From Pseudomonas sp. M30-35 (GTDB lineage: Bacteria > Pseudomonadota > Gammaproteobacteria > Pseudomonadales > Pseudomonadaceae): a DNA stretch of 64,000 bases. The notes under the pieces were generated by a model. It was not told where the DNA came from. It saw only the letters and a list, made by a program, of their open reading frames with translations, and ran no database searches. Positions 1 to 64,000 of the stretch are shown piece after piece (the stretch's first letter is position 1; each line of letters opens with the position of its first letter). The position numbers and the translations under genes are program-made. Where the stretch lies: positions 1,426,001 through 1,490,000 of the forward strand of contig NZ_CP020892.1 in NCBI RefSeq assembly GCF_002163625.1, given 5' to 3'.

Positions 1-2
1 GG

Positions 3-1556
<1,554 letters not shown>

Positions 1557-1566
1557 GGAACCTCTG

Positions 1567-1613
1567 AAAATCATTTTGACGCTACTGCGCTCGCTGCGCG
1601 GCAAAATGATTTT
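1567..1613. repeat. Perfect 12-bp inverted repeat in the guaB-guaA gap
   Basis: AAAATCATTTTG (1567-1578) is the exact reverse complement of CAAAATGATTTT (1602-1613). The 23-base loop is itself partly self-complementary (GCGC-TCGCT-GCGC). In RNA it would be a long hairpin right after the guaB stop. Role unknown: an mRNA-stabilising or intergenic repeat element is possible. Confidence 0.6.
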
Positions 1614-1632
1614 TATATACGTTAAGAAATAC

Positions 1633-1652
1633 GGGGCTGTTTAATCAGCCCC
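1633..1652 (+). promoter_or_regulatory. Short GC-rich hairpin before guaA
   Basis: GGGGCTG (1633-1639) pairs with CAGCCCC (1646-1652) around a six-base loop. Only TTGTCATTT follows, so it is at best a weak or partial terminator that could set the guaB:guaA ratio. Confidence 0.4.
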
Positions 1653-1686
1653 TTGTCATTTGTGAATTCCGCTACGAGAGACGGCT

Positions 1687-3267
1687 ATGGCTCATCCTGA
1701 TATTCACGCCCATCGCATCCTTATTCTGGATTTTGGCTCCCAGTACACTCAGTTGATCGCCCGCCGTGTGCGTGAGATCGGGGTTTATTGCGAACTGCAT
1801 CCGTTCGACATGAGCGATGACGAAATTCGCGCATTCGCGCCACGCGGCATCATTCTCGCCGGTGGTCCTGAGTCTGTTCACGAGGCGAATAGCCCGCGTG
1901 CGCCGCAAGCAGTATTTGAGCTTGGCGTACCGGTTCTGGGTATCTGCTACGGCATGCAAACCATGGCTGAGCAGATGGGCGGTAAAGTGCTCGGCTCCGA
2001 TGTGCGTGAGTTTGGTTATGCGCGTGTTGACGTAGTTGGCAAGGGTCGTCTGCTCGATGGTATCGAAGACCACATTGATGACGACGGTGTGTTCGGCCTT
2101 GATGTGTGGATGAGTCACGGCGATAAAGTGACCACCATGCCTGAAGGCTTCAGCGTTCTGGCGAGCACGCCAAGCTGCCCGATTGCCGGTATGTTCGACG
2201 ATGCGCGCGGTTACTATGGCGTGCAGTTCCACCCAGAAGTGACGCACACCAAGCAGGGCGGTCGTATCCTTTCGCGCTTCGTGCTCGATATCGCTGGCTG
2301 TGAAGCGTTGTGGACACCGTCGAATATCGTTGATGACGCCATCGCTCAGGTGCGTCAGCAAGTCGGTGATGCCAACGTCCTGCTCGGCCTGTCTGGCGGC
2401 GTTGATTCCTCGGTTGTGGCAGCGCTGCTGCACAAAGCGATCGGCGATCAACTGACCTGCGTGTTCGTTGATAACGGTTTGCTGCGTTTGCATGAAGGCG
2501 AGCAAGTCATGGCCATGTTTGCTGAAAACATGGGCGTTAAAGTGATTCGCGCCAATGCTGAAAAGCAATTCCTCGACAATCTGGCTGGCGAAGCAGATCC
2601 AGAGAAGAAACGTAAGATCATCGGTCGCACCTTTATCGACGTATTCGATGCGCAAGCCTCGAAGTTGGAAAACATCCAGTTCCTTGCTCAGGGCACCATT
2701 TATCCAGACGTGATCGAGTCTGCCGGAGCCAAAACCGGCAAGGCACACGTGATCAAATCGCACCACAACGTCGGCGGCCTGCCAGAGGAAATGAACCTCA
2801 AGCTGGTTGAACCACTGCGTGAACTGTTCAAAGACGAAGTGCGCAAGATCGGTCTTGAGCTGGGCTTGCCATTCGACATGGTTTACCGCCACCCATTCCC
2901 AGGCCCAGGCCTTGGCGTGCGTATTCTCGGTGAAGTGAAGAAGGAATACGCCGACCTGCTGCGCCGTGCGGATCACATCTTCATCGAAGAACTGCGTAAC
3001 TTCGACTGGTACCACAAGACCAGCCAGGCGTTCGTGGTATTCCAGCCGGTTAAATCAGTTGGTGTAGTCGGTGATGGCCGCCGTTACGCATGGGTTGTGG
3101 CATTGCGTGCAGTGGAAACCATCGACTTTATGACCGCACGCTGGGCGCACCTGCCTTACGAGCTGCTGGAAAAAGTCAGCAACCGCATCATCAATGAGAT
3201 CGAAGGCATCTCACGCGTCACCTACGACGTGTCGAGCAAGCCGCCGGCAACCATTGAGTGGGAATGA
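1687..3267 (+). CDS. guaA: GMP synthase (glutamine-hydrolysing)
   Basis: GuaA aminates XMP to GMP using glutamine and ATP. The 526-residue protein has the usual order: a class I glutamine amidotransferase domain (nucleophile Cys87 in GICYGM; FHPEVTH holds the His/Glu partners), then the ATP-pyrophosphatase domain with the SGGVDSS P-loop near residue 236, then the C-terminal dimerisation domain ending TIEWE. The ATG at 1687 follows a GAGAG motif. The 3' end of guaA is a known integration hotspot for genomic islands, and an accessory block starts right after it here. Confidence 0.98.
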
Positions 3268-3268
3268 G
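3253..3268 (+). other. Putative island attachment site at the guaA 3' end (left copy)
   Basis: The 16 bases ATTGAGTGGGAATGAG cover the last codons and stop of guaA. A 14/16 copy, which also reads I-E-W-E-stop, lies at 9772-9787. GAGTGGGA is identical in both. The direct repeat suggests site-specific integration into guaA, but no integrase gene is present to confirm it. Confidence 0.45.
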
Positions 3269-3305
3269 AGTATTTCTAACCAATTGATTTAGTTACAAAA
3301 AATAC

Positions 3306-3347
3306 ATGCCATTGATAGTGTTTTATACATTGTCAATGGCATTTTTT
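3306..3347 (+). terminator. Rho-independent terminator of guaA
   Basis: ATGCCATTGA (3306-3315) pairs perfectly with TCAATGGCAT (3333-3342), and six T residues end the structure (3342-3347). It closes the guaBA unit and separates it from the accessory genes. Confidence 0.8.
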
Positions 3348-3513
3348 ATGGTATCTAAAAAGTGAAAAATATTTAGCTTTGTTTTGTCGATAATTGGCCG
3401 GGGCTTTCTGTGTAATAGCCTGAATAAAAGATAGATTGGACACCAAATCAATTGCATCGACTTTGAGAATCTTGGAAGCTGTTTGAGGGACAAAGGATCC
3501 AAGGAGTAGAGCC

Positions 3514-5232
3514 ATGTCAACAGAAGGGCCATCGGTAGACGAGACGGAATTGGCTATGGAACTGCGCACACGTGGCTTGCTTCGGACTGTTGCGGGCCAC
3601 GGTAGTCGGTGTCTGGAAGATAAGCATTCTGCGTTGCTAAAGACGCTTGCAGCCATACTGAATGCTGCCGATGCGCCTCCGATTGACCTTTATATCGAAG
3701 AAGCGCTGGCGGAGTTAGAAGGACCTCGCTTCTTTATAGTCCAGCATTTTCTATGCGATCTGATACCTCTTCTGAACGTGAACCAGGACGTCCTTCTTAA
3801 ATTTATCACGCGTATGCTCGATGCGGGCGGTAACGATCTGGCTGCAGGTGCCCCAAGTACCGCTTTTGGGGAGTGGACAAAGAAAGATCCAGCAAGATCT
3901 TCCAAGGTCTATAAAGCAGCACGTACCGGCGATAGCCTCGCGCTACGTCAACTATGCACGGTTCTCCGGATGAACGCTGATATCGAGGAGGGCCTTATTT
4001 TCGTGCAAGCCCACGCGCGGGAAGCGAAGCTCGCAGCCATCTCGGCTTTGGGTGCTGTGGATCTAGGCGAACGCTACGGTGAGGTGCTCGTTACCTTGCT
4101 CCAGGGAGCGTCCAGCAATGATGAAGGCATCTCACTCCGGTCCCTCGAAGCGGGCTATCGCGCGGCTGCACAGCGAAAAACAGTTGCACCTGTCGGCTTT
4201 GATAAACAACTCGAACGGGTCCTTCAGACGAGGAGTCCCTTCGCGATTCACTTGGCAACGAACCTGTTGTGGATTCACCGAGTAGGTCTCACAGAAAACG
4301 CCTTGGGTCTGTGTCTTGATGCTGCTGCAGATGTTGACCCAGATAGCGCAGGCACGATTTCGCATATCGACCATGCCGCATATCAGCTTGTGGGTGCTGG
4401 GCATGCTGAAAAAGTGATCCGCCTGCTTAGTGAGTTATTTGATCGCTCAAAAGGTCGGATTACGCTGGACACGTTCCAGAGCACTTATCGCGCGCTGCAA
4501 GATGTCGGCTCTGAGGTGCTGGGCAGCGCAGTTGTGTATTGGCTCATGAACGGGAGTGCGCACACTCACCAATGCGTAGCTAACGAGGTTTGCGGCGTTG
4601 GAAACGATGACCCTCCTTTCTCCATCCCCACGTCATCTCTTCCAGTAGACCCATCGGATCAGCTGTTTCTCTGCCGGAAGGCTGTTGGATGGTTCTTTAT
4701 TGATCCGCTGTCTGCGGTTGTCATACCGTTAGCGGTGCTTCGTGATGGATCTCCGCAGATTGCAAATGACGTCCTCAATCTGATCTACGATCCTTTGCTC
4801 TTGAGCTATGGCGGCAAGCTGAAGGACTACCTTGAGCGCTATGTTGAGAGCATCCCGGTCCTTGCTGAATTGCTTGCACGAAAGAAGGTACTTCAGGATG
4901 CGATGGATGGCATTGAGCGTCTGGTTGAACTGCACCCTAGCGAAATGCAGCGCGAGACAGGGCGTGTTCAGTGGCACGACCAAATGGAGCGGAGTATGGA
5001 GCAGGGGCGTCGAAAATCTATTTTTGATGATCTCATCACTAAGCAGTACATCTTGTATGGCCGATCTTCGTTGACGCCGATCTATACCGGAGGGGACACC
5101 ACACATCTCACCGAGACTGCGATGCATTCGTTCTCAATCTCGTCCGAGCTGCCCATCCTCGATATCGTGGACCCAGTTGGACTCGATTATATGCTCGTCC
5201 ACTTCAGGCTTGAGCAGCGAGAACAGAAATGA
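3514..5232 (+). CDS. Unrecognised 572-residue helical protein, first gene of a coupled pair
   Basis: I do not recognise this family. The protein has no signal peptide or membrane segment and reads as mostly alpha-helical, with repeated leucine/alanine-rich helices that could form a HEAT- or TPR-like solenoid. The last ~100 residues are richer in charge and aromatic residues (QWHDQMERSMEQ, KSIFDDLITKQY) and may be a separate conserved module. No nucleotide-binding or nuclease motif was found. AAGGAG stands seven bases before the ATG. The stop overlaps the start of the next gene by four bases (ATGA), so the two are surely co-translated. The island position and nuclease-like partner suggest a defence or self-recognition role; this is inference. 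Confidence 0.85.
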   Translation: MSTEGPSVDETELAMELRTRGLLRTVAGHGSRCLEDKHSALLKTLAAILNAADAPPIDLYIEEALAELEGPRFFIVQHFLCDLIPLLNVNQDVLLKFITRMLDAGGNDLAAGAPSTAFGEWTKKDPARSSKVYKAARTGDSLALRQLCTVLRMNADIEEGLIFVQAHAREAKLAAISALGAVDLGERYGEVLVTLLQGASSNDEGISLRSLEAGYRAAAQRKTVAPVGFDKQLERVLQTRSPFAIHLATNLLWIHRVGLTENALGLCLDAAADVDPDSAGTISHIDHAAYQLVGAGHAEKVIRLLSELFDRSKGRITLDTFQSTYRALQDVGSEVLGSAVVYWLMNGSAHTHQCVANEVCGVGNDDPPFSIPTSSLPVDPSDQLFLCRKAVGWFFIDPLSAVVIPLAVLRDGSPQIANDVLNLIYDPLLLSYGGKLKDYLERYVESIPVLAELLARKKVLQDAMDGIERLVELHPSEMQRETGRVQWHDQMERSMEQGRRKSIFDDLITKQYILYGRSSLTPIYTGGDTTHLTETAMHSFSISSELPILDIVDPVGLDYMLVHFRLEQREQK

Positions 5233-6977
5233 AACTTGTCGTGATGCACTATCTGCGCTCGCTACGCGAGCGTGACGAACTCGACGCTATTCTGCCTGAT
5301 CTTTTGGCTGAGAGTGGTTTCGAAGTTCTAACTCGTCCTCGTCGTGGCACAGGGCAAGCTGGTGTCGACGTAGCGGCAGTCGGCCCTGACCCTGATCGTG
5401 ATGGAACTCGAAGTCTGTTCCTGTTCACGATCAAGTCCGGTGATTTGACGCGAGAGCATTGGGATACCGGCCAGCAAGCCGTACGACCGTCGCTGAATGA
5501 GGTTCTGGATGACTATATTCCGAACCGCATTCCGCCCCATTTTGCGGATCTGCCCGTCGTTATATGTGTCTGCATGGGCGGTGAGATGCGCGAGAATGTT
5601 CGGGCACAGTGGAGCGGTTACTGTCGGGCGCACGAGAAAGCCAACATTAACTTTGCCGAATGGAACGGGGATCGTCTTTCGGATCTGATCCTCAGCGGCA
5701 TGTTACGTGCTGAGTTAATTGAGAGTGAGAACCGGGGGCTGTTTCAGAAAGCGCTGGCAATGCTTGATCAGCCCGACGTTGCTTATCGGCATTTTCGCCA
5801 CTTGCTCAATGCTATTTTTATTGAGCCGAAGAGCCAGACAGAGCGCACGCGCCAGCTACGCAAGGCCTACCTGTGCCTTTGGATACTCTTTGTATGGGCT
5901 CGCGATGCCGATAACCTTGAGGCAGCGTATCGAGCATCCGAGCTGGTGCTCCTACGCAGCTGGCCTTACTGCGATAGTGCGCGTCTGCGCAAAGGAGCGA
6001 CGCAACAGGAGCGGCTAGCTCATTTCGATCAGGTCTTGAAGCTGCATCTGATCATTGCGCACCTTCTACTCGTCGAGAAGATTGGTCCGTTTGTCGACAA
6101 GCGCTACGCGCTTTCAATGGCCGTAAATTCACGCAACGCGGCAGACATTAACATCGCGCTGTTCGAGACGCTTGGAAGATTGTCTCTCCACGGACTATGG
6201 CTGGATGCTATGACTGCCGGGGAGGACGAGTCATTCGTGCAGGCAATGAGTGAAGCGGCGGACAAGGTGCTCAACATGGCGATCGGGATGCTGAACGCGA
6301 ATCCGGCGCTTGCCGTTCCCGTTCGTGACGATTTCACGATTGAACTGGCTCTGTTCATGCGTCTCGCAGACGTTCGCGGCCGCCTATCCAATGTTGCTGA
6401 TTACATCCGTATCATGTCCGACCGCCTATGCTACGGACTAAGTGCTCGGCGGCACTATCCGACGCCGACCACAGATTATCGAGATGTCCTCGTCCATCCG
6501 AGAGACCGCAGTGACGCTTACTTCGAAGAGCATACGCGTGCGGGGATTCTTTACACCTTCGTGCTCGCTTGGCTTGCGATGATAGGAGACCAGGAGCGAG
6601 CAGAGCGTTTGCGCAGCACGTTGTTAGAGCACGCTCCGCACATGACTCACCAAATCTGGATTCCCGACGCACGAACGGATGAGGTTTTCTGGGATGGTGA
6701 TCGAGATCATGGGGTGTCGGTACCAGGTCTGCCACTCAACGACTCACTAGAGGCCGTTTTTAGCCTACTGAACCGTGTGATGAGAGAGTATCCGCTGGAT
6801 GAGCGAATAAGCGCTGTCCGAAATCACCTGACTCCAATTTTTCTTATGGCCTGCCGTCACTATCGCATGCCTGTACCACCGCATATTTGGCAAGGCCAGA
6901 AGCGTTCAGCATCGAACAATACTACCTCCGCTCAAGCAGCATCGGATCCCGAAACGCAGCAGTCGCGAGGTGAGTAG
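5229..6977 (+). CDS. Protein with N-terminal PD-(D/E)XK nuclease-like domain and helical C-terminal part
   Basis: The 582-residue protein starts with a compact alpha/beta region resembling the restriction-endonuclease-like (Mrr/PD-(D/E)XK) fold: a helix with Glu28 (LLAESGFEV), then GVDVAAVG with Asp47, then a hydrophobic strand ending in TIKSG with Lys69. The usual Glu/Gln two residues before the lysine is Thr67, so catalysis needs proof. A strand-like LPVVICVCMGG (about 109-119) fits the same domain. Residues ~185-550 are helical and unrecognised; the tail is low in complexity (Ser/Thr/Gln). The start codon lies in the ATGA overlap with the upstream gene. A DNA-targeting effector working with its partner is the likeliest role, but no substrate can be inferred. 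Confidence 0.85.
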   Translation: MKLVVMHYLRSLRERDELDAILPDLLAESGFEVLTRPRRGTGQAGVDVAAVGPDPDRDGTRSLFLFTIKSGDLTREHWDTGQQAVRPSLNEVLDDYIPNRIPPHFADLPVVICVCMGGEMRENVRAQWSGYCRAHEKANINFAEWNGDRLSDLILSGMLRAELIESENRGLFQKALAMLDQPDVAYRHFRHLLNAIFIEPKSQTERTRQLRKAYLCLWILFVWARDADNLEAAYRASELVLLRSWPYCDSARLRKGATQQERLAHFDQVLKLHLIIAHLLLVEKIGPFVDKRYALSMAVNSRNAADINIALFETLGRLSLHGLWLDAMTAGEDESFVQAMSEAADKVLNMAIGMLNANPALAVPVRDDFTIELALFMRLADVRGRLSNVADYIRIMSDRLCYGLSARRHYPTPTTDYRDVLVHPRDRSDAYFEEHTRAGILYTFVLAWLAMIGDQERAERLRSTLLEHAPHMTHQIWIPDARTDEVFWDGDRDHGVSVPGLPLNDSLEAVFSLLNRVMREYPLDERISAVRNHLTPIFLMACRHYRMPVPPHIWQGQKRSASNNTTSAQAASDPETQQSRGE

Positions 6978-7107
6978 TCTTTGGTATGGTCGTTACTCAA
7001 ATTGGCGAAGACTGAATGCCACAAAGGCACAGACAATGGTAGATCCTTATTTGTGGTGGACGATTGCAACATGAGCTAACAAAATCTGCCACTAGGCCGG
7101 TGATGTG

Positions 7108-7138
7108 TTTCATGGCGCGCTAAGGGCGTGCCATGAAA
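7108..7138. repeat. 13-bp hairpin between the nuclease-like gene and the XRE regulator
   Basis: TTTCATGGCGCGC (7108-7120) pairs with GCGTGCCATGAAA (7126-7138) with one G:T wobble and a five-base loop. The converging genes end on both sides, so it could stop transcription from either, but neither strand has a U-tract in the right place. It could also be the end of a lost mobile element. Confidence 0.5.
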
Positions 7139-7196
7139 AAACGGCGATTCCATGTTCGGGTATGCACTCTCAGTATCAAGTGTGGCTGTGGGAGCT

Positions 7197-8000
7197 TCAG
7201 TGACTGGCTTGTTCCGCGAAGTACACCACCATCCTGAGATGCCGGTGTTCATCCACCACTAGCGTCTCATGGCGAAAGTCCTTTCGCTCGCTATCGGTAG
7301 TCAGGACAGACCCGATTCCACGCCGCGCTTCGTCACTATCCTGTGTCTCCCACCAGCGCCGAAAGTCGGCCGACAGAACCTTCAAATCTTCGACCAATGC
7401 CAGCATGGGCGGATCGTTCGGTGCCACGGCGAAGTCGTAACGGAACTGCGCCAGCAATTTGGGCGCATCGTCTCGCCAGGTAGGAAGGCGCCGTCGCATG
7501 TCGGGATCGGCAAACACCATGCGCAAGATATTGCGTACCTTACGATTCCGGGCCTTGAACCCGAACAAATCATCGGCCGCCGCATTCCAGGCAATGACAT
7601 CCCAGTGCAAATTGAGCACATAGGCGGGCCTTGTCGCCAAATCGTCCATCAGCTGTTGGATGAGTGGCGTGATCGATACCAATTGATGGGCCTGTGGTGG
7701 CGGTGGCCGATTGTGGGCCAGAAGAAACAGGTGGCTGCATTCGGCGTCATCGAGCTTGAGTGTGTAAGCCACGCTTAGCAGGAATTTCTCTGAGACCTGA
7801 ACGTCCCGTCCCTGTTCGAACCAGGTGTACCAGGTGAGTCCTACCCCAGCCAGCGCTGCAACTTCTTCCCTTCGCAGGCCCGGTGTTCGACGCGTCCCGT
7901 GAGAGGGCAGGCCGACATCGGCTGGGGTCAGTTTTTTGCGGTGCCGGGTCAGGAACTCCGATAACTCGTTCTTGGTGCGCCTGAGGCTGCGTTCGGCCAT
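7197..8000 (-). CDS. XRE-family helix-turn-helix regulator with MmyB-like ligand domain
   Basis: The 267-residue protein starts MAERSLRRT. An N-terminal HTH of the XRE type (about residues 8-75, with RRTPGLRREEVAALAGVGLTW typical of the MmyB-like group) is followed by a C-terminal region matching the MmyB ligand-binding type (DVIAWNAAADDLFG). AAAGG precedes the ATG at 8000; an upstream in-frame start at 8030 is less likely because it lies beyond the operator-like palindrome. It diverges from an MFS exporter gene 105 bases away, so it most likely controls that gene and itself. The inducer cannot be read from the sequence. Confidence 0.9.
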   Translation of the reverse strand: MAERSLRRTKNELSEFLTRHRKKLTPADVGLPSHGTRRTPGLRREEVAALAGVGLTWYTWFEQGRDVQVSEKFLLSVAYTLKLDDAECSHLFLLAHNRPPPPQAHQLVSITPLIQQLMDDLATRPAYVLNLHWDVIAWNAAADDLFGFKARNRKVRNILRMVFADPDMRRRLPTWRDDAPKLLAQFRYDFAVAPNDPPMLALVEDLKVLSADFRRWWETQDSDEARRGIGSVLTTDSERKDFRHETLVVDEHRHLRMVVYFAEQASH

Positions 8001-8002
8001 GA

Positions 8003-8021
8003 CTATTACCTTTTGTAATAG
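8003..8021. promoter_or_regulatory. Palindromic operator candidate between regulator and exporter
   Basis: CTATTAC and GTAATAG form a perfect 7-bp inverted repeat around CTTTT. It covers the ribosome-binding region of the minus-strand regulator and lies 85 bases before the exporter start. A related GTAAT follows at about 8038. It is a natural binding site for the adjacent XRE regulator. Confidence 0.5.
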
Positions 8022-8105
8022 GATAAACACTTAAATTGTAATGTGATGATATTGCTTTGACAATGTGCTTTCCGCAACCCGTCCGAACGAATCCGGAGGT
8101 GACTT

Positions 8106-9677
8106 TTGACTGCACTTGGCGATTCATCCCCCACTACCGAAAGGCTTCAGGTGCATGCTGATGCCGTCGAGAGATGCGCGGGTGCCCGCGAATGGATTGG
8201 GCTGGGCCTGCTTGCGCTGCCGACCATTCTGCTCGGGCTTGACCTGACGCTGTTGCATCTGGCGTTGCCAGCACTGGCAGTGGATCTGCGTCCGACGAGT
8301 GCGCAGGCACTCTGGATCGTCGATATCTATGGCTTCATGATTGCCGGCCTTCTCATCACGATGGGAACGCTGGGTGATCGCATCGGGCGGCGCAAGTTAC
8401 TCATGGTTGGCGCGGCCGCTTTCGGGGTTGCCTCCGTGATGGCGGCCTATTCGACCAGTGCCAATATGCTGATTGCCGCGCGTGCCGTGCTGGGTGTGGC
8501 GGGTGCGACGTTGATGCCATCGACGCTGGCGTTGATCAGCAACATGTTTGCCCGTCCCGAGCAGCGCGCGTTGGCCATTGGGGTGTGGGCGACGATGTTT
8601 GCGCTGGGCATGGCGGCTGGCCCCGTGGTGGGTGGCATCCTGCTTGAGTATTACGGATGGGGGGCAGCATTTCTCGTAGCGCTGCCGGTCGTCGCGCTTT
8701 TGTTGGTGGCTGCGCCGTTTCTCCTGCCAGAGTACCGTGCTCCGCAACAAGGGCGGCTGGATCTGCCCAGTGTCGCGTTGTCGTTGCTTGCCTTGCTGCC
8801 GATCGTTTACGGCATCAAGCAGCTCGCGAAAGATGGGATAGGGGCCGGTGCCACGCTGATTATCGTGGGAGGACTGGTCTTCATGACGCTGTTCATCCGG
8901 CGGCAGCGCCAATTGAGCAGCCCTTTGATCGACCTCGGCCTGTTCTCCAGTCGGGCATTCAGCGTTGCCTTGCTGGTGCTCTTGGTTGGCCTGGTCGGTG
9001 TCGGCGGTACGATGTTGCTAGTGACCCAGTATCTGCAATTGGTGGTGGGCTTGTCACCGTTTGAGGCTGGGTTATGGATGGGGCCACCAGCACTCGCCAT
9101 GTTAGTGGCGGGTATTACAGCACCACTGCTTGCAAGGCGAGTCCGGCCAGGCTATGTGATCGCAGGAGCGCTGGGGCTATCCGTAGTGGGCTATCTGATG
9201 TTGACTCAACTCGATCATGCGCCTCATGGGATTGTGCTGGTAACGGCATCGTTTTCTCTGGTTTATCTCGGTCTGGGCACCATTGCCGCACTGGGAACAG
9301 ATCTGGTGGTGGGGGCTGCACCCGCTGAAAAATCAGGATCGGCCGCAGCCATGTCGGAGACGGTACAGGAGCTTGGGCTGGCTGTAGGTATTGCCACGCT
9401 GGGCAGCCTGACGACCAGCCTCTATCGCATCAGGATGACCGATCAAGTCAGCGTCCCAATGGCGCAGGACGTTCAACGCGCAGTATCGGACAGTCTTGCA
9501 GGAGCCAAGTCGGTGTTGCAGGAGTTGCCTGCTGGTATGTTGGAGCAGGCGCAAGCCGCTTTCATGGTGGGGTTCAACGTAGCGGCGGCAACCAGCGCCA
9601 TCAGCATCGCTATCCTGGCTGGACTGGCAGCGATCACATTGCGACATATTGGTGTTGGTGGGGAGCTGACGAAATGA
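8106..9677 (+). CDS. MFS drug exporter, DHA2 family (14 TMS, QacA/SmvA-like)
   Basis: A 523-residue inner-membrane proton antiporter of the 14-helix DHA2 group. Diagnostic stretches are LDLTLLHLALPALA in helix 1, WIVDIYGFMIAGLL, and motif A GDRIGRRKLL between helices 2 and 3; these match the QacA/SmvA subgroup, which exports cationic biocides and dyes. Translation probably starts at TTG 8106, since GGAGG lies six bases upstream and no ATG is in place. It is single and divergent from an XRE regulator, a common arrangement for inducible efflux. Substrates are inferred from the subfamily only. Confidence 0.9.
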   Translation: MTALGDSSPTTERLQVHADAVERCAGAREWIGLGLLALPTILLGLDLTLLHLALPALAVDLRPTSAQALWIVDIYGFMIAGLLITMGTLGDRIGRRKLLMVGAAAFGVASVMAAYSTSANMLIAARAVLGVAGATLMPSTLALISNMFARPEQRALAIGVWATMFALGMAAGPVVGGILLEYYGWGAAFLVALPVVALLLVAAPFLLPEYRAPQQGRLDLPSVALSLLALLPIVYGIKQLAKDGIGAGATLIIVGGLVFMTLFIRRQRQLSSPLIDLGLFSSRAFSVALLVLLVGLVGVGGTMLLVTQYLQLVVGLSPFEAGLWMGPPALAMLVAGITAPLLARRVRPGYVIAGALGLSVVGYLMLTQLDHAPHGIVLVTASFSLVYLGLGTIAALGTDLVVGAAPAEKSGSAAAMSETVQELGLAVGIATLGSLTTSLYRIRMTDQVSVPMAQDVQRAVSDSLAGAKSVLQELPAGMLEQAQAAFMVGFNVAAATSAISIAILAGLAAITLRHIGVGGELTK

Positions 9678-9771
9678 AGCCCTGATGGCTAATGGTGTCG
9701 CGGTTCAAAGAGTTAATCGGGACATTAGAAGCCAGGCTCCTCACTGCATACGTTTGGTTGGATTGTTGATA

Positions 9772-9787
9772 ATCGAGTGGGAGTGAG
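9772..9787 (+). other. Putative island attachment site (right copy of the guaA end)
   Basis: ATCGAGTGGGAGTGAG differs from the guaA 3' end (3253-3268) at two positions, both synonymous (ATT/ATC, GAA/GAG), so it encodes the same I-E-W-E-stop. This pattern is expected if an element integrated at guaA or if a foreign guaA end was carried in. The next upstream codons do not resemble guaA. Confidence 0.4.
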
Positions 9788-10214
9788 GTCATGTCCTTCG
9801 GTGGCTATCGCCGACCCGCAAAATAAGTTGGCGGTAGAGCTGACCGCAAGCAATCCAGAGTTCCAGCGCTTGTCAGTGGAGCTGTAAAGAATGCGAATGG
9901 CGTGCGCGCCTGCGGGAATCTGCTTCTGTACGGCGAGGGCTTCGCCGATGCGCCTGGATTCGACAAGGACAAGTGGCCTGATATGCAGGACTCCGACCTG
10001 GAGTAAGGAAACCCATGCTTACTACGGCACGACGCCGAATGTGGATGACCGGTTTTAGGACGACCTGCTAGGCCAGAGTTCAGGCGCAGGCCGATTTTGC
10101 GGTTGTCGGTGAAGGTCGGCTGCAGGTCGAGGATGTCGTCGCCGCGCTGGCCCGGCAACCCGGGAGTGGTTTTGTCAGCGGTGAATAACCCCGGATGGCA
10201 TACGAGCTACCAAA

Positions 10215-10247
10215 AATGCCGTTCACTTGGCTTAAGTGAACGGCATT
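10215..10247. repeat. Perfect 14-bp inverted repeat
   Basis: AATGCCGTTCACTT (10215-10228) and AAGTGAACGGCATT (10234-10247) are exact reverse complements around a five-base loop. It lies downstream of the proline-racemase gene on its strand and may end that operon; it could equally be a leftover insertion-sequence end. A few A residues (10212-10216) would give a short U-run for minus-strand transcription. Confidence 0.55.
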
Positions 10248-10337
10248 GCACCGCATGGACGAGCCTTTGGGTTCGGTATGGGCGATGCCAGAACGGAAGC
10301 GAGCTGCCGACACCTACCAGTCCCTTTTGGGGGGAGG

Positions 10338-11351
10338 TCAGTTGACCACGAAACCAGCGCCTATCGGGTCGTTGCGCTCGATCACCCAGCGCGAGGTGCC
10401 GAGGATGCTGGCGGTGCCCTTGACGGTTGGGCGCAAGGCGCGCGTGCCGTTGAGGTCGACCTCGCCGAGCAGGCAGCCTTCGAAGGTACCGCTGCCAAGC
10501 AGGCCCTCGGATAGGATCGGCTGGTTCAGGCCGAGTCTGCCCCGCGCCTCGAACATAGCCATCATGGCGCTGGTACCGGTGCCGCCGGGGGAGCGGTCGA
10601 GTTGGCCGGCGCTGAAGACGTGGACGTTCTTGTAGAACGCGCCCTCGATGGTCGCCGGGTGCCAGAAGGTGATGAAGTTGAGGTCGTTGATGTGAGCCTC
10701 GGTCGGGTGCTGGATCTTCAGCTGTTTCTGGATCTGCTCACGGGCCAGCAGGCCGAGGCGCGATAGTTCGCTGCCATTCTCCGGACTGATGCGCAGCGCG
10801 CAGTCGCTCAGGTCGATGATGCCGAAGTAGTTGCCGCCCCAGACCAGGTCGGCCTTCAGCTCGCCATAGCCGGGCAGATGCACCGGGATGTCTTGCGCGG
10901 CGACATAGGCCGGCACGTTCTCGAAGCGGGTCCAGAGCACTTTATCGCCTTCCGAGGCCACTTCGGCCACGACCAGGCCCGCGGTGGTTTCGAAGCGGAT
11001 TTTGGTGATGCCATCGGCGCCGCGTGGCACTAGGCCCAGGGCGACCATCGCCATGCTCACTGCGATGGTGCCGTGGCCGCACATGTGCGAATACACGCTG
11101 CCGTCCATGTAGATCAGGCCGGCGTCGAACTCACGACTGGACGGCGGGGTGAGGAAGACCCCGAACATGTCCTTGTGGCCGCGCGGCTCCTGCATCAGCG
11201 CCTTGCGCAGCCAGTCGTAATTCTGCTCGAGAAAGGCCCGTTTCTCCAGGATGCTGGAGCCGGCCGGGTAGGGAATGCCGCTGTGCACGATGCACAGGGG
11301 TTCGCCTTCGGTATGGGTATAGATGACATCGAACGTGTCTTGCATGCGCAT
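10338..11351 (-). CDS. Proline racemase-family protein (hydroxyproline epimerase/dehydratase-like)
   Basis: A 337-residue member of the proline racemase superfamily, whose enzymes racemise proline, epimerise 4-hydroxyproline or dehydrate trans-3-hydroxyproline. The first catalytic residue is present (Cys91 in HMCGHGT). The second site reads DRSPGGTGT, with Gly256 where racemases and epimerases have Cys and the dehydratases have Thr, so the reaction cannot be assigned. AGGAG stands seven bases before the ATG at 11351. The gene is last in a run with a PotABCD-like importer; import followed by isomerisation or dehydration of an amino- or imino-acid is likely. Confidence 0.88.
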   Translation of the reverse strand: MRMQDTFDVIYTHTEGEPLCIVHSGIPYPAGSSILEKRAFLEQNYDWLRKALMQEPRGHKDMFGVFLTPPSSREFDAGLIYMDGSVYSHMCGHGTIAVSMAMVALGLVPRGADGITKIRFETTAGLVVAEVASEGDKVLWTRFENVPAYVAAQDIPVHLPGYGELKADLVWGGNYFGIIDLSDCALRISPENGSELSRLGLLAREQIQKQLKIQHPTEAHINDLNFITFWHPATIEGAFYKNVHVFSAGQLDRSPGGTGTSAMMAMFEARGRLGLNQPILSEGLLGSGTFEGCLLGEVDLNGTRALRPTVKGTASILGTSRWVIERNDPIGAGFVVN

Positions 11352-11386
11352 GACTGAACTCCTGGCTTGCGGGATGTTTGAGGGGG

Positions 11387-12175
11387 TTATTTGCGTTCTG
11401 ACAAAAGGTCGAGACCGATGCACAGATCGAGGGCGATGACGGCCACCACGACAACCAGAATGGTGGCGCCGGAAGCGGCCGCGATCGTCGGGTCGACGGT
11501 GTATTGCACATAGTTGAAGAGCTTGACCGGGATGGTGTTGAGGTCCGGGGTGGTGTTGAAGATCGACAATTCCACGTTGATCCACGACGCGATGAAGGCA
11601 AAGATCGACCCGGTGACGAGCCCCGGCCGAATCTGCGGCAGGACCACCAGCCAGAAGGTTGCCCACGGGGGGGCGCCCAGGTCGCTGGAGGCTTCTTCCA
11701 GGGCGCGTTGTTCAGGGGTCAGCATGGACAGCACCGAGCGCAGAACGAAGGGCGAAACGATGATGGTGTGGCCGATCAATAGCGCGAGAAAGCTGCGGGT
11801 CAGGCCGAAGTAACCACCGAATTGCAGCAGCGCCGCACCCAGCACGATGTGCGGAAACACCAGCGGCGAGGTCAGGGCGGCGACGATCGTGCCTTTGCCG
11901 GCGAACTCGTAGCGCGCCACCGCCAGCGCGGCAGGCACGCTGAGCAGCACCGCGACGACTGTCGCCGCCAGGGCGAGCACGGTGCTGGTGGCAAAGGAGG
12001 CGACGTAGCTCGGGTCGCCGAGCATTTGCCGATACCAGTCCAGGGTCCAGCCCTGGGGTGGGAAGGCGAGAAACGACGAGGCGGTGACAGACGCGCCGAG
12101 AATCACCACCAGCGGCAGCAGCATGTAACCGAGAACGGCCCAGGAAATCAGTCGAATCAGCAGGCGAGTGATCAT
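11387..12175 (-). CDS. ABC transporter permease, PotC type
   Basis: A 262-residue inner-membrane protein with about six transmembrane helices and the EAA loop (EEASSDLGAPPWATFWLVVLP) that contacts the ATPase. It resembles the PotC subunit of polyamine/opine/amino-acid-derivative importers. It overlaps the other permease by four bases and is part of the five-gene unit running on the minus strand from 15131 to 10338. Substrate not determined. Confidence 0.92.
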   Translation of the reverse strand: MITRLLIRLISWAVLGYMLLPLVVILGASVTASSFLAFPPQGWTLDWYRQMLGDPSYVASFATSTVLALAATVVAVLLSVPAALAVARYEFAGKGTIVAALTSPLVFPHIVLGAALLQFGGYFGLTRSFLALLIGHTIIVSPFVLRSVLSMLTPEQRALEEASSDLGAPPWATFWLVVLPQIRPGLVTGSIFAFIASWINVELSIFNTTPDLNTIPVKLFNYVQYTVDPTIAAASGATILVVVVAVIALDLCIGLDLLSERK

Positions 12176-13008
12176 TGGCCGCTCCCGCGGACACTGCCGG
12201 CACGCCCGGCGAGTCCGATCATTACCAGGGTGAAGACCAGCAGCACGACGCTCAGCGCGCCGCCGTAGTTGAAGTCGAAGACCGAACTGTACTGCTGGAA
12301 GATCAGCATCGAGAGCACCGAAATGCGTCCGCCCGACAACAGCGCCGGGGTCACGTAGGCGCTGGCCGCCAGAGTGAACACCATGATCGAGCCGGAAATG
12401 ACCCCCGGCATGGTCAGCGGCAGAACGACGTGGAAAAAGGTGGCCCGTGGGCTGGCGCCGAGATCCTCGGAGGCTTGTTCGTAGCCCGGGTCGACCTGCG
12501 CCAAGGCATTGCCTGCGGCGAGCACGGTGAATGGCAGGAGGATGTAGACCATGCCGATGAGGATGCCGAGCTCGGTGCCCAGGAAGCGCACCGGCGTGTC
12601 CACCAGGCCCGTTTCCAGCAGGCTCTGGTTGACCAGGCCGTTACGCCCCAGCAGCACCATCCAGCCGAACGAGCGGACGATATTGCTGGTGAACATCGGC
12701 ACTACCAGCAGGATCACGCAGGCGCGGCGCCAGGCGCGCCACTTGACCACGCGCACCAGGTACCAGGCGAGCGGGTAGCCGAGCAACAGAGAGACTAGGG
12801 TGGTCAGCGCGGCGATGCGAAAGGTCACCAAAATGACATCCCAGTGGTACTGATCGGCCAGCACCCGGACATAGTGCTCGAGGGTAAAGGCCTGGTCGGT
12901 CGCCGTGGTCAGGCTGGCGAAGATCACCACGGCGAACGGCGCGAGAAAGAACGCGGTGAAAAACGCCAGTGCCGCGGAGAGCATCAGGATCGGGGCCGGT
13001 CGTTTCAT
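12172..13008 (-). CDS. ABC transporter permease, PotB type
   Basis: A 278-residue membrane subunit with N-terminal and multiple further hydrophobic helices and an EAA loop (EQASEDLGASPRATFFHVVLP). It pairs with the PotC-type permease downstream as a heterodimer. Four-base overlaps with both neighbours indicate tight translational coupling. The coding sequence is visibly richer in G and C than guaA or tadA, like the whole cassette. Confidence 0.92.
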   Translation of the reverse strand: MKRPAPILMLSAALAFFTAFFLAPFAVVIFASLTTATDQAFTLEHYVRVLADQYHWDVILVTFRIAALTTLVSLLLGYPLAWYLVRVVKWRAWRRACVILLVVPMFTSNIVRSFGWMVLLGRNGLVNQSLLETGLVDTPVRFLGTELGILIGMVYILLPFTVLAAGNALAQVDPGYEQASEDLGASPRATFFHVVLPLTMPGVISGSIMVFTLAASAYVTPALLSGGRISVLSMLIFQQYSSVFDFNYGGALSVVLLVFTLVMIGLAGRAGSVRGSGQ

Positions 13009-14069
13009 ACCGGCTCCCCCACCAGATGCAGGTGGGCTGGGTTGAAAGCCAGGTGCACGGCGCCACCAACAACCAGATCGGCGCGTGGAAAGCCCATAGT
13101 CCGGGCGACGATCGCCTGCCCGTTGACCAAGGTATGAATCAGGGTATGGCTGCCGACGGTGACGATATCCGTCACCGTTCCGGCCAGCTTGCAGCAGGCG
13201 CTCTCCGGGTTGGCCGTATCCAGCACCTGCAGGTGCTCGGGCCGCAGGATGGCCACGCCCTGTGGCGGGATATCCCGGCCTCCGCAGGAAAGCGGCTGGT
13301 CCCCGACCGTCAGGCGGATTTCACCGGCACCGGCGGCTCTATAGTCGATAAGGTTGGCCTCGCCGATGAAGTCCGCGACGAAGCGCGAGGCTGGTGCGCT
13401 GTAGATCGCGCTGCTTGAGCCGACCTGCTCGAGGCGCCCGGCGTTCATCACCACGATGCGGTCGGCGATGGTCATCGCTTCTTCCTGATCATGAGTGACG
13501 AAAATGAAGGCGATGCCGAGCTTGGCCTGGAGGTGCTTCAGCTCCAACTGCATGCGCTTGCGCAGTTTCATGTCCAGCGCCGAGAGCGGTTCGTCGAGCA
13601 ACAGCAGCTTTGGCCGATTGACGATAGCGCGGGCCAGTGCCACGCGTTGCTGCTGCCCACCAGACATCCCCCGGGGAAAACGCTCTTCCAGTGCTTCCAG
13701 GCCGACCAATGCAAGTGCCTGGCGAGCGAGTTCGCGCGCTTCCGAGCGCTTGATGCCCTGGCGTCTTGGACCGTAGGCGACGTTTTCCAGTACGCTCATG
13801 TGGGGAAACAGCGCGTAGTTCTGGAAGACCGTATTCAGCGGGCGGCGATAGGGTGGCAGGCGGCTGACATCCTGCCCCTCGATCACGATGCTGCCGGAGT
13901 CCGGCTGCAGGAAGCCGGCGATCGAGCGCAGCAGGGTGGTCTTGCCGCAGCCGCTGGGGCCGAGCAGGACGATGAACTCGCCCTGCTCGATGTCCAGATG
14001 AATATCGTCCAATACCTGGAAGGCCCCAAAGCTTTTGCAGACGCTTTCTATGCTCAACAAAACTGACAT
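13005..14069 (-). CDS. ABC transporter ATP-binding protein, PotA type
   Basis: The 354-residue ATPase energises the importer. It shows Walker A GPSGCGKTT (about residue 37), signature motif MSGGQQQRVALARA, Walker B LLLLDEPLSALD and the switch histidine in FVTHDQEEA. The C-terminal ~110 residues fit the TOBE regulatory domain found in the spermidine/putrescine group. It overlaps the next gene by four bases. The substrate class (polyamine, opine or betaine-like) is inferred from subfamily. Confidence 0.93.
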   Translation of the reverse strand: MSVLLSIESVCKSFGAFQVLDDIHLDIEQGEFIVLLGPSGCGKTTLLRSIAGFLQPDSGSIVIEGQDVSRLPPYRRPLNTVFQNYALFPHMSVLENVAYGPRRQGIKRSEARELARQALALVGLEALEERFPRGMSGGQQQRVALARAIVNRPKLLLLDEPLSALDMKLRKRMQLELKHLQAKLGIAFIFVTHDQEEAMTIADRIVVMNAGRLEQVGSSSAIYSAPASRFVADFIGEANLIDYRAAGAGEIRLTVGDQPLSCGGRDIPPQGVAILRPEHLQVLDTANPESACCKLAGTVTDIVTVGSHTLIHTLVNGQAIVARTMGFPRADLVVGGAVHLAFNPAHLHLVGEPV

Positions 14070-14084
14070 TGCAGACCTCTTGAG

Positions 14085-15131
14085 CTAGTTGCCGATGACT
14101 TTGCGGTTCCAGTCATCGGTGACATCCGCGCGGCGCGCGTTGATCTGGCCCCAATCGAACAGTCGCAGGTTGTCGATGGAACCATTCACGCCCCATGGCA
14201 GCTTGCGGGCCACGTCTGCGGACACGGTCACGCCCTTGACCGCGGGGCCCAGGTAGAGTTTGCTGGCAAGGCAAGAGGAAGCTTCCTGGGTCAGTGCGGT
14301 ATTGATGAACTGCTCTGCTGCCTTGTTGTTGCGCGCGCCCTTGATCAGATGTAGGCGCGCGTCGGTGGCCCAGACGCCTTCCTCAGGGATGGTGAAGCCG
14401 ATGGGGACGCCCTTGTCGATCAGGTCCCAGGCGCCGACGTTGAAGTGGGCACCGATGATTGCTTCGCCACTCTGGAAGGCGTTGGTCGCGGCGCCCGAGC
14501 TGTCAAAGAACAGCGCCGTGTCCAGCGCTCCAAGCTTGCTGTAGAGCGGCGCGAGATCGGCCGGGTCCACGTCCCAGACGTCCGCCAGGAAGAACACGAA
14601 TGGCACGCCGGACGAGTTGGCGGGCGACGGCAGGGCGATGGCTCCGGCGAATTCCGGTTTCCACAGATCTTTCCAACTGGTGGGTGCCTGGGGTACTTCC
14701 TTGGTGTTGTAGGTCAGGCCAAGTGAGTAGAAGCCTGAGCTGACGGCAAAGGTGTGACCGTCGCTGGAGTAGACGGCTTGATCCAGCACGTTGCGCAGGT
14801 TGGGAATGGCTGTCGGGTCGAGGTCGGCTAGTACGCCTGCTGCGTAGGCGAGTTCACTGATGCCGCCATCCATCCAGGCCACGTCGATGGTCGGGCTGTC
14901 TTTCTGTTGCTGGAGTTTCGCCAGGGTGGTGGTCGAGGTGCCGATTTCCGCGGCTACTGCAATCCCGGTCTCGCGGGTGAAGGGCTCGGCGACGCAGCTG
15001 AGGAAGGCTTCGCCCCAATTGCCGCCGTACAACGCAACGGTTAGTTTCTGTTGGGCCATGGCGCCTGGTGAGGAGATGCAGCCCGCGAGCAAGAGCGCGA
15101 CTGTGATTTCGTTACGAGTCTTCAGTCTCAT
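14085..15131 (-). CDS. Periplasmic substrate-binding protein, PotD type
   Basis: The 348-residue protein carries an N-terminal export signal ending near AMA-QQ; LLAGC could instead act as a lipobox, so it may be soluble or a lipoprotein. The mature part begins KLTVALYGGNWGEAF, typical for PotD-like binding proteins of the type II fold. It is the first gene of the importer operon and lies 108 bases from the divergent GlxA-type regulator. The bound solute is unknown; the proline-racemase-family enzyme at the end of the operon points to an imino or amino acid. Confidence 0.92.
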   Translation of the reverse strand: MRLKTRNEITVALLLAGCISSPGAMAQQKLTVALYGGNWGEAFLSCVAEPFTRETGIAVAAEIGTSTTTLAKLQQQKDSPTIDVAWMDGGISELAYAAGVLADLDPTAIPNLRNVLDQAVYSSDGHTFAVSSGFYSLGLTYNTKEVPQAPTSWKDLWKPEFAGAIALPSPANSSGVPFVFFLADVWDVDPADLAPLYSKLGALDTALFFDSSGAATNAFQSGEAIIGAHFNVGAWDLIDKGVPIGFTIPEEGVWATDARLHLIKGARNNKAAEQFINTALTQEASSCLASKLYLGPAVKGVTVSADVARKLPWGVNGSIDNLRLFDWGQINARRADVTDDWNRKVIGN

Positions 15132-15239
15132 GTCATGTCCTCCAGGGGAGTGATGTTGTTATTTCCCCTTGTCTACATCTTGCTCGTCACGCCGCTACGG
15201 GGCTTGCATTGTGGGGTCTTTTAGTTGAATAGTTGGGTC

Positions 15240-16265
15240 ATGTTGAACATGACCCCGATCGACAACCCGTCTCCTGAGTCCGCTCAAGGCGCGGGTGGCC
15301 GCGCTCAACTTTCGGTGGGCCTGGTTCTGCTGGATCAATTCACCCTGGCCGCGTTTTCCTGTTTCGTGGATGTTCTGCGCCTGTCCGCCGATCTGGGCGG
15401 CGGCAGTCGGCAGATCCATACCGCCTGGCGGGTGATGAGCGTCGACGGGCGGCCGCGAACCTCCAGCGCGGGGATCGTCCTCGAGGTCGCCAGCGCTCTG
15501 GCGGAGGACCCAGGTGAGTTCGACTACGTGGCCATCTGTGGCGGCAACGACTATCCCAATACCCACCTGCCCAAGAGTCTGCTCGACTGGGTGCGCCGTG
15601 CCGCCGACAGCCGTGCGCGGCTGCTGGGCATTTGCACCGGGACTTTCGCCTTGGCCCAGGCGGGCGTGGTCGGCAGCCGTTCGGTGTGCGTGCACTGGAA
15701 CGTGCTGGACGACTTTCGCGCACGCTTTCCAAAGACCCGTGCAGCGGTGGATCACCTGTTCATCGACGAGGGCGACCTGATCACCTGCGCCGGCTCCACG
15801 GCGGCGATCGATCTGGGCTTGTACTTGGTGGCCCGGCATTGCGGTCGGGAAAAGGCCCTGCAAACCGTGCGGCACATGATGCTGCAGGGTATTCGCCAGG
15901 GCCGACAGCCCCAGGCCCACTTCTATGCAGATCTGGCTGGCATCAAGGATGAGCGGGTGCGCCAGGCCGCGCACTACATCGAGCAGCGCATGGACAGCCT
16001 GCCCACCCTGGATGCCATTGCCCGCTACGTGGGGCTTGGGCGGCGGCAGCTGACGCGGGCGTTCCAGCATGCGCTCGGCATATCGCCTATGGAGTTCCAG
16101 CGCTCGCTGCGTATCGAGTACGGTAGTTGGCTGCTGGTGAACAGCCACAGCAGCATCACCCAGATCGCCATGGATTGCGGCTTTTCCGATTGCGCGCATT
16201 TCTCCCGCGAGTTCCGTGGGCGCTTCGGCATGTCCCCTCGCCAGTTCCAGCGGCAGGGACGATAA
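15240..16265 (+). CDS. GlxA/AraC-family transcriptional regulator
   Basis: The 341-residue protein has a DJ-1/PfpI-like N-terminal sensor domain (about 20-190, with GICTGTFALAQAG at the nucleophile elbow) and a C-terminal AraC-type pair of helix-turn-helices (about 240-340, ending GMSPRQFQRQ). This combination occurs in regulators of glycine betaine, carnitine and amino-acid catabolism in Pseudomonas. It is divergent from the ABC/racemase operon and probably activates it. The ATG at 15240 is chosen; 15249 or a TTG at 15225 are possible and none has a strong ribosome site. Confidence 0.9.
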   Translation: MLNMTPIDNPSPESAQGAGGRAQLSVGLVLLDQFTLAAFSCFVDVLRLSADLGGGSRQIHTAWRVMSVDGRPRTSSAGIVLEVASALAEDPGEFDYVAICGGNDYPNTHLPKSLLDWVRRAADSRARLLGICTGTFALAQAGVVGSRSVCVHWNVLDDFRARFPKTRAAVDHLFIDEGDLITCAGSTAAIDLGLYLVARHCGREKALQTVRHMMLQGIRQGRQPQAHFYADLAGIKDERVRQAAHYIEQRMDSLPTLDAIARYVGLGRRQLTRAFQHALGISPMEFQRSLRIEYGSWLLVNSHSSITQIAMDCGFSDCAHFSREFRGRFGMSPRQFQRQGR

Positions 16266-16552
16266 CCCCTCGGGGCGTCGGGTGTGTTGCTTGGTTCGCT
16301 GGCAATCGACCAGCTATCCATGGACGGTGCTCAAGGGGGGCAAGCCCGTCCCGCTCGCCACATGGGCGCTGCAGTTCCGCCACAGGCTGCCGACCTGCCT
16401 GCCGTGCAATGGAAGCTGATCAACCTTAGCAAGTTGCGAGACGAGAATCCTGGCAAGCACGCAGAGCAGAGGCGTTTTCTGACGGCGTTGCCAGGATAGA
16501 GCGAGCGCGTTGCTGCTTGTCTGCGATGTTCAGGTTGATCGTGAGATGCGCT
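16266..16552. other. 287-base gap between converging genes, no gene seen
   Basis: Short open frames in all directions are shadows without ribosome sites. A small CCCC-TC-GGGG hairpin follows the regulator stop. Nothing else can be supported. Confidence 0.5.
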
Positions 16553-17446
16553 TTAACCGGGCCCATCGCTGGCAGCTGCCAGCAGAGGCACGATCAGATC
16601 GCCGATAGGCGTAGGAATACCGCGAGTTTGAGCGCAGCGTTGGATGACTCCATTGCGGCAGTCCCATTCCAGCGGTTGGCCCGCGAGTCGGTCGACGAGG
16701 ATCGAGGTGCCTTGGTCTGCCGGGTAGCGACGAAATACGTCGATGATATCTTGCGGCACGTCGTCGCTTAGTACTGCGCCTTCCGCGCGAGCCACTTCAA
16801 GGCATTCGCGCAGATAGGCCAGAGCCAGTTCGGTGATGTCGGCTCGGGCGAACATACCTGCACGTCGGCCAGTCAAAACCATCAAGCCAGCCGCCGCGTT
16901 TTGTAGAAGCTTGCGCCATGCGATGGAGGTGAAGTCCGATGACACCTCGACAGAACACAAAGTGCCTCTCAACGCTTTAACCACGAGCTCGGTCGCTTGA
17001 GTGTCCGGCAAGGTGAGCCGGGCTTTGGCGCGCAGCCATACCGAGGCGTCCGGTTCGCGCTGAGCAGGAAACCAAACGACTGCTGGCAATACGGGGCAGC
17101 CTGACAAATACGGCTCGATCAGGGCTTTTTGTTCAACGCCGTTTTGCAGTACGCAGACCACGGTTTTCGCGCTGCACAGTGCAGAAAGCCAAGGTGCTAT
17201 TGCTTCAATCTGGGTTGACTTGACCGCGACGAATACCAGGTCGAAGGTGTTTTGGGTCTCTGTCGGGTCAGTCAGCACGGGCCCCGGCACCACAATATTG
17301 CCGCCCTTGTAGCGAAGTTCCAACTGCTCGTACGCTGTGCGACCACAAACCGTCGGCGTGCGCCCGACCTCATGCAGCGCCGCCGCGATGGTCGTGCCGA
17401 TTGCTCCGGGGCCAATGAGGGCGATGGTTGGATTGTCAGGCATCAT
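16553..17446 (-). CDS. Ketopantoate reductase (PanE/ApbA) family oxidoreductase
   Basis: The 297-residue protein begins with a Rossmann motif (IALIGPGAIGTTIA) and has the family's C-terminal helical domain (about 170-290) with a conserved lysine in AWRKLLQNAA. Family members reduce 2-dehydropantoate with NADPH; many paralogues in accessory regions act on other 2-oxo acids, and this gene has no pantothenate neighbours, so no symbol is given. AGGA precedes the ATG at 17446. Upstream in-frame starts to 17491 lack a ribosome site. It ends the accessory block. Confidence 0.88.
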   Translation of the reverse strand: MMPDNPTIALIGPGAIGTTIAAALHEVGRTPTVCGRTAYEQLELRYKGGNIVVPGPVLTDPTETQNTFDLVFVAVKSTQIEAIAPWLSALCSAKTVVCVLQNGVEQKALIEPYLSGCPVLPAVVWFPAQREPDASVWLRAKARLTLPDTQATELVVKALRGTLCSVEVSSDFTSIAWRKLLQNAAAGLMVLTGRRAGMFARADITELALAYLRECLEVARAEGAVLSDDVPQDIIDVFRRYPADQGTSILVDRLAGQPLEWDCRNGVIQRCAQTRGIPTPIGDLIVPLLAAASDGPG

Positions 17447-17791
17447 GGTTATTATCCTGTTTTGATCGTCATTATCTGCTCTGACAACCATGCAGCCCCG
17501 GCCCGTCTAGATCAAGTATTAAGCTGTGGCGTGTGCTCGCGCGACGTGTCTAAGTGCGGCATGCATTTATGGATGTCAGTCGCGTAAACGCTCGGTTTTC
17601 GGATGTGGTGTTTGTTCACTCGGTCTTGCGGCCTGGGCCGTGATAAAATCAGCGGATCGCCGACTGAAGTGATTTGTGGCAACACAGCAGTTTGTTGTAA
17701 CCCTTAAAATAGAAGACGTTTTCCAGAGAGGAAACGCTGTAAACCGTTGCCTGATGGGCTCGAAATGATTGGCTATTAGGAGCCCATTTGT
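17447..17791. other. 345-base intergenic region, right edge of the accessory block
   Basis: No gene is seen. It must hold promoters for the divergent reductase and multicopper oxidase genes; a possible -10 (TTAAAAT, about 17704-17710) lies 85 bases before the oxidase. An imperfect hairpin CGTTTTCC-AGAG-AGGAAACG lies at about 17718-17738. Composition here is host-like, so the junction with the accessory block probably lies in or just left of this segment. Confidence 0.4.
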
Positions 17792-19159
17792 ATGTCGTTC
17801 ACGCGTAGACAAGTGCTCGCAGGTCTTGCGGGCTTGAGTGTTATTGGCATTGGTGCCGGTGGCGCTCGCTATTGGTTGGGCCGTCCGTTTGATCAGAAAA
17901 CCCATGACTATGAGTTAATCGCCGCGCCAGTTGATTTAGAGCTGGTGCCCGGCCACGTAACCACTGCGTGGGGGTACGGCGGCATGGCGCCTGGCCAGGA
18001 AATCCGTTGCCGTCAGGGCGACCTGTTGCGCGTGCGCTTTATCAATAAGCTGCCCCAGCAGACCACCATTCATTGGCATGGCATTCGCTTGCCACTGGAT
18101 ATGGACGGTGTGCCTTACGTTTCACAAATGCCGGTGCTGCCTGGCGAATACTTCGACTATAAATTTGTGCCACCGGATGCCGGCAGCTACTGGTATCACC
18201 CGCACCTCTCCAGCTCTGAGCAATTGGGTCGTGGCCTGGTTGGGCCATTGATCATCGAGGAACGTGAACCCAGCGAATTCAAGCATGAGCGAACGCTGAG
18301 CCTGAAAAGCTGGCATGTTGATGAGCAAGGCCAGTTCACTGAGTTCAGCATTCCGCGCCAGGCTGCGCGTGAGGGGACGCGCGGGCGGTTGTCTACCATC
18401 AATGCAGTGCATGTGCCGACGCTGGAGTTACCAGCGGGACAGGTGGTAAGGCTGCGTCTGATCAATCTCGACAGTACGATTACCTACCGACTGAATTTGC
18501 CGAACGCTGAGGCGCGTATGTATGCGCTCGACGGTAACCCGATTGAGCCGCGTGAGTTGGGTAAAGAATATTGGTTGGGCGCCGGTATGCGTCTTGATCT
18601 GGCGCTGCGCGTTCCTGAGGCCGGAACAGAGTTATCACTGCGTGATGGTTCTGTGCGTTTGGCAACGATTAAGAGTGTTGCCTCAAGCGAGCCTGTGGCT
18701 GATTGGCCTGCGCCATTGCCAGCTAACCCAGTTGCCGAGCCTGATTTGGCAAATGCCGAGACCATTAAATTCAACTTTGAGTGGGCGGCGTCGCTGGCGG
18801 ACCCGAATCAAGCCGGGCCTGCCAAGTACTGGCAGATTAACGGTCAAGCCTGGGATATCAACGATAAAACCTGCGCTGATCGGCCAATTGCTACGCTTAA
18901 GCTGAATAACCACTATATTTTTGAGCTGCGCAATATGGCGCAGTATCTGCACCCGATCCACTTGCATGGCATGACTTTTAAAGTCATCAGCTCGAATCGG
19001 AAAAAGATTATCCCGTACTTCACCGACACTTATCTGCTGGGTAAGAATGAGACGGCAAAAATTGCCCTCGTTGCCGATAATCCAGGTGTATGGATGTTCC
19101 ATTGCCATGTGATTGATCACATGGAAACCGGCCTTATGGCCGCCATTGCGGTGGTTTGA
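17792..19159 (+). CDS. Tat-exported multicopper oxidase
   Basis: The 455-residue protein starts with a twin-arginine signal (FTRRQVLAGLAG), so it is folded with copper before export to the periplasm. Copper ligands are complete: HWHG (94-97), WYHPH (134-138), HPIHLHG and HCHVIDHME near the C-terminus, which includes the type 1 copper cysteine. Relatives oxidise metals, phenols or cuprous copper. The stop TGA shares one base with the tadA ATG, so the pair is co-transcribed; this pairing is the usual Pseudomonas arrangement downstream of guaA. Substrate not assignable. Confidence 0.93.
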   Translation: MSFTRRQVLAGLAGLSVIGIGAGGARYWLGRPFDQKTHDYELIAAPVDLELVPGHVTTAWGYGGMAPGQEIRCRQGDLLRVRFINKLPQQTTIHWHGIRLPLDMDGVPYVSQMPVLPGEYFDYKFVPPDAGSYWYHPHLSSSEQLGRGLVGPLIIEEREPSEFKHERTLSLKSWHVDEQGQFTEFSIPRQAAREGTRGRLSTINAVHVPTLELPAGQVVRLRLINLDSTITYRLNLPNAEARMYALDGNPIEPRELGKEYWLGAGMRLDLALRVPEAGTELSLRDGSVRLATIKSVASSEPVADWPAPLPANPVAEPDLANAETIKFNFEWAASLADPNQAGPAKYWQINGQAWDINDKTCADRPIATLKLNNHYIFELRNMAQYLHPIHLHGMTFKVISSNRKKIIPYFTDTYLLGKNETAKIALVADNPGVWMFHCHVIDHMETGLMAAIAVV

Positions 19160-19647
19160 TGCGTCAACCGAAAATCATTGATCGCAGTCAGGATCAACAC
19201 TTTATGCGTGAGGCGCTGCTGCTGGCCGAGCAGGGTGCTGCGCTGGGTGAAGTTCCGGTGGGTGCAGTGTTGGTGCAGGACGGCAAGATCCTCGGGCGCG
19301 GCTTTAATTGCCCGATTTCAACCCATGATCCAAGCGCCCATGCCGAGATGGTGGCGATTCGTGATGCTGCCGTTCAGTTGGATAATTACCGCCTGCCGGG
19401 CAGTACGCTGTACGTCACCTTGGAACCCTGCAGCATGTGTGCGGGGCTGATCGTCCATGCGCGAGTCGAGCGCGTGGTGTTTGGCGCGACAGAGCCTAAG
19501 GCCGGTGTCGCCTTGAGTCGTGGTGAGTTTTTCAGTCAGGCGTTTCTCAATCATCGGGTGATGATTGAGGGCGGGGTCTTGGCGCAAGAATGCAGTGAAG
19601 TGCTGAGCGCGTTTTTCAAAGCGCGCCGCGCCAGTTCTGCGCGTTAG
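19159..19647 (+). CDS. tadA: tRNA adenosine(34) deaminase
   Basis: TadA converts A34 to inosine in tRNA-Arg(ACG), needed to read several arginine codons. The 162-residue protein has the zinc-deaminase motifs HAE (61-63, Glu63 proton shuttle) and PCSMC (Cys91, Cys94). The ATG at 19159 overlaps the oxidase stop (TGATG), making translational coupling likely. It converges with mltF, only 15 bases away. Confidence 0.96.
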   Translation: MRQPKIIDRSQDQHFMREALLLAEQGAALGEVPVGAVLVQDGKILGRGFNCPISTHDPSAHAEMVAIRDAAVQLDNYRLPGSTLYVTLEPCSMCAGLIVHARVERVVFGATEPKAGVALSRGEFFSQAFLNHRVMIEGGVLAQECSEVLSAFFKARRASSAR

Positions 19648-19662
19648 GCTGTTAGCAGGCGT

Positions 19663-21237
<1,575 letters not shown>

Positions 21238-21299
21238 TCAGCGCTTTAGGCTAGAATGCACGGCCTCAAAGCACACCCCCTTCCCAGAGGCTGTCATCG

Positions 21300-24200
21300 A
21301 TGTTGATCTTGCGCGGCGCCCCCGCTCTTTCTGCTTTTCGTCACGGCAAGTTGCTCGAGCAACTTACCCGCAAAATACCGGCTGTTACTGGGCTGTACGC
21401 CGAATTTGCACACTTCGCCGATGTTGTCGGTGTTCTGACCACTGACGAAGAGCAAGTCTTGGCTCGCTTGTTGAAATACGGGCCGAGTGTAGACGTGCAG
21501 GAGCCAAGCGGTCGCTTGTTTCTGACGATTCCACGGTTTGGCACTATTTCACCGTGGTCGAGTAAGGCCAGTGATATCGCTCGCAACTGTGGTTTGGCGA
21601 AAATTCATCGCATTGAGCGTGGCATTGCCTACTACGTTACCGGTGAGCTGGATGCGGCTGCGCGTGAACAAGTGGCAGTGCTGCTACATGACCGCATGAC
21701 TCAGTTGGTGCTGGAGAATCTGCAAGACGCTGCGGCGCTGTTCAGCCACGCCACTCCCAAGCCGTTGACCGTGGTTGACGTGCTCGGTGGCGGTCGTGCT
21801 GCTCTGGAAAAAGCCAACGTCGAGTTGGGCCTGGCGCTGGCTGATGATGAAATCGACTACTTAGTCAGCAGTTTCGGCACCATGGGCCGTAACCCGCATG
21901 ACATCGAACTGATGATGTTTGCTCAGGCTAACTCTGAGCATTGTCGGCACAAGATTTTTAATGCCAGCTGGGACATCGACGGCCAGTCGCAAGAAAAATC
22001 GCTGTTCGGCATGATCAAAAATACCTACCAGATGCACAGCGAAGGCGTTCTGTCTGCCTATAAGGACAACGCTGCGGTAATCGTCGGTAGTACAGCTGGA
22101 CGTTTCTTCCCGAACTCGGAAACCCGTGAATACAGCGCTGTTACAGAGCCTGTGCACATCCTGATGAAGGTTGAAACACACAACCACCCAACTGCGATTG
22201 CCCCGTTTCCGGGTGCCTCGACAGGTTCGGGCGGTGAGATTCGTGACGAAGGCGCGACCGGTCGTGGTGCCAAGCCTAAAGCTGGTCTGACTGGTTTTAC
22301 CGTCTCGAACCTGCAGATTCCGGGCTTCGAACAGCCGTGGGAAGTGCCTTACGGTAAGCCTGAGCGCATTGTCACGGCCTTGGACATCATGATCGAAGGC
22401 CCGCTGGGCGGCGCTGCGTTTAACAACGAATTCGGTCGTCCGGCGCTGACGGGTTATTTCCGTACCTTCGAGCAGTTGATCAGCACGCCACACGGTGACG
22501 AAGTACGGGGTTATCACAAGCCGATCATGCTGGCCGGTGGTATGGGCAACATCCGCGAAGACCACGTACAAAAAGCTGAGATTACCGTTGGTTCCAAGCT
22601 GATCGTACTCGGCGGTCCGGCCATGCTCATTGGCTTGGGTGGCGGTGCGGCTTCGTCGATGGCAACGGGCGCGAGCTCTGCTGACCTTGATTTCGCTTCT
22701 GTGCAGCGTGAAAACCCTGAAATGGAGCGCCGCTGTCAGGAAGTTATCGACCGTTGCTGGCAGTTGGGCGAAAACAACCCGATCAGCTTTATCCACGACG
22801 TCGGCGCGGGTGGCTTGTCTAATGCCTTCCCTGAACTGGTTAACGATGGCGAGCGCGGTGGTCGTTTTGACCTGCGTGCAGTGCCTAACGATGAACCGGG
22901 CATGGCGCCACTGGAAATCTGGTGTAACGAATCCCAGGAACGTTACGTAATGGCGGTTGATGCCGCTAATTTCGAGCGTTTCAAAGCTATTTGTGAGCGT
23001 GAGCGTTGCCCATTCGCAGTGGTCGGTGAGGCCACTGAAGAGCGGCACCTGACTGTTGCGGACAGCCACTTTGGCAACAATGCGGTCGATATGCCGCTAA
23101 ACGTGTTGCTCGGTAAGGCGCCGCGCATGCACCGCAGCGCCGACCGTGAAGCAGAGTTGGGCGATGACTTCGACCCCGCTAGCGTTGATATCAAAGAAGC
23201 GGTCTCCCGCGTCTTGCAACACCCAGCTGTAGCCAGCAAGAATTTCTTGATCACCATTGGCGACCGCACCATTACCGGTATGGTGGCGCGCGATCAAATG
23301 GTCGGCCCTTGGCAGGTGCCAGTGGCAGACTGTGCGGTAACTGCTTCCAGCTTCGACACCTACAGCGGTGAAGCCATGGCCATGGGTGAACGCACGCCGT
23401 TGGCTTTGCTTAACGCACCGGCCTCGGGGCGTATGGCAATTGGTGAAACCCTGACCAACATGGCGGGTGCCTGTATCGCCAAAATTTCCGACATTAAACT
23501 GTCGGCAAACTGGATGGCTGCTGCGGGCCACCCAGGTGAAGACGCTCGCCTTTATGACACGGTTAAAGCCGTCGGTATGGAGTTGTGCCCAGAGCTGGGT
23601 ATTACCATTCCGGTGGGTAAAGACTCGATGTCGATGAAGACGCGCTGGCAGGACGGCGATGACGACAAGAGCGTGACGTCACCAATGTCCTTGATTGTGA
23701 CTGGCTTCGCGCCGGTCACAGACATCCGTCGCACGCTGACCCCAGAGCTGCGCATGGACAAGGGCGAGACCGATCTGATCTTGATCGATCTTGGCCGTGG
23801 CCAGAATCGTATGGGCGCCTCTATTTTGGCGCAGGTATACGGCAAGCTGGCTAAGCAGGCTCCGGATGTCGATGATTCTGAAGACCTGAAAGCATTCTTC
23901 GCCGTGATTCAGGGCCTGAATGCAGACGGCCGCTTGCTGGCTTACCACGACCGTTCGGACGGTGGTTTGTTGGCGACCGTGGTGGAAATGGCTTTTGCTG
24001 GCCACTGCGGCCTCAGTCTGCAACTCGATACCTTGGCTCTCAGCCATAATGAGCTGGCGGGTGTGTTGTTCAACGAAGAGTTGGGCGCGGTTATTCAAGT
24101 TAACCAGGACTTCACCGCTGAAGTGCTTTCGCAGTTCTCTGCTGCGGGGCTGGATGACTGTGTTGCGGTTATCGGTAAGCCGGTTAATAACGGTCATGTC

Positions 24201-25196
24201 GAGATCAGCTACAAAGACGTCTCGGTGTTCTCTGCCGAGCGGCGCATCCTGCAACGTCAGTGGTCTGAGACCAGCTACCAGATTCAACGCCTGCGCGATA
24301 ACGCTGAGTGTGCTGATCAAGAGTTCGACGCGCTACTCGAAGAAGACAATCCGGGCCTTAGCGCCAAGCTGGGCTTTGATGTCAACGAAGACATTGCGGC
24401 GCCGTATATCAAAAAAGGTCTGCGCCCACAGATTGCCGTATTGCGTGAGCAAGGTGTCAACGGCCAGGTTGAAATGGCTGCAGCGTTCGATCGCGCCGGT
24501 TTCAATGCTGTCGACGTACACATGAGCGATATTCTGGCAGGTCGTGTTGATCTCGAGGCTTTCAAAGGTTTGGTCGCGTGCGGCGGCTTCTCCTACGGCG
24601 ACGTACTGGGCGCGGGGGAAGGCTGGGCTAAGTCGATCCTGTTTAACAATCGTGCACGTGATGCGTTCAGCGGCTTCTTTGAACGTAAAGACAGCTTCTC
24701 GTTGGGCGTGTGTAACGGTTGCCAGATGCTCTCCAACCTACATGAGCTGATTCCGGGCAGCGAGTTCTGGCCGCACTTTGTGCGTAACCGTTCCGAGCAG
24801 TTCGAAGCGCGTGTGGCAATGGTTCAGGTGCAGGAGTCAGAGTCGATTTTCTTGCGTGGTATGGCGGGTTCACGCATGCCAATCGCTATCGCTCACGGCG
24901 AGGGTCATGCCGAGTTTAAGAGCAACGACGCGCTGGTTGAAGCTGACTTGTCCGGTTGCGTGGCGATGCGCTTTGTCGATAACCACGGCAAGGTCACCGA
25001 AACCTATCCGGCCAATCCGAACGGTTCGCCGCGCGGTATCACGGGCCTCACCAGTCGCGATGGTCGGGTGACAATCATGATGCCGCACCCTGAGCGGGTC
25101 TTCCGCGCCGTGCAGAACTCATGGTGCCCGGATGAGTGGAATGAAGATGGCGCATGGTTGCGCATGTTCCGCAACGCCCGCGCTTGGGTCGATTAA
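21300..25196 (+). CDS. purL: Phosphoribosylformylglycinamidine synthase
   Basis: PurL makes FGAM from FGAR, glutamine and ATP in purine synthesis. The 1298-residue single chain is the large gammaproteobacterial form: N-terminal PurS-like domain, linker, two AIR-synthase-like halves (ATP site near GKDSMSMK) and a C-terminal glutamine amidotransferase domain with nucleophile Cys in GVCNGCQM and a downstream His/Glu pair in MPHPERVF. The ATG at 21300 matches family length exactly. It stands alone, divergent from mltF. Confidence 0.98.
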
Positions 25197-25204
25197 TGAC
25201 CTGC

Positions 25205-25236
25205 GCTCGACAGGCTCGTGACTGAGCCTGTCGAGC
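25205..25236. repeat. Perfect 13-bp hairpin just after purL
   Basis: GCTCGACAGGCTC (25205-25217) and GAGCCTGTCGAGC (25224-25236) are exact reverse complements with a six-base loop (GTGACT). It starts nine bases after the purL stop and lacks a T-tract. The loop contains the GTG that opens the next reading frame, so that start would be buried in structure in the mRNA. Confidence 0.75.
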
Positions 25237-25478
25237 TATTACCCGAGGCTCGCCAGGTTAATCCTGGCGATACTCTTGTGCTGTGCCGTTGTGGGCATTC
25301 GTCCACACTTCCCGATTGCTCCAACTCCTGCTCCCAAGCGTTCGCTGTCCATGCACAGCGCCAGCAATGGCTGCTGCTATGCCGTTGTGGGCGTTCTGCG
25401 CGCTCACCCTATTGTGATGGCAGTCATAGTTCATCCGTCTCCGGGTTCAAGCAGCGCTGGCTTCGCTTCTGGGGCTGA
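25218..25478 (+). CDS. Small CDGSH-type iron-sulfur protein
   Basis: An 86-residue protein with two CDGSH-like motifs. The second is canonical (CRCGRSARSPYCDGSH, about 55-70), the C-X-C...C...H arrangement that binds a 2Fe-2S cluster. The first (CRCGHSSTLPDCSNSC) keeps the cysteines but lacks the CDGSH histidine. Redox or cluster-transfer roles are known for the family. The GTG at 25218 is the only plausible start in frame, yet it has no ribosome site and lies in the loop of a hairpin. The true N-terminus is uncertain. Confidence 0.7.
   Translation: MTEPVELLPEARQVNPGDTLVLCRCGHSSTLPDCSNSCSQAFAVHAQRQQWLLLCRCGRSARSPYCDGSHSSSVSGFKQRWLRFWG
25251..25269. repeat. Second small hairpin inside the CDGSH gene start
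   Basis: CGCCAGG (25251-25257) pairs with CCTGGCG (25263-25269) around TTAAT, 15 bases after the 13-bp hairpin. It may be chance or part of the same structured 5' region. Confidence 0.4.
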
Positions 25479-25587
25479 ACGATTGCCGGATTTTCAGGTC
25501 TTAAGTTCAATAAGTTTAACCAGTAGTTAGATGCTTTGATGGCAAAATGGCATTATTGACTTGACTGCCTGAATTGCGGAGATCTTG

Positions 25588-25905
25588 ATGTATAAATTGT
25601 GCTTTTACGTGCCTGAAAGTCACCTTGAAACCGTTAAAGTCGCCATTTTTGCCGCAGGTGCTGGGCATATAGGCAATTACGATAATTGCTGCTGGCAAGT
25701 ACCGGGGCAGGGCCAGTTTCGCCCGCTGCCGGGCAGTCAGCCATATACGGGTGGCGAAGGGGTTTTAGAGCGACACTCTGAGTGGAAGGTCGAGCTGGTG
25801 GTGGCGGATGAGCTGATTCACGAAACGGTCAAGGCGCTCAAAGCCAGCCATCCTTACGAAACCCCAGCATTTGATGTGTGGCGTCTGTCTGATCTGCAGT
25901 TCTAA
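25588..25905 (+). CDS. NIF3-like (YqfO insert domain) small protein
   Basis: The 105-residue protein beginning MYKLCFYVPESH matches the stand-alone form of the domain inserted in YqfO/NIF3 proteins, a PII-like fold. FYVPESHLETVK, GAGHIGNYDNC and HPYETPAFDV are its conserved stretches. Function is unknown in bacteria. The ATG at 25588 has GGAG six bases upstream; the TTG at 25585 is rejected. It is monocistronic. Confidence 0.85.
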   Translation: MYKLCFYVPESHLETVKVAIFAAGAGHIGNYDNCCWQVPGQGQFRPLPGSQPYTGGEGVLERHSEWKVELVVADELIHETVKALKASHPYETPAFDVWRLSDLQF

Positions 25906-25951
25906 GCGATTCGCTTGGCAAGACTTGGCGGGACAGGCATCGCCTTGTCGC

Positions 25952-26001
25952 ACTCATACACTGTTGTACTCATACACTTTGCCGCACTCATACATTGTTG
26001 C
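25952..26001. repeat. Three short tandem repeats
   Basis: ACTCATACA occurs at 25952, 25968 and 25986, each followed by a T-rich variant (CTGTTGT, CTTTGCC, TTGTTGC), giving imperfect units of 16-18 bases. They lie in the noncoding gap between the NIF3-like gene and the converging L,D-transpeptidase gene. Confidence 0.55.
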
Positions 26002-26135
26002 TGGGGTAGGGGGCAGCGCTGTATTGCCCACCGTCTATGGCAGCGAATATCAGGGCAATTTGCTTGAATTTGATGAACCAAGCTTCGCCCTGTCGCACTC
26101 TAAAGAGTGTCACACCCTACAGATGCAGCCGCGAA

Positions 26136-26672
26136 TCAGGGGCGAATTTCGATCAGTGTGCCGTCTTTAACCAGCGACCAGATTTCGCGCATGTCGGTGT
26201 TTTTCATGGCAATGCAGCCGTTGGTCCAATCGAGTGTGCTGAAGTACCACTCTGGGTATTCTTCATCGATTGGCGTGCCATGAATCATGATCATGCCGCC
26301 CGGTGACAGACCTTTACTGCGAGCAGTGGCTTGGTCGCGGGCATTGGGGTATGAGATGTGCATCGACAGTTGGTAGTTGTCGCTGGTTTTGCGCCAATCA
26401 ATCCAATAGATGCCTTCCGGTGTGCGTTGGTCGCCTTCAAATTGTTTGTGGCCCTTTGGCTTTTTACCCAGAGAAACACGATAGCTTTTGAATGGCTGGC
26501 CTTTGCTGATGAGTTGCAGTTTGCGTTCGGACTTGAGGATCAGCACTTTGTCGATGCGCTGAGCTTGGTTACTTTTCTGTAAAGGTGGCGGCACCGGTGT
26601 GTTTGCAAACACATTAGCAACAAAGGAAAAGCAGATTAAAGCCAGCAACCAGCGCATTAGAACGATATCCAT
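26136..26672 (-). CDS. L,D-transpeptidase family protein (YkuD domain)
   Basis: The 178-residue protein has an N-terminal Sec signal (RWLLALICFSFVANVFA) and a YkuD domain with HGTP and the catalytic Cys in WTNGCIAM. Such enzymes make 3-3 peptidoglycan crosslinks, attach lipoproteins or trim peptides in the periplasm. Translation may start at 26672 or at the in-frame ATG 26657, which would give a shorter signal peptide. Four bases separate it from the Nudix gene upstream on the same strand, so the two are probably one unit. Confidence 0.9.
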   Translation of the reverse strand: MDIVLMRWLLALICFSFVANVFANTPVPPPLQKSNQAQRIDKVLILKSERKLQLISKGQPFKSYRVSLGKKPKGHKQFEGDQRTPEGIYWIDWRKTSDNYQLSMHISYPNARDQATARSKGLSPGGMIMIHGTPIDEEYPEWYFSTLDWTNGCIAMKNTDMREIWSLVKDGTLIEIRP

Positions 26673-26676
26673 ATGA

Positions 26677-27234
26677 TCAAAAAGCTACTTTGTAGTGTGC
26701 GCGTAAGGCCTCTAAAGACTCATTGCGGACCGGAAACCGGGCGGTTATGCGATCAGCAAAGTAGCATTCTAAAGTACGCCCGATGGTCGGGAAAGCCAGC
26801 TCTGACCAAGGGATGTCCGCTTCATTAAACAAGGCGACCTCCAGACTCTCTTCACCCACCGCAAAGTCCATGTCAGTGAGTTCTGCGCGAAAGAATACAT
26901 GCACCTGATTGATGTGGGGTAAATCAATTAGGTTATACAGCGCTAAATCGTGGACTCGGGCGCAGGCTTCCTCGGCTGTTTCGCGAATAGCGGCTTGTTC
27001 AATGGTTTCACCATTCTCCATAAAGCCTGCGGGTAACGTCCAGAAACCCCGGCGCGGTTCAATGGCCCGGCGGCAGAGAAGGACTTGCTGGTTCCAAACA
27101 GGAATACAGCCCGCAACGATGCGCGGATTTTCGTAATGAATCGTGCTGCAGAGTTCGCAGACAAAGCGTAAACGGCTGTCCCCCTCAGGGATTCGATGGC
27201 TTACCGGGTTGCCACACTGACTGCAGAATTTCAT
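26677..27234 (-). CDS. Nudix hydrolase with N-terminal zinc ribbon
   Basis: The 185-residue protein has a four-cysteine zinc ribbon (CSQCG...CELC) and a Nudix box (GFMENGETIEQAAIRETAEE). The Nudix glycine after EE is replaced (EEACA), a modest deviation. The zinc ribbon resembles NudC-type NADH/RNA-cap pyrophosphatases, but the protein lacks their N-terminal domain, so the substrate is open. The ATG at 27234 is used. Confidence 0.9.
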   Translation of the reverse strand: MKFCSQCGNPVSHRIPEGDSRLRFVCELCSTIHYENPRIVAGCIPVWNQQVLLCRRAIEPRRGFWTLPAGFMENGETIEQAAIRETAEEACARVHDLALYNLIDLPHINQVHVFFRAELTDMDFAVGEESLEVALFNEADIPWSELAFPTIGRTLECYFADRITARFPVRNESLEALRAHYKVAF

Positions 27235-27391
27235 GCCGTTTCCTCGTTGCTTATGGCTTATCTTGGCTTGATACGCCCGCTTGAATCAATCTCAGCGTCT
27301 CTAATAAGGCAATTTCGGCACTGTCTCAGGCTTGGGTGTCGCGGGCTTTCATGCCATTATCCAAGGAAGAAAAAGAACGCTGAGATTGCCC

Positions 27392-27997
27392 ATGCTCGAT
27401 GAGCTACTCCAACGTGTACGGTCTTACCAACCGCTAGTTCTGGAAGCAGACGATAGCTTCCCTGAAGCGGCGGTACTGGTCCCTATCACCCGTAGTGATG
27501 AACCCGAAGTCGTGCTCACCCTACGCGCCAGTGGTTTGTCCACGCACGGCGGTGAGGTTGCGTTTCCAGGCGGGCGGCGTGACCCTGAAGATCAAGATCT
27601 TGTGCAAACAGCATTGCGTGAAGCAGAAGAAGAGATCGCGTTGCCGCCGGGGTTGGTAGAAGTGATTGGCCCGCTTAGTACTCTGGTTTCGCGCCATGGT
27701 ATTCAGGTCACACCCTTCGTTGGTGTGGTCCCGGACTTTGTTGATTACCGGGCCAACGACGGCGAGATTGCGGCGGTATTTTCGGTGCCACTGAAGTTTT
27801 TTCGCGAGGATCCTCGCGAAACCACCCACCGGATTGATTACCTTGGCCAGAGTTGGTACGTGCCGAGCTATCGCTTTGGCGAATATAAAATATGGGGGCT
27901 GACGGCGATCATGCTGGTCGAGCTGATTAATCTGCTCTACGACGAGTCACCGATCGATTTGCACACGCCGCCAAAGCACTTCATTAGCCTGACGTGA
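27392..27997 (+). CDS. CoA pyrophosphatase-like Nudix hydrolase (NudL/YeaB type)
   Basis: The 201-residue protein has FPGGRRDPEDQDLVQTALRE leading into EEEI, the Nudix box of the coenzyme A diphosphatase subgroup, preceded by the group-typical LRASGLSTHGGEVAFPGG. It probably splits CoA or its derivatives into 3',5'-ADP and phosphopantetheine. The ATG at 27392 gives the typical start MLDELLQRV; a longer frame from 27332 is rejected. It begins a run with the carbonic-anhydrase-like and DUF1289 genes. Confidence 0.9.
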   Translation: MLDELLQRVRSYQPLVLEADDSFPEAAVLVPITRSDEPEVVLTLRASGLSTHGGEVAFPGGRRDPEDQDLVQTALREAEEEIALPPGLVEVIGPLSTLVSRHGIQVTPFVGVVPDFVDYRANDGEIAAVFSVPLKFFREDPRETTHRIDYLGQSWYVPSYRFGEYKIWGLTAIMLVELINLLYDESPIDLHTPPKHFISLT

Positions 27998-28009
27998 GGG
28001 ATGAGCCAT

Positions 28010-28534
28010 ATGAAATACCGACTAGGACAATCCGCAGTCGATGCGCACCCGGAAAGCTGGGCCGCGCCGAATGCGACCTTGGTTGGCAAGATCAAGCTGG
28101 AGCAGGGCGCAAGCGTTTGGTTTAACGCTGTGCTGCGCGGCGATAACGAACTGATCCATATTGGCGAGCACAGTAATGTGCAAGACGGCAGTGTCATGCA
28201 TACCGACATGGGGTTCCCGCTGACCCTCGGTAAAGGCGTTACGGTTGGCCATAACGCTATGCTGCACGGTTGCACGGTAGGCGATTACAGCCTTATTGGT
28301 ATCAATGCCGTGGTGCTCAATGGCGCCAAAATTGGTAAATACTGCATCATTGGGGCGAACTCCTTGATTGGTGAAGGCAAGGAAATTCCTGATGGCTCGT
28401 TGGTCATGGGTTCGCCCGGCAAGGTCGTGCGTGAGCTGACCGATGTACAAAAGAAAATGCTTGAGGCCAGCGCCGCGCACTACGTCCACAACGCCCAGCG
28501 CTATGCCCGTGAATTGACTGAGCAAGATGGCTAA
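28010..28534 (+). CDS. Gamma-class carbonic anhydrase family protein (YrdA-like)
   Basis: The 174-residue left-handed beta-helix protein shows repeating hexapeptides and the zinc-site histidines in [13 protein letters not shown] and GHNAMLHGC. Relatives are trimeric; many lack measurable carbonic anhydrase activity. The ATG at 28010 fits the family start MKYRLG and a GAGGG upstream; the ATG at 28001 would abut that site. Its stop overlaps the DUF1289 start (TAATG). Confidence 0.93.
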
Positions 28535-28722
28535 TGAGTGATGAGCGTCCTGTTGCCTCACCCTGCGTACACGTTTGTGCGCTGGATGAAGAGGATATTT
28601 GCATCGGCTGCCAGCGTAACGTCGCTGAAATTACCCGCTGGAGCCGCATGGATAACCAAGAGCGCCGTGATGTGCTGGTGCAGTGCCATCAACGTGCCGT
28701 GAGCAAAGGTATTATTCTCTAG
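28534..28722 (+). CDS. DUF1289 small cysteine-rich protein
   Basis: A 62-residue protein with the DUF1289 pattern SPCVHVC...CIGCQRN...W, whose four cysteines probably bind a metal. Function is unknown. It shares one base with the upstream stop, so it is co-translated with the gamma-carbonic-anhydrase-like protein, as in other pseudomonads. Confidence 0.9.
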   Translation: MSDERPVASPCVHVCALDEEDICIGCQRNVAEITRWSRMDNQERRDVLVQCHQRAVSKGIIL

Positions 28723-28813
28723 GGAGCATTTTCAAAGGCTCCTTGAAGCTTGGCTTTACGCGTATTACACATCGTTTTATCAGATTGGCTCTGATGCATT
28801 CTGCTCGGGCTGC

Positions 28814-28827
28814 CTCCCAAAAGGGAG
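28814..28827 (+). promoter_or_regulatory. Small hairpin in the purT leader
   Basis: CTCCC (28814-28818) and GGGAG (28823-28827) flank AAAA, 34 bases before purT. Another weak pair (GGAGC/GCTCC, about 28723-28743) lies just after the DUF1289 stop. Neither has a T-tract; their role is not clear. Confidence 0.3.
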
Positions 28828-28861
28828 CCTCTGAAACAAGTCGCTAGTCCAGGGAATTGTT

Positions 28862-30043
28862 ATGCCTAGTATTGGAACTCCGTTGTCGCCAAGTGCGACT
28901 CGCGTATTGCTGTGTGGCTCGGGCGAGCTGGGAAAAGAAGTGGTGATCGAGCTGCAGCGTCTCGGGGTCGAGGTGATTGCTGTTGACCGCTATGCCAATG
29001 CTCCGGCGATGCAGGTTGCGCACCGTAGTCACGTGGTCAATATGCTTGATGGCGCTGAACTTCGTGCGGTGATTGAGCAGGAAAAACCGCATTACATCGT
29101 GCCCGAGATTGAGGCAATTGCCACCGCGACTCTGGCTGAGCTTGAGCGTGAAGGCTACACCGTGATCCCAAGTGCGCGCGCCGCTCAACTGACCATGAAC
29201 CGCGAAGGCATTCGCCGCTTGGCCGCAGAAGAACTGGGTCTGCCAACCTCGCCGTATGAATTTGCTGACTCGTTTGAGGCGTTCCGGGCTGCTGTAAGCA
29301 CTATTGGCTTCCCTTGTGTGGTTAAGCCGATCATGAGTTCTTCTGGCAAGGGCCAGTCGGTACTCAAGAGTGAGGCTGATGTACAGCAAGCATGGGATTA
29401 CGCGCAGGAAGGCGGTCGCGCTGGCAAGGGGCGGGTAATTGTCGAAGGTTTTATCGACTTTGATTATGAGATTGCCCTGCTGACTGTACGTCATATCAAT
29501 GGCACCACGTTTTGTGCACCTGTTGGCCATCGTCAGGAGCGCGGTGACTACCAGGAGTCGTGGCAACCTCAGCCCATGAGTCCCAAGGCCATGGCCGAGG
29601 CTGAGCGCATTGCGTTGGCGGTCACTGATTCGCTGGGCGGCCTCGGTTTGTTTGGTGTTGAGTTGTTTGTTAAGGGCGACCAGGTCTGGTTCTGTGAAAT
29701 CTCGCCGCGCCCGCATGACACCGGCATGGTGACCTTGATCTCCCAAGACCTTTCCGAGTTTGCCTTGCATGCGCGGGCAATTCTAGGTCTGCCAATTCCA
29801 GTGATTCGCCAGTTTGGTCCTTCGGCTTCAGCTGTGGTGCTGGTTGAGGGGCAATCCGAGCAGGTCAGCTTCGGCAATCTGGCTGCAGCACTGGCGGAGC
29901 CCGATACCATGCTGCGCTTGTTCGGTAAGCCGCAAGTCAATGGTCAGCGGCGCATGGGTGTAGCGCTGGCGCGTGACGAGTCGCTGGAGCTGGCGCGGGG
30001 CAAAGCAACACGTGCTGCCAAGGCGGTTAACGTCGAGCTGTGA
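28862..30043 (+). CDS. purT: Formate-dependent phosphoribosylglycinamide formyltransferase
   Basis: PurT makes formyl-GAR from GAR, formate and ATP, the folate-independent route for this purine step. The 393-residue ATP-grasp protein has the N-terminal [12 protein letters not shown] loop, the ATP-binding MSSSGKGQS loop (about 160) and the family-typical [13 protein letters not shown] near residue 280. The ATG at 28862 gives the standard length. The SGNH hydrolase gene downstream overlaps by four bases. Confidence 0.97.
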
Positions 30044-30783
30044 ATGGCCAGAGCTGGCGTTGGTGGCTGCTGATTGGATTGACGTCGCCTGTGGTCATAC
30101 CGCTGGCGCTATACACACGCCTTACTGCATTGCGTCTTGCTCCTGCTGCTGGGCCTGCCGAGGGCGTGGCCGGTGTTCGTTACGCCGGACGGCCTGTGCG
30201 ACTTTTACTGCTCGGCGAGTCAACGGCGGCTGGCGTAGGCGTAAGTTGCTTGTCGCAAGCCTTGGTCGGGCAACTGGCTAGTGCGTTGGCCGACTCCCAA
30301 CAGCGTCCGGTCGCATGGCGGGTGCTGGCTGAGAACGGTATTACCGCCACCCAGGCCTGCCAGCGATTGCTACCGCAGGTTCCAGCCGGCTCGTTTGATT
30401 TGGCGGTGTTGGTGTTCGGGGTTAACGACTGTAGTCACCTGACTCGGCTTAGCCGTTGGCGCGCTTCGTTGTGCAGGCTCGCCGTTGGGCTTCAAGCGGG
30501 TGGTGCGTCAGTGGTTTTTACCGGTGTTCCGCCGCTACAGTACTTTACGGCGCTGCCTTGGCTGCTGCGCTGGTTATTAGGTGCCAGAGCGCAGCAGCTG
30601 GACGCGCAATTGCAGGCGCTGGCTGATGAGCACCGCGCTCTGTATGTGCCGCTAGAACTGGATTTTTCAGACGAGTATCTGGCGCTCGATGGTTATCACC
30701 CATCAGGTGCGGGGTATCGAGTTTGGGCGCAGCATTTGGCCGCTGCGATTACTCGCTCGCTTCACTCTCGGAAGATCGACTAA
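30040..30783 (+). CDS. SGNH/GDSL-type hydrolase
   Basis: The 247-residue protein has an N-terminal hydrophobic segment ([17 protein letters not shown]), suggesting membrane anchoring or export. SGNH blocks are seen: LLGESTAAG (nucleophile Ser, GES in place of GDS), NGIT, FGVND and DGYHPSGAG with the Asp/His pair. It is probably an esterase or lipase-like acyl hydrolase. It starts at GTG in a GTGA overlap with purT. Its 3' end overlaps the converging CorC-like gene by 35 bases. Confidence 0.88.
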
Positions 30784-32035
30784 GCGCTTGCCAGACTTTC
30801 ACGCTTTTAACGCGGTTGTCAGACGATTGCAGAATTTCCAAGTGATAGTTGCCTATTTTTAGGCACACCGGGCTATCTGGAATACTTTCCAATGCTTCAG
30901 TGATCAAGCCGTTCAGGGTTTTTGGCCCTTCACACGATAGTTCCCAATCCAGTGCTTTGTTGATTTCGCGAATATACGCGGCACCATCGATGACGTGGGT
31001 GCCGTCGGCTTGCGGGTGAATGTCTGGATTGCGCAGGGTATTTTGGTTGCTGAAGTCGCCGACAATTTCTTCAAGAATATCTTCCAATGAAACTACGCCG
31101 ATGACATCGCCATATTCATCAACGACGATACCAATGCGATGTTTTTGCTTTTGGAAGTTGATCAGCTGAGTCGAAAGCGGCGTGCTCTCGGGCACAAAGT
31201 ATGGCTCCATGCAGGCGCCTAACAGGCTCTCTTTGGTCAGTTGGTTGCTGGTTAGCAGGCGGGCGATCTGGCGGATATGCACCACACCTTCGATCTGGTT
31301 GATATCAGTGCGAAAGACCGGCAAACGCGTGTGTGTCGTGCTGACCAACTGGGTAATGATGATTTCGATGTCGTCTTCGAGATTGATCCCGGTCACTTCA
31401 TTGCGCGGAATCATGATGTCGTTAACCGTGACCTTTTCCAGGTCAAGAATGCCCAGCAGCATGCTTTGGCGGTTTTTCGGCAGCTCATGGCCTGACTCAC
31501 GCACAACGCTGCGCAGCTCTTCGGTGGTCAGGCTGTCACTGCTTTTGCTGGTTGGGTCAACGCCCAGCAGCCTGAGAAGGCCGTTGCTGATCCAGCCGAG
31601 CATGATGACCAGCGGGTAAAACAGTTTGAGCAGTATGCTTAGGGGCATGCTGAATGGATAGGCCACGCGCTCCGGGTGCAGGGCTGCCAGGGTTTTTGGG
31701 GTGATTTCGCCGAAAATCAGCAGTGCGATGGTCAAGCCAATGGTGGCAATAGCGATACCGGCTTCGCCCCAGAGCTTGATTGCCAAGACGGTTGCGATTG
31801 AGGAGGCGAGAATATTGACGAAGTTGTTGCCGATCAGAATCGTCCCGAGCAGCCGATCGGGACGGCTGAGCAAGGCGCTGACGCGCTTGGCGCCGCGATG
31901 ACCTTCTTTGGCCATGTGGCGCAGGCGATAGCGGTTGAGGCTGAGAATGCCGGTTTCGGAACTTGAGAAGAACGCTGAGCAAGCCAGCAGGAAAATCAGA
32001 ACGCCAAGCAGAAAGCCGGGGGGCAAAGTGTCCAC
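30749..32035 (-). CDS. CNNM/CorC-family transporter (DUF21-CBS-CorC)
   Basis: A 428-residue inner-membrane protein: DUF21 membrane domain with three to four helices (about 1-190), a CBS pair (about 200-330, with VVDEYGDVIGVVSLEDILEE) and a CorC_HlyC domain at the end. Such proteins are linked to Mg2+/Co2+ efflux and resistance. It starts at GTG 32035. It lies 15 bases downstream of the cytochrome-assembly-like gene, a conserved pairing near ffh in pseudomonads. Confidence 0.93.
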   Translation of the reverse strand: MDTLPPGFLLGVLIFLLACSAFFSSSETGILSLNRYRLRHMAKEGHRGAKRVSALLSRPDRLLGTILIGNNFVNILASSIATVLAIKLWGEAGIAIATIGLTIALLIFGEITPKTLAALHPERVAYPFSMPLSILLKLFYPLVIMLGWISNGLLRLLGVDPTSKSSDSLTTEELRSVVRESGHELPKNRQSMLLGILDLEKVTVNDIMIPRNEVTGINLEDDIEIIITQLVSTTHTRLPVFRTDINQIEGVVHIRQIARLLTSNQLTKESLLGACMEPYFVPESTPLSTQLINFQKQKHRIGIVVDEYGDVIGVVSLEDILEEIVGDFSNQNTLRNPDIHPQADGTHVIDGAAYIREINKALDWELSCEGPKTLNGLITEALESIPDSPVCLKIGNYHLEILQSSDNRVKSVKVWQALSRSSESEASE

Positions 32036-32050
32036 GGGGTGCGGGCCTAC

Positions 32051-32851
32051 CTATATGTGCAGAATGAATTCGCGAACCAGCTTGCTGCCAAAGTAGGCGA
32101 GCATTAGCAGGCAGAAACCTGCAAGGGTCCAACGAATTGCCTTGTGCCCGCGCCAGCCGAGCTGATGGCGACCCCAGAGGAGTACGGCGAAGACGATCCA
32201 GGCGAAACAAGAAAGGATGGTTTTGTGCACTAAATGCTGTGCAAACAAGTCATCAATGAAAAGTGCTCCCGATAACAGCGACAACGAGAGCATGATCCAG
32301 CCAGCCCAAAGGAAACCGAACAACAAGCTTTCCATGGTTTGTAGTGGCGGGAAATTTTTGGCCAGGCCTGAAGGGTGCTTGTGCTTGAGCTGGTAGTCCT
32401 GCATCGACACGAGCAAGGCTTGAAATACCGCAATCGTCAGGATGCCGTAGGCAATGATCGACAGCAATATGTGGGCAATGATGCCGGGGCTTTCATTAAT
32501 CGGGTCAATGGTGCCAACGGGCATAAACTGCGCGAGTAATACGGTGATGCAACCTAGTGGAAACAAAAACAGCAACAAGTTTTCTGTCGGAATGCGCAGG
32601 CAGGCCAATAGTGTGATACAGATCACGGCGAATGTGATGAGGCTGGCCGCGTTAAAAAAATCTAACTGCATGCCAATATCGTGATGCATTTGCACGAAAA
32701 GACTGCCGCCGTGGAACAGCAGTGCGAGTACGCCGAGCAGGCCGAGCAGGCGCTTGTTAGGGTTGCTGCGTGTGGAAAGGCGCAGTCCTTGGTAGATTGC
32801 AGCGCCGCCGTAAAGGCAGGCGGCCGCTAAGCTGGGCAGCAATGGGTGCAT
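32051..32851 (-). CDS. CcsA/YpjD-like inner-membrane protein (cytochrome c assembly family)
   Basis: The protein of 266 residues has about eight transmembrane helices and belongs to the cytochrome c assembly/HemX-like family. Histidines at helix ends (FHGGSLF, HILLSIIAYG, VHKTILS) may bind haem, as in CcsA. The start MHPLLPSLAA at 32851 follows AGGA; a longer form from 32902 is possible. It diverges from ffh. Direct involvement in cytochrome maturation is not shown. Confidence 0.85.
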   Translation of the reverse strand: MHPLLPSLAAACLYGGAAIYQGLRLSTRSNPNKRLLGLLGVLALLFHGGSLFVQMHHDIGMQLDFFNAASLITFAVICITLLACLRIPTENLLLFLFPLGCITVLLAQFMPVGTIDPINESPGIIAHILLSIIAYGILTIAVFQALLVSMQDYQLKHKHPSGLAKNFPPLQTMESLLFGFLWAGWIMLSLSLLSGALFIDDLFAQHLVHKTILSCFAWIVFAVLLWGRHQLGWRGHKAIRWTLAGFCLLMLAYFGSKLVREFILHI

Positions 32852-32925
32852 AAATCCTAGTAGGGAAAGCCCGAAAGGCGCTGAGTTTGGCACATAAAGC
32901 ATAATTTACGAAAGACTACTGGCGG

Positions 32926-32954
32926 TGTCAGTGTTGCAGACAGTTGGTTATAAT
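32926..32954 (+). promoter_or_regulatory. Predicted ffh promoter
   Basis: A perfect TATAAT at 32949-32954 lies 55 bases before the ffh ATG. The -35 at about 32926 (GTGTCA) is weak at 17-base spacing. Confidence 0.5.
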
Positions 32955-33008
32955 CACCGGCTAGTTGCAAGCCCAGCCTCGGTTCAGTTGAACCTGAAAG
33001 GAACGAGC

Positions 33009-34388
33009 ATGTTCGAAAATTTAACAGACCGCCTCTCGCAATCACTGCGAAATGTCACTGGCAAAGCCAAGATGACAGAGGAAAACATCCAGGACACCCT
33101 GCGTGAAGTGCGCATGGCTTTGCTCGAGGCCGACGTTGCATTGCCGGTGGTCAAAGAGTTCGTTAACCGGGTTAAAGACCGCGCGGTTGGCACTGAAGTG
33201 TCGAAAAGCCTGACGCCTGGTCAAGCTTTTGTGAAGATCGTGCGCGCCGAGCTCGAAGAGCTGATGGGTGCGGCCAACGAAGATCTGGCTTTGAATGTTA
33301 CGCCTCCGGCTGTCGTGCTGATGGCGGGTTTGCAAGGTGCAGGTAAAACCACCACTGTCGGCAAGCTGGCAAAGTTTCTTAAAGAACGTAAGAAGAAAAG
33401 CGTGCTGGTGGTTTCCGCTGACGTTTATCGCCCAGCGGCGATCAAGCAGTTGGAAACCCTGGCCAATGATATTGGCGTGACCTTCTTTCCGTCTGACATT
33501 ACGCAAAAGCCAGTGGCGATTGCGCAGGCGGCAATTAAAGAAGCGACGCTCAAATATATTGATGTAGTGCTGGTCGATACCGCGGGTCGTTTGGCCGTTG
33601 ATGCCGAAATGATGGCTGAGATCCAAGCGCTGCATGCTGCGGTCAATCCTGCTGAAACCCTGTTCGTGGTTGATGCCATGACCGGTCAGGATGCGGCGAA
33701 CACCGCCAAGGCCTTCGCTGATGCCTTGCCGTTGACCGGTGTGGTGCTGACCAAGGTCGATGGTGATGCGCGTGGTGGTGCGGCGCTGTCTGTGCGCCAT
33801 ATCACCGGCAAGCCGATCAAATTCATCGGTATGGGCGAAAAGAGCGATGCGCTCGAGCCGTTTCACCCGGACCGTATTGCGTCACGCATCCTCGGGATGG
33901 GCGACGTACTCAGCCTGATCGAACAAGCGGAACAAACCCTTGATCGTGACAAGGCCGACAAGCTCACCAAGAAACTGAAGAAAGGTAAGGGTTTCGACCT
34001 CGAAGACTTCCGTGATCAGTTGCTGCAGATGAAAAACATGGGCGGCCTTGGCGGTCTCATGGACAAGCTGCCGCAAATGGGTGGGGTCAATCTTGCGCAG
34101 ATGGGCAATGCCCAAGGCGCAGCTGAAAAGCAGTTCAAGCAAATGGAGGCCATCATCAATTCGATGACTCCAGCCGAGCGTCGCGACCCTGAAGTTATCA
34201 GTGGTTCGCGTAAGCGCCGTATTGCCATGGGTTCTGGAACTCAGGTTCAAGACATCGGCCGGCTGATAAAACAGCACAAGCAGATGCAGAAAATGATGAA
34301 GAAATTCACCGCCAAAGGCGGCATGGCGAAAATGATGCGTGGTATGGGTGGAATGTTGCCAGGTGGCGGCGGAATGCCCAAGATGTAA
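33009..34388 (+). CDS. ffh: Signal recognition particle protein Ffh
   Basis: Ffh with 4.5S RNA binds signal sequences on ribosomes and delivers them to FtsY. The 459-residue protein has an N domain, a GTPase G domain (GLQGAGKTTT, DTAGR, TKVDGDARGG) and a methionine-rich M domain ending GGMLPGGGGMPKM. AAAGGA precedes the ATG at 33009; the longer frame upstream is rejected. The 4.5S RNA gene is not in this window. Confidence 0.98.
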   Translation: MFENLTDRLSQSLRNVTGKAKMTEENIQDTLREVRMALLEADVALPVVKEFVNRVKDRAVGTEVSKSLTPGQAFVKIVRAELEELMGAANEDLALNVTPPAVVLMAGLQGAGKTTTVGKLAKFLKERKKKSVLVVSADVYRPAAIKQLETLANDIGVTFFPSDITQKPVAIAQAAIKEATLKYIDVVLVDTAGRLAVDAEMMAEIQALHAAVNPAETLFVVDAMTGQDAANTAKAFADALPLTGVVLTKVDGDARGGAALSVRHITGKPIKFIGMGEKSDALEPFHPDRIASRILGMGDVLSLIEQAEQTLDRDKADKLTKKLKKGKGFDLEDFRDQLLQMKNMGGLGGLMDKLPQMGGVNLAQMGNAQGAAEKQFKQMEAIINSMTPAERRDPEVISGSRKRRIAMGSGTQVQDIGRLIKQHKQMQKMMKKFTAKGGMAKMMRGMGGMLPGGGGMPKM

Positions 34389-34513
34389 TTCAGTGTCTCG
34401 ATTTAGAGCTGCAGCCCCCTGAAATGGGTTGTTCAGGTGTTTAATCGGGACAGTTTGAATGGCTTTACAGGCATGTAAAGTCACGACCCGGACCGGCGGG
34501 GTCAAAAAGTTAT

Positions 34514-34541
34514 TTGCAAAAAACCGGATTATCCTTAGAAT
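34514..34541 (+). promoter_or_regulatory. Predicted promoter of the rpsP operon
   Basis: TTGCAA (34514-34519) and TAGAAT (34536-34541) are 16 bases apart, about 75 bases before rpsP. This would drive rpsP-rimM-trmD-rplS. Confidence 0.6.
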
Positions 34542-34615
34542 ATGCGGCCTTTCGGGCCTAGTGCCCGATGCTTGCATTATCAGTTTTGCAGCACCGACTA
34601 CAGGAACGAAGTTTA

Positions 34616-34867
34616 ATGGTAACCATCCGTCTAGCCCGTGGCGGCTCTAAAAAGCGCCCATTTTACCACCTCACCGTGACCAACAGCCGCAATGCGCGCG
34701 ATGGTCGTTTCGTTGAGCGTGTTGGTTTCTTCAACCCAGTTGCATCGGGTAACGAAATCAAGCTGTCCGTAAACGAAGAACGCGTTACTTACTGGCTTGG
34801 CCAGGGTGCGCAGCCGTCTGAGCGTGTTGCTCAGCTGCTGAAGGAAAATGCTAAGGCTGCAGCCTAA
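34616..34867 (+). CDS. rpsP: 30S ribosomal protein S16
   Basis: An 83-residue small-subunit protein starting [18 protein letters not shown], the conserved S16 N-terminus. A frame open from 34568 is longer but the ATG at 34616 fits the family. It is first in the classic rpsP-rimM-trmD-rplS operon; rimM follows after six bases. Confidence 0.98.
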
Positions 34868-34873
34868 GTATTT

Positions 34874-35410
34874 ATGAGCACAACGCCAGCTCCAGCTGAA
34901 GACTTGGTTGTCCTCGGCAAGATCGTATCGGTGCATGGCGTGAAAGGCGACGTGAAGGTGTATTCCTTTACCGATCCGATCAATAACGTGCTCGATTATC
35001 CGCGTTGGACGCTTAGGCGTGACAACGAGGTTAAGCAAGTTGAAGTGGCCAATGGGCGCTTGCAAGGCAAGGTCCTGGTAGCGAAGTTGAAAGGTCTCGA
35101 CGATCGCGAAGTTGCGCGTACTTACGCTGGCTTTGAGATTTGCGTGCCTCGCAACCAATTACCGGAACTAACCGATGGCGAGTTCTATTGGTATCAGTTG
35201 GAAGGTCTTAAGGTGATAGATCAAGCAGGGCAATTGCTCGGCAAGATTGACCATCTGTTTGAGACTGGCGCCAACGATGTGATGGTAGTCAAAGCCTGCG
35301 CCGACAGCCTTGATGATCGCGAACGCCTGTTGCCCTATACCGAGCAATGTGTGTTGTCGATTGATTTGAGTGCTGGCGAAATGCGGGTTGACTGGGATGC
35401 GGACTTTTAA
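34874..35410 (+). CDS. rimM: Ribosome maturation factor RimM
   Basis: RimM binds S19 and helps mature the 30S head. The 178-residue protein has the N-terminal RimM beta-barrel ([18 protein letters not shown]) and a C-terminal PRC-barrel ([13 protein letters not shown] onward). It sits between rpsP and trmD with six- and five-base gaps. Confidence 0.97.
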
Positions 35411-35415
35411 GCGCC

Positions 35416-36168
35416 ATGCCTAGCTTGCGCGTTGAAGTCATTACGTTGTTCCCGGAAATGTTTGCTGCCATCAGCGAATATGGCATTACCAGCCGTGCGG
35501 TGAAACAAGAGCTGTTGCAGCTTACTTGTTGGAATCCGCGGAGCTACACCAGCGATCGTCATCACACTGTGGATGATCGACCTTTTGGTGGCGGTCCAGG
35601 CATGGTGATGAAGATCAAGCCGCTTGAGGATGCTTTGCTCGACGCCAAGCATGCCGCAGGTGAAAAAGCGAAGGTGATTTACCTTTCGCCGCAAGGTCGC
35701 CAGCTGACTCAGTCAGCAGTACGCGAACTGGCAAACGAAGAGGCTTTTATCCTCATCGCAGGTCGCTACGAAGGCATCGATGAACGCTTTATTGAAGCGC
35801 ATGTTGATGAAGAATGGTCGATTGGGGATTACGTCCTGTCTGGCGGTGAGCTGCCAGCCATGGTTCTGATCGATGCGGTAACGCGCCTTTTGCCTGGTGC
35901 ATTAGGTCATGCAGGTTCGGCCGAGGAAGACTCCTTTACGGATGGCTTACTTGACTGCCCGCACTATACCCGCCCGGAGGTGTATGCGGATAAACGTGTT
36001 CCTGAGGTGCTGCTTAGCGGCAACCACGAACATATCCGGCGCTGGCGTTTGCAGCAGTCCCTTGGTAGGACGCACGAACGACGCGCTGATCTTCTGGATA
36101 GCCGCTCGCTTTCTGGGGAAGAGAACAAGCTGCTGGAGGAATACATCCGCCAGCGGGACGATAGTTAA
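35416..36168 (+). CDS. trmD: tRNA (guanine-N1)-methyltransferase
   Basis: TrmD methylates G37 of tRNAs to prevent frameshifting. The 250-residue SPOUT methyltransferase shows the trefoil-knot S-adenosylmethionine site ([25 protein letters not shown]) and [11 protein letters not shown]. The start [16 protein letters not shown] is typical. rplS follows after 42 bases. Confidence 0.98.
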
Positions 36169-36210
36169 TGTATCGATGACAAGCCAGACCGCTTGTCTTA
36201 GGAGCGCAGC

Positions 36211-36561
36211 ATGACCAACAAAATCATTCAGCAGATCGAAGCTGAGCAGATGAGCAAAGAAGTCCCTCCTTTTGCACCGGGCGACACCATTGTCGTTCAG
36301 GTAAAAGTTAAGGAAGGCGACCGTCAGCGTCTGCAGGCTTTCGAAGGCGTCGTAATCGCCAAGCGTAACCGTGGTCTGAGCAGTGCTTTCACTGTTCGTA
36401 AGATCTCCAACGGTGTAGGCGTTGAGCGTACTTTCCAGACCTACAGCCCGCTGGTTGACAGCTTGGCTGTTAAGCGTCGCGGTGACGTTCGTAAAGCTAA
36501 GCTTTACTACCTGCGTGACCTGTCTGGTAAGGCAGCACGCATCAAGGAAAAACTGTCGTAA
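36211..36561 (+). CDS. rplS: 50S ribosomal protein L19
   Basis: A 116-residue large-subunit protein with conserved [16 protein letters not shown] and [14 protein letters not shown] lies upstream of the ATG at 36211. It is last in the operon, followed by a strong terminator. Confidence 0.98.
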
Positions 36562-36574
36562 GACGTTTTTCTTT

Positions 36575-36605
36575 GAAAAAAGGCAGCCTACGGGCTGCCT
36601 TTTTC
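36575..36605 (+). terminator. Terminator of the rpsP operon
   Basis: AGGCAGCC (36581-36588) pairs with GGCTGCCT (36593-36600) around TACG; A-run before and T-run after make it a strong, potentially bidirectional terminator. Confidence 0.9.
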
Positions 36606-36748
36606 GTTTAAGCATGATCAGTAGAGCGAGCGTCGCTTCATCCGTCCGCCACTTGGCTGCCGGATATTCGACTTCTGGTGGGCAAGCTTCGCGTTGTCAC
36701 ACCCTACAATGACTATGCTTCCTCAATACCAAACCACAGGCCGCTACG

Positions 36749-37168
36749 ATGACCGCTCGTGAGCAAGAAATTCAACGCCGTATAGAACTCTCCACCACGC
36801 GCGTCGCCAAAGCCGTGTTCCCGCCGACAACTAATCACCACAACACGCTGTTTGGTGGTACCGCGTTGGCCTGGATGGATGAAGTTTCGTTTATTGCCGC
36901 GACACGTTTTTGTCGACGCTCGCTGGTGACAGTGTCTTCGGATCGCATCGACTTTAATCATGCAATTCCTGCGGGCTCGATTGTTGAGCTGGTTGGGCGG
37001 GTAATCAAGGTCGGCAATACCAGCCTCAAGGTTGAAGTCGAAGTCTTTGTTGAAAGCATGTATCAAGACGGTGTGGAGCGGGCAATTAGCGGTGTGTTCA
37101 GCTTCGTCGCCATCGATGACGACAAACGACCGGTACCGGTTTTACCCGATTTCCCGCAAGACGCATAA
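36749..37168 (+). CDS. Acyl-CoA thioesterase (hotdog fold, YciA-like)
   Basis: The 139-residue protein has the hotdog-fold pattern NHHNTLFGGTALAWMDE, with the catalytic Asp/Glu region typical of YciA/acyl-CoA hydrolases that release free fatty acid and CoA. The ATG at 36749 is the first reasonable start. It stands alone between two terminators. Confidence 0.9.
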   Translation: MTAREQEIQRRIELSTTRVAKAVFPPTTNHHNTLFGGTALAWMDEVSFIAATRFCRRSLVTVSSDRIDFNHAIPAGSIVELVGRVIKVGNTSLKVEVEVFVESMYQDGVERAISGVFSFVAIDDDKRPVPVLPDFPQDA

Positions 37169-37184
37169 GCCGTCCACTGATACC

Positions 37185-37212
37185 AAAAAGGCGCCTAAAT
37201 CGGCGCCTTTTT
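37185..37212. terminator. Bidirectional terminator
   Basis: AAAAAGGCGCC (37185-37195) pairs with GGCGCCTTTTT (37202-37212) around six bases. It serves the thioesterase gene and the converging antiporter gene. Confidence 0.88.
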
Positions 37213-37233
37213 ACCTTGTGCAACACTGTTGAG

Positions 37234-39108
37234 CTATTTGCCGTTACTGGTCGTTGCGGCAGGGGTTTCCGACTGCTTTGTGAGTTCGGTTTTGGCTGCA
37301 GGAGCGCTGGCTGGTTCGTCATCAATCAAAGACACTAGTGTCCAGCCGGCTTCAGGTTCAAAGTCTAGAGGTTGGGTGGCAACGTGGAGCCAGCCTTTAG
37401 GGTCTTTAGCCATCAGTAGTAAAGCACTGCTGCCATGCAGTTCTTGATATTCCTGCCAGCCGAACGCTGCCTTGAGAGTGGTGGTGCGGATTTCTGCGCC
37501 CTTGCTCAAGCGGCTGGCGAACTGTGGAAAGCTTATGGCTTCACTGCCTATGGAGCGCCCGCGTACACCGTCACTGCTGCGGTGCTTGTCCGAGCGGCGG
37601 CTGTCGGTTCCTGAGGGCAGGGTGAAGCGGTTCTTTGCGGCAAAGTCATGGCGGAAATGCATGCAGGCCAGCGCATTTAGTTCGCTTGAGGGCGATAACG
37701 CAATCAAGTGGCCAAGGCCGACAAGGTCCATGTTGGCTTCAGCGTGCTGTGAGGTTGGATTGCCGAAGTAGGCTGGCAGGTTGGCCATGCGAGCCGCGCG
37801 GGTGTTTTCCCAACTGGAGTCGGTCAGTAGCACTCGGTTGCCCAGGCTTTGCAGGGCTTTGCCCATGGCGCGGGCCACGGGGTTTGCACCCACAATCAAG
37901 AAGCCGCTGGGTGCAGGTTCAGCAACTTTCAACAGTCGCGCCAATGGCCGCGCAGTGGCGCTTTGCAGCACTACGGTGCCGATGATCACCAGAAAGGTCA
38001 GTGGCACAAGTAACACTGCTTGCTCATCGCCTGCTTCTTGTAGGCGCAGGGCGAAGATTGCTGAAACGGCTGCCGCAACAATGCCTCGCGGGGCAATCCA
38101 CGCCAGTAAGCTGCGTTCGCGCCAGTTCAGGTTCGAGCCGAGGGTGCAGGCAAATACGCTTAGCGGGCGGGCGATAAACTGAATAATTGCCAGTAATACC
38201 AAGGTCACCGGGCCTAGCGCGATCAATGCATTAAGGTCCAGGCGTGCGGCGAGCAGAATAAATAGCCCGGAAATCAGCAAGACACTGAGGTTTTCCTTGA
38301 AATGGAGGATTTGCCGCACATCCACTCCGCGCATGTTGGCCAGCCACATGCCCATGACGGTCACGGCCAGCAGGCCAGACTCGTGCATCAATTGGTTGGA
38401 GGTGATGAAAATACCCAGTACGGCGGCCAGGGAGGCGAGGTTGTGCAGGTATTCAGGAAGCCAGTGGCGCTTGAGCACCTGGCCAAATAGCCAGCCGCCA
38501 ACCACGCCGAGAAACGCACCGGTGCCAATCACCGCGCCGAATGTTGACAGGCTGTGGCCCCACGGGCTGCCGTCCTCAATGCTGACGATAAAACTGAAAA
38601 CCACAACCGCCAGCAGTGCGCCGATGGGGTCGATGGCGATACCTTCCCAGCGCAGAATATTGGCGATCGAGGCTTTGGGGCGCACCACACGCAACATCGG
38701 CACGATAACTGTTGGTCCTGTGACGAGTGTCAGGGTGCCGAACAGGAGCGCCAACTCCCAGCTGAAACCGAGCAAATAGTGGGTCGCACAGGCGATGACT
38801 GCCCAGGTGATCAGCGCGCCCCATGTCACCAGGCGGTGAACCACAGTGCCGATCTCTTTCCATTCGGACATGTGCAGCGTCAGGCTGCCTTCAAACAGAA
38901 TCAGCGCGACAGCCAGCGATACAAGCGGGAATAGTAAGTCACCAAACAATGCTTGAGGGTCGAGAACTCCAGTGATGGGGCCTGCCAGCAAACCACTTAA
39001 CAATAAAAATAAAATCGCAGGCAAACGCAGGCGCCAAGCTAGCCATTGACTGGCCAAAGCTGCTGCGCCGATGCCTCCAAGAGCAAATAATATTTGTGTT
39101 TCGTTCAT
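37234..39108 (-). CDS. CPA1-type cation/proton antiporter with C-terminal cytoplasmic domain
   Basis: The 624-residue protein has about 12 transmembrane helices of the Na+/H+ exchanger fold (residues ~1-395; EGIAIDPIGALLAV carries the conserved ion-binding Asp) followed by a TrkA-N-like Rossmann region (about 400-510, FLIVGANPVARAMGKAL) and an extra cytoplasmic part. It exchanges Na+ or K+ for protons. AAGGAG lies five bases before the ATG at 39108. The ion is not certain. Confidence 0.9.
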   Translation of the reverse strand: MNETQILFALGGIGAAALASQWLAWRLRLPAILFLLLSGLLAGPITGVLDPQALFGDLLFPLVSLAVALILFEGSLTLHMSEWKEIGTVVHRLVTWGALITWAVIACATHYLLGFSWELALLFGTLTLVTGPTVIVPMLRVVRPKASIANILRWEGIAIDPIGALLAVVVFSFIVSIEDGSPWGHSLSTFGAVIGTGAFLGVVGGWLFGQVLKRHWLPEYLHNLASLAAVLGIFITSNQLMHESGLLAVTVMGMWLANMRGVDVRQILHFKENLSVLLISGLFILLAARLDLNALIALGPVTLVLLAIIQFIARPLSVFACTLGSNLNWRERSLLAWIAPRGIVAAAVSAIFALRLQEAGDEQAVLLVPLTFLVIIGTVVLQSATARPLARLLKVAEPAPSGFLIVGANPVARAMGKALQSLGNRVLLTDSSWENTRAARMANLPAYFGNPTSQHAEANMDLVGLGHLIALSPSSELNALACMHFRHDFAAKNRFTLPSGTDSRRSDKHRSSDGVRGRSIGSEAISFPQFASRLSKGAEIRTTTLKAAFGWQEYQELHGSSALLLMAKDPKGWLHVATQPLDFEPEAGWTLVSLIDDEPASAPAAKTELTKQSETPAATTSNGK

Positions 39109-39183
39109 CAAGACTCCTTGTCACTGGTGCAGCGTTACGTGCTATGGAAGACTAAAGCGCATGCCACATTAAAGCAGTTACTT

Positions 39184-40080
39184 ATGCCGACGCTAGAACA
39201 TCAACTGATCGACCGATTCCTTGAAGCATTATGGTTCGAAAAAGGCCTTTCTGTGCACACTCGCGATGCATATCGGAGTGATTTAGCGCACTTCAATGCC
39301 TGGCTCGATTCGCGTGGTTTGGCGCTAGAGTCGGCTGGCCGCGATGTGATTCTGGATCACTTGGCCTGGCGCCTGAATGAAGGTTACAAGGCGCGTTCTA
39401 CTGCACGGTTTTTATCGGGCTTGCGTGGCTTCTACCGGTATTTATTGCGTGAAGGAATGATTAGCCAAGACCCGACCCTGCAGATCGATTTGCCTCAATT
39501 GGGCCGTCCTTTACCTAAATCGTTATCCGAGGCCGACGTTGAGGCGCTGCTGGCCGCGCCTGAGCTGGATGACCCCATTGGCTTGCGCGATCGTGCCATG
39601 CTTGAGGTGCTCTACGCCTGTGGCTTACGGGTGACCGAGTTGATTAGCCTGACGCTCGAACAGGTTAATCTGCGTCAAGGTGTACTCCGGGTATTTGGTA
39701 AGGGCAGCAAGGAGCGGCTGGTGCCGTTGGGCGAGGAAGCGATTCTATGGATTGAGCGCTACGTCAAAGAGGCGCGAGCGTTTTTGCTCGATGGCAAGCC
39801 GAGTGATGTGCTGTTTCCCAGCTCCCGTGGTGAGCAAATGACCCGCCAGACCTTTTGGCATCGCATCAAGCACCAAGCCAAGGTCGCCGGCATCGCTAAA
39901 TCATTGTCACCGCACACGCTCAGGCATGCGTTTGCCACGCACTTACTCAATCATGGTGCCGACCTGCGCGTGGTGCAAATGCTGCTGGGCCACAGCGATC
40001 TATCGACCACACAAATTTACACGCACATTGCCCGTGCCCGCCTCCAGGAGTTGCATGCGGTTCATCATCCACGCGGATAA
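39184..40080 (+). CDS. xerD: Site-specific tyrosine recombinase XerD
   Basis: XerD with XerC resolves chromosome dimers at dif under FtsK control. The 298-residue protein has the core-binding SAM-like N-terminal domain and all catalytic residues: Arg149, Lys173, His244, Arg247, His270 and Tyr279. It lies upstream of dsbC, the usual chromosomal place, so it is the housekeeping enzyme and not an island integrase. The ATG at 39184 is chosen on family length; the ribosome site is weak. Confidence 0.97.
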   Translation: MPTLEHQLIDRFLEALWFEKGLSVHTRDAYRSDLAHFNAWLDSRGLALESAGRDVILDHLAWRLNEGYKARSTARFLSGLRGFYRYLLREGMISQDPTLQIDLPQLGRPLPKSLSEADVEALLAAPELDDPIGLRDRAMLEVLYACGLRVTELISLTLEQVNLRQGVLRVFGKGSKERLVPLGEEAILWIERYVKEARAFLLDGKPSDVLFPSSRGEQMTRQTFWHRIKHQAKVAGIAKSLSPHTLRHAFATHLLNHGADLRVVQMLLGHSDLSTTQIYTHIARARLQELHAVHHPRG

Positions 40081-40160
40081 GCCTGTTTGGCGGCGCCCCG
40101 CGGGCCTGAATTATGATAGTCTCCAGCCTCCGAAATTTGCGCTGCTCTGTAGGAGAACTC

Positions 40161-40889
40161 ATGCGCTTGACCCGAATTATTGCAACAGCCGCATTGGCAC
40201 TGTTAAGCAGCATGGCGTTTGCCGACGAGGCTGAACAGGCTATCCGCAAAACACTGGATACCCTGCAGATCGATGTTCCGGTAGAAAGCATCGTTGCAAG
40301 CCCGCTTAAAGGCTTATACGAAGTTAAGCTCGAAGGTGGTCGGGTGATCTATGCCAGCGCCGACGGCCAGTTTGTGATGCAGGGCTATTTGTTCCAGATG
40401 CAAAATGGCGCGCCGGTCAACTTGACCGAAAAAGCCGAAAGCCAGGGTATCGCCAAGGTCATCAACGCTATTCCGCAAGCGGAAATGGTGGTTTACCCGG
40501 CGGTTGGCAAGGCCAAGACCCACATCACGGTGTTTACCGATACCACGTGCCCGTACTGCCACAAGTTGCATGGCGAAGTGGCAGAGCTGAATAAGCAAGG
40601 TATCGAGGTGCGCTATGTTGCGTTCCCACGTCAGGGTTTAGGCTCGGCGGGCGACAAGCAGCTACAAGCAGTCTGGTGTTCCAAGGATCGCCGCGAGGCC
40701 ATGGATAAAATGGTTCAAGGTGACAATGTAACGGCTGCAGCTTGCTCGAACCCGGTCTCCAAGCAGTTTGCTTTGGGCCAGTCTATCGGTGTACGTGGTA
40801 CTCCGGCTGTAGTGCTTGCCGATGGTCAGTTGATCCCAGGTTATCAACCTGCCGCTCAGCTCGGTGCCAAGGCACTCGCCGCCCAGTAA
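40161..40889 (+). CDS. dsbC: Thiol:disulfide interchange protein DsbC
   Basis: DsbC is the periplasmic disulfide isomerase. The 242-residue precursor has a signal peptide cleaved near AFA-DEA, an N-terminal dimerisation domain and a thioredoxin domain with the CPYC active site (Cys130, Cys133) and a cis-proline region (GTPAVV). AGGAG lies before the ATG at 40161. xerD-dsbC-hom-thrC is the standard Pseudomonas order. Confidence 0.97.
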   Translation: MRLTRIIATAALALLSSMAFADEAEQAIRKTLDTLQIDVPVESIVASPLKGLYEVKLEGGRVIYASADGQFVMQGYLFQMQNGAPVNLTEKAESQGIAKVINAIPQAEMVVYPAVGKAKTHITVFTDTTCPYCHKLHGEVAELNKQGIEVRYVAFPRQGLGSAGDKQLQAVWCSKDRREAMDKMVQGDNVTAAACSNPVSKQFALGQSIGVRGTPAVVLADGQLIPGYQPAAQLGAKALAAQ

Positions 40890-40936
40890 TCTCCAGGGTT
40901 CTTTGGTCGTGGAGTGGGGCAGATTGACTATTACTT

Positions 40937-40965
40937 AGCCGCTTCGTAATGTGCGGCTCTCTTTT
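40937..40965 (+). terminator. Terminator after dsbC
   Basis: AGCCGC (40937-40942) and GCGGCT (40953-40958) form a stem followed by CTCTTTTT. Confidence 0.7.
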
Positions 40966-40969
40966 TATG

Positions 40970-40995
40970 CGACCGGCCTATGAGTCGGTCGTTTT
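40970..40995 (+). terminator. Second hairpin with T-tract, in the hom leader
   Basis: CGACCG (40970-40975) pairs with CGGTCG (40986-40991), followed by TTTT. It lies 25 bases before the hom start, so it may be a back-up terminator or reduce hom-thrC transcription. Confidence 0.5.
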
Positions 40996-41019
40996 GTGCA
41001 GTACAGATGGGAGTTCAGT

Positions 41020-42324
41020 GTGAAACCGGTCAAAGTAGGCATTTGTGGTTTAGGTACTGTCGGTGGCGGTACATTCAACGTGCTCAAGCGTAATGCCGAG
41101 GAAATCTCGCGGCGTGCTGGGCGTGGTATTGAAGTGGCGCAGATTGCGCAGCGTTCAGCTAACCCGCAATGCGACACGACCGGTACTGCAATTACCAACG
41201 ATGTCTTCGAATTGGTCAGCAACCCCGAGATTGAAGTGGTTGTCGAACTGATTGGCGGCAGCACAATCGCCCGCGACGTGGTGCTCAAGGCCATTGAAAA
41301 CGGCAAGCACGTGGTGACCGCAAACAAGGCGCTGATCGCTGTGCACGGCAATGAGATTTTTGCCAAGGCCCGCGAGAAAGGCGTGATCGTTGCGTTTGAA
41401 GCCGCGGTTGCTGGCGGCATTCCAGTGATCAAGGCGATCCGTGAGGGTTTGGCGGCTAACCGTATCAACTGGCTGGCTGGCATCATCAACGGCACGGGTA
41501 ACTTCATCCTCAGCGAGATGCGTGAGAAAGGCCGTGCCTTTGCTGATGTGCTGTCTGAAGCGCAAGCGCTGGGTTATGCCGAAGCAGACCCGACCTTTGA
41601 TGTCGAAGGCATTGATGCGGCGCACAAGCTGACCATTTTAGCGTCGATTGCCTTTGGTATTCCGCTGCAATTCGACAAAGCCTACACCGAAGGCATCACC
41701 AAGCTGACCACCGCTGACGTCAATTACGCCGATGCTCTGGGTTATCGCATCAAGCACCTGGGTGTGGCGCGTCGCACCGAGGCTGGCATCGAGTTGCGTG
41801 TGCACCCGACGCTGATCCCGGCTGATCGCCTGATCGCCAACGTCAATGGCGTAATGAACGCAGTCATGGTCAACGGTGATGCAGTGGGCTCGACGCTGTA
41901 CTACGGTGCTGGTGCTGGTATGGAGCCAACGGCTTCGTCAGTGGTTGCTGATCTGGTTGACGTAGTGCGCGCCCTGACTACCGACCCAACCAACCACGTG
42001 CCGCATCTGGCCTTCCAGCCAGATTCACTGTCTGATCATCCGATCCTGCCGATCAGTGCCTGTGAGAGTGCTTATTACCTGCGCATTCAAGCCAAGGATC
42101 GTCCGGGTGTTCTGGCTCAAGTGGCGAGCATCTTGTCGGCGCGTGGTATCAACATCGAATCAATCATGCAGAAAGAAGTCGAAGAGCATGACGGTTTGGT
42201 GCCAATGATCCTGGTTACGCACCGTGTCGTTGAAGCGCAAATCGATGAAGCAATCACCGCGCTCGAAGCGTTGGATGATATTGCTGGCAGCGTTGTGCGC
42301 ATCCGCGTCGAACAACTGGTCTAA
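41020..42324 (+). CDS. hom: Homoserine dehydrogenase
   Basis: Hom reduces aspartate semialdehyde to homoserine for threonine and methionine. The 434-residue protein has the NAD(P) loop GICGLGTVGGGT, the catalytic region with AAVAGGIPVIK and GIINGTGNFIL, and a C-terminal ACT domain (about 350-430) for allosteric control, usually by threonine. It starts at GTG 41020 with GGGAG six bases upstream. thrC follows after 11 bases. Confidence 0.97.
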   Translation: MKPVKVGICGLGTVGGGTFNVLKRNAEEISRRAGRGIEVAQIAQRSANPQCDTTGTAITNDVFELVSNPEIEVVVELIGGSTIARDVVLKAIENGKHVVTANKALIAVHGNEIFAKAREKGVIVAFEAAVAGGIPVIKAIREGLAANRINWLAGIINGTGNFILSEMREKGRAFADVLSEAQALGYAEADPTFDVEGIDAAHKLTILASIAFGIPLQFDKAYTEGITKLTTADVNYADALGYRIKHLGVARRTEAGIELRVHPTLIPADRLIANVNGVMNAVMVNGDAVGSTLYYGAGAGMEPTASSVVADLVDVVRALTTDPTNHVPHLAFQPDSLSDHPILPISACESAYYLRIQAKDRPGVLAQVASILSARGINIESIMQKEVEEHDGLVPMILVTHRVVEAQIDEAITALEALDDIAGSVVRIRVEQLV

Positions 42325-42335
42325 GGGGAATCGTT

Positions 42336-43745
42336 ATGCGTTATATCAGCACTCGCGGTCAGGCCCCGGCCCTGAATTTTGAAGATGTACTGCTGACCGG
42401 CCTGGCCAGTGACGGCGGCCTGTATGTGCCGGAAAACTTGCCACGCTTTACCCAGGAAGAAATCGCCTCGTGGGCGGGATTGCCTTACCACGAACTGGCA
42501 TTCCGAGTGATGCGCCCATTCGTGACCGGCAGTATCCCGGATGCGGATTTCAAGAAAATCCTCGAAGAAACCTACGGGGTATTTGCCCACAGCGCTGTTG
42601 CGCCATTGCGCCAACTGAACGGCAATGAGTGGGTGTTGGAGCTGTTTCATGGCCCAACATTGGCATTCAAAGATTTCGCCCTGCAATTACTCGGTCGCTT
42701 GCTCGATTACGTGCTGGAAAAGCGTGGCGAGCGCGTAGTGATCATGGGTGCTACCTCGGGTGATACCGGTTCTGCTGCGATTGAGGGCTGTCGTCGTTGT
42801 GAGAACGTCGATATCTTCATTCTGCATCCGCATAATCGCGTATCCGAAGTTCAGCGTCGGCAGATGACCACCATCGCTGGCGAGAACATCCATAACATCG
42901 CCGTCGAAGGTAACTTTGATGACTGCCAGGAGATGGTCAAGGACAGCTTTGCTGACCAAAGCTTTCTCAAAGGTACGCGCTTAGTCGCAGTCAACTCGAT
43001 CAATTGGGCGCGGATCATGGCCCAGATCGTGTACTACTTCCATGCATCCCTGCAGCTCGGTGGTCCGGCGCGCTCGGTGGCATTCTCGGTGCCAACCGGC
43101 AACTTCGGCGACATCTTTGCCGGCTACCTGGCGCGCAACATGGGCCTGCCAATCAGTCAGCTGATTGTTGCGACCAACCGTAATGACATCCTGCATCGCT
43201 TTATGAGCGGTAATCAGTACGTCAAAGACACCTTGCACCCAACGCTGTCGCCGTCGATGGATATCATGGTTTCGTCGAACTTTGAGCGACTGTTGTTTGA
43301 TATGCACGGCCGTAACGGTGCGGCGATTGCTGAATTGATGGCCAACTTCAAGAAGGGCGGTGGTTTCAGCGTCGAGCAGGATCGCTGGACCGAAACCCGC
43401 AAGTTGTTTGATTCGCTGGCAGTGGACGATACCGAAACCTGCGAAACCATCGCAGACGTCTACAAGGAATGCGGTGAGTTGCTTGACCCGCATACGGCGA
43501 TTGGGGTCAAGGCAGCGCGTGAGTGCCGCCGTAGCCTGAGCGTGCCAATGGTTATTCTCGGTACTGCACACCCGGTTAAATTCCCGGAGGCGGTTGAGAA
43601 AGCCAGCATCGGCCAAGCCCCTGTGTTGCCGCCACACTTGGCTGACCTGTTCGAGCGTGACGAACGCTGCACAGTGCTGGCCAATGACCTGAAAGCGGTT
43701 CAGGGCTTTGTTTCCGCTCACGGTAATCGCGGCAAGCCGCTCTAA
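42336..43745 (+). CDS. thrC: Threonine synthase
   Basis: ThrC turns O-phosphohomoserine into threonine with pyridoxal phosphate. The 469-residue long-form protein has the PLP lysine in GPTLAFKDFALQ and the phosphate-binding GATSGDTGSAA. It forms an operon with hom, closed by a strong terminator. Confidence 0.97.
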   Translation: MRYISTRGQAPALNFEDVLLTGLASDGGLYVPENLPRFTQEEIASWAGLPYHELAFRVMRPFVTGSIPDADFKKILEETYGVFAHSAVAPLRQLNGNEWVLELFHGPTLAFKDFALQLLGRLLDYVLEKRGERVVIMGATSGDTGSAAIEGCRRCENVDIFILHPHNRVSEVQRRQMTTIAGENIHNIAVEGNFDDCQEMVKDSFADQSFLKGTRLVAVNSINWARIMAQIVYYFHASLQLGGPARSVAFSVPTGNFGDIFAGYLARNMGLPISQLIVATNRNDILHRFMSGNQYVKDTLHPTLSPSMDIMVSSNFERLLFDMHGRNGAAIAELMANFKKGGGFSVEQDRWTETRKLFDSLAVDDTETCETIADVYKECGELLDPHTAIGVKAARECRRSLSVPMVILGTAHPVKFPEAVEKASIGQAPVLPPHLADLFERDERCTVLANDLKAVQGFVSAHGNRGKPL

Positions 43746-43769
43746 ACGATCTGCGTTTTAAGTTGCGCC

Positions 43770-43808
43770 AAAAAAGGCCGGTAACCATAAGGGTTACCGG
43801 CCTTTTTT
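43770..43808 (+). terminator. Terminator of hom-thrC
   Basis: GGCCGGTAACC (43776-43786) pairs with GGTTACCGGCC (43792-43802), flanked by an A-run and six T residues. Confidence 0.92.
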
Positions 43809-43949
43809 ATGGCGGTTATTTACATTTAACCAAGATTTTTAATCAACTGCGCACGCGATACTTGTTAGGGTAGTTGCCATCGCATCGAAAGCTGTCGCCT
43901 GGGGGCGTTTTCGTGTACTGCCCGCAAGGGCTGAACTGGAGGGGCTGCC

Positions 43950-45392
43950 ATGTCGCTGCGTAATGCTGTCCAGCTAATTTGTTATCCCAATCGGTTGGGT
44001 AATAATCTTGCTGACCTATATACCGTTATCGATCGCTACTTGGGCGATACCATTGGTGGCGTGCATATTCTGCCGCTGTATCCATCCAATGCCGACAGTG
44101 GATTTTCACCACTGACTCACGCTGAAGTCGATCCGGCATTTGGTACTTGGGAGGATGTTGAGCGCATCACCGCACGCTATGACCTGTGCTTGGACCTGAC
44201 CATCAATCATATTTCCGATGAGTCGGTGGAGTTCAAGGACTTCCTGAAAAACGGCGCAGCCTCAGCCTATGCTGATCTGTTTGTGCAGGTCGATCGATTA
44301 GGGCCAATCAGCCCTGAAGATCTGGCGCTGATCCATATTCGTAAAGAAAAAGAGCCATTTCGCGAGGTGCAGTTTGCCAATGGCGAGCGCGGACGTGTGT
44401 GGTGCACTTTCACCGAGCAGCAAATTGACCTCGATTACACCGCAGCGCATACCTATCAGTTGATGGAGGGCTATATCGCCTTTCTTGCGGCGCGTGGGGT
44501 CAAGTTGTTCCGTCTCGATGCATTCGGCTATACCACCAAACGCATAGGTAGCAGCTGTTTTTTGGTTGAGCCTGAGGTTTATCGGATTCTCGAATGGTTC
44601 CGCGATACCACGCAGAAGTACGGTGCGGAAACCCTGCCCGAAGTACACGATCACACCAGTTATCAGTACGCCATTTCCCGGCGTGGTATGCGCCCGTACG
44701 CCTTCGCATTACCGCCACTGATGCTGCATTGCCTGCTTGAAGGCAGCAGCCGTTACCTGAAGAACTGGTTGCGTATGAGCCCGCGCAACCAGGTGACGGT
44801 GCTTGATACGCACGATGGTATTTGTATTCCTGATGTTGAGGGCGTGTTACCAGAAGATCAAATTAAGGCATTGATCGCCAATGTCTCCGAGCGCAGTGCC
44901 GACCCGATTATGCGCCGCTCGGCGGTGAATGTGCACAGTGTCGGTGCCATCTATCAACTGACCTGCACTTTCTATGAAGCACTGCAGTGTGATGACGATG
45001 CTTATATCGTTGCCCGCGCCATCCAGTTTTTTACCCCGGGTATCCCACAAGTCTATTACGTCGGTTTGCTGGCCGGGGCCAATGATTATGATTTGCTGGA
45101 AAGCGGTGGCGAGGCGCGCGATATCAATCGCCACTACTACAGCCTTGAAGAAATAGAGCAGGAAATGCAGCGGCCGGTGGTTCAGCGCCTGCTCGAACTC
45201 ATGCGTTTTCGCAGTAACTATCCTGCATTTTCAGGCCGCTTTGAGCTCAACTCGTCAATTGACAGTCGAGTATTGATGGGGTGGCGCCATGGCGAGTTTT
45301 ATTGCCGGCTGGACATCGACTTGATCGCCAAGACCGCAGTCATCAATTACCGTGATGTTGAGGCTTGTTGCGAGCGTGAGATGCAGTGCTAG
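43950..45392 (+). CDS. GH13 sucrose-phosphorylase-like glucosyl phosphorylase
   Basis: The 480-residue protein is of the GH13 sucrose phosphorylase subfamily, which splits sucrose or related glucosides with phosphate to alpha-glucose 1-phosphate. Active-site blocks are present: nucleophile Asp190 (FRLDAFGY), acid/base Glu231 (LPEVHDH) and the stabilising Asp in DTHDG (286-290). Close relatives use sucrose, sucrose 6'-phosphate, glucosylglycerol or glucosylglycerate; no sugar transporter or regulator is nearby, so the acceptor is unknown. An osmolyte-related substrate is plausible. GGAGGG lies upstream of the ATG at 43950. Confidence 0.88.
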   Translation: MSLRNAVQLICYPNRLGNNLADLYTVIDRYLGDTIGGVHILPLYPSNADSGFSPLTHAEVDPAFGTWEDVERITARYDLCLDLTINHISDESVEFKDFLKNGAASAYADLFVQVDRLGPISPEDLALIHIRKEKEPFREVQFANGERGRVWCTFTEQQIDLDYTAAHTYQLMEGYIAFLAARGVKLFRLDAFGYTTKRIGSSCFLVEPEVYRILEWFRDTTQKYGAETLPEVHDHTSYQYAISRRGMRPYAFALPPLMLHCLLEGSSRYLKNWLRMSPRNQVTVLDTHDGICIPDVEGVLPEDQIKALIANVSERSADPIMRRSAVNVHSVGAIYQLTCTFYEALQCDDDAYIVARAIQFFTPGIPQVYYVGLLAGANDYDLLESGGEARDINRHYYSLEEIEQEMQRPVVQRLLELMRFRSNYPAFSGRFELNSSIDSRVLMGWRHGEFYCRLDIDLIAKTAVINYRDVEACCEREMQC

Positions 45393-45395
45393 AAA

Positions 45396-45426
45396 CGACA
45401 AGGGCTCACCGAGTGAGCCCTTGTCG
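45396..45426. terminator. 14-bp hairpin between converging genes
   Basis: CGACAAGGGCTCAC (45396-45409) pairs perfectly with GTGAGCCCTTGTCG (45413-45426) around CGA. No T-tract follows, but the strong stem between converging genes suggests termination. Confidence 0.6.
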
Positions 45427-45485
45427 CAGTGGGGATTCTGCAGCAGAGAACCTGCTGTAGATTGACGTGACAGTGGCCTAAGTTA

Positions 45486-46802
45486 TCAGCTCATCATCGA
45501 TACAATCACGAATGTGCCGGCGATCGCGACCCCTGAAATACCTAGCCAGATGATCAAGTAACCCATGATATCCCGGGCTGAGAGCCCAGCAACGCCCAGC
45601 AACGGCAGGGCCCAGAACGGTTGGATTTGATTAGTCCAGCCGTCACCCCACGTGAATGCCATGATGGTTTGCGCCGGATCTGCACCCAAGGCGTGGGCCG
45701 CATTCATCATGATAGGACCTTGGATCGCCCACTGGCCGCCACCGGAGGGGATAAAGAAGTTGACGATGCCCGCGCAGAGGAATGTCAGCAAGGGGAAGGT
45801 TTCTGGTGTGGCGATGTGAATGATCGCCTCAGAGAATTCCGTCACCAGCCCGGAGCCGGTCATCATTCCGGCAATCCCTGCGTAAAGCGGGAACTGCACA
45901 ATAATGCCACTGCCGGCAGTCACTGCCTTGCTGGCTGCCTTGGTGTAAGAGGCCGAGTTTTTGTGCAGTATCAGCCCGAGCGCGAGAAAGAACAGAATGA
46001 TGGTATTGAGGTTTACGTTGAAGCCTTTGTCGATGATCTGTCCAACCAAATAGGCCGCGGCTATACAGCCCAGGAAAAAGATCGGCCAGCGACTGTGTTC
46101 AAGGCGATCAGAGGGAGTCATGCCTTTTTTGCTGATGGGGGCATCGTCTTGCACATCCTCATCGGTATCTTGCAGACGGATGATGTCCTTGGGCTGCTTT
46201 TGCAGCAAAAAGAAACCTACCAGTAATACCAGCAGCAACAGGGTGAGGATGATGTTCCAGCTTGAGTAAAGCGTTTGCGAGACGGGAATGATGCCTAGGG
46301 TGTCTTCCATGAAATGGCCTGGCGTCGCGATAACCAGCGGAATCGAGGACGATGGCCCGCGCACCAACTCGCCACCATATGCGGCCGCCACGATCAACGG
46401 GAAGTGAATCGCCACGCGTTTACCCATTTCCCGGGCAAGGATGGCGCCCGCCACCATACCAAAGCCCCAGTTGAGGTAATAACAGACAAAGCTGACCACA
46501 ATGGTCAAAACCAATGCTTGTTTTGGGGTGTTGGCGTGCTTGGTAAGACCGCTGAGCATGGCTTGGACTGCCGGGCTCAATGCGAGTACATAACCGGTCA
46601 GCAGTACGAGCACCATCTGCATGCCGAAGGTAAACAGTTTAGAGAAGCCATCTCCCCAATAACTGGCCATGTCCATGGGTGATTGGCCCGTGATTCCAAC
46701 TCCCATCAGCAGCACAATAAAGGTCAGCAGGACTGCCAATAGAAAGGCGCTAGGCAGATAACGCTGCACCATTTTTACAGAGAAATTAGTTATCGCTTCC
46801 AT
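45486..46802 (-). CDS. AtoE-family short-chain fatty acid transporter
   Basis: The 438-residue inner-membrane protein has about ten or more hydrophobic helices and matches the AtoE/TIGR00366 type (NWGFGMVAGAILAREMGK, FFIPSGGGQWAIQGP, WGDGWTNQIQPFWALPLLG). Such proteins take up short-chain fatty acids or similar carboxylates. AGGA stands upstream of the ATG at 46802. It diverges from an IclR regulator, and no catabolic enzyme for a short-chain acid is adjacent, so the solute is inferred from family alone. Confidence 0.9.
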   Translation of the reverse strand: MEAITNFSVKMVQRYLPSAFLLAVLLTFIVLLMGVGITGQSPMDMASYWGDGFSKLFTFGMQMVLVLLTGYVLALSPAVQAMLSGLTKHANTPKQALVLTIVVSFVCYYLNWGFGMVAGAILAREMGKRVAIHFPLIVAAAYGGELVRGPSSSIPLVIATPGHFMEDTLGIIPVSQTLYSSWNIILTLLLLVLLVGFFLLQKQPKDIIRLQDTDEDVQDDAPISKKGMTPSDRLEHSRWPIFFLGCIAAAYLVGQIIDKGFNVNLNTIILFFLALGLILHKNSASYTKAASKAVTAGSGIIVQFPLYAGIAGMMTGSGLVTEFSEAIIHIATPETFPLLTFLCAGIVNFFIPSGGGQWAIQGPIMMNAAHALGADPAQTIMAFTWGDGWTNQIQPFWALPLLGVAGLSARDIMGYLIIWLGISGVAIAGTFVIVSMMS

Positions 46803-46959
46803 CAGAAATCCTGTTGTTTTTATGGTGATTGCAATTGGTTGCAAGGGTATAAGCAGACGGCCTCTACTCGTCGGGGTGTTTGGCTTTTAGAGAAATTTTC
46901 ACATCTTGTGATAGGGGGCAGCCTTTGGCGGTACGGCTGGTTGCCTCATTTATCATATG

Positions 46960-46974
46960 GTTCGCTATACGAAC
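46960..46974. promoter_or_regulatory. IclR-type operator, site 1
   Basis: GTTCG-CTATA-CGAAC, a perfect 5-bp inverted repeat with five-base spacer, nearest the transporter gene. The format is that of PcaR/PobR-type IclR sites. Confidence 0.65.
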
Positions 46975-46978
46975 ATAT

Positions 46979-46993
46979 GTTTGCTTAACGAAC
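46979..46993. promoter_or_regulatory. IclR-type operator, site 2
   Basis: GTTTG-CTTAA-CGAAC has the same format with one mismatch, centred 19 bases from site 1. Confidence 0.6.
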
Positions 46994-47052
46994 ACAATGC
47001 GCGATCATCTTTCTCAGGTCAATACTTTCCAGGTCGCGCTTGCAAAATGCAT

Positions 47053-47067
47053 GTTCGTAAGGCGAAC
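47053..47067. promoter_or_regulatory. IclR-type operator, site 3
   Basis: GTTCG-TAAGG-CGAAC, a perfect inverted repeat 58 bases before the regulator start, placed for autoregulation. Confidence 0.65.
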
Positions 47068-47124
47068 AAATGCTAGAGTTCTGCCCGCTCGAGAGGGTGT
47101 ATGTGTAGCGATCAAGGAGAAACG

Positions 47125-47916
47125 ATGGACGACAAGGTGCTTCAGCCAGATGACCGGGATTACGTGAGTGCATTGGCTTCCGGGTTGAAGGTTTTACTGG
47201 CATTCGATGCGGATCACCCACGAATGACGTTGAGTGAAGTGGCTGCCCGCACGACCATGGATCGCGCTAAAGCCAGACGATTTCTACTCACCTTGCATTC
47301 ACTGGGGTATATGCGTCGCAGTGGCCGTCAGTTCGAGCTGACGCCGCAGGTGTTGCAGCTCGGCCATGCATATCAGGCATCGAATCAATACAGTACGGTG
47401 ATTCAGCACTACCTGCAGGACATCACCTCGGAGCTTGGCGAGTCGTCTTCTTTAACCGTTCTCGACGGTAACGATGTGGTCTATGTGACTCGCTCCGCCG
47501 CGCCGCACCGACTGATGGCGATCACTCTTGTGGCGGGGACCCGATTGCCCGCCGCCTATACTTCAATGGGCAGGGTATTGCTCGCGCAGATGACTAACCA
47601 GGCGTTGCAAGCCTTTGTCGAGCGTGTACCGTTGGAGTCGCATACGGCGTTTTCGATCACCGATAAAGACGCATTGCGTGAAGAAATTAGTAAGATTCGA
47701 ACTCAAGGCTACGCCATGGTCGATCAGGAACTGGACCTTGGCTTGCGTTCGGTGGCCGTGCCTGTATTTGCCGGCAATGGTGATTTGCTGGGGGCTATCA
47801 ATATCAGCACCAATGCCTCACGGGTGCCCACTGAAGTCCTTCTGAATGATTATCTGCCCAAGCTTCAGCGGGTTGCGCAAACTGTGCGTACTGTCATTCG
47901 CTCAGCCTTGGGCTGA
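47125..47916 (+). CDS. IclR-family transcriptional regulator
   Basis: The 263-residue protein has an N-terminal winged HTH (about 15-75, MTLSEVAARTTMDRAKARRF) and a C-terminal effector domain (about 85-260) of the PcaR/PcaU/PobR-like group (TRLPAAYTSMGRVLLA, MVDQELDLGLRSVAVPV). Effectors in this group are often aromatic or carboxylic acids. AAGGAG lies before the ATG at 47125. Three matching operators lie between it and the AtoE-type transporter, its evident target. Confidence 0.93.
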   Translation: MDDKVLQPDDRDYVSALASGLKVLLAFDADHPRMTLSEVAARTTMDRAKARRFLLTLHSLGYMRRSGRQFELTPQVLQLGHAYQASNQYSTVIQHYLQDITSELGESSSLTVLDGNDVVYVTRSAAPHRLMAITLVAGTRLPAAYTSMGRVLLAQMTNQALQAFVERVPLESHTAFSITDKDALREEISKIRTQGYAMVDQELDLGLRSVAVPVFAGNGDLLGAINISTNASRVPTEVLLNDYLPKLQRVAQTVRTVIRSALG

Positions 47917-48080
47917 GCTTTTTGACGAAAATTGCACCGTTGCAAGATTGTCTCGATCAGCTCGCAGAGTGGTTTTCTAATTCGCGGCAAGCAGGGCAGC
48001 TTGCCTCGATTTCAATAGGCAGCAGGTTGCTTGCGTGCAACCGCTTACCTGCCTCTTACCTAAAACCGCTCGATTCAGCT

Positions 48081-49538
48081 TTACATGCCAAGCAGTGGTG
48101 GTGGGCAGCGCTGATACCACTGCGTGGCCTGTTCATAAGCATAGGCCAGTTGCAGTACTGCCATGTCTGCTTGATGTCGACCTATGATCTGCATACCCAT
48201 TGGCAAACCCTGCTCATTGAAGCCAACCGGCACATTCGCCACCGGACAACCGGAGAGGGTGCCGGGAATCACCACTTCCATCCAGCGGTGATAGGTGTCC
48301 ATGGCAATGCCTTCGATTTCTTTAGGCCAGTCGAGGGTCTTGTCAAACGGGAACACCTGCGCGCTGGGCAGCAACAGATAATCGTATTTCTCGAACAGGC
48401 GACTGATGGCCCGATACCAGTCGGTACGCGCGGCAGAGGCGCGATACACATCCATCGCCGAAAGGGCTAACCCCCCTTCGATTTCCCAGCAGGCCTCGGG
48501 CTTTAATTGGGCGCGTTGTTGTGGGTCGGCATAGCGGCTACCGAGTGAACCCGCAACCAGCCAATGGCGTAGGGTGCACCAGGTGCTCCATAACCGCTCG
48601 GGGGCATAATCCGTGTGGGCATCTTCGACATGACAACCCAGCGCTTCGAAGTCTCCAAGGGCGCGTTTGCACAAATCAAGCACACCGTGTTGCATTGGCA
48701 AGTAGCCGTTAAAGTCACCCAGCCAGCCGAGTCGTGCACCTTTGACGTCACACTCCAGCGAACTTGCGAATTGGGTGCCCGGCTCGCTGATCGACAAGGG
48801 GGAGCGTGAGTCGCCGCCGGCTTGCGTTGACAGGAGCAGGGCGACATCACGCACGCTGCGCCCCATCGGCCCTTCATAGCCTAACTGATCAATAAATAAA
48901 TCAGCGCTGTCATCAAATGGAACCCGGCCTTGTGAGGGGCGAAAACCAATGATGTTGTTGAATGCAGCAGGGTTGCGCAGCGAACCCATCATGTCACTGC
49001 CGTCGGCCACTGGCACCAGTTGCAAGGCCAGCGCCGCTCCGGCTCCGCCGCTACTGCCACCGGCCGTGCAGCTAGGATCATAAGCGCAGCCGGTGACGCC
49101 GAACACGGGGTTATAACTGTGTGAACCCAGACCGAATTCGGGTGTATTGGTTTTACCGATAATGATGGCGCCAGCCGCACGGATACGCTCGACCATGATG
49201 CCATCGTGATCAGGTATATGGTCGCGGAACAAAGGTGAGCCCAAGGTGGTGCGAATACCCTTGGTCAGTGACAAATCCTTGATCGCATGGGGCAGACCAT
49301 GCATCCAACCGTGGTATTCCCCGCGCGCTAACTCGTTGTCACGCTCGTCGGCCTGAGCTAGAAGGGTTTCTTCCGGTTGTAGGCTGACGATGGCGTTTAC
49401 TGCCGGGTTGAATCGCTCGATATGCGCAAGGTAATCGCTCATCACTTCACGGCAGGACACTTGACGCAGGCGGATGCGTTCAGCCAATTCGTGGGCCTGA
49501 AGTTGAACCAGTTCGCTGATATTTTGGTTCTTGCTCAT
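48081..49538 (-). CDS. Amidase signature family hydrolase
   Basis: The 485-residue protein has the amidase signature: Lys in HAIKDLS (about 90), the GGSSGGAGAA block and the nucleophile Ser region GSDMMGSLRNP. The GSDMMGS version, in place of GSDxGGS, occurs in a subset of the family. It hydrolyses a carboxamide to acid and ammonia. The ATG at 49538 is chosen on family start; a longer frame exists to 49661. It lies 132 bases downstream of the polyamine-type binding protein gene on the same strand, so the imported solute or its product may be its substrate. Confidence 0.9.
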   Translation of the reverse strand: MSKNQNISELVQLQAHELAERIRLRQVSCREVMSDYLAHIERFNPAVNAIVSLQPEETLLAQADERDNELARGEYHGWMHGLPHAIKDLSLTKGIRTTLGSPLFRDHIPDHDGIMVERIRAAGAIIIGKTNTPEFGLGSHSYNPVFGVTGCAYDPSCTAGGSSGGAGAALALQLVPVADGSDMMGSLRNPAAFNNIIGFRPSQGRVPFDDSADLFIDQLGYEGPMGRSVRDVALLLSTQAGGDSRSPLSISEPGTQFASSLECDVKGARLGWLGDFNGYLPMQHGVLDLCKRALGDFEALGCHVEDAHTDYAPERLWSTWCTLRHWLVAGSLGSRYADPQQRAQLKPEACWEIEGGLALSAMDVYRASAARTDWYRAISRLFEKYDYLLLPSAQVFPFDKTLDWPKEIEGIAMDTYHRWMEVVIPGTLSGCPVANVPVGFNEQGLPMGMQIIGRHQADMAVLQLAYAYEQATQWYQRCPPPLLGM

Positions 49539-49670
49539 TAGGTCTCGCTCAGGAAAGCAGTTATGAAAGAGCGCCCAGCCGCGTCCGCAAGAAACGTGGG
49601 CGCAGAGCTCAGCGTTGTGTAAATGGAGGGCAGTGTTGCTCAGGTGGATATTTGCCCTCACCGCAGAGGC

Positions 49671-50705
49671 TTAACGCATTAAGTTGGTCCATAGCCTGTC
49701 GGCCAGACGGATCGAGTCTTTGCCGCAGGTCTGGCTGAATACAACCTTGGTGCCTTCGGGGATTTGCAGCTCTGGCGCTGTTTTTAGATCCGCATCAAGG
49801 AAGGCCTCGGAACCTTTGAACGGGCTCTGATGTTTAAGAAAGTTCTGCGTCATCGCCGAATTTTCAGGCTGGCTCATGAAGGCGATGAACGTGCGCGCGG
49901 CGTCTGGATTGTTGGCGCCTTTGGGGATCACCAAATTGTCTACCCAAGCCATGACACCTTCCTTGGGGTAAAGGTATTTCAGACTCGGCTTCATCTCCCG
50001 CGCGCGCAACGAGGAACCGCCCCAGAACAACGACATTGAGGTTTCCCCAGCAGCCAAGTTTTCGCGAATAGAGCCCGCCTTGGAGCTGTAGGTTTTGACA
50101 AAGGGCTTCTGCGCTTTGAGTAGATTGAGGATCTGCTGGACCTGCTTTGGGTCTTCGCTGCATTGTGGAAGCCCCAAGTACAGGCTCGCTGTGTCCATCA
50201 CGTCACTGACCGAGTCGAGCATGTTGATCTTGTCCTGCAGCTCTTTTGGCGGCTGGAATAGCACCGAGTAGCTATCCATCGGACCATTGTATTTCGCGGT
50301 GTCGAGTACCACGCTGGTGGTGCCCCAGATAAATGGCACCGAATAGCCACCTTGCGGGTCCCAGCTCGGCTTTTGCAGGTTGTCGCTCAGGTTTGCATAG
50401 TACGGCTGCTGGACTGGATCGAAGCGTTCAAGTAGGCCTTCATGGACCAGAATGGGAACGAACTGGTGCGAGGGAATGGCTACATCGTAACCACTACCGC
50501 CTTGTTTGAGCTTGGCCAGCAGGGTTTCGTTGGAGTCATATGAGTCCACGTTAACCTTGATTCCGGTTTGCTTCTCAAATTTTTCAATGATTGGTACAGA
50601 GAAATAACCGCTCCAACTAATCACATTCACACTTTGATCGGCGTGCGCAGCGTTGGCCAAACTCAGGGTCATAACGGCCGCGATGGCAGTAATTGACTTG
50701 TGCAT
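49671..50705 (-). CDS. Polyamine-type periplasmic binding protein (PotD/PotF family)
   Basis: The 344-residue protein has a Sec signal (ending ANAAHA-DQS) and the PotD/PotF start VNVISWSGYFSVPIIEKFEKQTG. Conserved YDVAIPSHQFV and ANNPDAARTFIAF are typical of the group that binds putrescine, spermidine or related cationic amines. It lies 27 bases after the PotC-type permease gene. Ligand not assignable without the pocket. Confidence 0.93.
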   Translation of the reverse strand: MHKSITAIAAVMTLSLANAAHADQSVNVISWSGYFSVPIIEKFEKQTGIKVNVDSYDSNETLLAKLKQGGSGYDVAIPSHQFVPILVHEGLLERFDPVQQPYYANLSDNLQKPSWDPQGGYSVPFIWGTTSVVLDTAKYNGPMDSYSVLFQPPKELQDKINMLDSVSDVMDTASLYLGLPQCSEDPKQVQQILNLLKAQKPFVKTYSSKAGSIRENLAAGETSMSLFWGGSSLRAREMKPSLKYLYPKEGVMAWVDNLVIPKGANNPDAARTFIAFMSQPENSAMTQNFLKHQSPFKGSEAFLDADLKTAPELQIPEGTKVVFSQTCGKDSIRLADRLWTNLMR

Positions 50706-50732
50706 AAGTGACTCCCTTTAGTGAACGTGTGC

Positions 50733-51539
50733 TTAGGCTTTGGATTTACCAAGCAAGAACGACAGGCTGACGAACAGCACCGAAACGCCGAGGATCAGCG
50801 TTGATACAGCGTTGATATCCGGGGTTACACCCATTCGCAGCATGCCGAAGATGAAGATCGGTAAAGTGGTGGTTCCGGCTTGGGAAACCATCATCGAGAT
50901 CACGAAGTTATCCAGCGATACGATAAATGCCAGCATCAAACCGGAGAAAATCCCTGGCATCAGCAGCGGCAAGGTGACCTTGGTGAATGTCCGCCAAGGG
51001 CCTGCATACAGGTCGTTGGCGGCTTGCTCCAACGACAAATCCATGTCCTCCAGGCGTGCGCGGATTGGCAGGTAGGCGAATGGGATGCAGAACACGGTGT
51101 GCGCAATGATCAAGTTGCCGTAGCCAAGCGAAAGGCCAATGCTGGAAAACAATCCCAGAGTGGCGACACCTACGACTATCTCCGGCAGCACAAGTGGCAA
51201 CATGATGGTGCCGATGGACAGGCGCATGCCTTTGAACTTAGCTCCGCGAGAGGTGCTAAGCGCGGCGAGGGTAGCGATCACTGTGGCGATTGCGCTCGCA
51301 CATACGGCAATCAGCAAGCTGTTGCCAGCAGCCGAGCGTAACGCCTGGTTGCTGAAGGCCGCACGGTACCAGTCAAGGCTGAAACCGCTCCATACCGTGG
51401 CCGACTGGTTAGCATTGAACGAGTACACAACCAGTACCACGATAGGTGCGTAAAGGTAGATATAGAACAAAAAGCTGAAACTGCCGAAGCCGGGGAAGTG
51501 ATGTATATCGAGCTGACGACGCTTGAATAGAGACAACAT
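50733..51539 (-). CDS. ABC transporter permease, PotC/PotI type
   Basis: A 268-residue permease with about six helices and an EAA loop (EQAANDLYAGPWRTFTKVTLP). It overlaps the preceding permease gene by one base (TAATG) and is part of the operon potA-like, potB-like, potC-like, binding protein and probably amidase. Confidence 0.93.
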   Translation of the reverse strand: MLSLFKRRQLDIHHFPGFGSFSFLFYIYLYAPIVVLVVYSFNANQSATVWSGFSLDWYRAAFSNQALRSAAGNSLLIAVCASAIATVIATLAALSTSRGAKFKGMRLSIGTIMLPLVLPEIVVGVATLGLFSSIGLSLGYGNLIIAHTVFCIPFAYLPIRARLEDMDLSLEQAANDLYAGPWRTFTKVTLPLLMPGIFSGLMLAFIVSLDNFVISMMVSQAGTTTLPIFIFGMLRMGVTPDINAVSTLILGVSVLFVSLSFLLGKSKA

Positions 51540-52465
51540 TATTTGCCCTCCCTTGCAGCGCGAAGGTGCTCGGCGCGCATTGCATAGATCATCAGCACAA
51601 GCATCACCATGGCCGTCAACGCTAGCGACAGGGCGGCGCCGAATGGCCAGTTACGGGCATCACTGAATTGCCTGAAAATCAAGTTGCCAAGCATCATCTT
51701 GGTGCCGCCGCCGAGCAGTTCGGGGGCGATCATTGCGCCAAGGCAAGGCACAAACGTAAGAATGACGCCCGCGAGGATGCCGGGCTTGGCGATCGGCAAA
51801 ACAACCTTGCGCAGTGTGCGCAGGCGGCCGGAGTAGAGGTCTTGGGCGGCCTCCAGCAGCCGCATGTCCATCTTTTCCAGTGTTGCGTAGATGGGCAGCA
51901 CGACGAAGGGGGCGTAGGTGTAGACCAAGCCCAGCAGCACGGCACCGTCGTTGTATAGCAGCGGTAGTGGCTGCTCGATCAGGCCCAGGCTGATTAGGCT
52001 GTTATTGATGGTGCCGGTGCCACGCAGCAGCAAAATCCAGGCGTAGGTGCGGATTAGCAGATTGGCCCAGAACGGTATGGTGATAAGGAAAATCAGCAGC
52101 CCACGGCGATGCAGTGGCTGCATGGCCAGCCACACTGCTACCGGAAAGCCAATCAGCAAGGTAATCAGCGTGGTCGCGGCGGCAATACCGAGCGAGCGCA
52201 GGGCGATAATTAGGTAGGAGTCGGTGAAAGCCAAGCTGTCGTCGAGTTGGCGTTCAAATAGCAGAGAGGTGTAGGCCTCGCTGCTGAACACATGGTCAAC
52301 GCCGCCGTAAGGGTTGGCTTGCATCAGGGAGTAGGCGCCGATGATCAGGATCGGCACGATCAAAAACAGGCCAATGGCAAGCATTGCGGGCGACACACCG
52401 ATTAGGTTGCCTAAAGTTTGGCGGCGCGCTAACGCGTTGCCGGGACGTACAGTTGGGGGCGTCAT
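51539..52465 (-). CDS. ABC transporter permease, PotB/PotH type
   Basis: A 308-residue permease with an extended N-terminus and about six helices; EAA loop EAAQDLYSGRLRTLRKVVLP. It lies 15 bases downstream of the ATPase gene. Confidence 0.93.
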   Translation of the reverse strand: MTPPTVRPGNALARRQTLGNLIGVSPAMLAIGLFLIVPILIIGAYSLMQANPYGGVDHVFSSEAYTSLLFERQLDDSLAFTDSYLIIALRSLGIAAATTLITLLIGFPVAVWLAMQPLHRRGLLIFLITIPFWANLLIRTYAWILLLRGTGTINNSLISLGLIEQPLPLLYNDGAVLLGLVYTYAPFVVLPIYATLEKMDMRLLEAAQDLYSGRLRTLRKVVLPIAKPGILAGVILTFVPCLGAMIAPELLGGGTKMMLGNLIFRQFSDARNWPFGAALSLALTAMVMLVLMIYAMRAEHLRAAREGK

Positions 52466-52480
52466 TGTTCGCTCCTTGGC

Positions 52481-53599
52481 TCAGTCCAGCAGCACACTGG
52501 CGCTTTCACGGTCAAATTGCAGACCGAGGCGCTGCCCCGGAACGAAACATTGGCTTTGCCCAGCTCTATTCGGTGCACGCACCCGTAGGCATGTGCCGTC
52601 AGTAAGGCTCACTTGGTATTGCAAGTCCGTACCGAGGTAGACCTGTTCTGTCAGCGTGCATGGCGTTGTTTCAGGGCTGTCGATTGCGACTAATTGCAAG
52701 CGCTCCGGGCGGATTGATAAGGTCACCTGTGCACCCTGACGTAGGCCTTCGCGACTTGCGGTGCGCATCAGATGGCCACCAGGAATGCGCAACAGAGCAT
52801 GATCGTCGGCGAGCTTGTCGACCTGCGCTGAGAGGAAGTTGGTCTCGCCTATAAAGTCGGCAACGAAACGATTGTTGGGCTGTTCGTAAATATCCGACGG
52901 CCGCCCAACTTGCTGTACTTGGCCTTCGGCGAGCACGGCAATGCGGTCAGACATCGTCAGTGCTTCTTCTTGATCATGGGTCACGAAAATGAAGGTGATT
53001 CCGGTTTTGCCTTGGATTGTCTTGAGTTCCTCGCGCATGGCCTGGCGTAGTTTTAGGTCCAGTGCCGAAAGCGGCTCATCAAGTAGCAGAACTTTAGGGT
53101 GGGGAGCGAGCGCGCGGGCCAGTGCTACGCGTTGTTGCTGCCCTCCGGAGAGCTGGGATGGCCGACGTTCAGCAAAATCTTCCATCTGCACAAGGGCAAG
53201 CATCTCGCGAATCCGCTCCGCGACGGCTGCCTTGCCTAAGCGTTTGCCCATGGGATGCGATTCAAGGCCAAAGGCGAGGTTTTCAGTGATGCTCATGTGT
53301 GGGAACAGCGCGTAGTGCTGGAATACGGTGTTTACCGGGCGTTCATACGGCGGTCGGTCAGCGATATTCTCGCCATAGAGCAGAATCTCACCGGCGCTAG
53401 GGAATTCGAAGCCTGCAATCATTCGCAGTAAGGTGGTTTTGCCACAACCAGAGGGGCCGAGTAGGGTGAAAAATTCGTTGTCTTGAATATCCAGATCGAC
53501 ATTTTTTAGCGCCGCAGGACCTGTGTGCGGATCGCCATAGACTTTGCGTACCGAGCGAATTGATACGGCTGCCGTCTGCAAACTGTGCAGGGCATTCAT
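52481..53599 (-). CDS. ABC transporter ATP-binding protein, PotA/PotG type
   Basis: The 372-residue ATPase has Walker A GPSGCGKTT, signature LSGGQQQRVALARA, Walker B LLLDEPLSALD and a C-terminal TOBE domain. The ATG at 53599 has GGAGG seven bases upstream, better than 53605. It is the first gene of the operon and diverges from a LysR regulator. Confidence 0.94.
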   Translation of the reverse strand: MNALHSLQTAAVSIRSVRKVYGDPHTGPAALKNVDLDIQDNEFFTLLGPSGCGKTTLLRMIAGFEFPSAGEILLYGENIADRPPYERPVNTVFQHYALFPHMSITENLAFGLESHPMGKRLGKAAVAERIREMLALVQMEDFAERRPSQLSGGQQQRVALARALAPHPKVLLLDEPLSALDLKLRQAMREELKTIQGKTGITFIFVTHDQEEALTMSDRIAVLAEGQVQQVGRPSDIYEQPNNRFVADFIGETNFLSAQVDKLADDHALLRIPGGHLMRTASREGLRQGAQVTLSIRPERLQLVAIDSPETTPCTLTEQVYLGTDLQYQVSLTDGTCLRVRAPNRAGQSQCFVPGQRLGLQFDRESASVLLD

Positions 53600-53761
53600 G
53601 GTCATACCTCCGATTCCCTCCCCGCCGATGCTTGGGCATGCCGGGGGTTTTAATTGTTGTGGCAGGGATTAAGAAAATATCTAGGCAGCGGTTTTTGTAA
53701 TGGGGCTGCTGAAGACGAGTGTGTCCAGATTGCGGTTGTGAGAAAAGCTCAATTTGTTTAC

Positions 53762-53790
53762 CGTTGCTGTTAATAAATTTAATAGCAACG
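53762..53790. promoter_or_regulatory. Inverted repeat upstream of the LysR gene
   Basis: CGTTGCT (53762-53768) and AGCAACG (53784-53790) are perfect reverse complements around a 15-base A+T-rich core. It lies 12 bases before the LysR start and fits an autoregulatory LysR-type site that may also control the divergent importer. Confidence 0.5.
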
Positions 53791-53802
53791 TGAAGGGCCA
53801 AC

Positions 53803-54726
53803 ATGACAACATCACGCCTGCCACCGCTTAACGCAGTGCGCGCCTTTGAAGCAGCGGGGCGTCTAGGCAGCTATGTTGCAGCTTCTAAATCATTGCACGT
53901 AACTCAACCAGCAATCGGTCGACATGTGCGCCTGCTGGAAGATTGGCTTGGCGTACAGCTGCTTGAGCGCACTTCACGTGGGGTCAGCCTGACCCCGGCT
54001 GGGCAGCGTTACTTCGACAAGATTTCCACGGCGTTGCAACAGATTGCCGAGGCCAGTTTGGAGCTGACACCTGGTGGCGCGGCGCGCTGGCTGAAAATCC
54101 TGGTGGTTCCGGCATTTGCCAAGCGCTGGCTGATGCCTCATCTGGATGCGTTGCGTCAGGAGCGGCCAGGGCTGAAAGTGGCGATTGAACCGAACCCGAC
54201 CTTTACCGAGGTCGATGCCAACGTGGCCAGCCTGGGGATTGTATATGGCATGCCCGGCGATTTTGCTCAGAGTCAGGGCATGTTGCTCCATCCCCAAGTA
54301 TTTCCCGTGTGCTCACCCGCCTATTTAGAGGCGCATGGCCCGCTACAAGGTATTGAGGAGTTGGTGCAGCACGAATTGATTCACGTCGACGAAGGTACTT
54401 GGTGGAACGCTTGGCTCGCGGCAAACAGTCAAACGTTTCGGGTCAGTTCAGAGGTGCGTTATGTGAGTAACGACCATGCCTTGTCGATGGCGGAGGCGGG
54501 CGCCGGTATTGCGCTGGCCAATGATGTGCTGGTGCGCAAAGAGCTTGAGTCCGGTCTGTTGGTTAGGCCACTGCGCAATCAGGTGCGCTTGGATAGCTAC
54601 CAGTTACTGATTCCATCGGGGCCGCGAAGTGCTGATATGCAGTGGTTTGAAGTCTGGCTGAAAACCATATTGGCCAGGGAGTTTCCCGAGGCCATTCCCG
54701 GTAATGCAGAGCAGTTAGAAAACTAG
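53803..54726 (+). CDS. LysR-family transcriptional regulator (GcvA-like)
   Basis: The 307-residue protein has the LysR HTH (LPPLNAVRAFEAAGRLGSYV...AASKSLHVTQPAIGRHVRLLE) and a periplasmic-binding-like effector domain; LPPLNAVRAFEA is typical of the GcvA-type subgroup. It is divergent from the polyamine-type importer/amidase operon and probably controls it. Its 3' end overlaps the converging endonuclease gene by four bases. Confidence 0.93.
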   Translation: MTTSRLPPLNAVRAFEAAGRLGSYVAASKSLHVTQPAIGRHVRLLEDWLGVQLLERTSRGVSLTPAGQRYFDKISTALQQIAEASLELTPGGAARWLKILVVPAFAKRWLMPHLDALRQERPGLKVAIEPNPTFTEVDANVASLGIVYGMPGDFAQSQGMLLHPQVFPVCSPAYLEAHGPLQGIEELVQHELIHVDEGTWWNAWLAANSQTFRVSSEVRYVSNDHALSMAEAGAGIALANDVLVRKELESGLLVRPLRNQVRLDSYQLLIPSGPRSADMQWFEVWLKTILAREFPEAIPGNAEQLEN

Positions 54727-55454
54727 GGTGAATCTCTGATATTGAGCTGACGCGCAGTAATGCTTGGGCATAGTTTCGGGTTGTAGTTGCCAACATAGGG
54801 ATTGCTCCAGCCCATCACACAGCCGAGTAATTGGTTGCGTTGGCGCTCCCAGTTTTTAACCGGATAGGTGCGATTCCAGACGCTGTACAGTTGTCGGTTC
54901 TTTTTCGATAGACGCAGTTTGTAGCGGTCGCTCATGTAGAGGTAGGTGCGGGCGATCATGCCGCGCACCGATTTACGTGGCATTGCGACCCTGGCCTTGA
55001 AATCCACCACCATTGGGCAGGCGCCATATTGGCTGGGGGATTGCGGTAGCCAGCCATAGCGAAAGTTACTGCGATCACCGTTGATTTCGCCGATGCCGGG
55101 GACCAGATTGAACAAGTCAGCCTCCGCGCGCTGGTAAACCTTGTCGTTCTTCGAGCAGTTCTTGCGCCCGCCTTGTTGCCAGCATTGGCGCTGGTGACCG
55201 ATTTCCCAGGCTGAGACGATGTGCTCCCATTCGATACGAGAAGCCCGATTACGGTTTTTACGTGGAATGTAGCCGCAACTCTTCAGGTCGATCCGTTTAC
55301 CGCTGAATTTGCAGCCGCAGTAAAACTCGGTCGATTGCTTGGCGTAGAGCTTCCAACCAATCTTCTTTGCCTCGCTAAACGTGCGTGGCGGGCTTGCCCA
55401 AATGCTGCTGCACACCAGCAGGCAGACAAGGCTAATGATCAAGCGAATAAACAT
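54723..55454 (-). CDS. Endonuclease I family protein (EndA/NucM-like)
   Basis: The 243-residue protein has a Sec signal (LIISLVCLLVCSSIWA-SPP) and the endonuclease I core: RIEWEHIVSA with the catalytic His, and NLVPGIGEINGDRSNFR. Six or more cysteines suggest disulfides in the periplasm. It degrades double-stranded DNA non-specifically, outside the cytosol. Confidence 0.93.
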   Translation of the reverse strand: MFIRLIISLVCLLVCSSIWASPPRTFSEAKKIGWKLYAKQSTEFYCGCKFSGKRIDLKSCGYIPRKNRNRASRIEWEHIVSAWEIGHQRQCWQQGGRKNCSKNDKVYQRAEADLFNLVPGIGEINGDRSNFRYGWLPQSPSQYGACPMVVDFKARVAMPRKSVRGMIARTYLYMSDRYKLRLSKKNRQLYSVWNRTYPVKNWERQRNQLLGCVMGWSNPYVGNYNPKLCPSITARQLNIRDSP

Positions 55455-55676
55455 GCAGCTTCGTCCAAAAGGATCGCATCATAACAACCACTGAGCATTT
55501 GCCAAGTCTGGTTAAGTGTTTGTATATGCTGGCAAATTAACTTTTCAGACGGCTTTGATGACGATTGGCTCGGGACGTTTTTTACTTCCATCCATCAGGC
55601 GTTGGACGTGCCTCTGACGTGCGCGGGCTGCATCGGGTAGACTTGCCGCCTATTTGATCAGCCAAGAAGCTCGCCC

Positions 55677-56216
55677 ATGGCCCTGCCTTCCACTACGTAC
55701 AAAATTGAGTTGAACCTTACCGACATCGATCGTGGGGTTTACCAAAACCTGCGTTTCACGGTTGCCAGGCATCCGTCTGAGACGGAAGAGCGTCTGGCTG
55801 TGCGCCTGATTGCCTACGCATTGTTCTATGACGAGAAGCTGGCATTTGGCCGTGGCCTGTCGGATGTTGATGAGCCGGCGTTGTGGGAAAAAAGTCTGGA
55901 TGACCGTGTGCTGCACTGGATTGAAGTGGGTCAGCCAGACAGTGACCGCATCACCTGGTGTTCACGGCGTACCGAGAAATTCAGTTTGATTGCCTACGGC
56001 AGCCTGCGCGTTTGGCAGACCAAGGTGCTGGCGCCAGTGCTTAGCCTGAAGAACATCAATGTGGTCGCGCTGGGTCAGGAAGAATTGGCCGACTTGGCGC
56101 TGGATATGCCGCGTGCGTTGAACTGGAGCGTCATGATCAGTGATGGCGAGTTGTTCGTCACCGACGAGCGCGGCCAACATGAAATACCAATGGAATGGCT
56201 CAAGGGCGAGCGCTAG
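55677..56216 (+). CDS. yaeQ: YaeQ family protein
   Basis: The 179-residue protein matches the YaeQ family, a PD-(D/E)XK-like fold of unknown role (YKIELNLTDIDRGVYQ, DEPALWEKSLDDRVLHWIEVGQPD). The ATG at 55677 is conventional. A hairpin terminator follows. No link to its neighbours is evident. Confidence 0.93.
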   Translation: MALPSTTYKIELNLTDIDRGVYQNLRFTVARHPSETEERLAVRLIAYALFYDEKLAFGRGLSDVDEPALWEKSLDDRVLHWIEVGQPDSDRITWCSRRTEKFSLIAYGSLRVWQTKVLAPVLSLKNINVVALGQEELADLALDMPRALNWSVMISDGELFVTDERGQHEIPMEWLKGER

Positions 56217-56228
56217 ACACTGGTATTG

Positions 56229-56266
56229 CTGAGGGAGAACAGCGCGTGTTCCCCCTCAGTTGTTTT
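56229..56266 (+). terminator. Terminator after yaeQ
   Basis: CTGAGGG-A-GAACA (56229-56241) pairs with TGTTC-C-CCCTCAG (56247-56259), one mismatch, followed by a T-rich run. Confidence 0.75.
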
Positions 56267-56302
56267 ATCTGTCAGCCGCTTATTTTATTGGCTTGGATGC
56301 AA

Positions 56303-57529
56303 TCAAGACATCCAGAACTTGATAAACGAGTCGAAAGACAGCGCCACACCAACGCAGGTCGCAACGACCGCAAGAATACCGAAACCGAGCATCCAGTTAG
56401 GGTGGTGGTAGTCCTTGCCGACAATGTTCGGTTTTTTCGCCGCAATCAGAATGCAACCCAGTGCCAGTGGCAACACTAAGGCGTTGAGCGTGCCAGCAAC
56501 CACCAGCACTTTGACCGGTTGGCCAACCAGGCTGTAAATCAGGGTTGAACAGACGATAAAGGCGATCACCACGCGTTGATTGTGACGCTTGATGCTTTCA
56601 TGCAATGAGTACATAAAGCTGACGCTGGTGTACGCCGCGCCAATCACCGAAGTGATTGAAGCCGCGAGCAGCACGATGCCGAATATTTTGTAGCCAATGG
56701 TGCCCATCGAGTGTGAGAACACCGAGGCGGCTGGGTTGCCCGGATCAAGAAGCAAGCCCTGGCTGACCACGCCAAGTGCAGCGAGAAACAAGCACACACG
56801 GACGGCGCCGGTGGTGGCGATACCGATTACCGCAGCACGCGTGACTTCGCCGACGTTTTCGATACCGGTGATTCCTGCATCAACCAGACGATGGCCGCCG
56901 GAGAAGGAGATGTAGCCGCCAACGGTACCGCCAACCAGCGTTACGATTGGCAGCAGCAAGAGCATCGGATCATCTGGGTTAATGCTCTGCGACAAGGCCT
57001 CAAGCAGTGGTGGATTAGATTGCAGCATGGCGTAGCCGATCATGCACAGCATCACCAGCCCCAGTAATTGCATGACTTTGTCCATGACCCGCGCGGCATT
57101 GCGCATCATGAAAATACCGATGATGGCAACTGCTGCGATGATTGAGCCAATCACCGGTGGCACACCAAACAGCACGTTCATGGCCAAGCCAGCGCCACCA
57201 ATGTTGCCGATGTTGAAGGCGATACCGCCGAGCACGATAAACCCTGAAATCAGATGGCCAACGCCGGGTAGAACCTTGTTGGCGACGTCTTGGCCACGCA
57301 GATTGGAGACGCTGAGTACGCGCCAGATATTCAGTTGTGCGCCGATATCAATCAGCAATGAGATAAGGATGGCAAACGCGAAGCTGGCCATGTATTTGGC
57401 GGTGAACAACGAAGTCTGGGTGAGAAACGCCGGACCAATCGATGAGGTCGCCATAATGAAAATCGCGCCGCGCATAACGCTTCGCTGGTGCCCGGGGACG
57501 GTGTCGAGGGTGCTTGCCGTTGGTTGCAT
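56303..57529 (-). CDS. Nramp-related transporter of the 5-oxoprolinase cluster
   Basis: A 408-residue membrane protein with about 11 helices that aligns with the Nramp/APC fold, like YcsG next to ycsF in Bacillus. The metal-binding DPGN of helix 1 is replaced by GPAFLTQ (SSIGPAFLTQTSLFT), so a divalent-metal substrate is unlikely; an organic solute such as 5-oxoproline or a dipeptide is more plausible. It is the last gene of the pxp-type operon. Confidence 0.85.
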   Translation of the reverse strand: MQPTASTLDTVPGHQRSVMRGAIFIMATSSIGPAFLTQTSLFTAKYMASFAFAILISLLIDIGAQLNIWRVLSVSNLRGQDVANKVLPGVGHLISGFIVLGGIAFNIGNIGGAGLAMNVLFGVPPVIGSIIAAVAIIGIFMMRNAARVMDKVMQLLGLVMLCMIGYAMLQSNPPLLEALSQSINPDDPMLLLLPIVTLVGGTVGGYISFSGGHRLVDAGITGIENVGEVTRAAVIGIATTGAVRVCLFLAALGVVSQGLLLDPGNPAASVFSHSMGTIGYKIFGIVLLAASITSVIGAAYTSVSFMYSLHESIKRHNQRVVIAFIVCSTLIYSLVGQPVKVLVVAGTLNALVLPLALGCILIAAKKPNIVGKDYHHPNWMLGFGILAVVATCVGVALSFDSFIKFWMS

Positions 57530-57617
57530 GATTACCTTCTTTTTTTTGGAGTTTGGCAGGGCGTTTTTAGAAAATCGGTACAGCCTGAATTGTTATTTTG
57601 TAGAGCCTTAAGGTTTC

Positions 57618-58409
57618 TTAAATCACGCCCAGCTGCTCATTGCGGACATCACAAATAAGCATATGACCAGGTGCGTGAGTAATTGCCAGCGCCGGTTTGC
57701 TGTGCATGGCGACTGCTTGTGGAGTAACCCCACAGGCCCAGAACACGGGTACTTCACCTTCGTTGAGCGTTGATGCGCAGCCAAAGTCAGGCTGTGCCAG
57801 ATCGTTAATCCCCAATGCCGCCGGATCGCCAATGTGTACGGGGGCGCCATGCACACCGGGAAAACGCGACGTCACCTGGACTGCTCGTACCACCTTGTTG
57901 GCGGGCATCGGGCGCATGCTCACCACCATCGGGCCGCTGAACTGGCCTGCTGGACGGCACTGGCGATTGCTGATGTACATGGGCACGTTGTGGTTGTCTT
58001 CGATATGCCTGACCGGTACGTCATTGGCCAATAGCGCGCTTTCAAAGCTGAAGCTGCAACCAATCAGAAAGGCGACCATGTCGTCTTGCCAGTGAGCGCA
58101 GATATCGCTGACTTCCGTGTCGAGCACGCCGTGGCGGTATATCCGGTATTTGGGCAAATCAGTGCGAATGTCTGCACCCGGTGCGGCGTAGCGCGAAACA
58201 GCTGAGCCTACATCGGTTACATCCAGCAGCGGGCAGGCTTGCGGGTTGCGCTGGCAGAACAATAAAAAGTCATAGGCCTGCGCTTGATTAACAATCAATA
58301 AATTCGCCTGAGCAAAACCAGCAGCCAGTCCCGCTGTTGGGCCGGTAAATTCTCCGAGGCGAATTTTCTGGCGTAATTGTTCAGGGCTCAAATTGTGTAA
58401 TGGCTGCAT
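57618..58409 (-). CDS. DUF1445 putative hydro-lyase / D-glutamate-cyclase-related protein
   Basis: The 263-residue protein matches DUF1445 (YcsI-like): SPEQLRQKIRLGEFTGPTAGL at the start, GCSFSFE, MYISNRQCRPAG and FWACGVTPQ. The domain also occurs at the N-terminus of vertebrate D-glutamate cyclase, so a role in 5-oxoproline or D-glutamate metabolism is consistent with its operon. GGAG precedes the ATG at 58409. The reaction is not proven. Confidence 0.9.
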   Translation of the reverse strand: MQPLHNLSPEQLRQKIRLGEFTGPTAGLAAGFAQANLLIVNQAQAYDFLLFCQRNPQACPLLDVTDVGSAVSRYAAPGADIRTDLPKYRIYRHGVLDTEVSDICAHWQDDMVAFLIGCSFSFESALLANDVPVRHIEDNHNVPMYISNRQCRPAGQFSGPMVVSMRPMPANKVVRAVQVTSRFPGVHGAPVHIGDPAALGINDLAQPDFGCASTLNEGEVPVFWACGVTPQAVAMHSKPALAITHAPGHMLICDVRNEQLGVI

Positions 58410-58429
58410 GGTCGAATCTCCGCAAGCCG

Positions 58430-59350
58430 TTAAACCCACTGAGTGAGTAGCTGTTTGTGTAGGCGTTGAGCTGTTTCCAGCGCCATGGGGTTAAGCTGCA
58501 ACTCGGTGCCCGGTAAACACTGAGCCAGCTGCGCGACTGCGGATGGCGTCAGCGCACCAAGGCGCGGATAACCACCAATGGTTTGCCGGTCGTTGAGCAG
58601 CACAATCGGCTGGCCATCGCTCGGAACTTGAATGGCGCCAAGTGGCACACCTTCAGACACCATCTGCTGGCGCTCACAGCGCAATGCCGGACCGAGCAAA
58701 CGAATGCCCATGCGGTCTGCGCGCTGATCAACCTGCCAGGTGCTGTTGAATGCATCGAACAAGCTTTGCCCGCTGAAATCAGCAATCTGCGCACCCAAAA
58801 TCACCGGGAGGATAATGCTCGCTGGGCGTTGCGGCGTTTGTTGCGCGCTCAACTGTCGTGGCGTGGGGATAGCTTTGGGGGTGTGCCATTGCAGGCGATC
58901 ATTGGCTTGCAGCGACTGACCATCACCGTGCAAGCCGCCGAGCTGGTCGCGCTTCACACTCGAACAACTGCCCAGTACTTGCGGGGCGACAAAGCCACCG
59001 GGTGCTGCGATATAGGCGCGTACACCATCGACTGGGGTTTGAAAACGCAGGCGTTGACCCCTGCGCACGGTGAAACTGCACCAAGGTGCAAGCGGTTGCC
59101 CATCAAGCTGGGCGCCAAGGTCTGCGCCACACAGCGCAAGGCACGTATCGGTTTCAGCAAGTAATTCAAGATTGCCGAGAGTGATCTCAATCACGGCGGC
59201 GTTGAGTGGGTTACCCAGCAGCCAGTTGGCCCAGTTTTGCGCGATCCAGTCAGCGCCGCCGCCTTGGGTTACGCCGAGATGACGCACGCCAATGCGCCCG
59301 GTGTCTTGCAGGTTGGCGAGGGCGCCACTGCGTTCAATCAACAGGCTCAT
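58430..59350 (-). CDS. pxpC: 5-oxoprolinase subunit C
   Basis: PxpC with PxpA and PxpB hydrolyses 5-oxoproline to glutamate using ATP in the cytosol. The 306-residue KipA-type protein has GIRHLGVTQGGGAD and APGGFVAPQVLGSCS. Its start overlaps the pxpB stop by four bases. Confidence 0.94.
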   Translation of the reverse strand: MSLLIERSGALANLQDTGRIGVRHLGVTQGGGADWIAQNWANWLLGNPLNAAVIEITLGNLELLAETDTCLALCGADLGAQLDGQPLAPWCSFTVRRGQRLRFQTPVDGVRAYIAAPGGFVAPQVLGSCSSVKRDQLGGLHGDGQSLQANDRLQWHTPKAIPTPRQLSAQQTPQRPASIILPVILGAQIADFSGQSLFDAFNSTWQVDQRADRMGIRLLGPALRCERQQMVSEGVPLGAIQVPSDGQPIVLLNDRQTIGGYPRLGALTPSAVAQLAQCLPGTELQLNPMALETAQRLHKQLLTQWV

Positions 59351-60051
59351 GATTTAGCCTCAAACGGTGTGTCATCGCCGCCCAGCTTGATAAATTCGGC
59401 ATGATCAATGGGGACGAAGCGAACGCGGTCACCGGGCTGCAGCAAGCTGTAGCCATCCAATTCACGGTCAAACAAGCGAGCAGGGCTGCGCCCGATCAGG
59501 TTCCAGCCGCCCGGCGATTGCAGCGGATAAATAGCAGTTTGCCGATCAGCAATACCCAGGCTGCCCGCCGGTACTTGTTGGCGCGGAGTGCTCAACCGCG
59601 GGCTGGCGAGCACTTCATCGACCAGGCCCATAAAGGCATAGCCGGGCGCAAAGCCCAAGGCGAATACCTGATAAGTGTGTTCGCTGTGCAGTTTGATAAC
59701 ACCCGCATCACCGAGCCCGGTGCGTTCGCCGATGGCTTGCAGTTCAGGGCCCACGCTGCGCTGGTACCACACGGGAATTTGTTGTTCGCGTCCGGCTTTG
59801 CTGGCTTGCGGTTGTAAGTCAGTTAACGCCTGTTGAATCAGTGTGCGTGCCTGGCGGTCGTCAATTTGCTTCAGGTCATATTGCAGCAATACGGTGGTGT
59901 AGGAGGGGACCAGCTCAAGCAGCGCGCCAGCGAATGTCTCGCGCAGGCGCTCTGTTGCAGCCAGCAGCCACGGCATGTTGTCTTCTGCAATCTCGTCGAA
60001 CAGGCGCAGCATCAAGCTGTCAATGGCGACGACTTCAATGCGCAACTTCAT
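59347..60051 (-). CDS. pxpB: 5-oxoprolinase subunit B
   Basis: The 234-residue KipI-type subunit carries [33 protein letters not shown] and PGGWNLIGR, the family's conserved blocks. Four-base overlaps link it to pxpA and pxpC. Confidence 0.94.
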
Positions 60052-60797
60052 GCAGGAAGTGCCTTCAAGGCTGCGCGGATTTTTTCTACCGCGGCGACTG
60101 AGCCAGCGTTATCACCATGCACACAAAGGGTGTCGGCGCGAAGCTGCAAGGCGCTGCCATCTTCGGCAATCAACGCAGTGCCAGTGGCGAGGTCGGTGGC
60201 TTGTTTGATGATGGTTTCAGCTTGGTGATGAACCGAGCCCGGTTTGGCGCGAGAGACCAGCATTCCGGCGGCGTCATAGGCGCGGTCGGCAAATACTTCG
60301 AACCACAGCTTGATCCCGATTTCATCTGCAAGACGCTGGCTGGCGCTGTTGTCGCGGGTCGACATCAACATCAGTGGCAACTCAGGATTGTAGCGGGCGA
60401 CAGCCTGCATGACAGCACGCAGCGAGTCCGGGTTGCGCATCATGTCGTTGTACATGGCGCCGTGCGGTTTGACGTAACTGACTTGCGTGCCTTCAGCGCG
60501 GCAAATGCCTTCGAGCGCGCCAATTTGGTAGAGCAGCATGTCTTCAATTTCCTGCGGACTGCAGGCCATCGAACGACGCCCAAAACCGACCAGGTCGGGA
60601 TAGGCCGGGTGCGCGCCGATACGTACTTGATGGGCCACCGCAAGCGCCACTGTACGGCGCATGATGCTGGGGTCGGAGGCGTGAAAGCCACAGGCAATAT
60701 TGGCACAGTCGATAAATGGCATAACCTCGGCATCGAGGCCCATGCGCCATGCGCCAAAGCTTTCACCGATATCGCAATTGAGCAGTAAACGACTCAT
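60048..60797 (-). CDS. pxpA: 5-oxoprolinase subunit A (LamB/YcsF family)
   Basis: The 249-residue protein begins [14 protein letters not shown] and has [10 protein letters not shown] and [10 protein letters not shown], the metal- and substrate-site motifs of the LamB/YcsF family. It is the first gene of the operon. GGGG stands before the ATG at 60797; an in-frame start at 60827 is rejected. The divergent winged-helix gene is probably its regulator. Confidence 0.95.
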
Positions 60798-60863
60798 TGA
60801 AATCCCCTGTTTATTATTGGCGTTCAAAAGGCGAACTAGAATTTCTTTGACAAAACGATGATA

Positions 60864-60877
60864 TTTTATCGATAAAA
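60864..60877. promoter_or_regulatory. 14-bp perfect palindrome, operator candidate
   Basis: TTTTATCGATAAAA is a perfect palindrome, placed between pxpA and the winged-helix regulator. Such a site would fit a homodimeric MarR-like protein controlling both directions. Confidence 0.6.
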
Positions 60878-61012
60878 CGTCAACGTATTTTTCATAAGAA
60901 TCTTCCGATCAGCCGTCTGCCGGACAAACGGCTTTGTTGTATGCTTGCCTGCAGCCACCCGCTAAAGCAGCAAAAAAACCTCAAGAAACCTAGGCTTAAA
61001 AACGGATTTCAG

Positions 61013-61540
61013 ATGACCGACGGCAACTCTTCACGGACCCCGCGCAGCTCTATTGTGGCCTCCAGTCACCTTGCGGAGCAGTCGCAAGAGCTTTCGCAGA
61101 TGGAGTTCGGCATGATCATCGCGGGCAATGCATTTATGCGCTGGATGGAGCGCTGCATGAAGGCCGCGGGTGGCGTTGAAATGAATGCACTCGATGTGAT
61201 GGTGCTGCACAACCTGGTAAGTCGTGGCCGGGCCAAGCGCCAGGCAGACATCTGCCTACTGTTAAATATAGAAGACACCCACACAGTTACCTACGCCCTG
61301 AAAAAACTCAGCAAGCTGGGTTTTGTCGTGGGTGAAAAGCAAGGTAAGGAAATGTTCTATCAGGCCACTGAAAAGGGGCTTGAACTCTGTGCTGAATACA
61401 CCGAGATTCGCCAAGAGTGTCTGATCTCAGCCTTTGAGAATCTCAATATTAACCCCGAGGAAATTCATCGCCTCGCGGGTATGCTACGGGCGATGTCCGG
61501 GCTTTATGACCAAGCCGCACGTGCTGCGACCTCTCTGTAA
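61013..61540 (+). CDS. MarR-like winged-helix regulator
   Basis: The 175-residue protein has a winged HTH (about 55-125, LDVMVLHNLVSRGRAKRQADICLLLNIEDTHTVTYALKKL) of the MarR-like type often found beside ycsF/pxpA genes. GGA lies seven bases before the ATG at 61013; a longer frame to 60941 is rejected. It probably controls the 5-oxoprolinase operon through the palindrome upstream. Confidence 0.88.
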   Translation: MTDGNSSRTPRSSIVASSHLAEQSQELSQMEFGMIIAGNAFMRWMERCMKAAGGVEMNALDVMVLHNLVSRGRAKRQADICLLLNIEDTHTVTYALKKLSKLGFVVGEKQGKEMFYQATEKGLELCAEYTEIRQECLISAFENLNINPEEIHRLAGMLRAMSGLYDQAARAATSL

Positions 61541-61584
61541 ACTGTACAAGTGTTTCGTTGTGCAGCCATCCTGGATACTGATTA

Positions 61585-63300
61585 ATGCGTATTGAACCTC
61601 GTCCACTGCCAGACATTCTGCCTGATCTGGGCAGCTTGCCACCTTTGCTGACGCGTCTGTATGCCGCGCGCGGTGTGCAAACAATCGCTGAGTTGGATAA
61701 AGGCTTGGCGCGGCTGATTCCCTACCAGCAACTCAAAGGCATCGATGCCGCGGTTGATTTGTTGGTGACTGGCCTTGAACAGCGCCAACGCATGCTGATC
61801 GTCGGAGACTTCGATGCTGATGGCGCCACGGCCAGTACGGTCGGTGTGCTGGGCTTGCGGATGCTGGGTGCTGCCCACGTCGATTACCTGGTACCCAATC
61901 GCTTCGAATATGGCTACGGCCTGACGCCGGAAATCGTTGCCGTAGCGCTTGAGCGCGAACCGCAATTGCTGATCACCGTTGACAATGGCATCTCCAGCGT
62001 TGACGGCGTGGCAGCGGCTAAAGCCGCTGGGCTGACTGTATTGATCACTGACCATCACTTGCCCGGGCCAGAGTTACCGGCGGCGGATGCCATCGTTAAC
62101 CCCAACCAGCCTGGCTGTGAGTTTCCGAGTAAAGCCTTGGCCGGTGTTGGGGTTATGTTTTACGTGCTGCTGGCGCTGCGTGCGCGCTTGCGGACGAATG
62201 GCTGGTTTACCAATCAAGCCATCCAAGAGCCGAATTTGGCTGAACTGCTTGATTTGGTTGCATTGGGCAGTGTTGCTGACGTGGTACCACTGGATGCCAA
62301 TAACCGCATCCTGGTGCACCAGGGTTTAGCGCGGATTCGTGCCGGTCGTGCGCGTCCCGGCCTGCGCGCGGTGCTTGAGGTTGCAGGGCGCCAATACGGA
62401 CGGATTACCTCTACTGATCTGGGCTTTATTCTTGGGCCACGCTTAAATGCTGCTGGGCGTCTGGATGATATGAGCCTCGGTATCGAGTGCCTGTTATGTG
62501 AAGACGAAGCGCTGGCGCGCGATATGGCTGTGGAGCTTGATCAACTCAATCAGGACCGCAAAAGCATCGAACAAGGCATGCAGCGCGAAGCCTTGGCGCA
62601 ACTCAAGGATTTGCCGATTGAAGACATGCCGTTTGGTTTGTGTCTATTCGAACCAGACTGGCATCAGGGCGTCATTGGGATTCTCGCCTCGCGTCTGAAA
62701 GAGCGCTATCACCGACCAACCATTGCCTTCGCCGACGCTGGCGATGGTGCGTTAAAAGGCTCGGCGCGTTCGGTGCCAGGTTTTCATATTCGCGATGCGC
62801 TGGACGCAGTTGCAGCCAAGCATCCGGGGTTGATCAGCAAGTTTGGCGGCCATGCGATGGCGGCGGGCTTGTCCTTGCCAGAGCTTAACTTTCCGGCATT
62901 TGCCGAGGCATTCGATCACGAGGTGCGCCGTCAGTTGGTTGAGGATGATCTCACCGGCCGCTTGTTTTCAGATGGAACCCTGTCGCTTGCGGAGTACAAC
63001 CTTGAACTGGCGCGTGCGCTGCGTAATGCCGGGCCTTGGGGGCAACATTTCCCAGAGCCGCTTTTTCATGGTGCATTCCAGCTTGTGCAGCAGCGCTTGG
63101 TGGGTGAGAAGCACCTGAAAATGGTTTTGAAAACCGAATGTGGCGGACAAACCCTAGATGCCATCGCATTCAATATCGACCGCGACCAGTGGCCGAACCC
63201 GACCGTACGCTGGGTCGAACTGGCCTACAAACTTGACGTGAACGAATACCGTGGGAATGAGACGGTGCAACTGTTGGTTGCCCATCTGGCAGCCCGCTAA
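61585..63300 (+). CDS. recJ: Single-stranded-DNA-specific exonuclease RecJ
   Basis: RecJ degrades single-stranded DNA 5' to 3' in recombination and mismatch repair. The 571-residue protein has the DHH phosphoesterase motifs VGDFDADGA and TDHHLPG, the DHHA1 region (FGGHAMAAGLSL) and the C-terminal OB-fold. The ATG at 61585 gives the expected length. Confidence 0.97.
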   Translation: MRIEPRPLPDILPDLGSLPPLLTRLYAARGVQTIAELDKGLARLIPYQQLKGIDAAVDLLVTGLEQRQRMLIVGDFDADGATASTVGVLGLRMLGAAHVDYLVPNRFEYGYGLTPEIVAVALEREPQLLITVDNGISSVDGVAAAKAAGLTVLITDHHLPGPELPAADAIVNPNQPGCEFPSKALAGVGVMFYVLLALRARLRTNGWFTNQAIQEPNLAELLDLVALGSVADVVPLDANNRILVHQGLARIRAGRARPGLRAVLEVAGRQYGRITSTDLGFILGPRLNAAGRLDDMSLGIECLLCEDEALARDMAVELDQLNQDRKSIEQGMQREALAQLKDLPIEDMPFGLCLFEPDWHQGVIGILASRLKERYHRPTIAFADAGDGALKGSARSVPGFHIRDALDAVAAKHPGLISKFGGHAMAAGLSLPELNFPAFAEAFDHEVRRQLVEDDLTGRLFSDGTLSLAEYNLELARALRNAGPWGQHFPEPLFHGAFQLVQQRLVGEKHLKMVLKTECGGQTLDAIAFNIDRDQWPNPTVRWVELAYKLDVNEYRGNETVQLLVAHLAAR

Positions 63301-63484
63301 AGAGCCGCTGCGGCCATAATGGCTGGGCTGTGGCAACGCTCAGCTGCATTGATTGTGCGTCCATACTCCGCAATATTTCGATGCACTCTGTTTATAGGCT
63401 CTGCGCAACTGATGCGCTTAAATCCGGTCAACTTATTTAGACCTTCAGGTTTATAACGCCTTCAGACTCAGCGCGGAGAGTGCA

Positions 63485-64000
63485 ATGAACACACGTGGAC
63501 TGCTCGATCAATTACTCAAGTCGGGCCAAGACCTGATGCAACAAAAGTCATCAGGCCAGCAGAGCTCCAATAACCAGGGTTCGAACTCAAGCGGTGGTTT
63601 GAGCGATGTTTTGGGTGGCGTTTTGGGCAAGTCGGGCTCATCCGGTGGTTTGGGCAGCTTACTCTCTGGTGCAGGTGGCGGCGCGCTGGCGGCAGGCGCG
63701 ATGGGATTGTTGCTGGGCAATAAAAAGGCACGCAAATTTGGCGGTAAAGCCCTGACATACGGCGGCTTGGCAGCACTTGGCGTGATTGCTTACAAAGCCT
63801 ACGGCAACTGGCAATCCCAGCAAGCAGGTGTGCAGCAAGAACCGCAAACTATCGATCGCTTGCCCGCGCCAGAAGCAGAGATTCACAGCCAAGGCATTCT
63901 TAAAGCATTAGTGGCAGCAGCCAAGGCTGATGGCCATGTCGATGCCCGCGAACGTCAGTTGATTGAAGGTGAGCTAAGCAAGCTGGCTGATGATCAAACA
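63485..64000 (+). CDS. DUF533 (YebE-like) protein, truncated by the window end
   Basis: The first 172 codons are open to the window edge, so the C-terminus is missing. A glycine/serine-rich N-terminal part, one hydrophobic segment (ALAAGAMGLLLG, then GGLAALGVIAYKAYG) and a TerB-like start (AEIHSQGILKALVAAAKADGH) fit DUF533 inner-membrane proteins of unknown function. GGAGAG lies before the ATG at 63485. Confidence 0.85.
   Translation, partial: MNTRGLLDQLLKSGQDLMQQKSSGQQSSNNQGSNSSGGLSDVLGGVLGKSGSSGGLGSLLSGAGGGALAAGAMGLLLGNKKARKFGGKALTYGGLAALGVIAYKAYGNWQSQQAGVQQEPQTIDRLPAPEAEIHSQGILKALVAAAKADGHVDARERQLIEGELSKLADDQT

Follow-up and report, generated by a model that had tools for sequence, protein, structure and literature searches.

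The two-gene pair next to guaA, for which a preliminary description made from the letters alone had proposed a candidate undescribed system, is by its sequence a full-length copy of Olokun, a named anti-phage system. It is located in a window of 64,000 nucleotides (the whole stretch analysed here) from a Pseudomonas genome that consists of a single contig of 4.93 Mb. As the best explanation of the observations, we consider it fairly probable that the pair is an Olokun anti-phage system within an att-like unit at guaA, in which OloA serves as a solenoid sensor and OloB as a nuclease. The genes and their junction are as follows.

1687-3267, guaA, directly upstream of oloA
3514..5232, + strand, oloA, ORF of 572 aa with ATG start
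5229..6977, + strand, oloB, ORF of 582 aa with ATG start
5229..5232, + strand, ATGA stop/start overlap of oloA and oloB

Thus, the two large genes, their ATGA overlap and their position beside guaA are as initially described. An AAGGAG stretch was read immediately 5' of the oloA start. With regard to the region between guaA and oloA, a terminator-like hairpin (3306..3352, + strand, 16 pairs with a T-rich tail) is weak evidence, given 2 terminator-like sites in that region vs. 3.2 in shuffles, and no sigma-70-like promoter was detected there (0 vs. 3.3 in shuffles).

OloA matches the PADLOC model PDLC03925 with 345 bits (E 2.4e-103, residues 30-570 of 572 vs. model positions 31-595 of 596), and OloB matches PDLC03926 with 644 bits (E 6.7e-194, residues 1-556 of 582 vs. 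1-552 of 556). Because both proteins match over nearly the full length, we identify the pair as Olokun, i.e., we find an OloA homologue and an OloB homologue encoded by adjacent, co-directional genes in the order oloA to oloB. No other PADLOC family is matched by either protein at E <= 1. The earlier statements that neither protein matches a family and that the system is undescribed do not hold. The profile search proposed at that stage yields no match near the cut-offs in Pfam for either protein, while the PADLOC defence models match both; NCBIfam gives a single chance-level match for the pair, none usable, and PHROGs gives none. That the pair lacks a toxin, an ATPase and a reverse transcriptase is true, but it is not unusually simple, since two genes are the usual Olokun layout. 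Compared with Olokun, we found the same gene order and nothing that sets the window pair apart.

Millman et al. 2022 reportedly named Olokun and tested it. Passages of PMC10121019 credit the system to an earlier paper and count it in E. coli islands. In excerpts of more recent texts, its mechanism is given as unknown (PMC12926258, a 2026 review) and the system is described as not thoroughly characterised (PMC12592470, 2025), and a table in PMC10855318 places it under nuclease activity, validated or predicted. A literature search for the terms OloA and OloB gave nothing relevant among the matches listed.

The pair recurs widely. At E <= 1e-3, the protein database holds at least 1,671 relatives of OloB and at least 95 of OloA, where scoring was limited per protein to the 7,994 or 7,996 candidates that had the most words in common with it. 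A contig scan with the OloB alignment confirmed 126 relatives, of which the best 80 were kept. All of these 80 loci also show an OloA-profile match in the same gene order, such that the survey of homologue neighbourhoods that had been suggested earlier shows an OloA relative at every OloB locus. The spacing of the two genes is -4 in 66 of the 80 loci and -13 in 6, the latter reflecting an earlier OloB start picked by the ORF caller. Overall, oloA overlaps oloB in 77/80 loci, and the remaining 3 have gaps of 78, 304 and 1,329. Judged by the many relatives and the recurring gene order, the ORFs are beyond chance. At one locus (L096, a Tolypothrix plasmid), ISAs1-family transposase genes (5808-6895) separate oloA from oloB, and a NACHT gene and an integrase are found nearby.

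The distribution among genomes is patchy. OloB was found in 8/398 genomes of the phylum and 6/199 of the genus (the window's own genome is counted in both), and none of 35 same-genus relatives matches over oloAB in a DNA comparison. OloB proteins that are 84-90% identical to that of the window carry the names Klebsiella quasipneumoniae, Pelagibacterium and Rhizobium, which speaks for a transfer of OloB between classes. No OloB was detected in phage records (tblastn), and the window pair itself was not found in complete E. coli genomes (blastn). Further queries came from genomes of another gammaproteobacterial family (L128 to L131); the window OloB is 33-34% identical to L128, L129 and L131, and 29% identical to L130. 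L128, which belongs to the window's family of pairs, finds the pair in 14/5,426 complete E. coli genomes at about 71% DNA identity; L129 and L131 give short partial E. coli matches in 14 genomes each, and L130 gives no match in complete E. coli genomes.

Among 12 other loci from the phylum and genus surveys, OloA lies beside OloB in 10; one genus locus (L109) is a remnant of both genes, and one (L104/L112) is of another type. The L112 pair (G144:C1, - strand, 7191-8633 and 8614-11166) encodes proteins of 851 and 481 aa that match the PADLOC OloA/OloB models with 153 and 172 bits. It is unrecognised by the window-family profiles (8.8 bits for the 851-aa protein with the OloA profile, -2.9 bits for the 481-aa protein with the OloB profile). 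By eye, the end of the 481-aa protein (ITDL...IELK) resembles a canonical D...ExK motif. The PADLOC Olokun models may thus lump two unlike pairs.

To characterize the gene neighbourhoods, the 154 nearest ORFs (<=1.5 kb, <1,500 aa) were chosen and 144 scanned, after leaving out five large ORFs and the five at the end of the list. The near ORFs match 406 PADLOC models at E <= 1e-10, and 129 ORFs at distances above 5.5 kb match 31, which is to be read as a direction and not as a gene count because PADLOC models overlap heavily. CBASS-type genes adjoin oloAB on a Sulfitobacter plasmid, phage tail genes do so at the viewed E. coli full-length locus (1 of 14), and Gabija lies about 3 kb from a pair with a short OloA (see below) on a Klebsiella plasmid. 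The neighbours at the viewed Rhizobium plasmid locus are mostly metabolic, which counts against this trend.

Structure prediction of each protein, likewise suggested earlier, agrees with the initial view of OloA as a helical solenoid. The AF2 model (pLDDT 88.4, pTM 0.80) shows such an architecture, and the OloA profile matches HEAT/ARM-type PDB chains with a best E of 5e-13; the single sequence gives weak matches to the PDB. Foldseek and VIA examinations of the fold give further support. We therefore regard OloA as a predicted HEAT/ARM-type helical solenoid. Its small C-terminal tail is modelled with lower confidence and holds a beta hairpin at about residues 518-536.

For OloB, the AF2 model (pLDDT 88.4, pTM 0.85) shows a PD-(D/E)XK-like topology at the N-terminus, as had been proposed, but without the acid expected in the (D/E)xK motif. 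The C-terminal part is helical (AF2, VIA). The relevant positions are the following.

5229..5708, + strand, OloB residues 1-160, PD-(D/E)XK-like core (DSSP of the AF2 model)
5367-5369, + strand, codon of OloB D47
5427-5429, + strand, codon of OloB T67, a T at the usual (D/E)xK acid position
5433-5435, + strand, codon of OloB K69

Residues were counted on 87 and on 99 aligned rows. The underlying alignments (A3, A4) comprise 68 of the 80 loci, the window and 18 or 12 database proteins; 8 loci with fragmented or start-shifted ORFs were excluded, as were 4 close loci for size. The 99 rows are the 87 plus 12 more, 3 of which duplicate loci already included. E14, D19, D47 and K69 are invariant (99/99 rows). 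An acid two residues before the lysine, i.e., at position 67, occurs in 0/99 rows; the position is occupied by S (55), T (27), V (11), L (2), I (2), C (1) and A (1). With regard to the PD-(D/E)XK superfamily, we thus find the core fold as well as the first acid and the lysine, while the (D/E)xK acid is absent, for which reason OloB is called PD-(D/E)XK-like and not filed as a canonical member. This absence in all rows distinguishes OloB from PD-(D/E)XK nucleases like the FokI cleavage domain, the MspJI catalytic domain and AF1548. OloB shows no sequence match to PD-(D/E)XK nucleases in Pfam and none to any PDB entry, and Foldseek support for a nuclease is weak. VIA matches of the C-terminal part, among them designed helical repeats and 14-3-3, were not read as evidence of kinship, and a 14-3-3-like fold for this part was considered and dropped; a family missing from the VIA lists was not counted as excluded.

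A subtype with a short OloA of 300-301 aa is found on the Klebsiella plasmid (L094), in L111 and in the window's genus (L110). These proteins match the C-terminal part of the PADLOC OloA model only (360-589, 415-586 and 392-585 of 596), and the short oloA overlaps a full-length oloB. A pair that is 93% DNA-identical to that of L094 is present in 2/5,426 complete E. coli genomes, and the one of these loci that was viewed adjoins a CHAT-domain gene. Plasmid records sharing the short-subtype OloB number 21 (matched over the N-terminal 245 residues; one viewed). The subtype is rarer than the full-length layout. Since it keeps only the C-terminal half of OloA, it seems to be this half that OloB requires. 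On the Klebsiella plasmid, a 392-aa gene precedes the short oloA, and we also considered it as a split-off N-terminal half or third gene; this idea was rejected because L110, L111 and E. coli ET350 carry different genes at that position. A broken gene as the origin of the short OloA is disfavoured by the length of 300-301 aa in four records (L094, L110, L111, L134).

The pair is part of a small unit at the guaA end, delimited by the features below.

3253..3267, + strand, att-like core ATTGAGTGGGAATGA, the guaA 3' end
7197..8030, - strand, MmyB-like regulator (MLTR_LBD and HTH_31, Pfam), cargo of the unit
8106..9677, + strand, MFS transporter (Pfam MFS_1, E 7e-44), cargo of the unit
9772..9786, + strand, second att-like core ATCGAGTGGGAGTGA, putative right boundary of the unit and sole other match in 64 kb

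The 15-base pattern ATNGAGTGGGARTRA, which was composed once copies from related loci were known, has exactly two matches in the window (3253-3267 and 9772-9786) and none in 100 shuffles; a third att core is absent from the 64 kb. The 8-base GAGTGGGA also has two window copies, both on the + strand (at the guaA 3' end and at 9775), although two copies of such a word alone are unsurprising in 64 kb. The two cores bracket 6,519 bp (the 6.5 kb unit) with oloAB, the regulator and the transporter. The arrangement looks like a small mobile unit. None of its four genes is an integrase gene according to Pfam and PADLOC. Of six Pfam integrase matches in the whole genome, one falls within the window, at about 39,520, and none within the unit.

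Among the best 80 of the 126 relatives, guaA is located within 10 kb upstream on the same strand in 10, where at least 7 kb upstream of oloA is covered in 64/80 loci. These 10 loci are not independent, since 7 of them belong to what we take to be Halomonas and near kin. The 15-base pattern occurs 16 times in the 80 loci, always on the oloAB strand (16/16), namely at 10 guaA ends, 2 partial guaA copies and 4 other sites. A copy of GAGTGGGA is found 138-177 bp past the oloB stop in L002, L005, L015 and L017, and in L002 it is directly followed by an integrase gene. Bracketed units elsewhere span 5.0 kb (L015), 4.6 kb (L017), 9.1 kb (L009) and 4.0 kb (L016, with a looser second core); seven ORFs from these units gave no Pfam integrase match. 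Additional, incomplete copies of the guaA 3' end are located near oloAB in L006 (7835-8008), L009 (about 17015) and L016 (11579-11959) and could fit repeated insertion at guaA. Downstream of oloAB, an ORF of 526 aa (12161-13738) is seen in both L004 and L009 with the same size; that of L004 has no Pfam match, and the ORF is a possible recurrent companion.

According to passages of PMC9376610, GAGTGGGA at the guaA 3' end is the insertion site of GIsul2, and the GIsul2 integrase also mobilises a CR2-sul2 unit. The window unit is likewise inserted at this site, with the core repeated at its other side. It differs in its cargo (oloAB, regulator and MFS transporter) and in lacking an integrase of its own, and is therefore not filed as a GIsul2-type island. 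No paper joining 'Olokun' with 'guaA' was found in a literature search that had most subscription papers outside its range.

We also compared the guaA site in six same-genus genomes. In L116, 157 bp separate guaA from the downstream counterpart of the gene at window position 17792 (oxidase-like, as judged by reading), from which we conclude that 3268-17791 is extra in the window. The unmatched stretch measures 0.9 kb in L118, 3.1 kb in L120 and 8.8 kb in L119, and no 17792 counterpart was matched within the about 18 kb compared for L117 and L121. The site is thus variable among these relatives. Beyond the unit, positions 9787-17791 form a further 8 kb missing from L116, with 62% GC vs. 55% elsewhere and with ABC-transporter and racemase-like genes (names by reading).

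Taken together, PADLOC, the neighbourhoods and the att-like repeats support the earlier view of a defence module that pairs a nuclease-like protein with a large helical one and sits at guaA on a mobile unit; no evidence was found for an interbacterial module. In the mechanism we propose, OloA and OloB would form a complex in which the fast-evolving OloA solenoid may sense a phage protein or structure, while its better conserved C-terminal half would hold OloB. Sensing would release or align the nuclease-like domain of OloB, which could then cut nucleic acid with D47, K69 and an acid from the first-helix region (E14 or D19) that replaces the (D/E)xK acid. Cleavage would block phage multiplication or kill the infected cell.

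The missing acid and the weak Foldseek support could also mean that OloB is a degenerate nuclease that does not cut but binds nucleic acid or OloA, with the pair blocking phage by binding alone. We regard this as unlikely, given that four residues invariant in 99/99 rows would be unusual for a dead site and that some PD-(D/E)XK enzymes place or replace the motif acid elsewhere. Somewhat doubtful, but deserving more weight, is a toxin-antitoxin or abortive-infection unit, i.e., OloB would be a toxic nuclease held inactive by OloA and released on infection. The tight two-gene overlap with the putative binder first, the patchy distribution and the large solenoid partner fit such a unit; no toxin family is matched in Pfam, PADLOC, NCBIfam or PHROGs, however, and an antitoxin as large as OloA would be unusual. 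This reading overlaps with the sensor-nuclease explanation that we prefer.

Two further alternatives concern the name and the function. The PADLOC name might mislead if its Olokun models joined dissimilar pairs and the window pair were an untested sister, given that the same models match the L112 pair of 851 and 481 aa, which is foreign to the window-family profiles. This is improbable: the scores of the window pair (345 and 644 bits) are much higher and cover nearly the whole proteins, the model lengths of 596 and 556 fit its type, the E. coli pair shares about 71% DNA identity with L128 of the window's family, and the 481-aa L112 protein is found in its own genome only among 199, plus one partial plasmid match. 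Nuclease-like folds are also used in repair, such that the two genes could be island cargo that serves DNA repair or maintenance and not defence. In view of the PADLOC identity, the defence neighbours and the patchy presence (8/398 and 6/199 genomes, with one genus match a remnant), this is very hard to believe.

Beyond the anti-phage reading, we tentatively propose, with slightly less than even confidence, that Olokun travels as a compact, integrase-less, att-bracketed cassette (oloAB with or without a few genes, 4.0 to 9.1 kb) which the integrases of other guaA elements insert into and excise from the guaA 3' end, that OloB acts as a nuclease whose catalytic acid is displaced, and that the short-OloA subtype shows that the sensor N-terminal half can be shed.

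As far as our searches go, the missing OloB acid, the short-OloA subtype and the integrase-less guaA unit are new. A candidate undescribed system is hereby settled as a named one. For the mechanism of Olokun, residues E14, D19, D47 and K69 as well as the absence of the usual acid provide handles, and the natural half-OloA subtype may separate docking from sensing. Finally, guaA is a likely route of Olokun spread.
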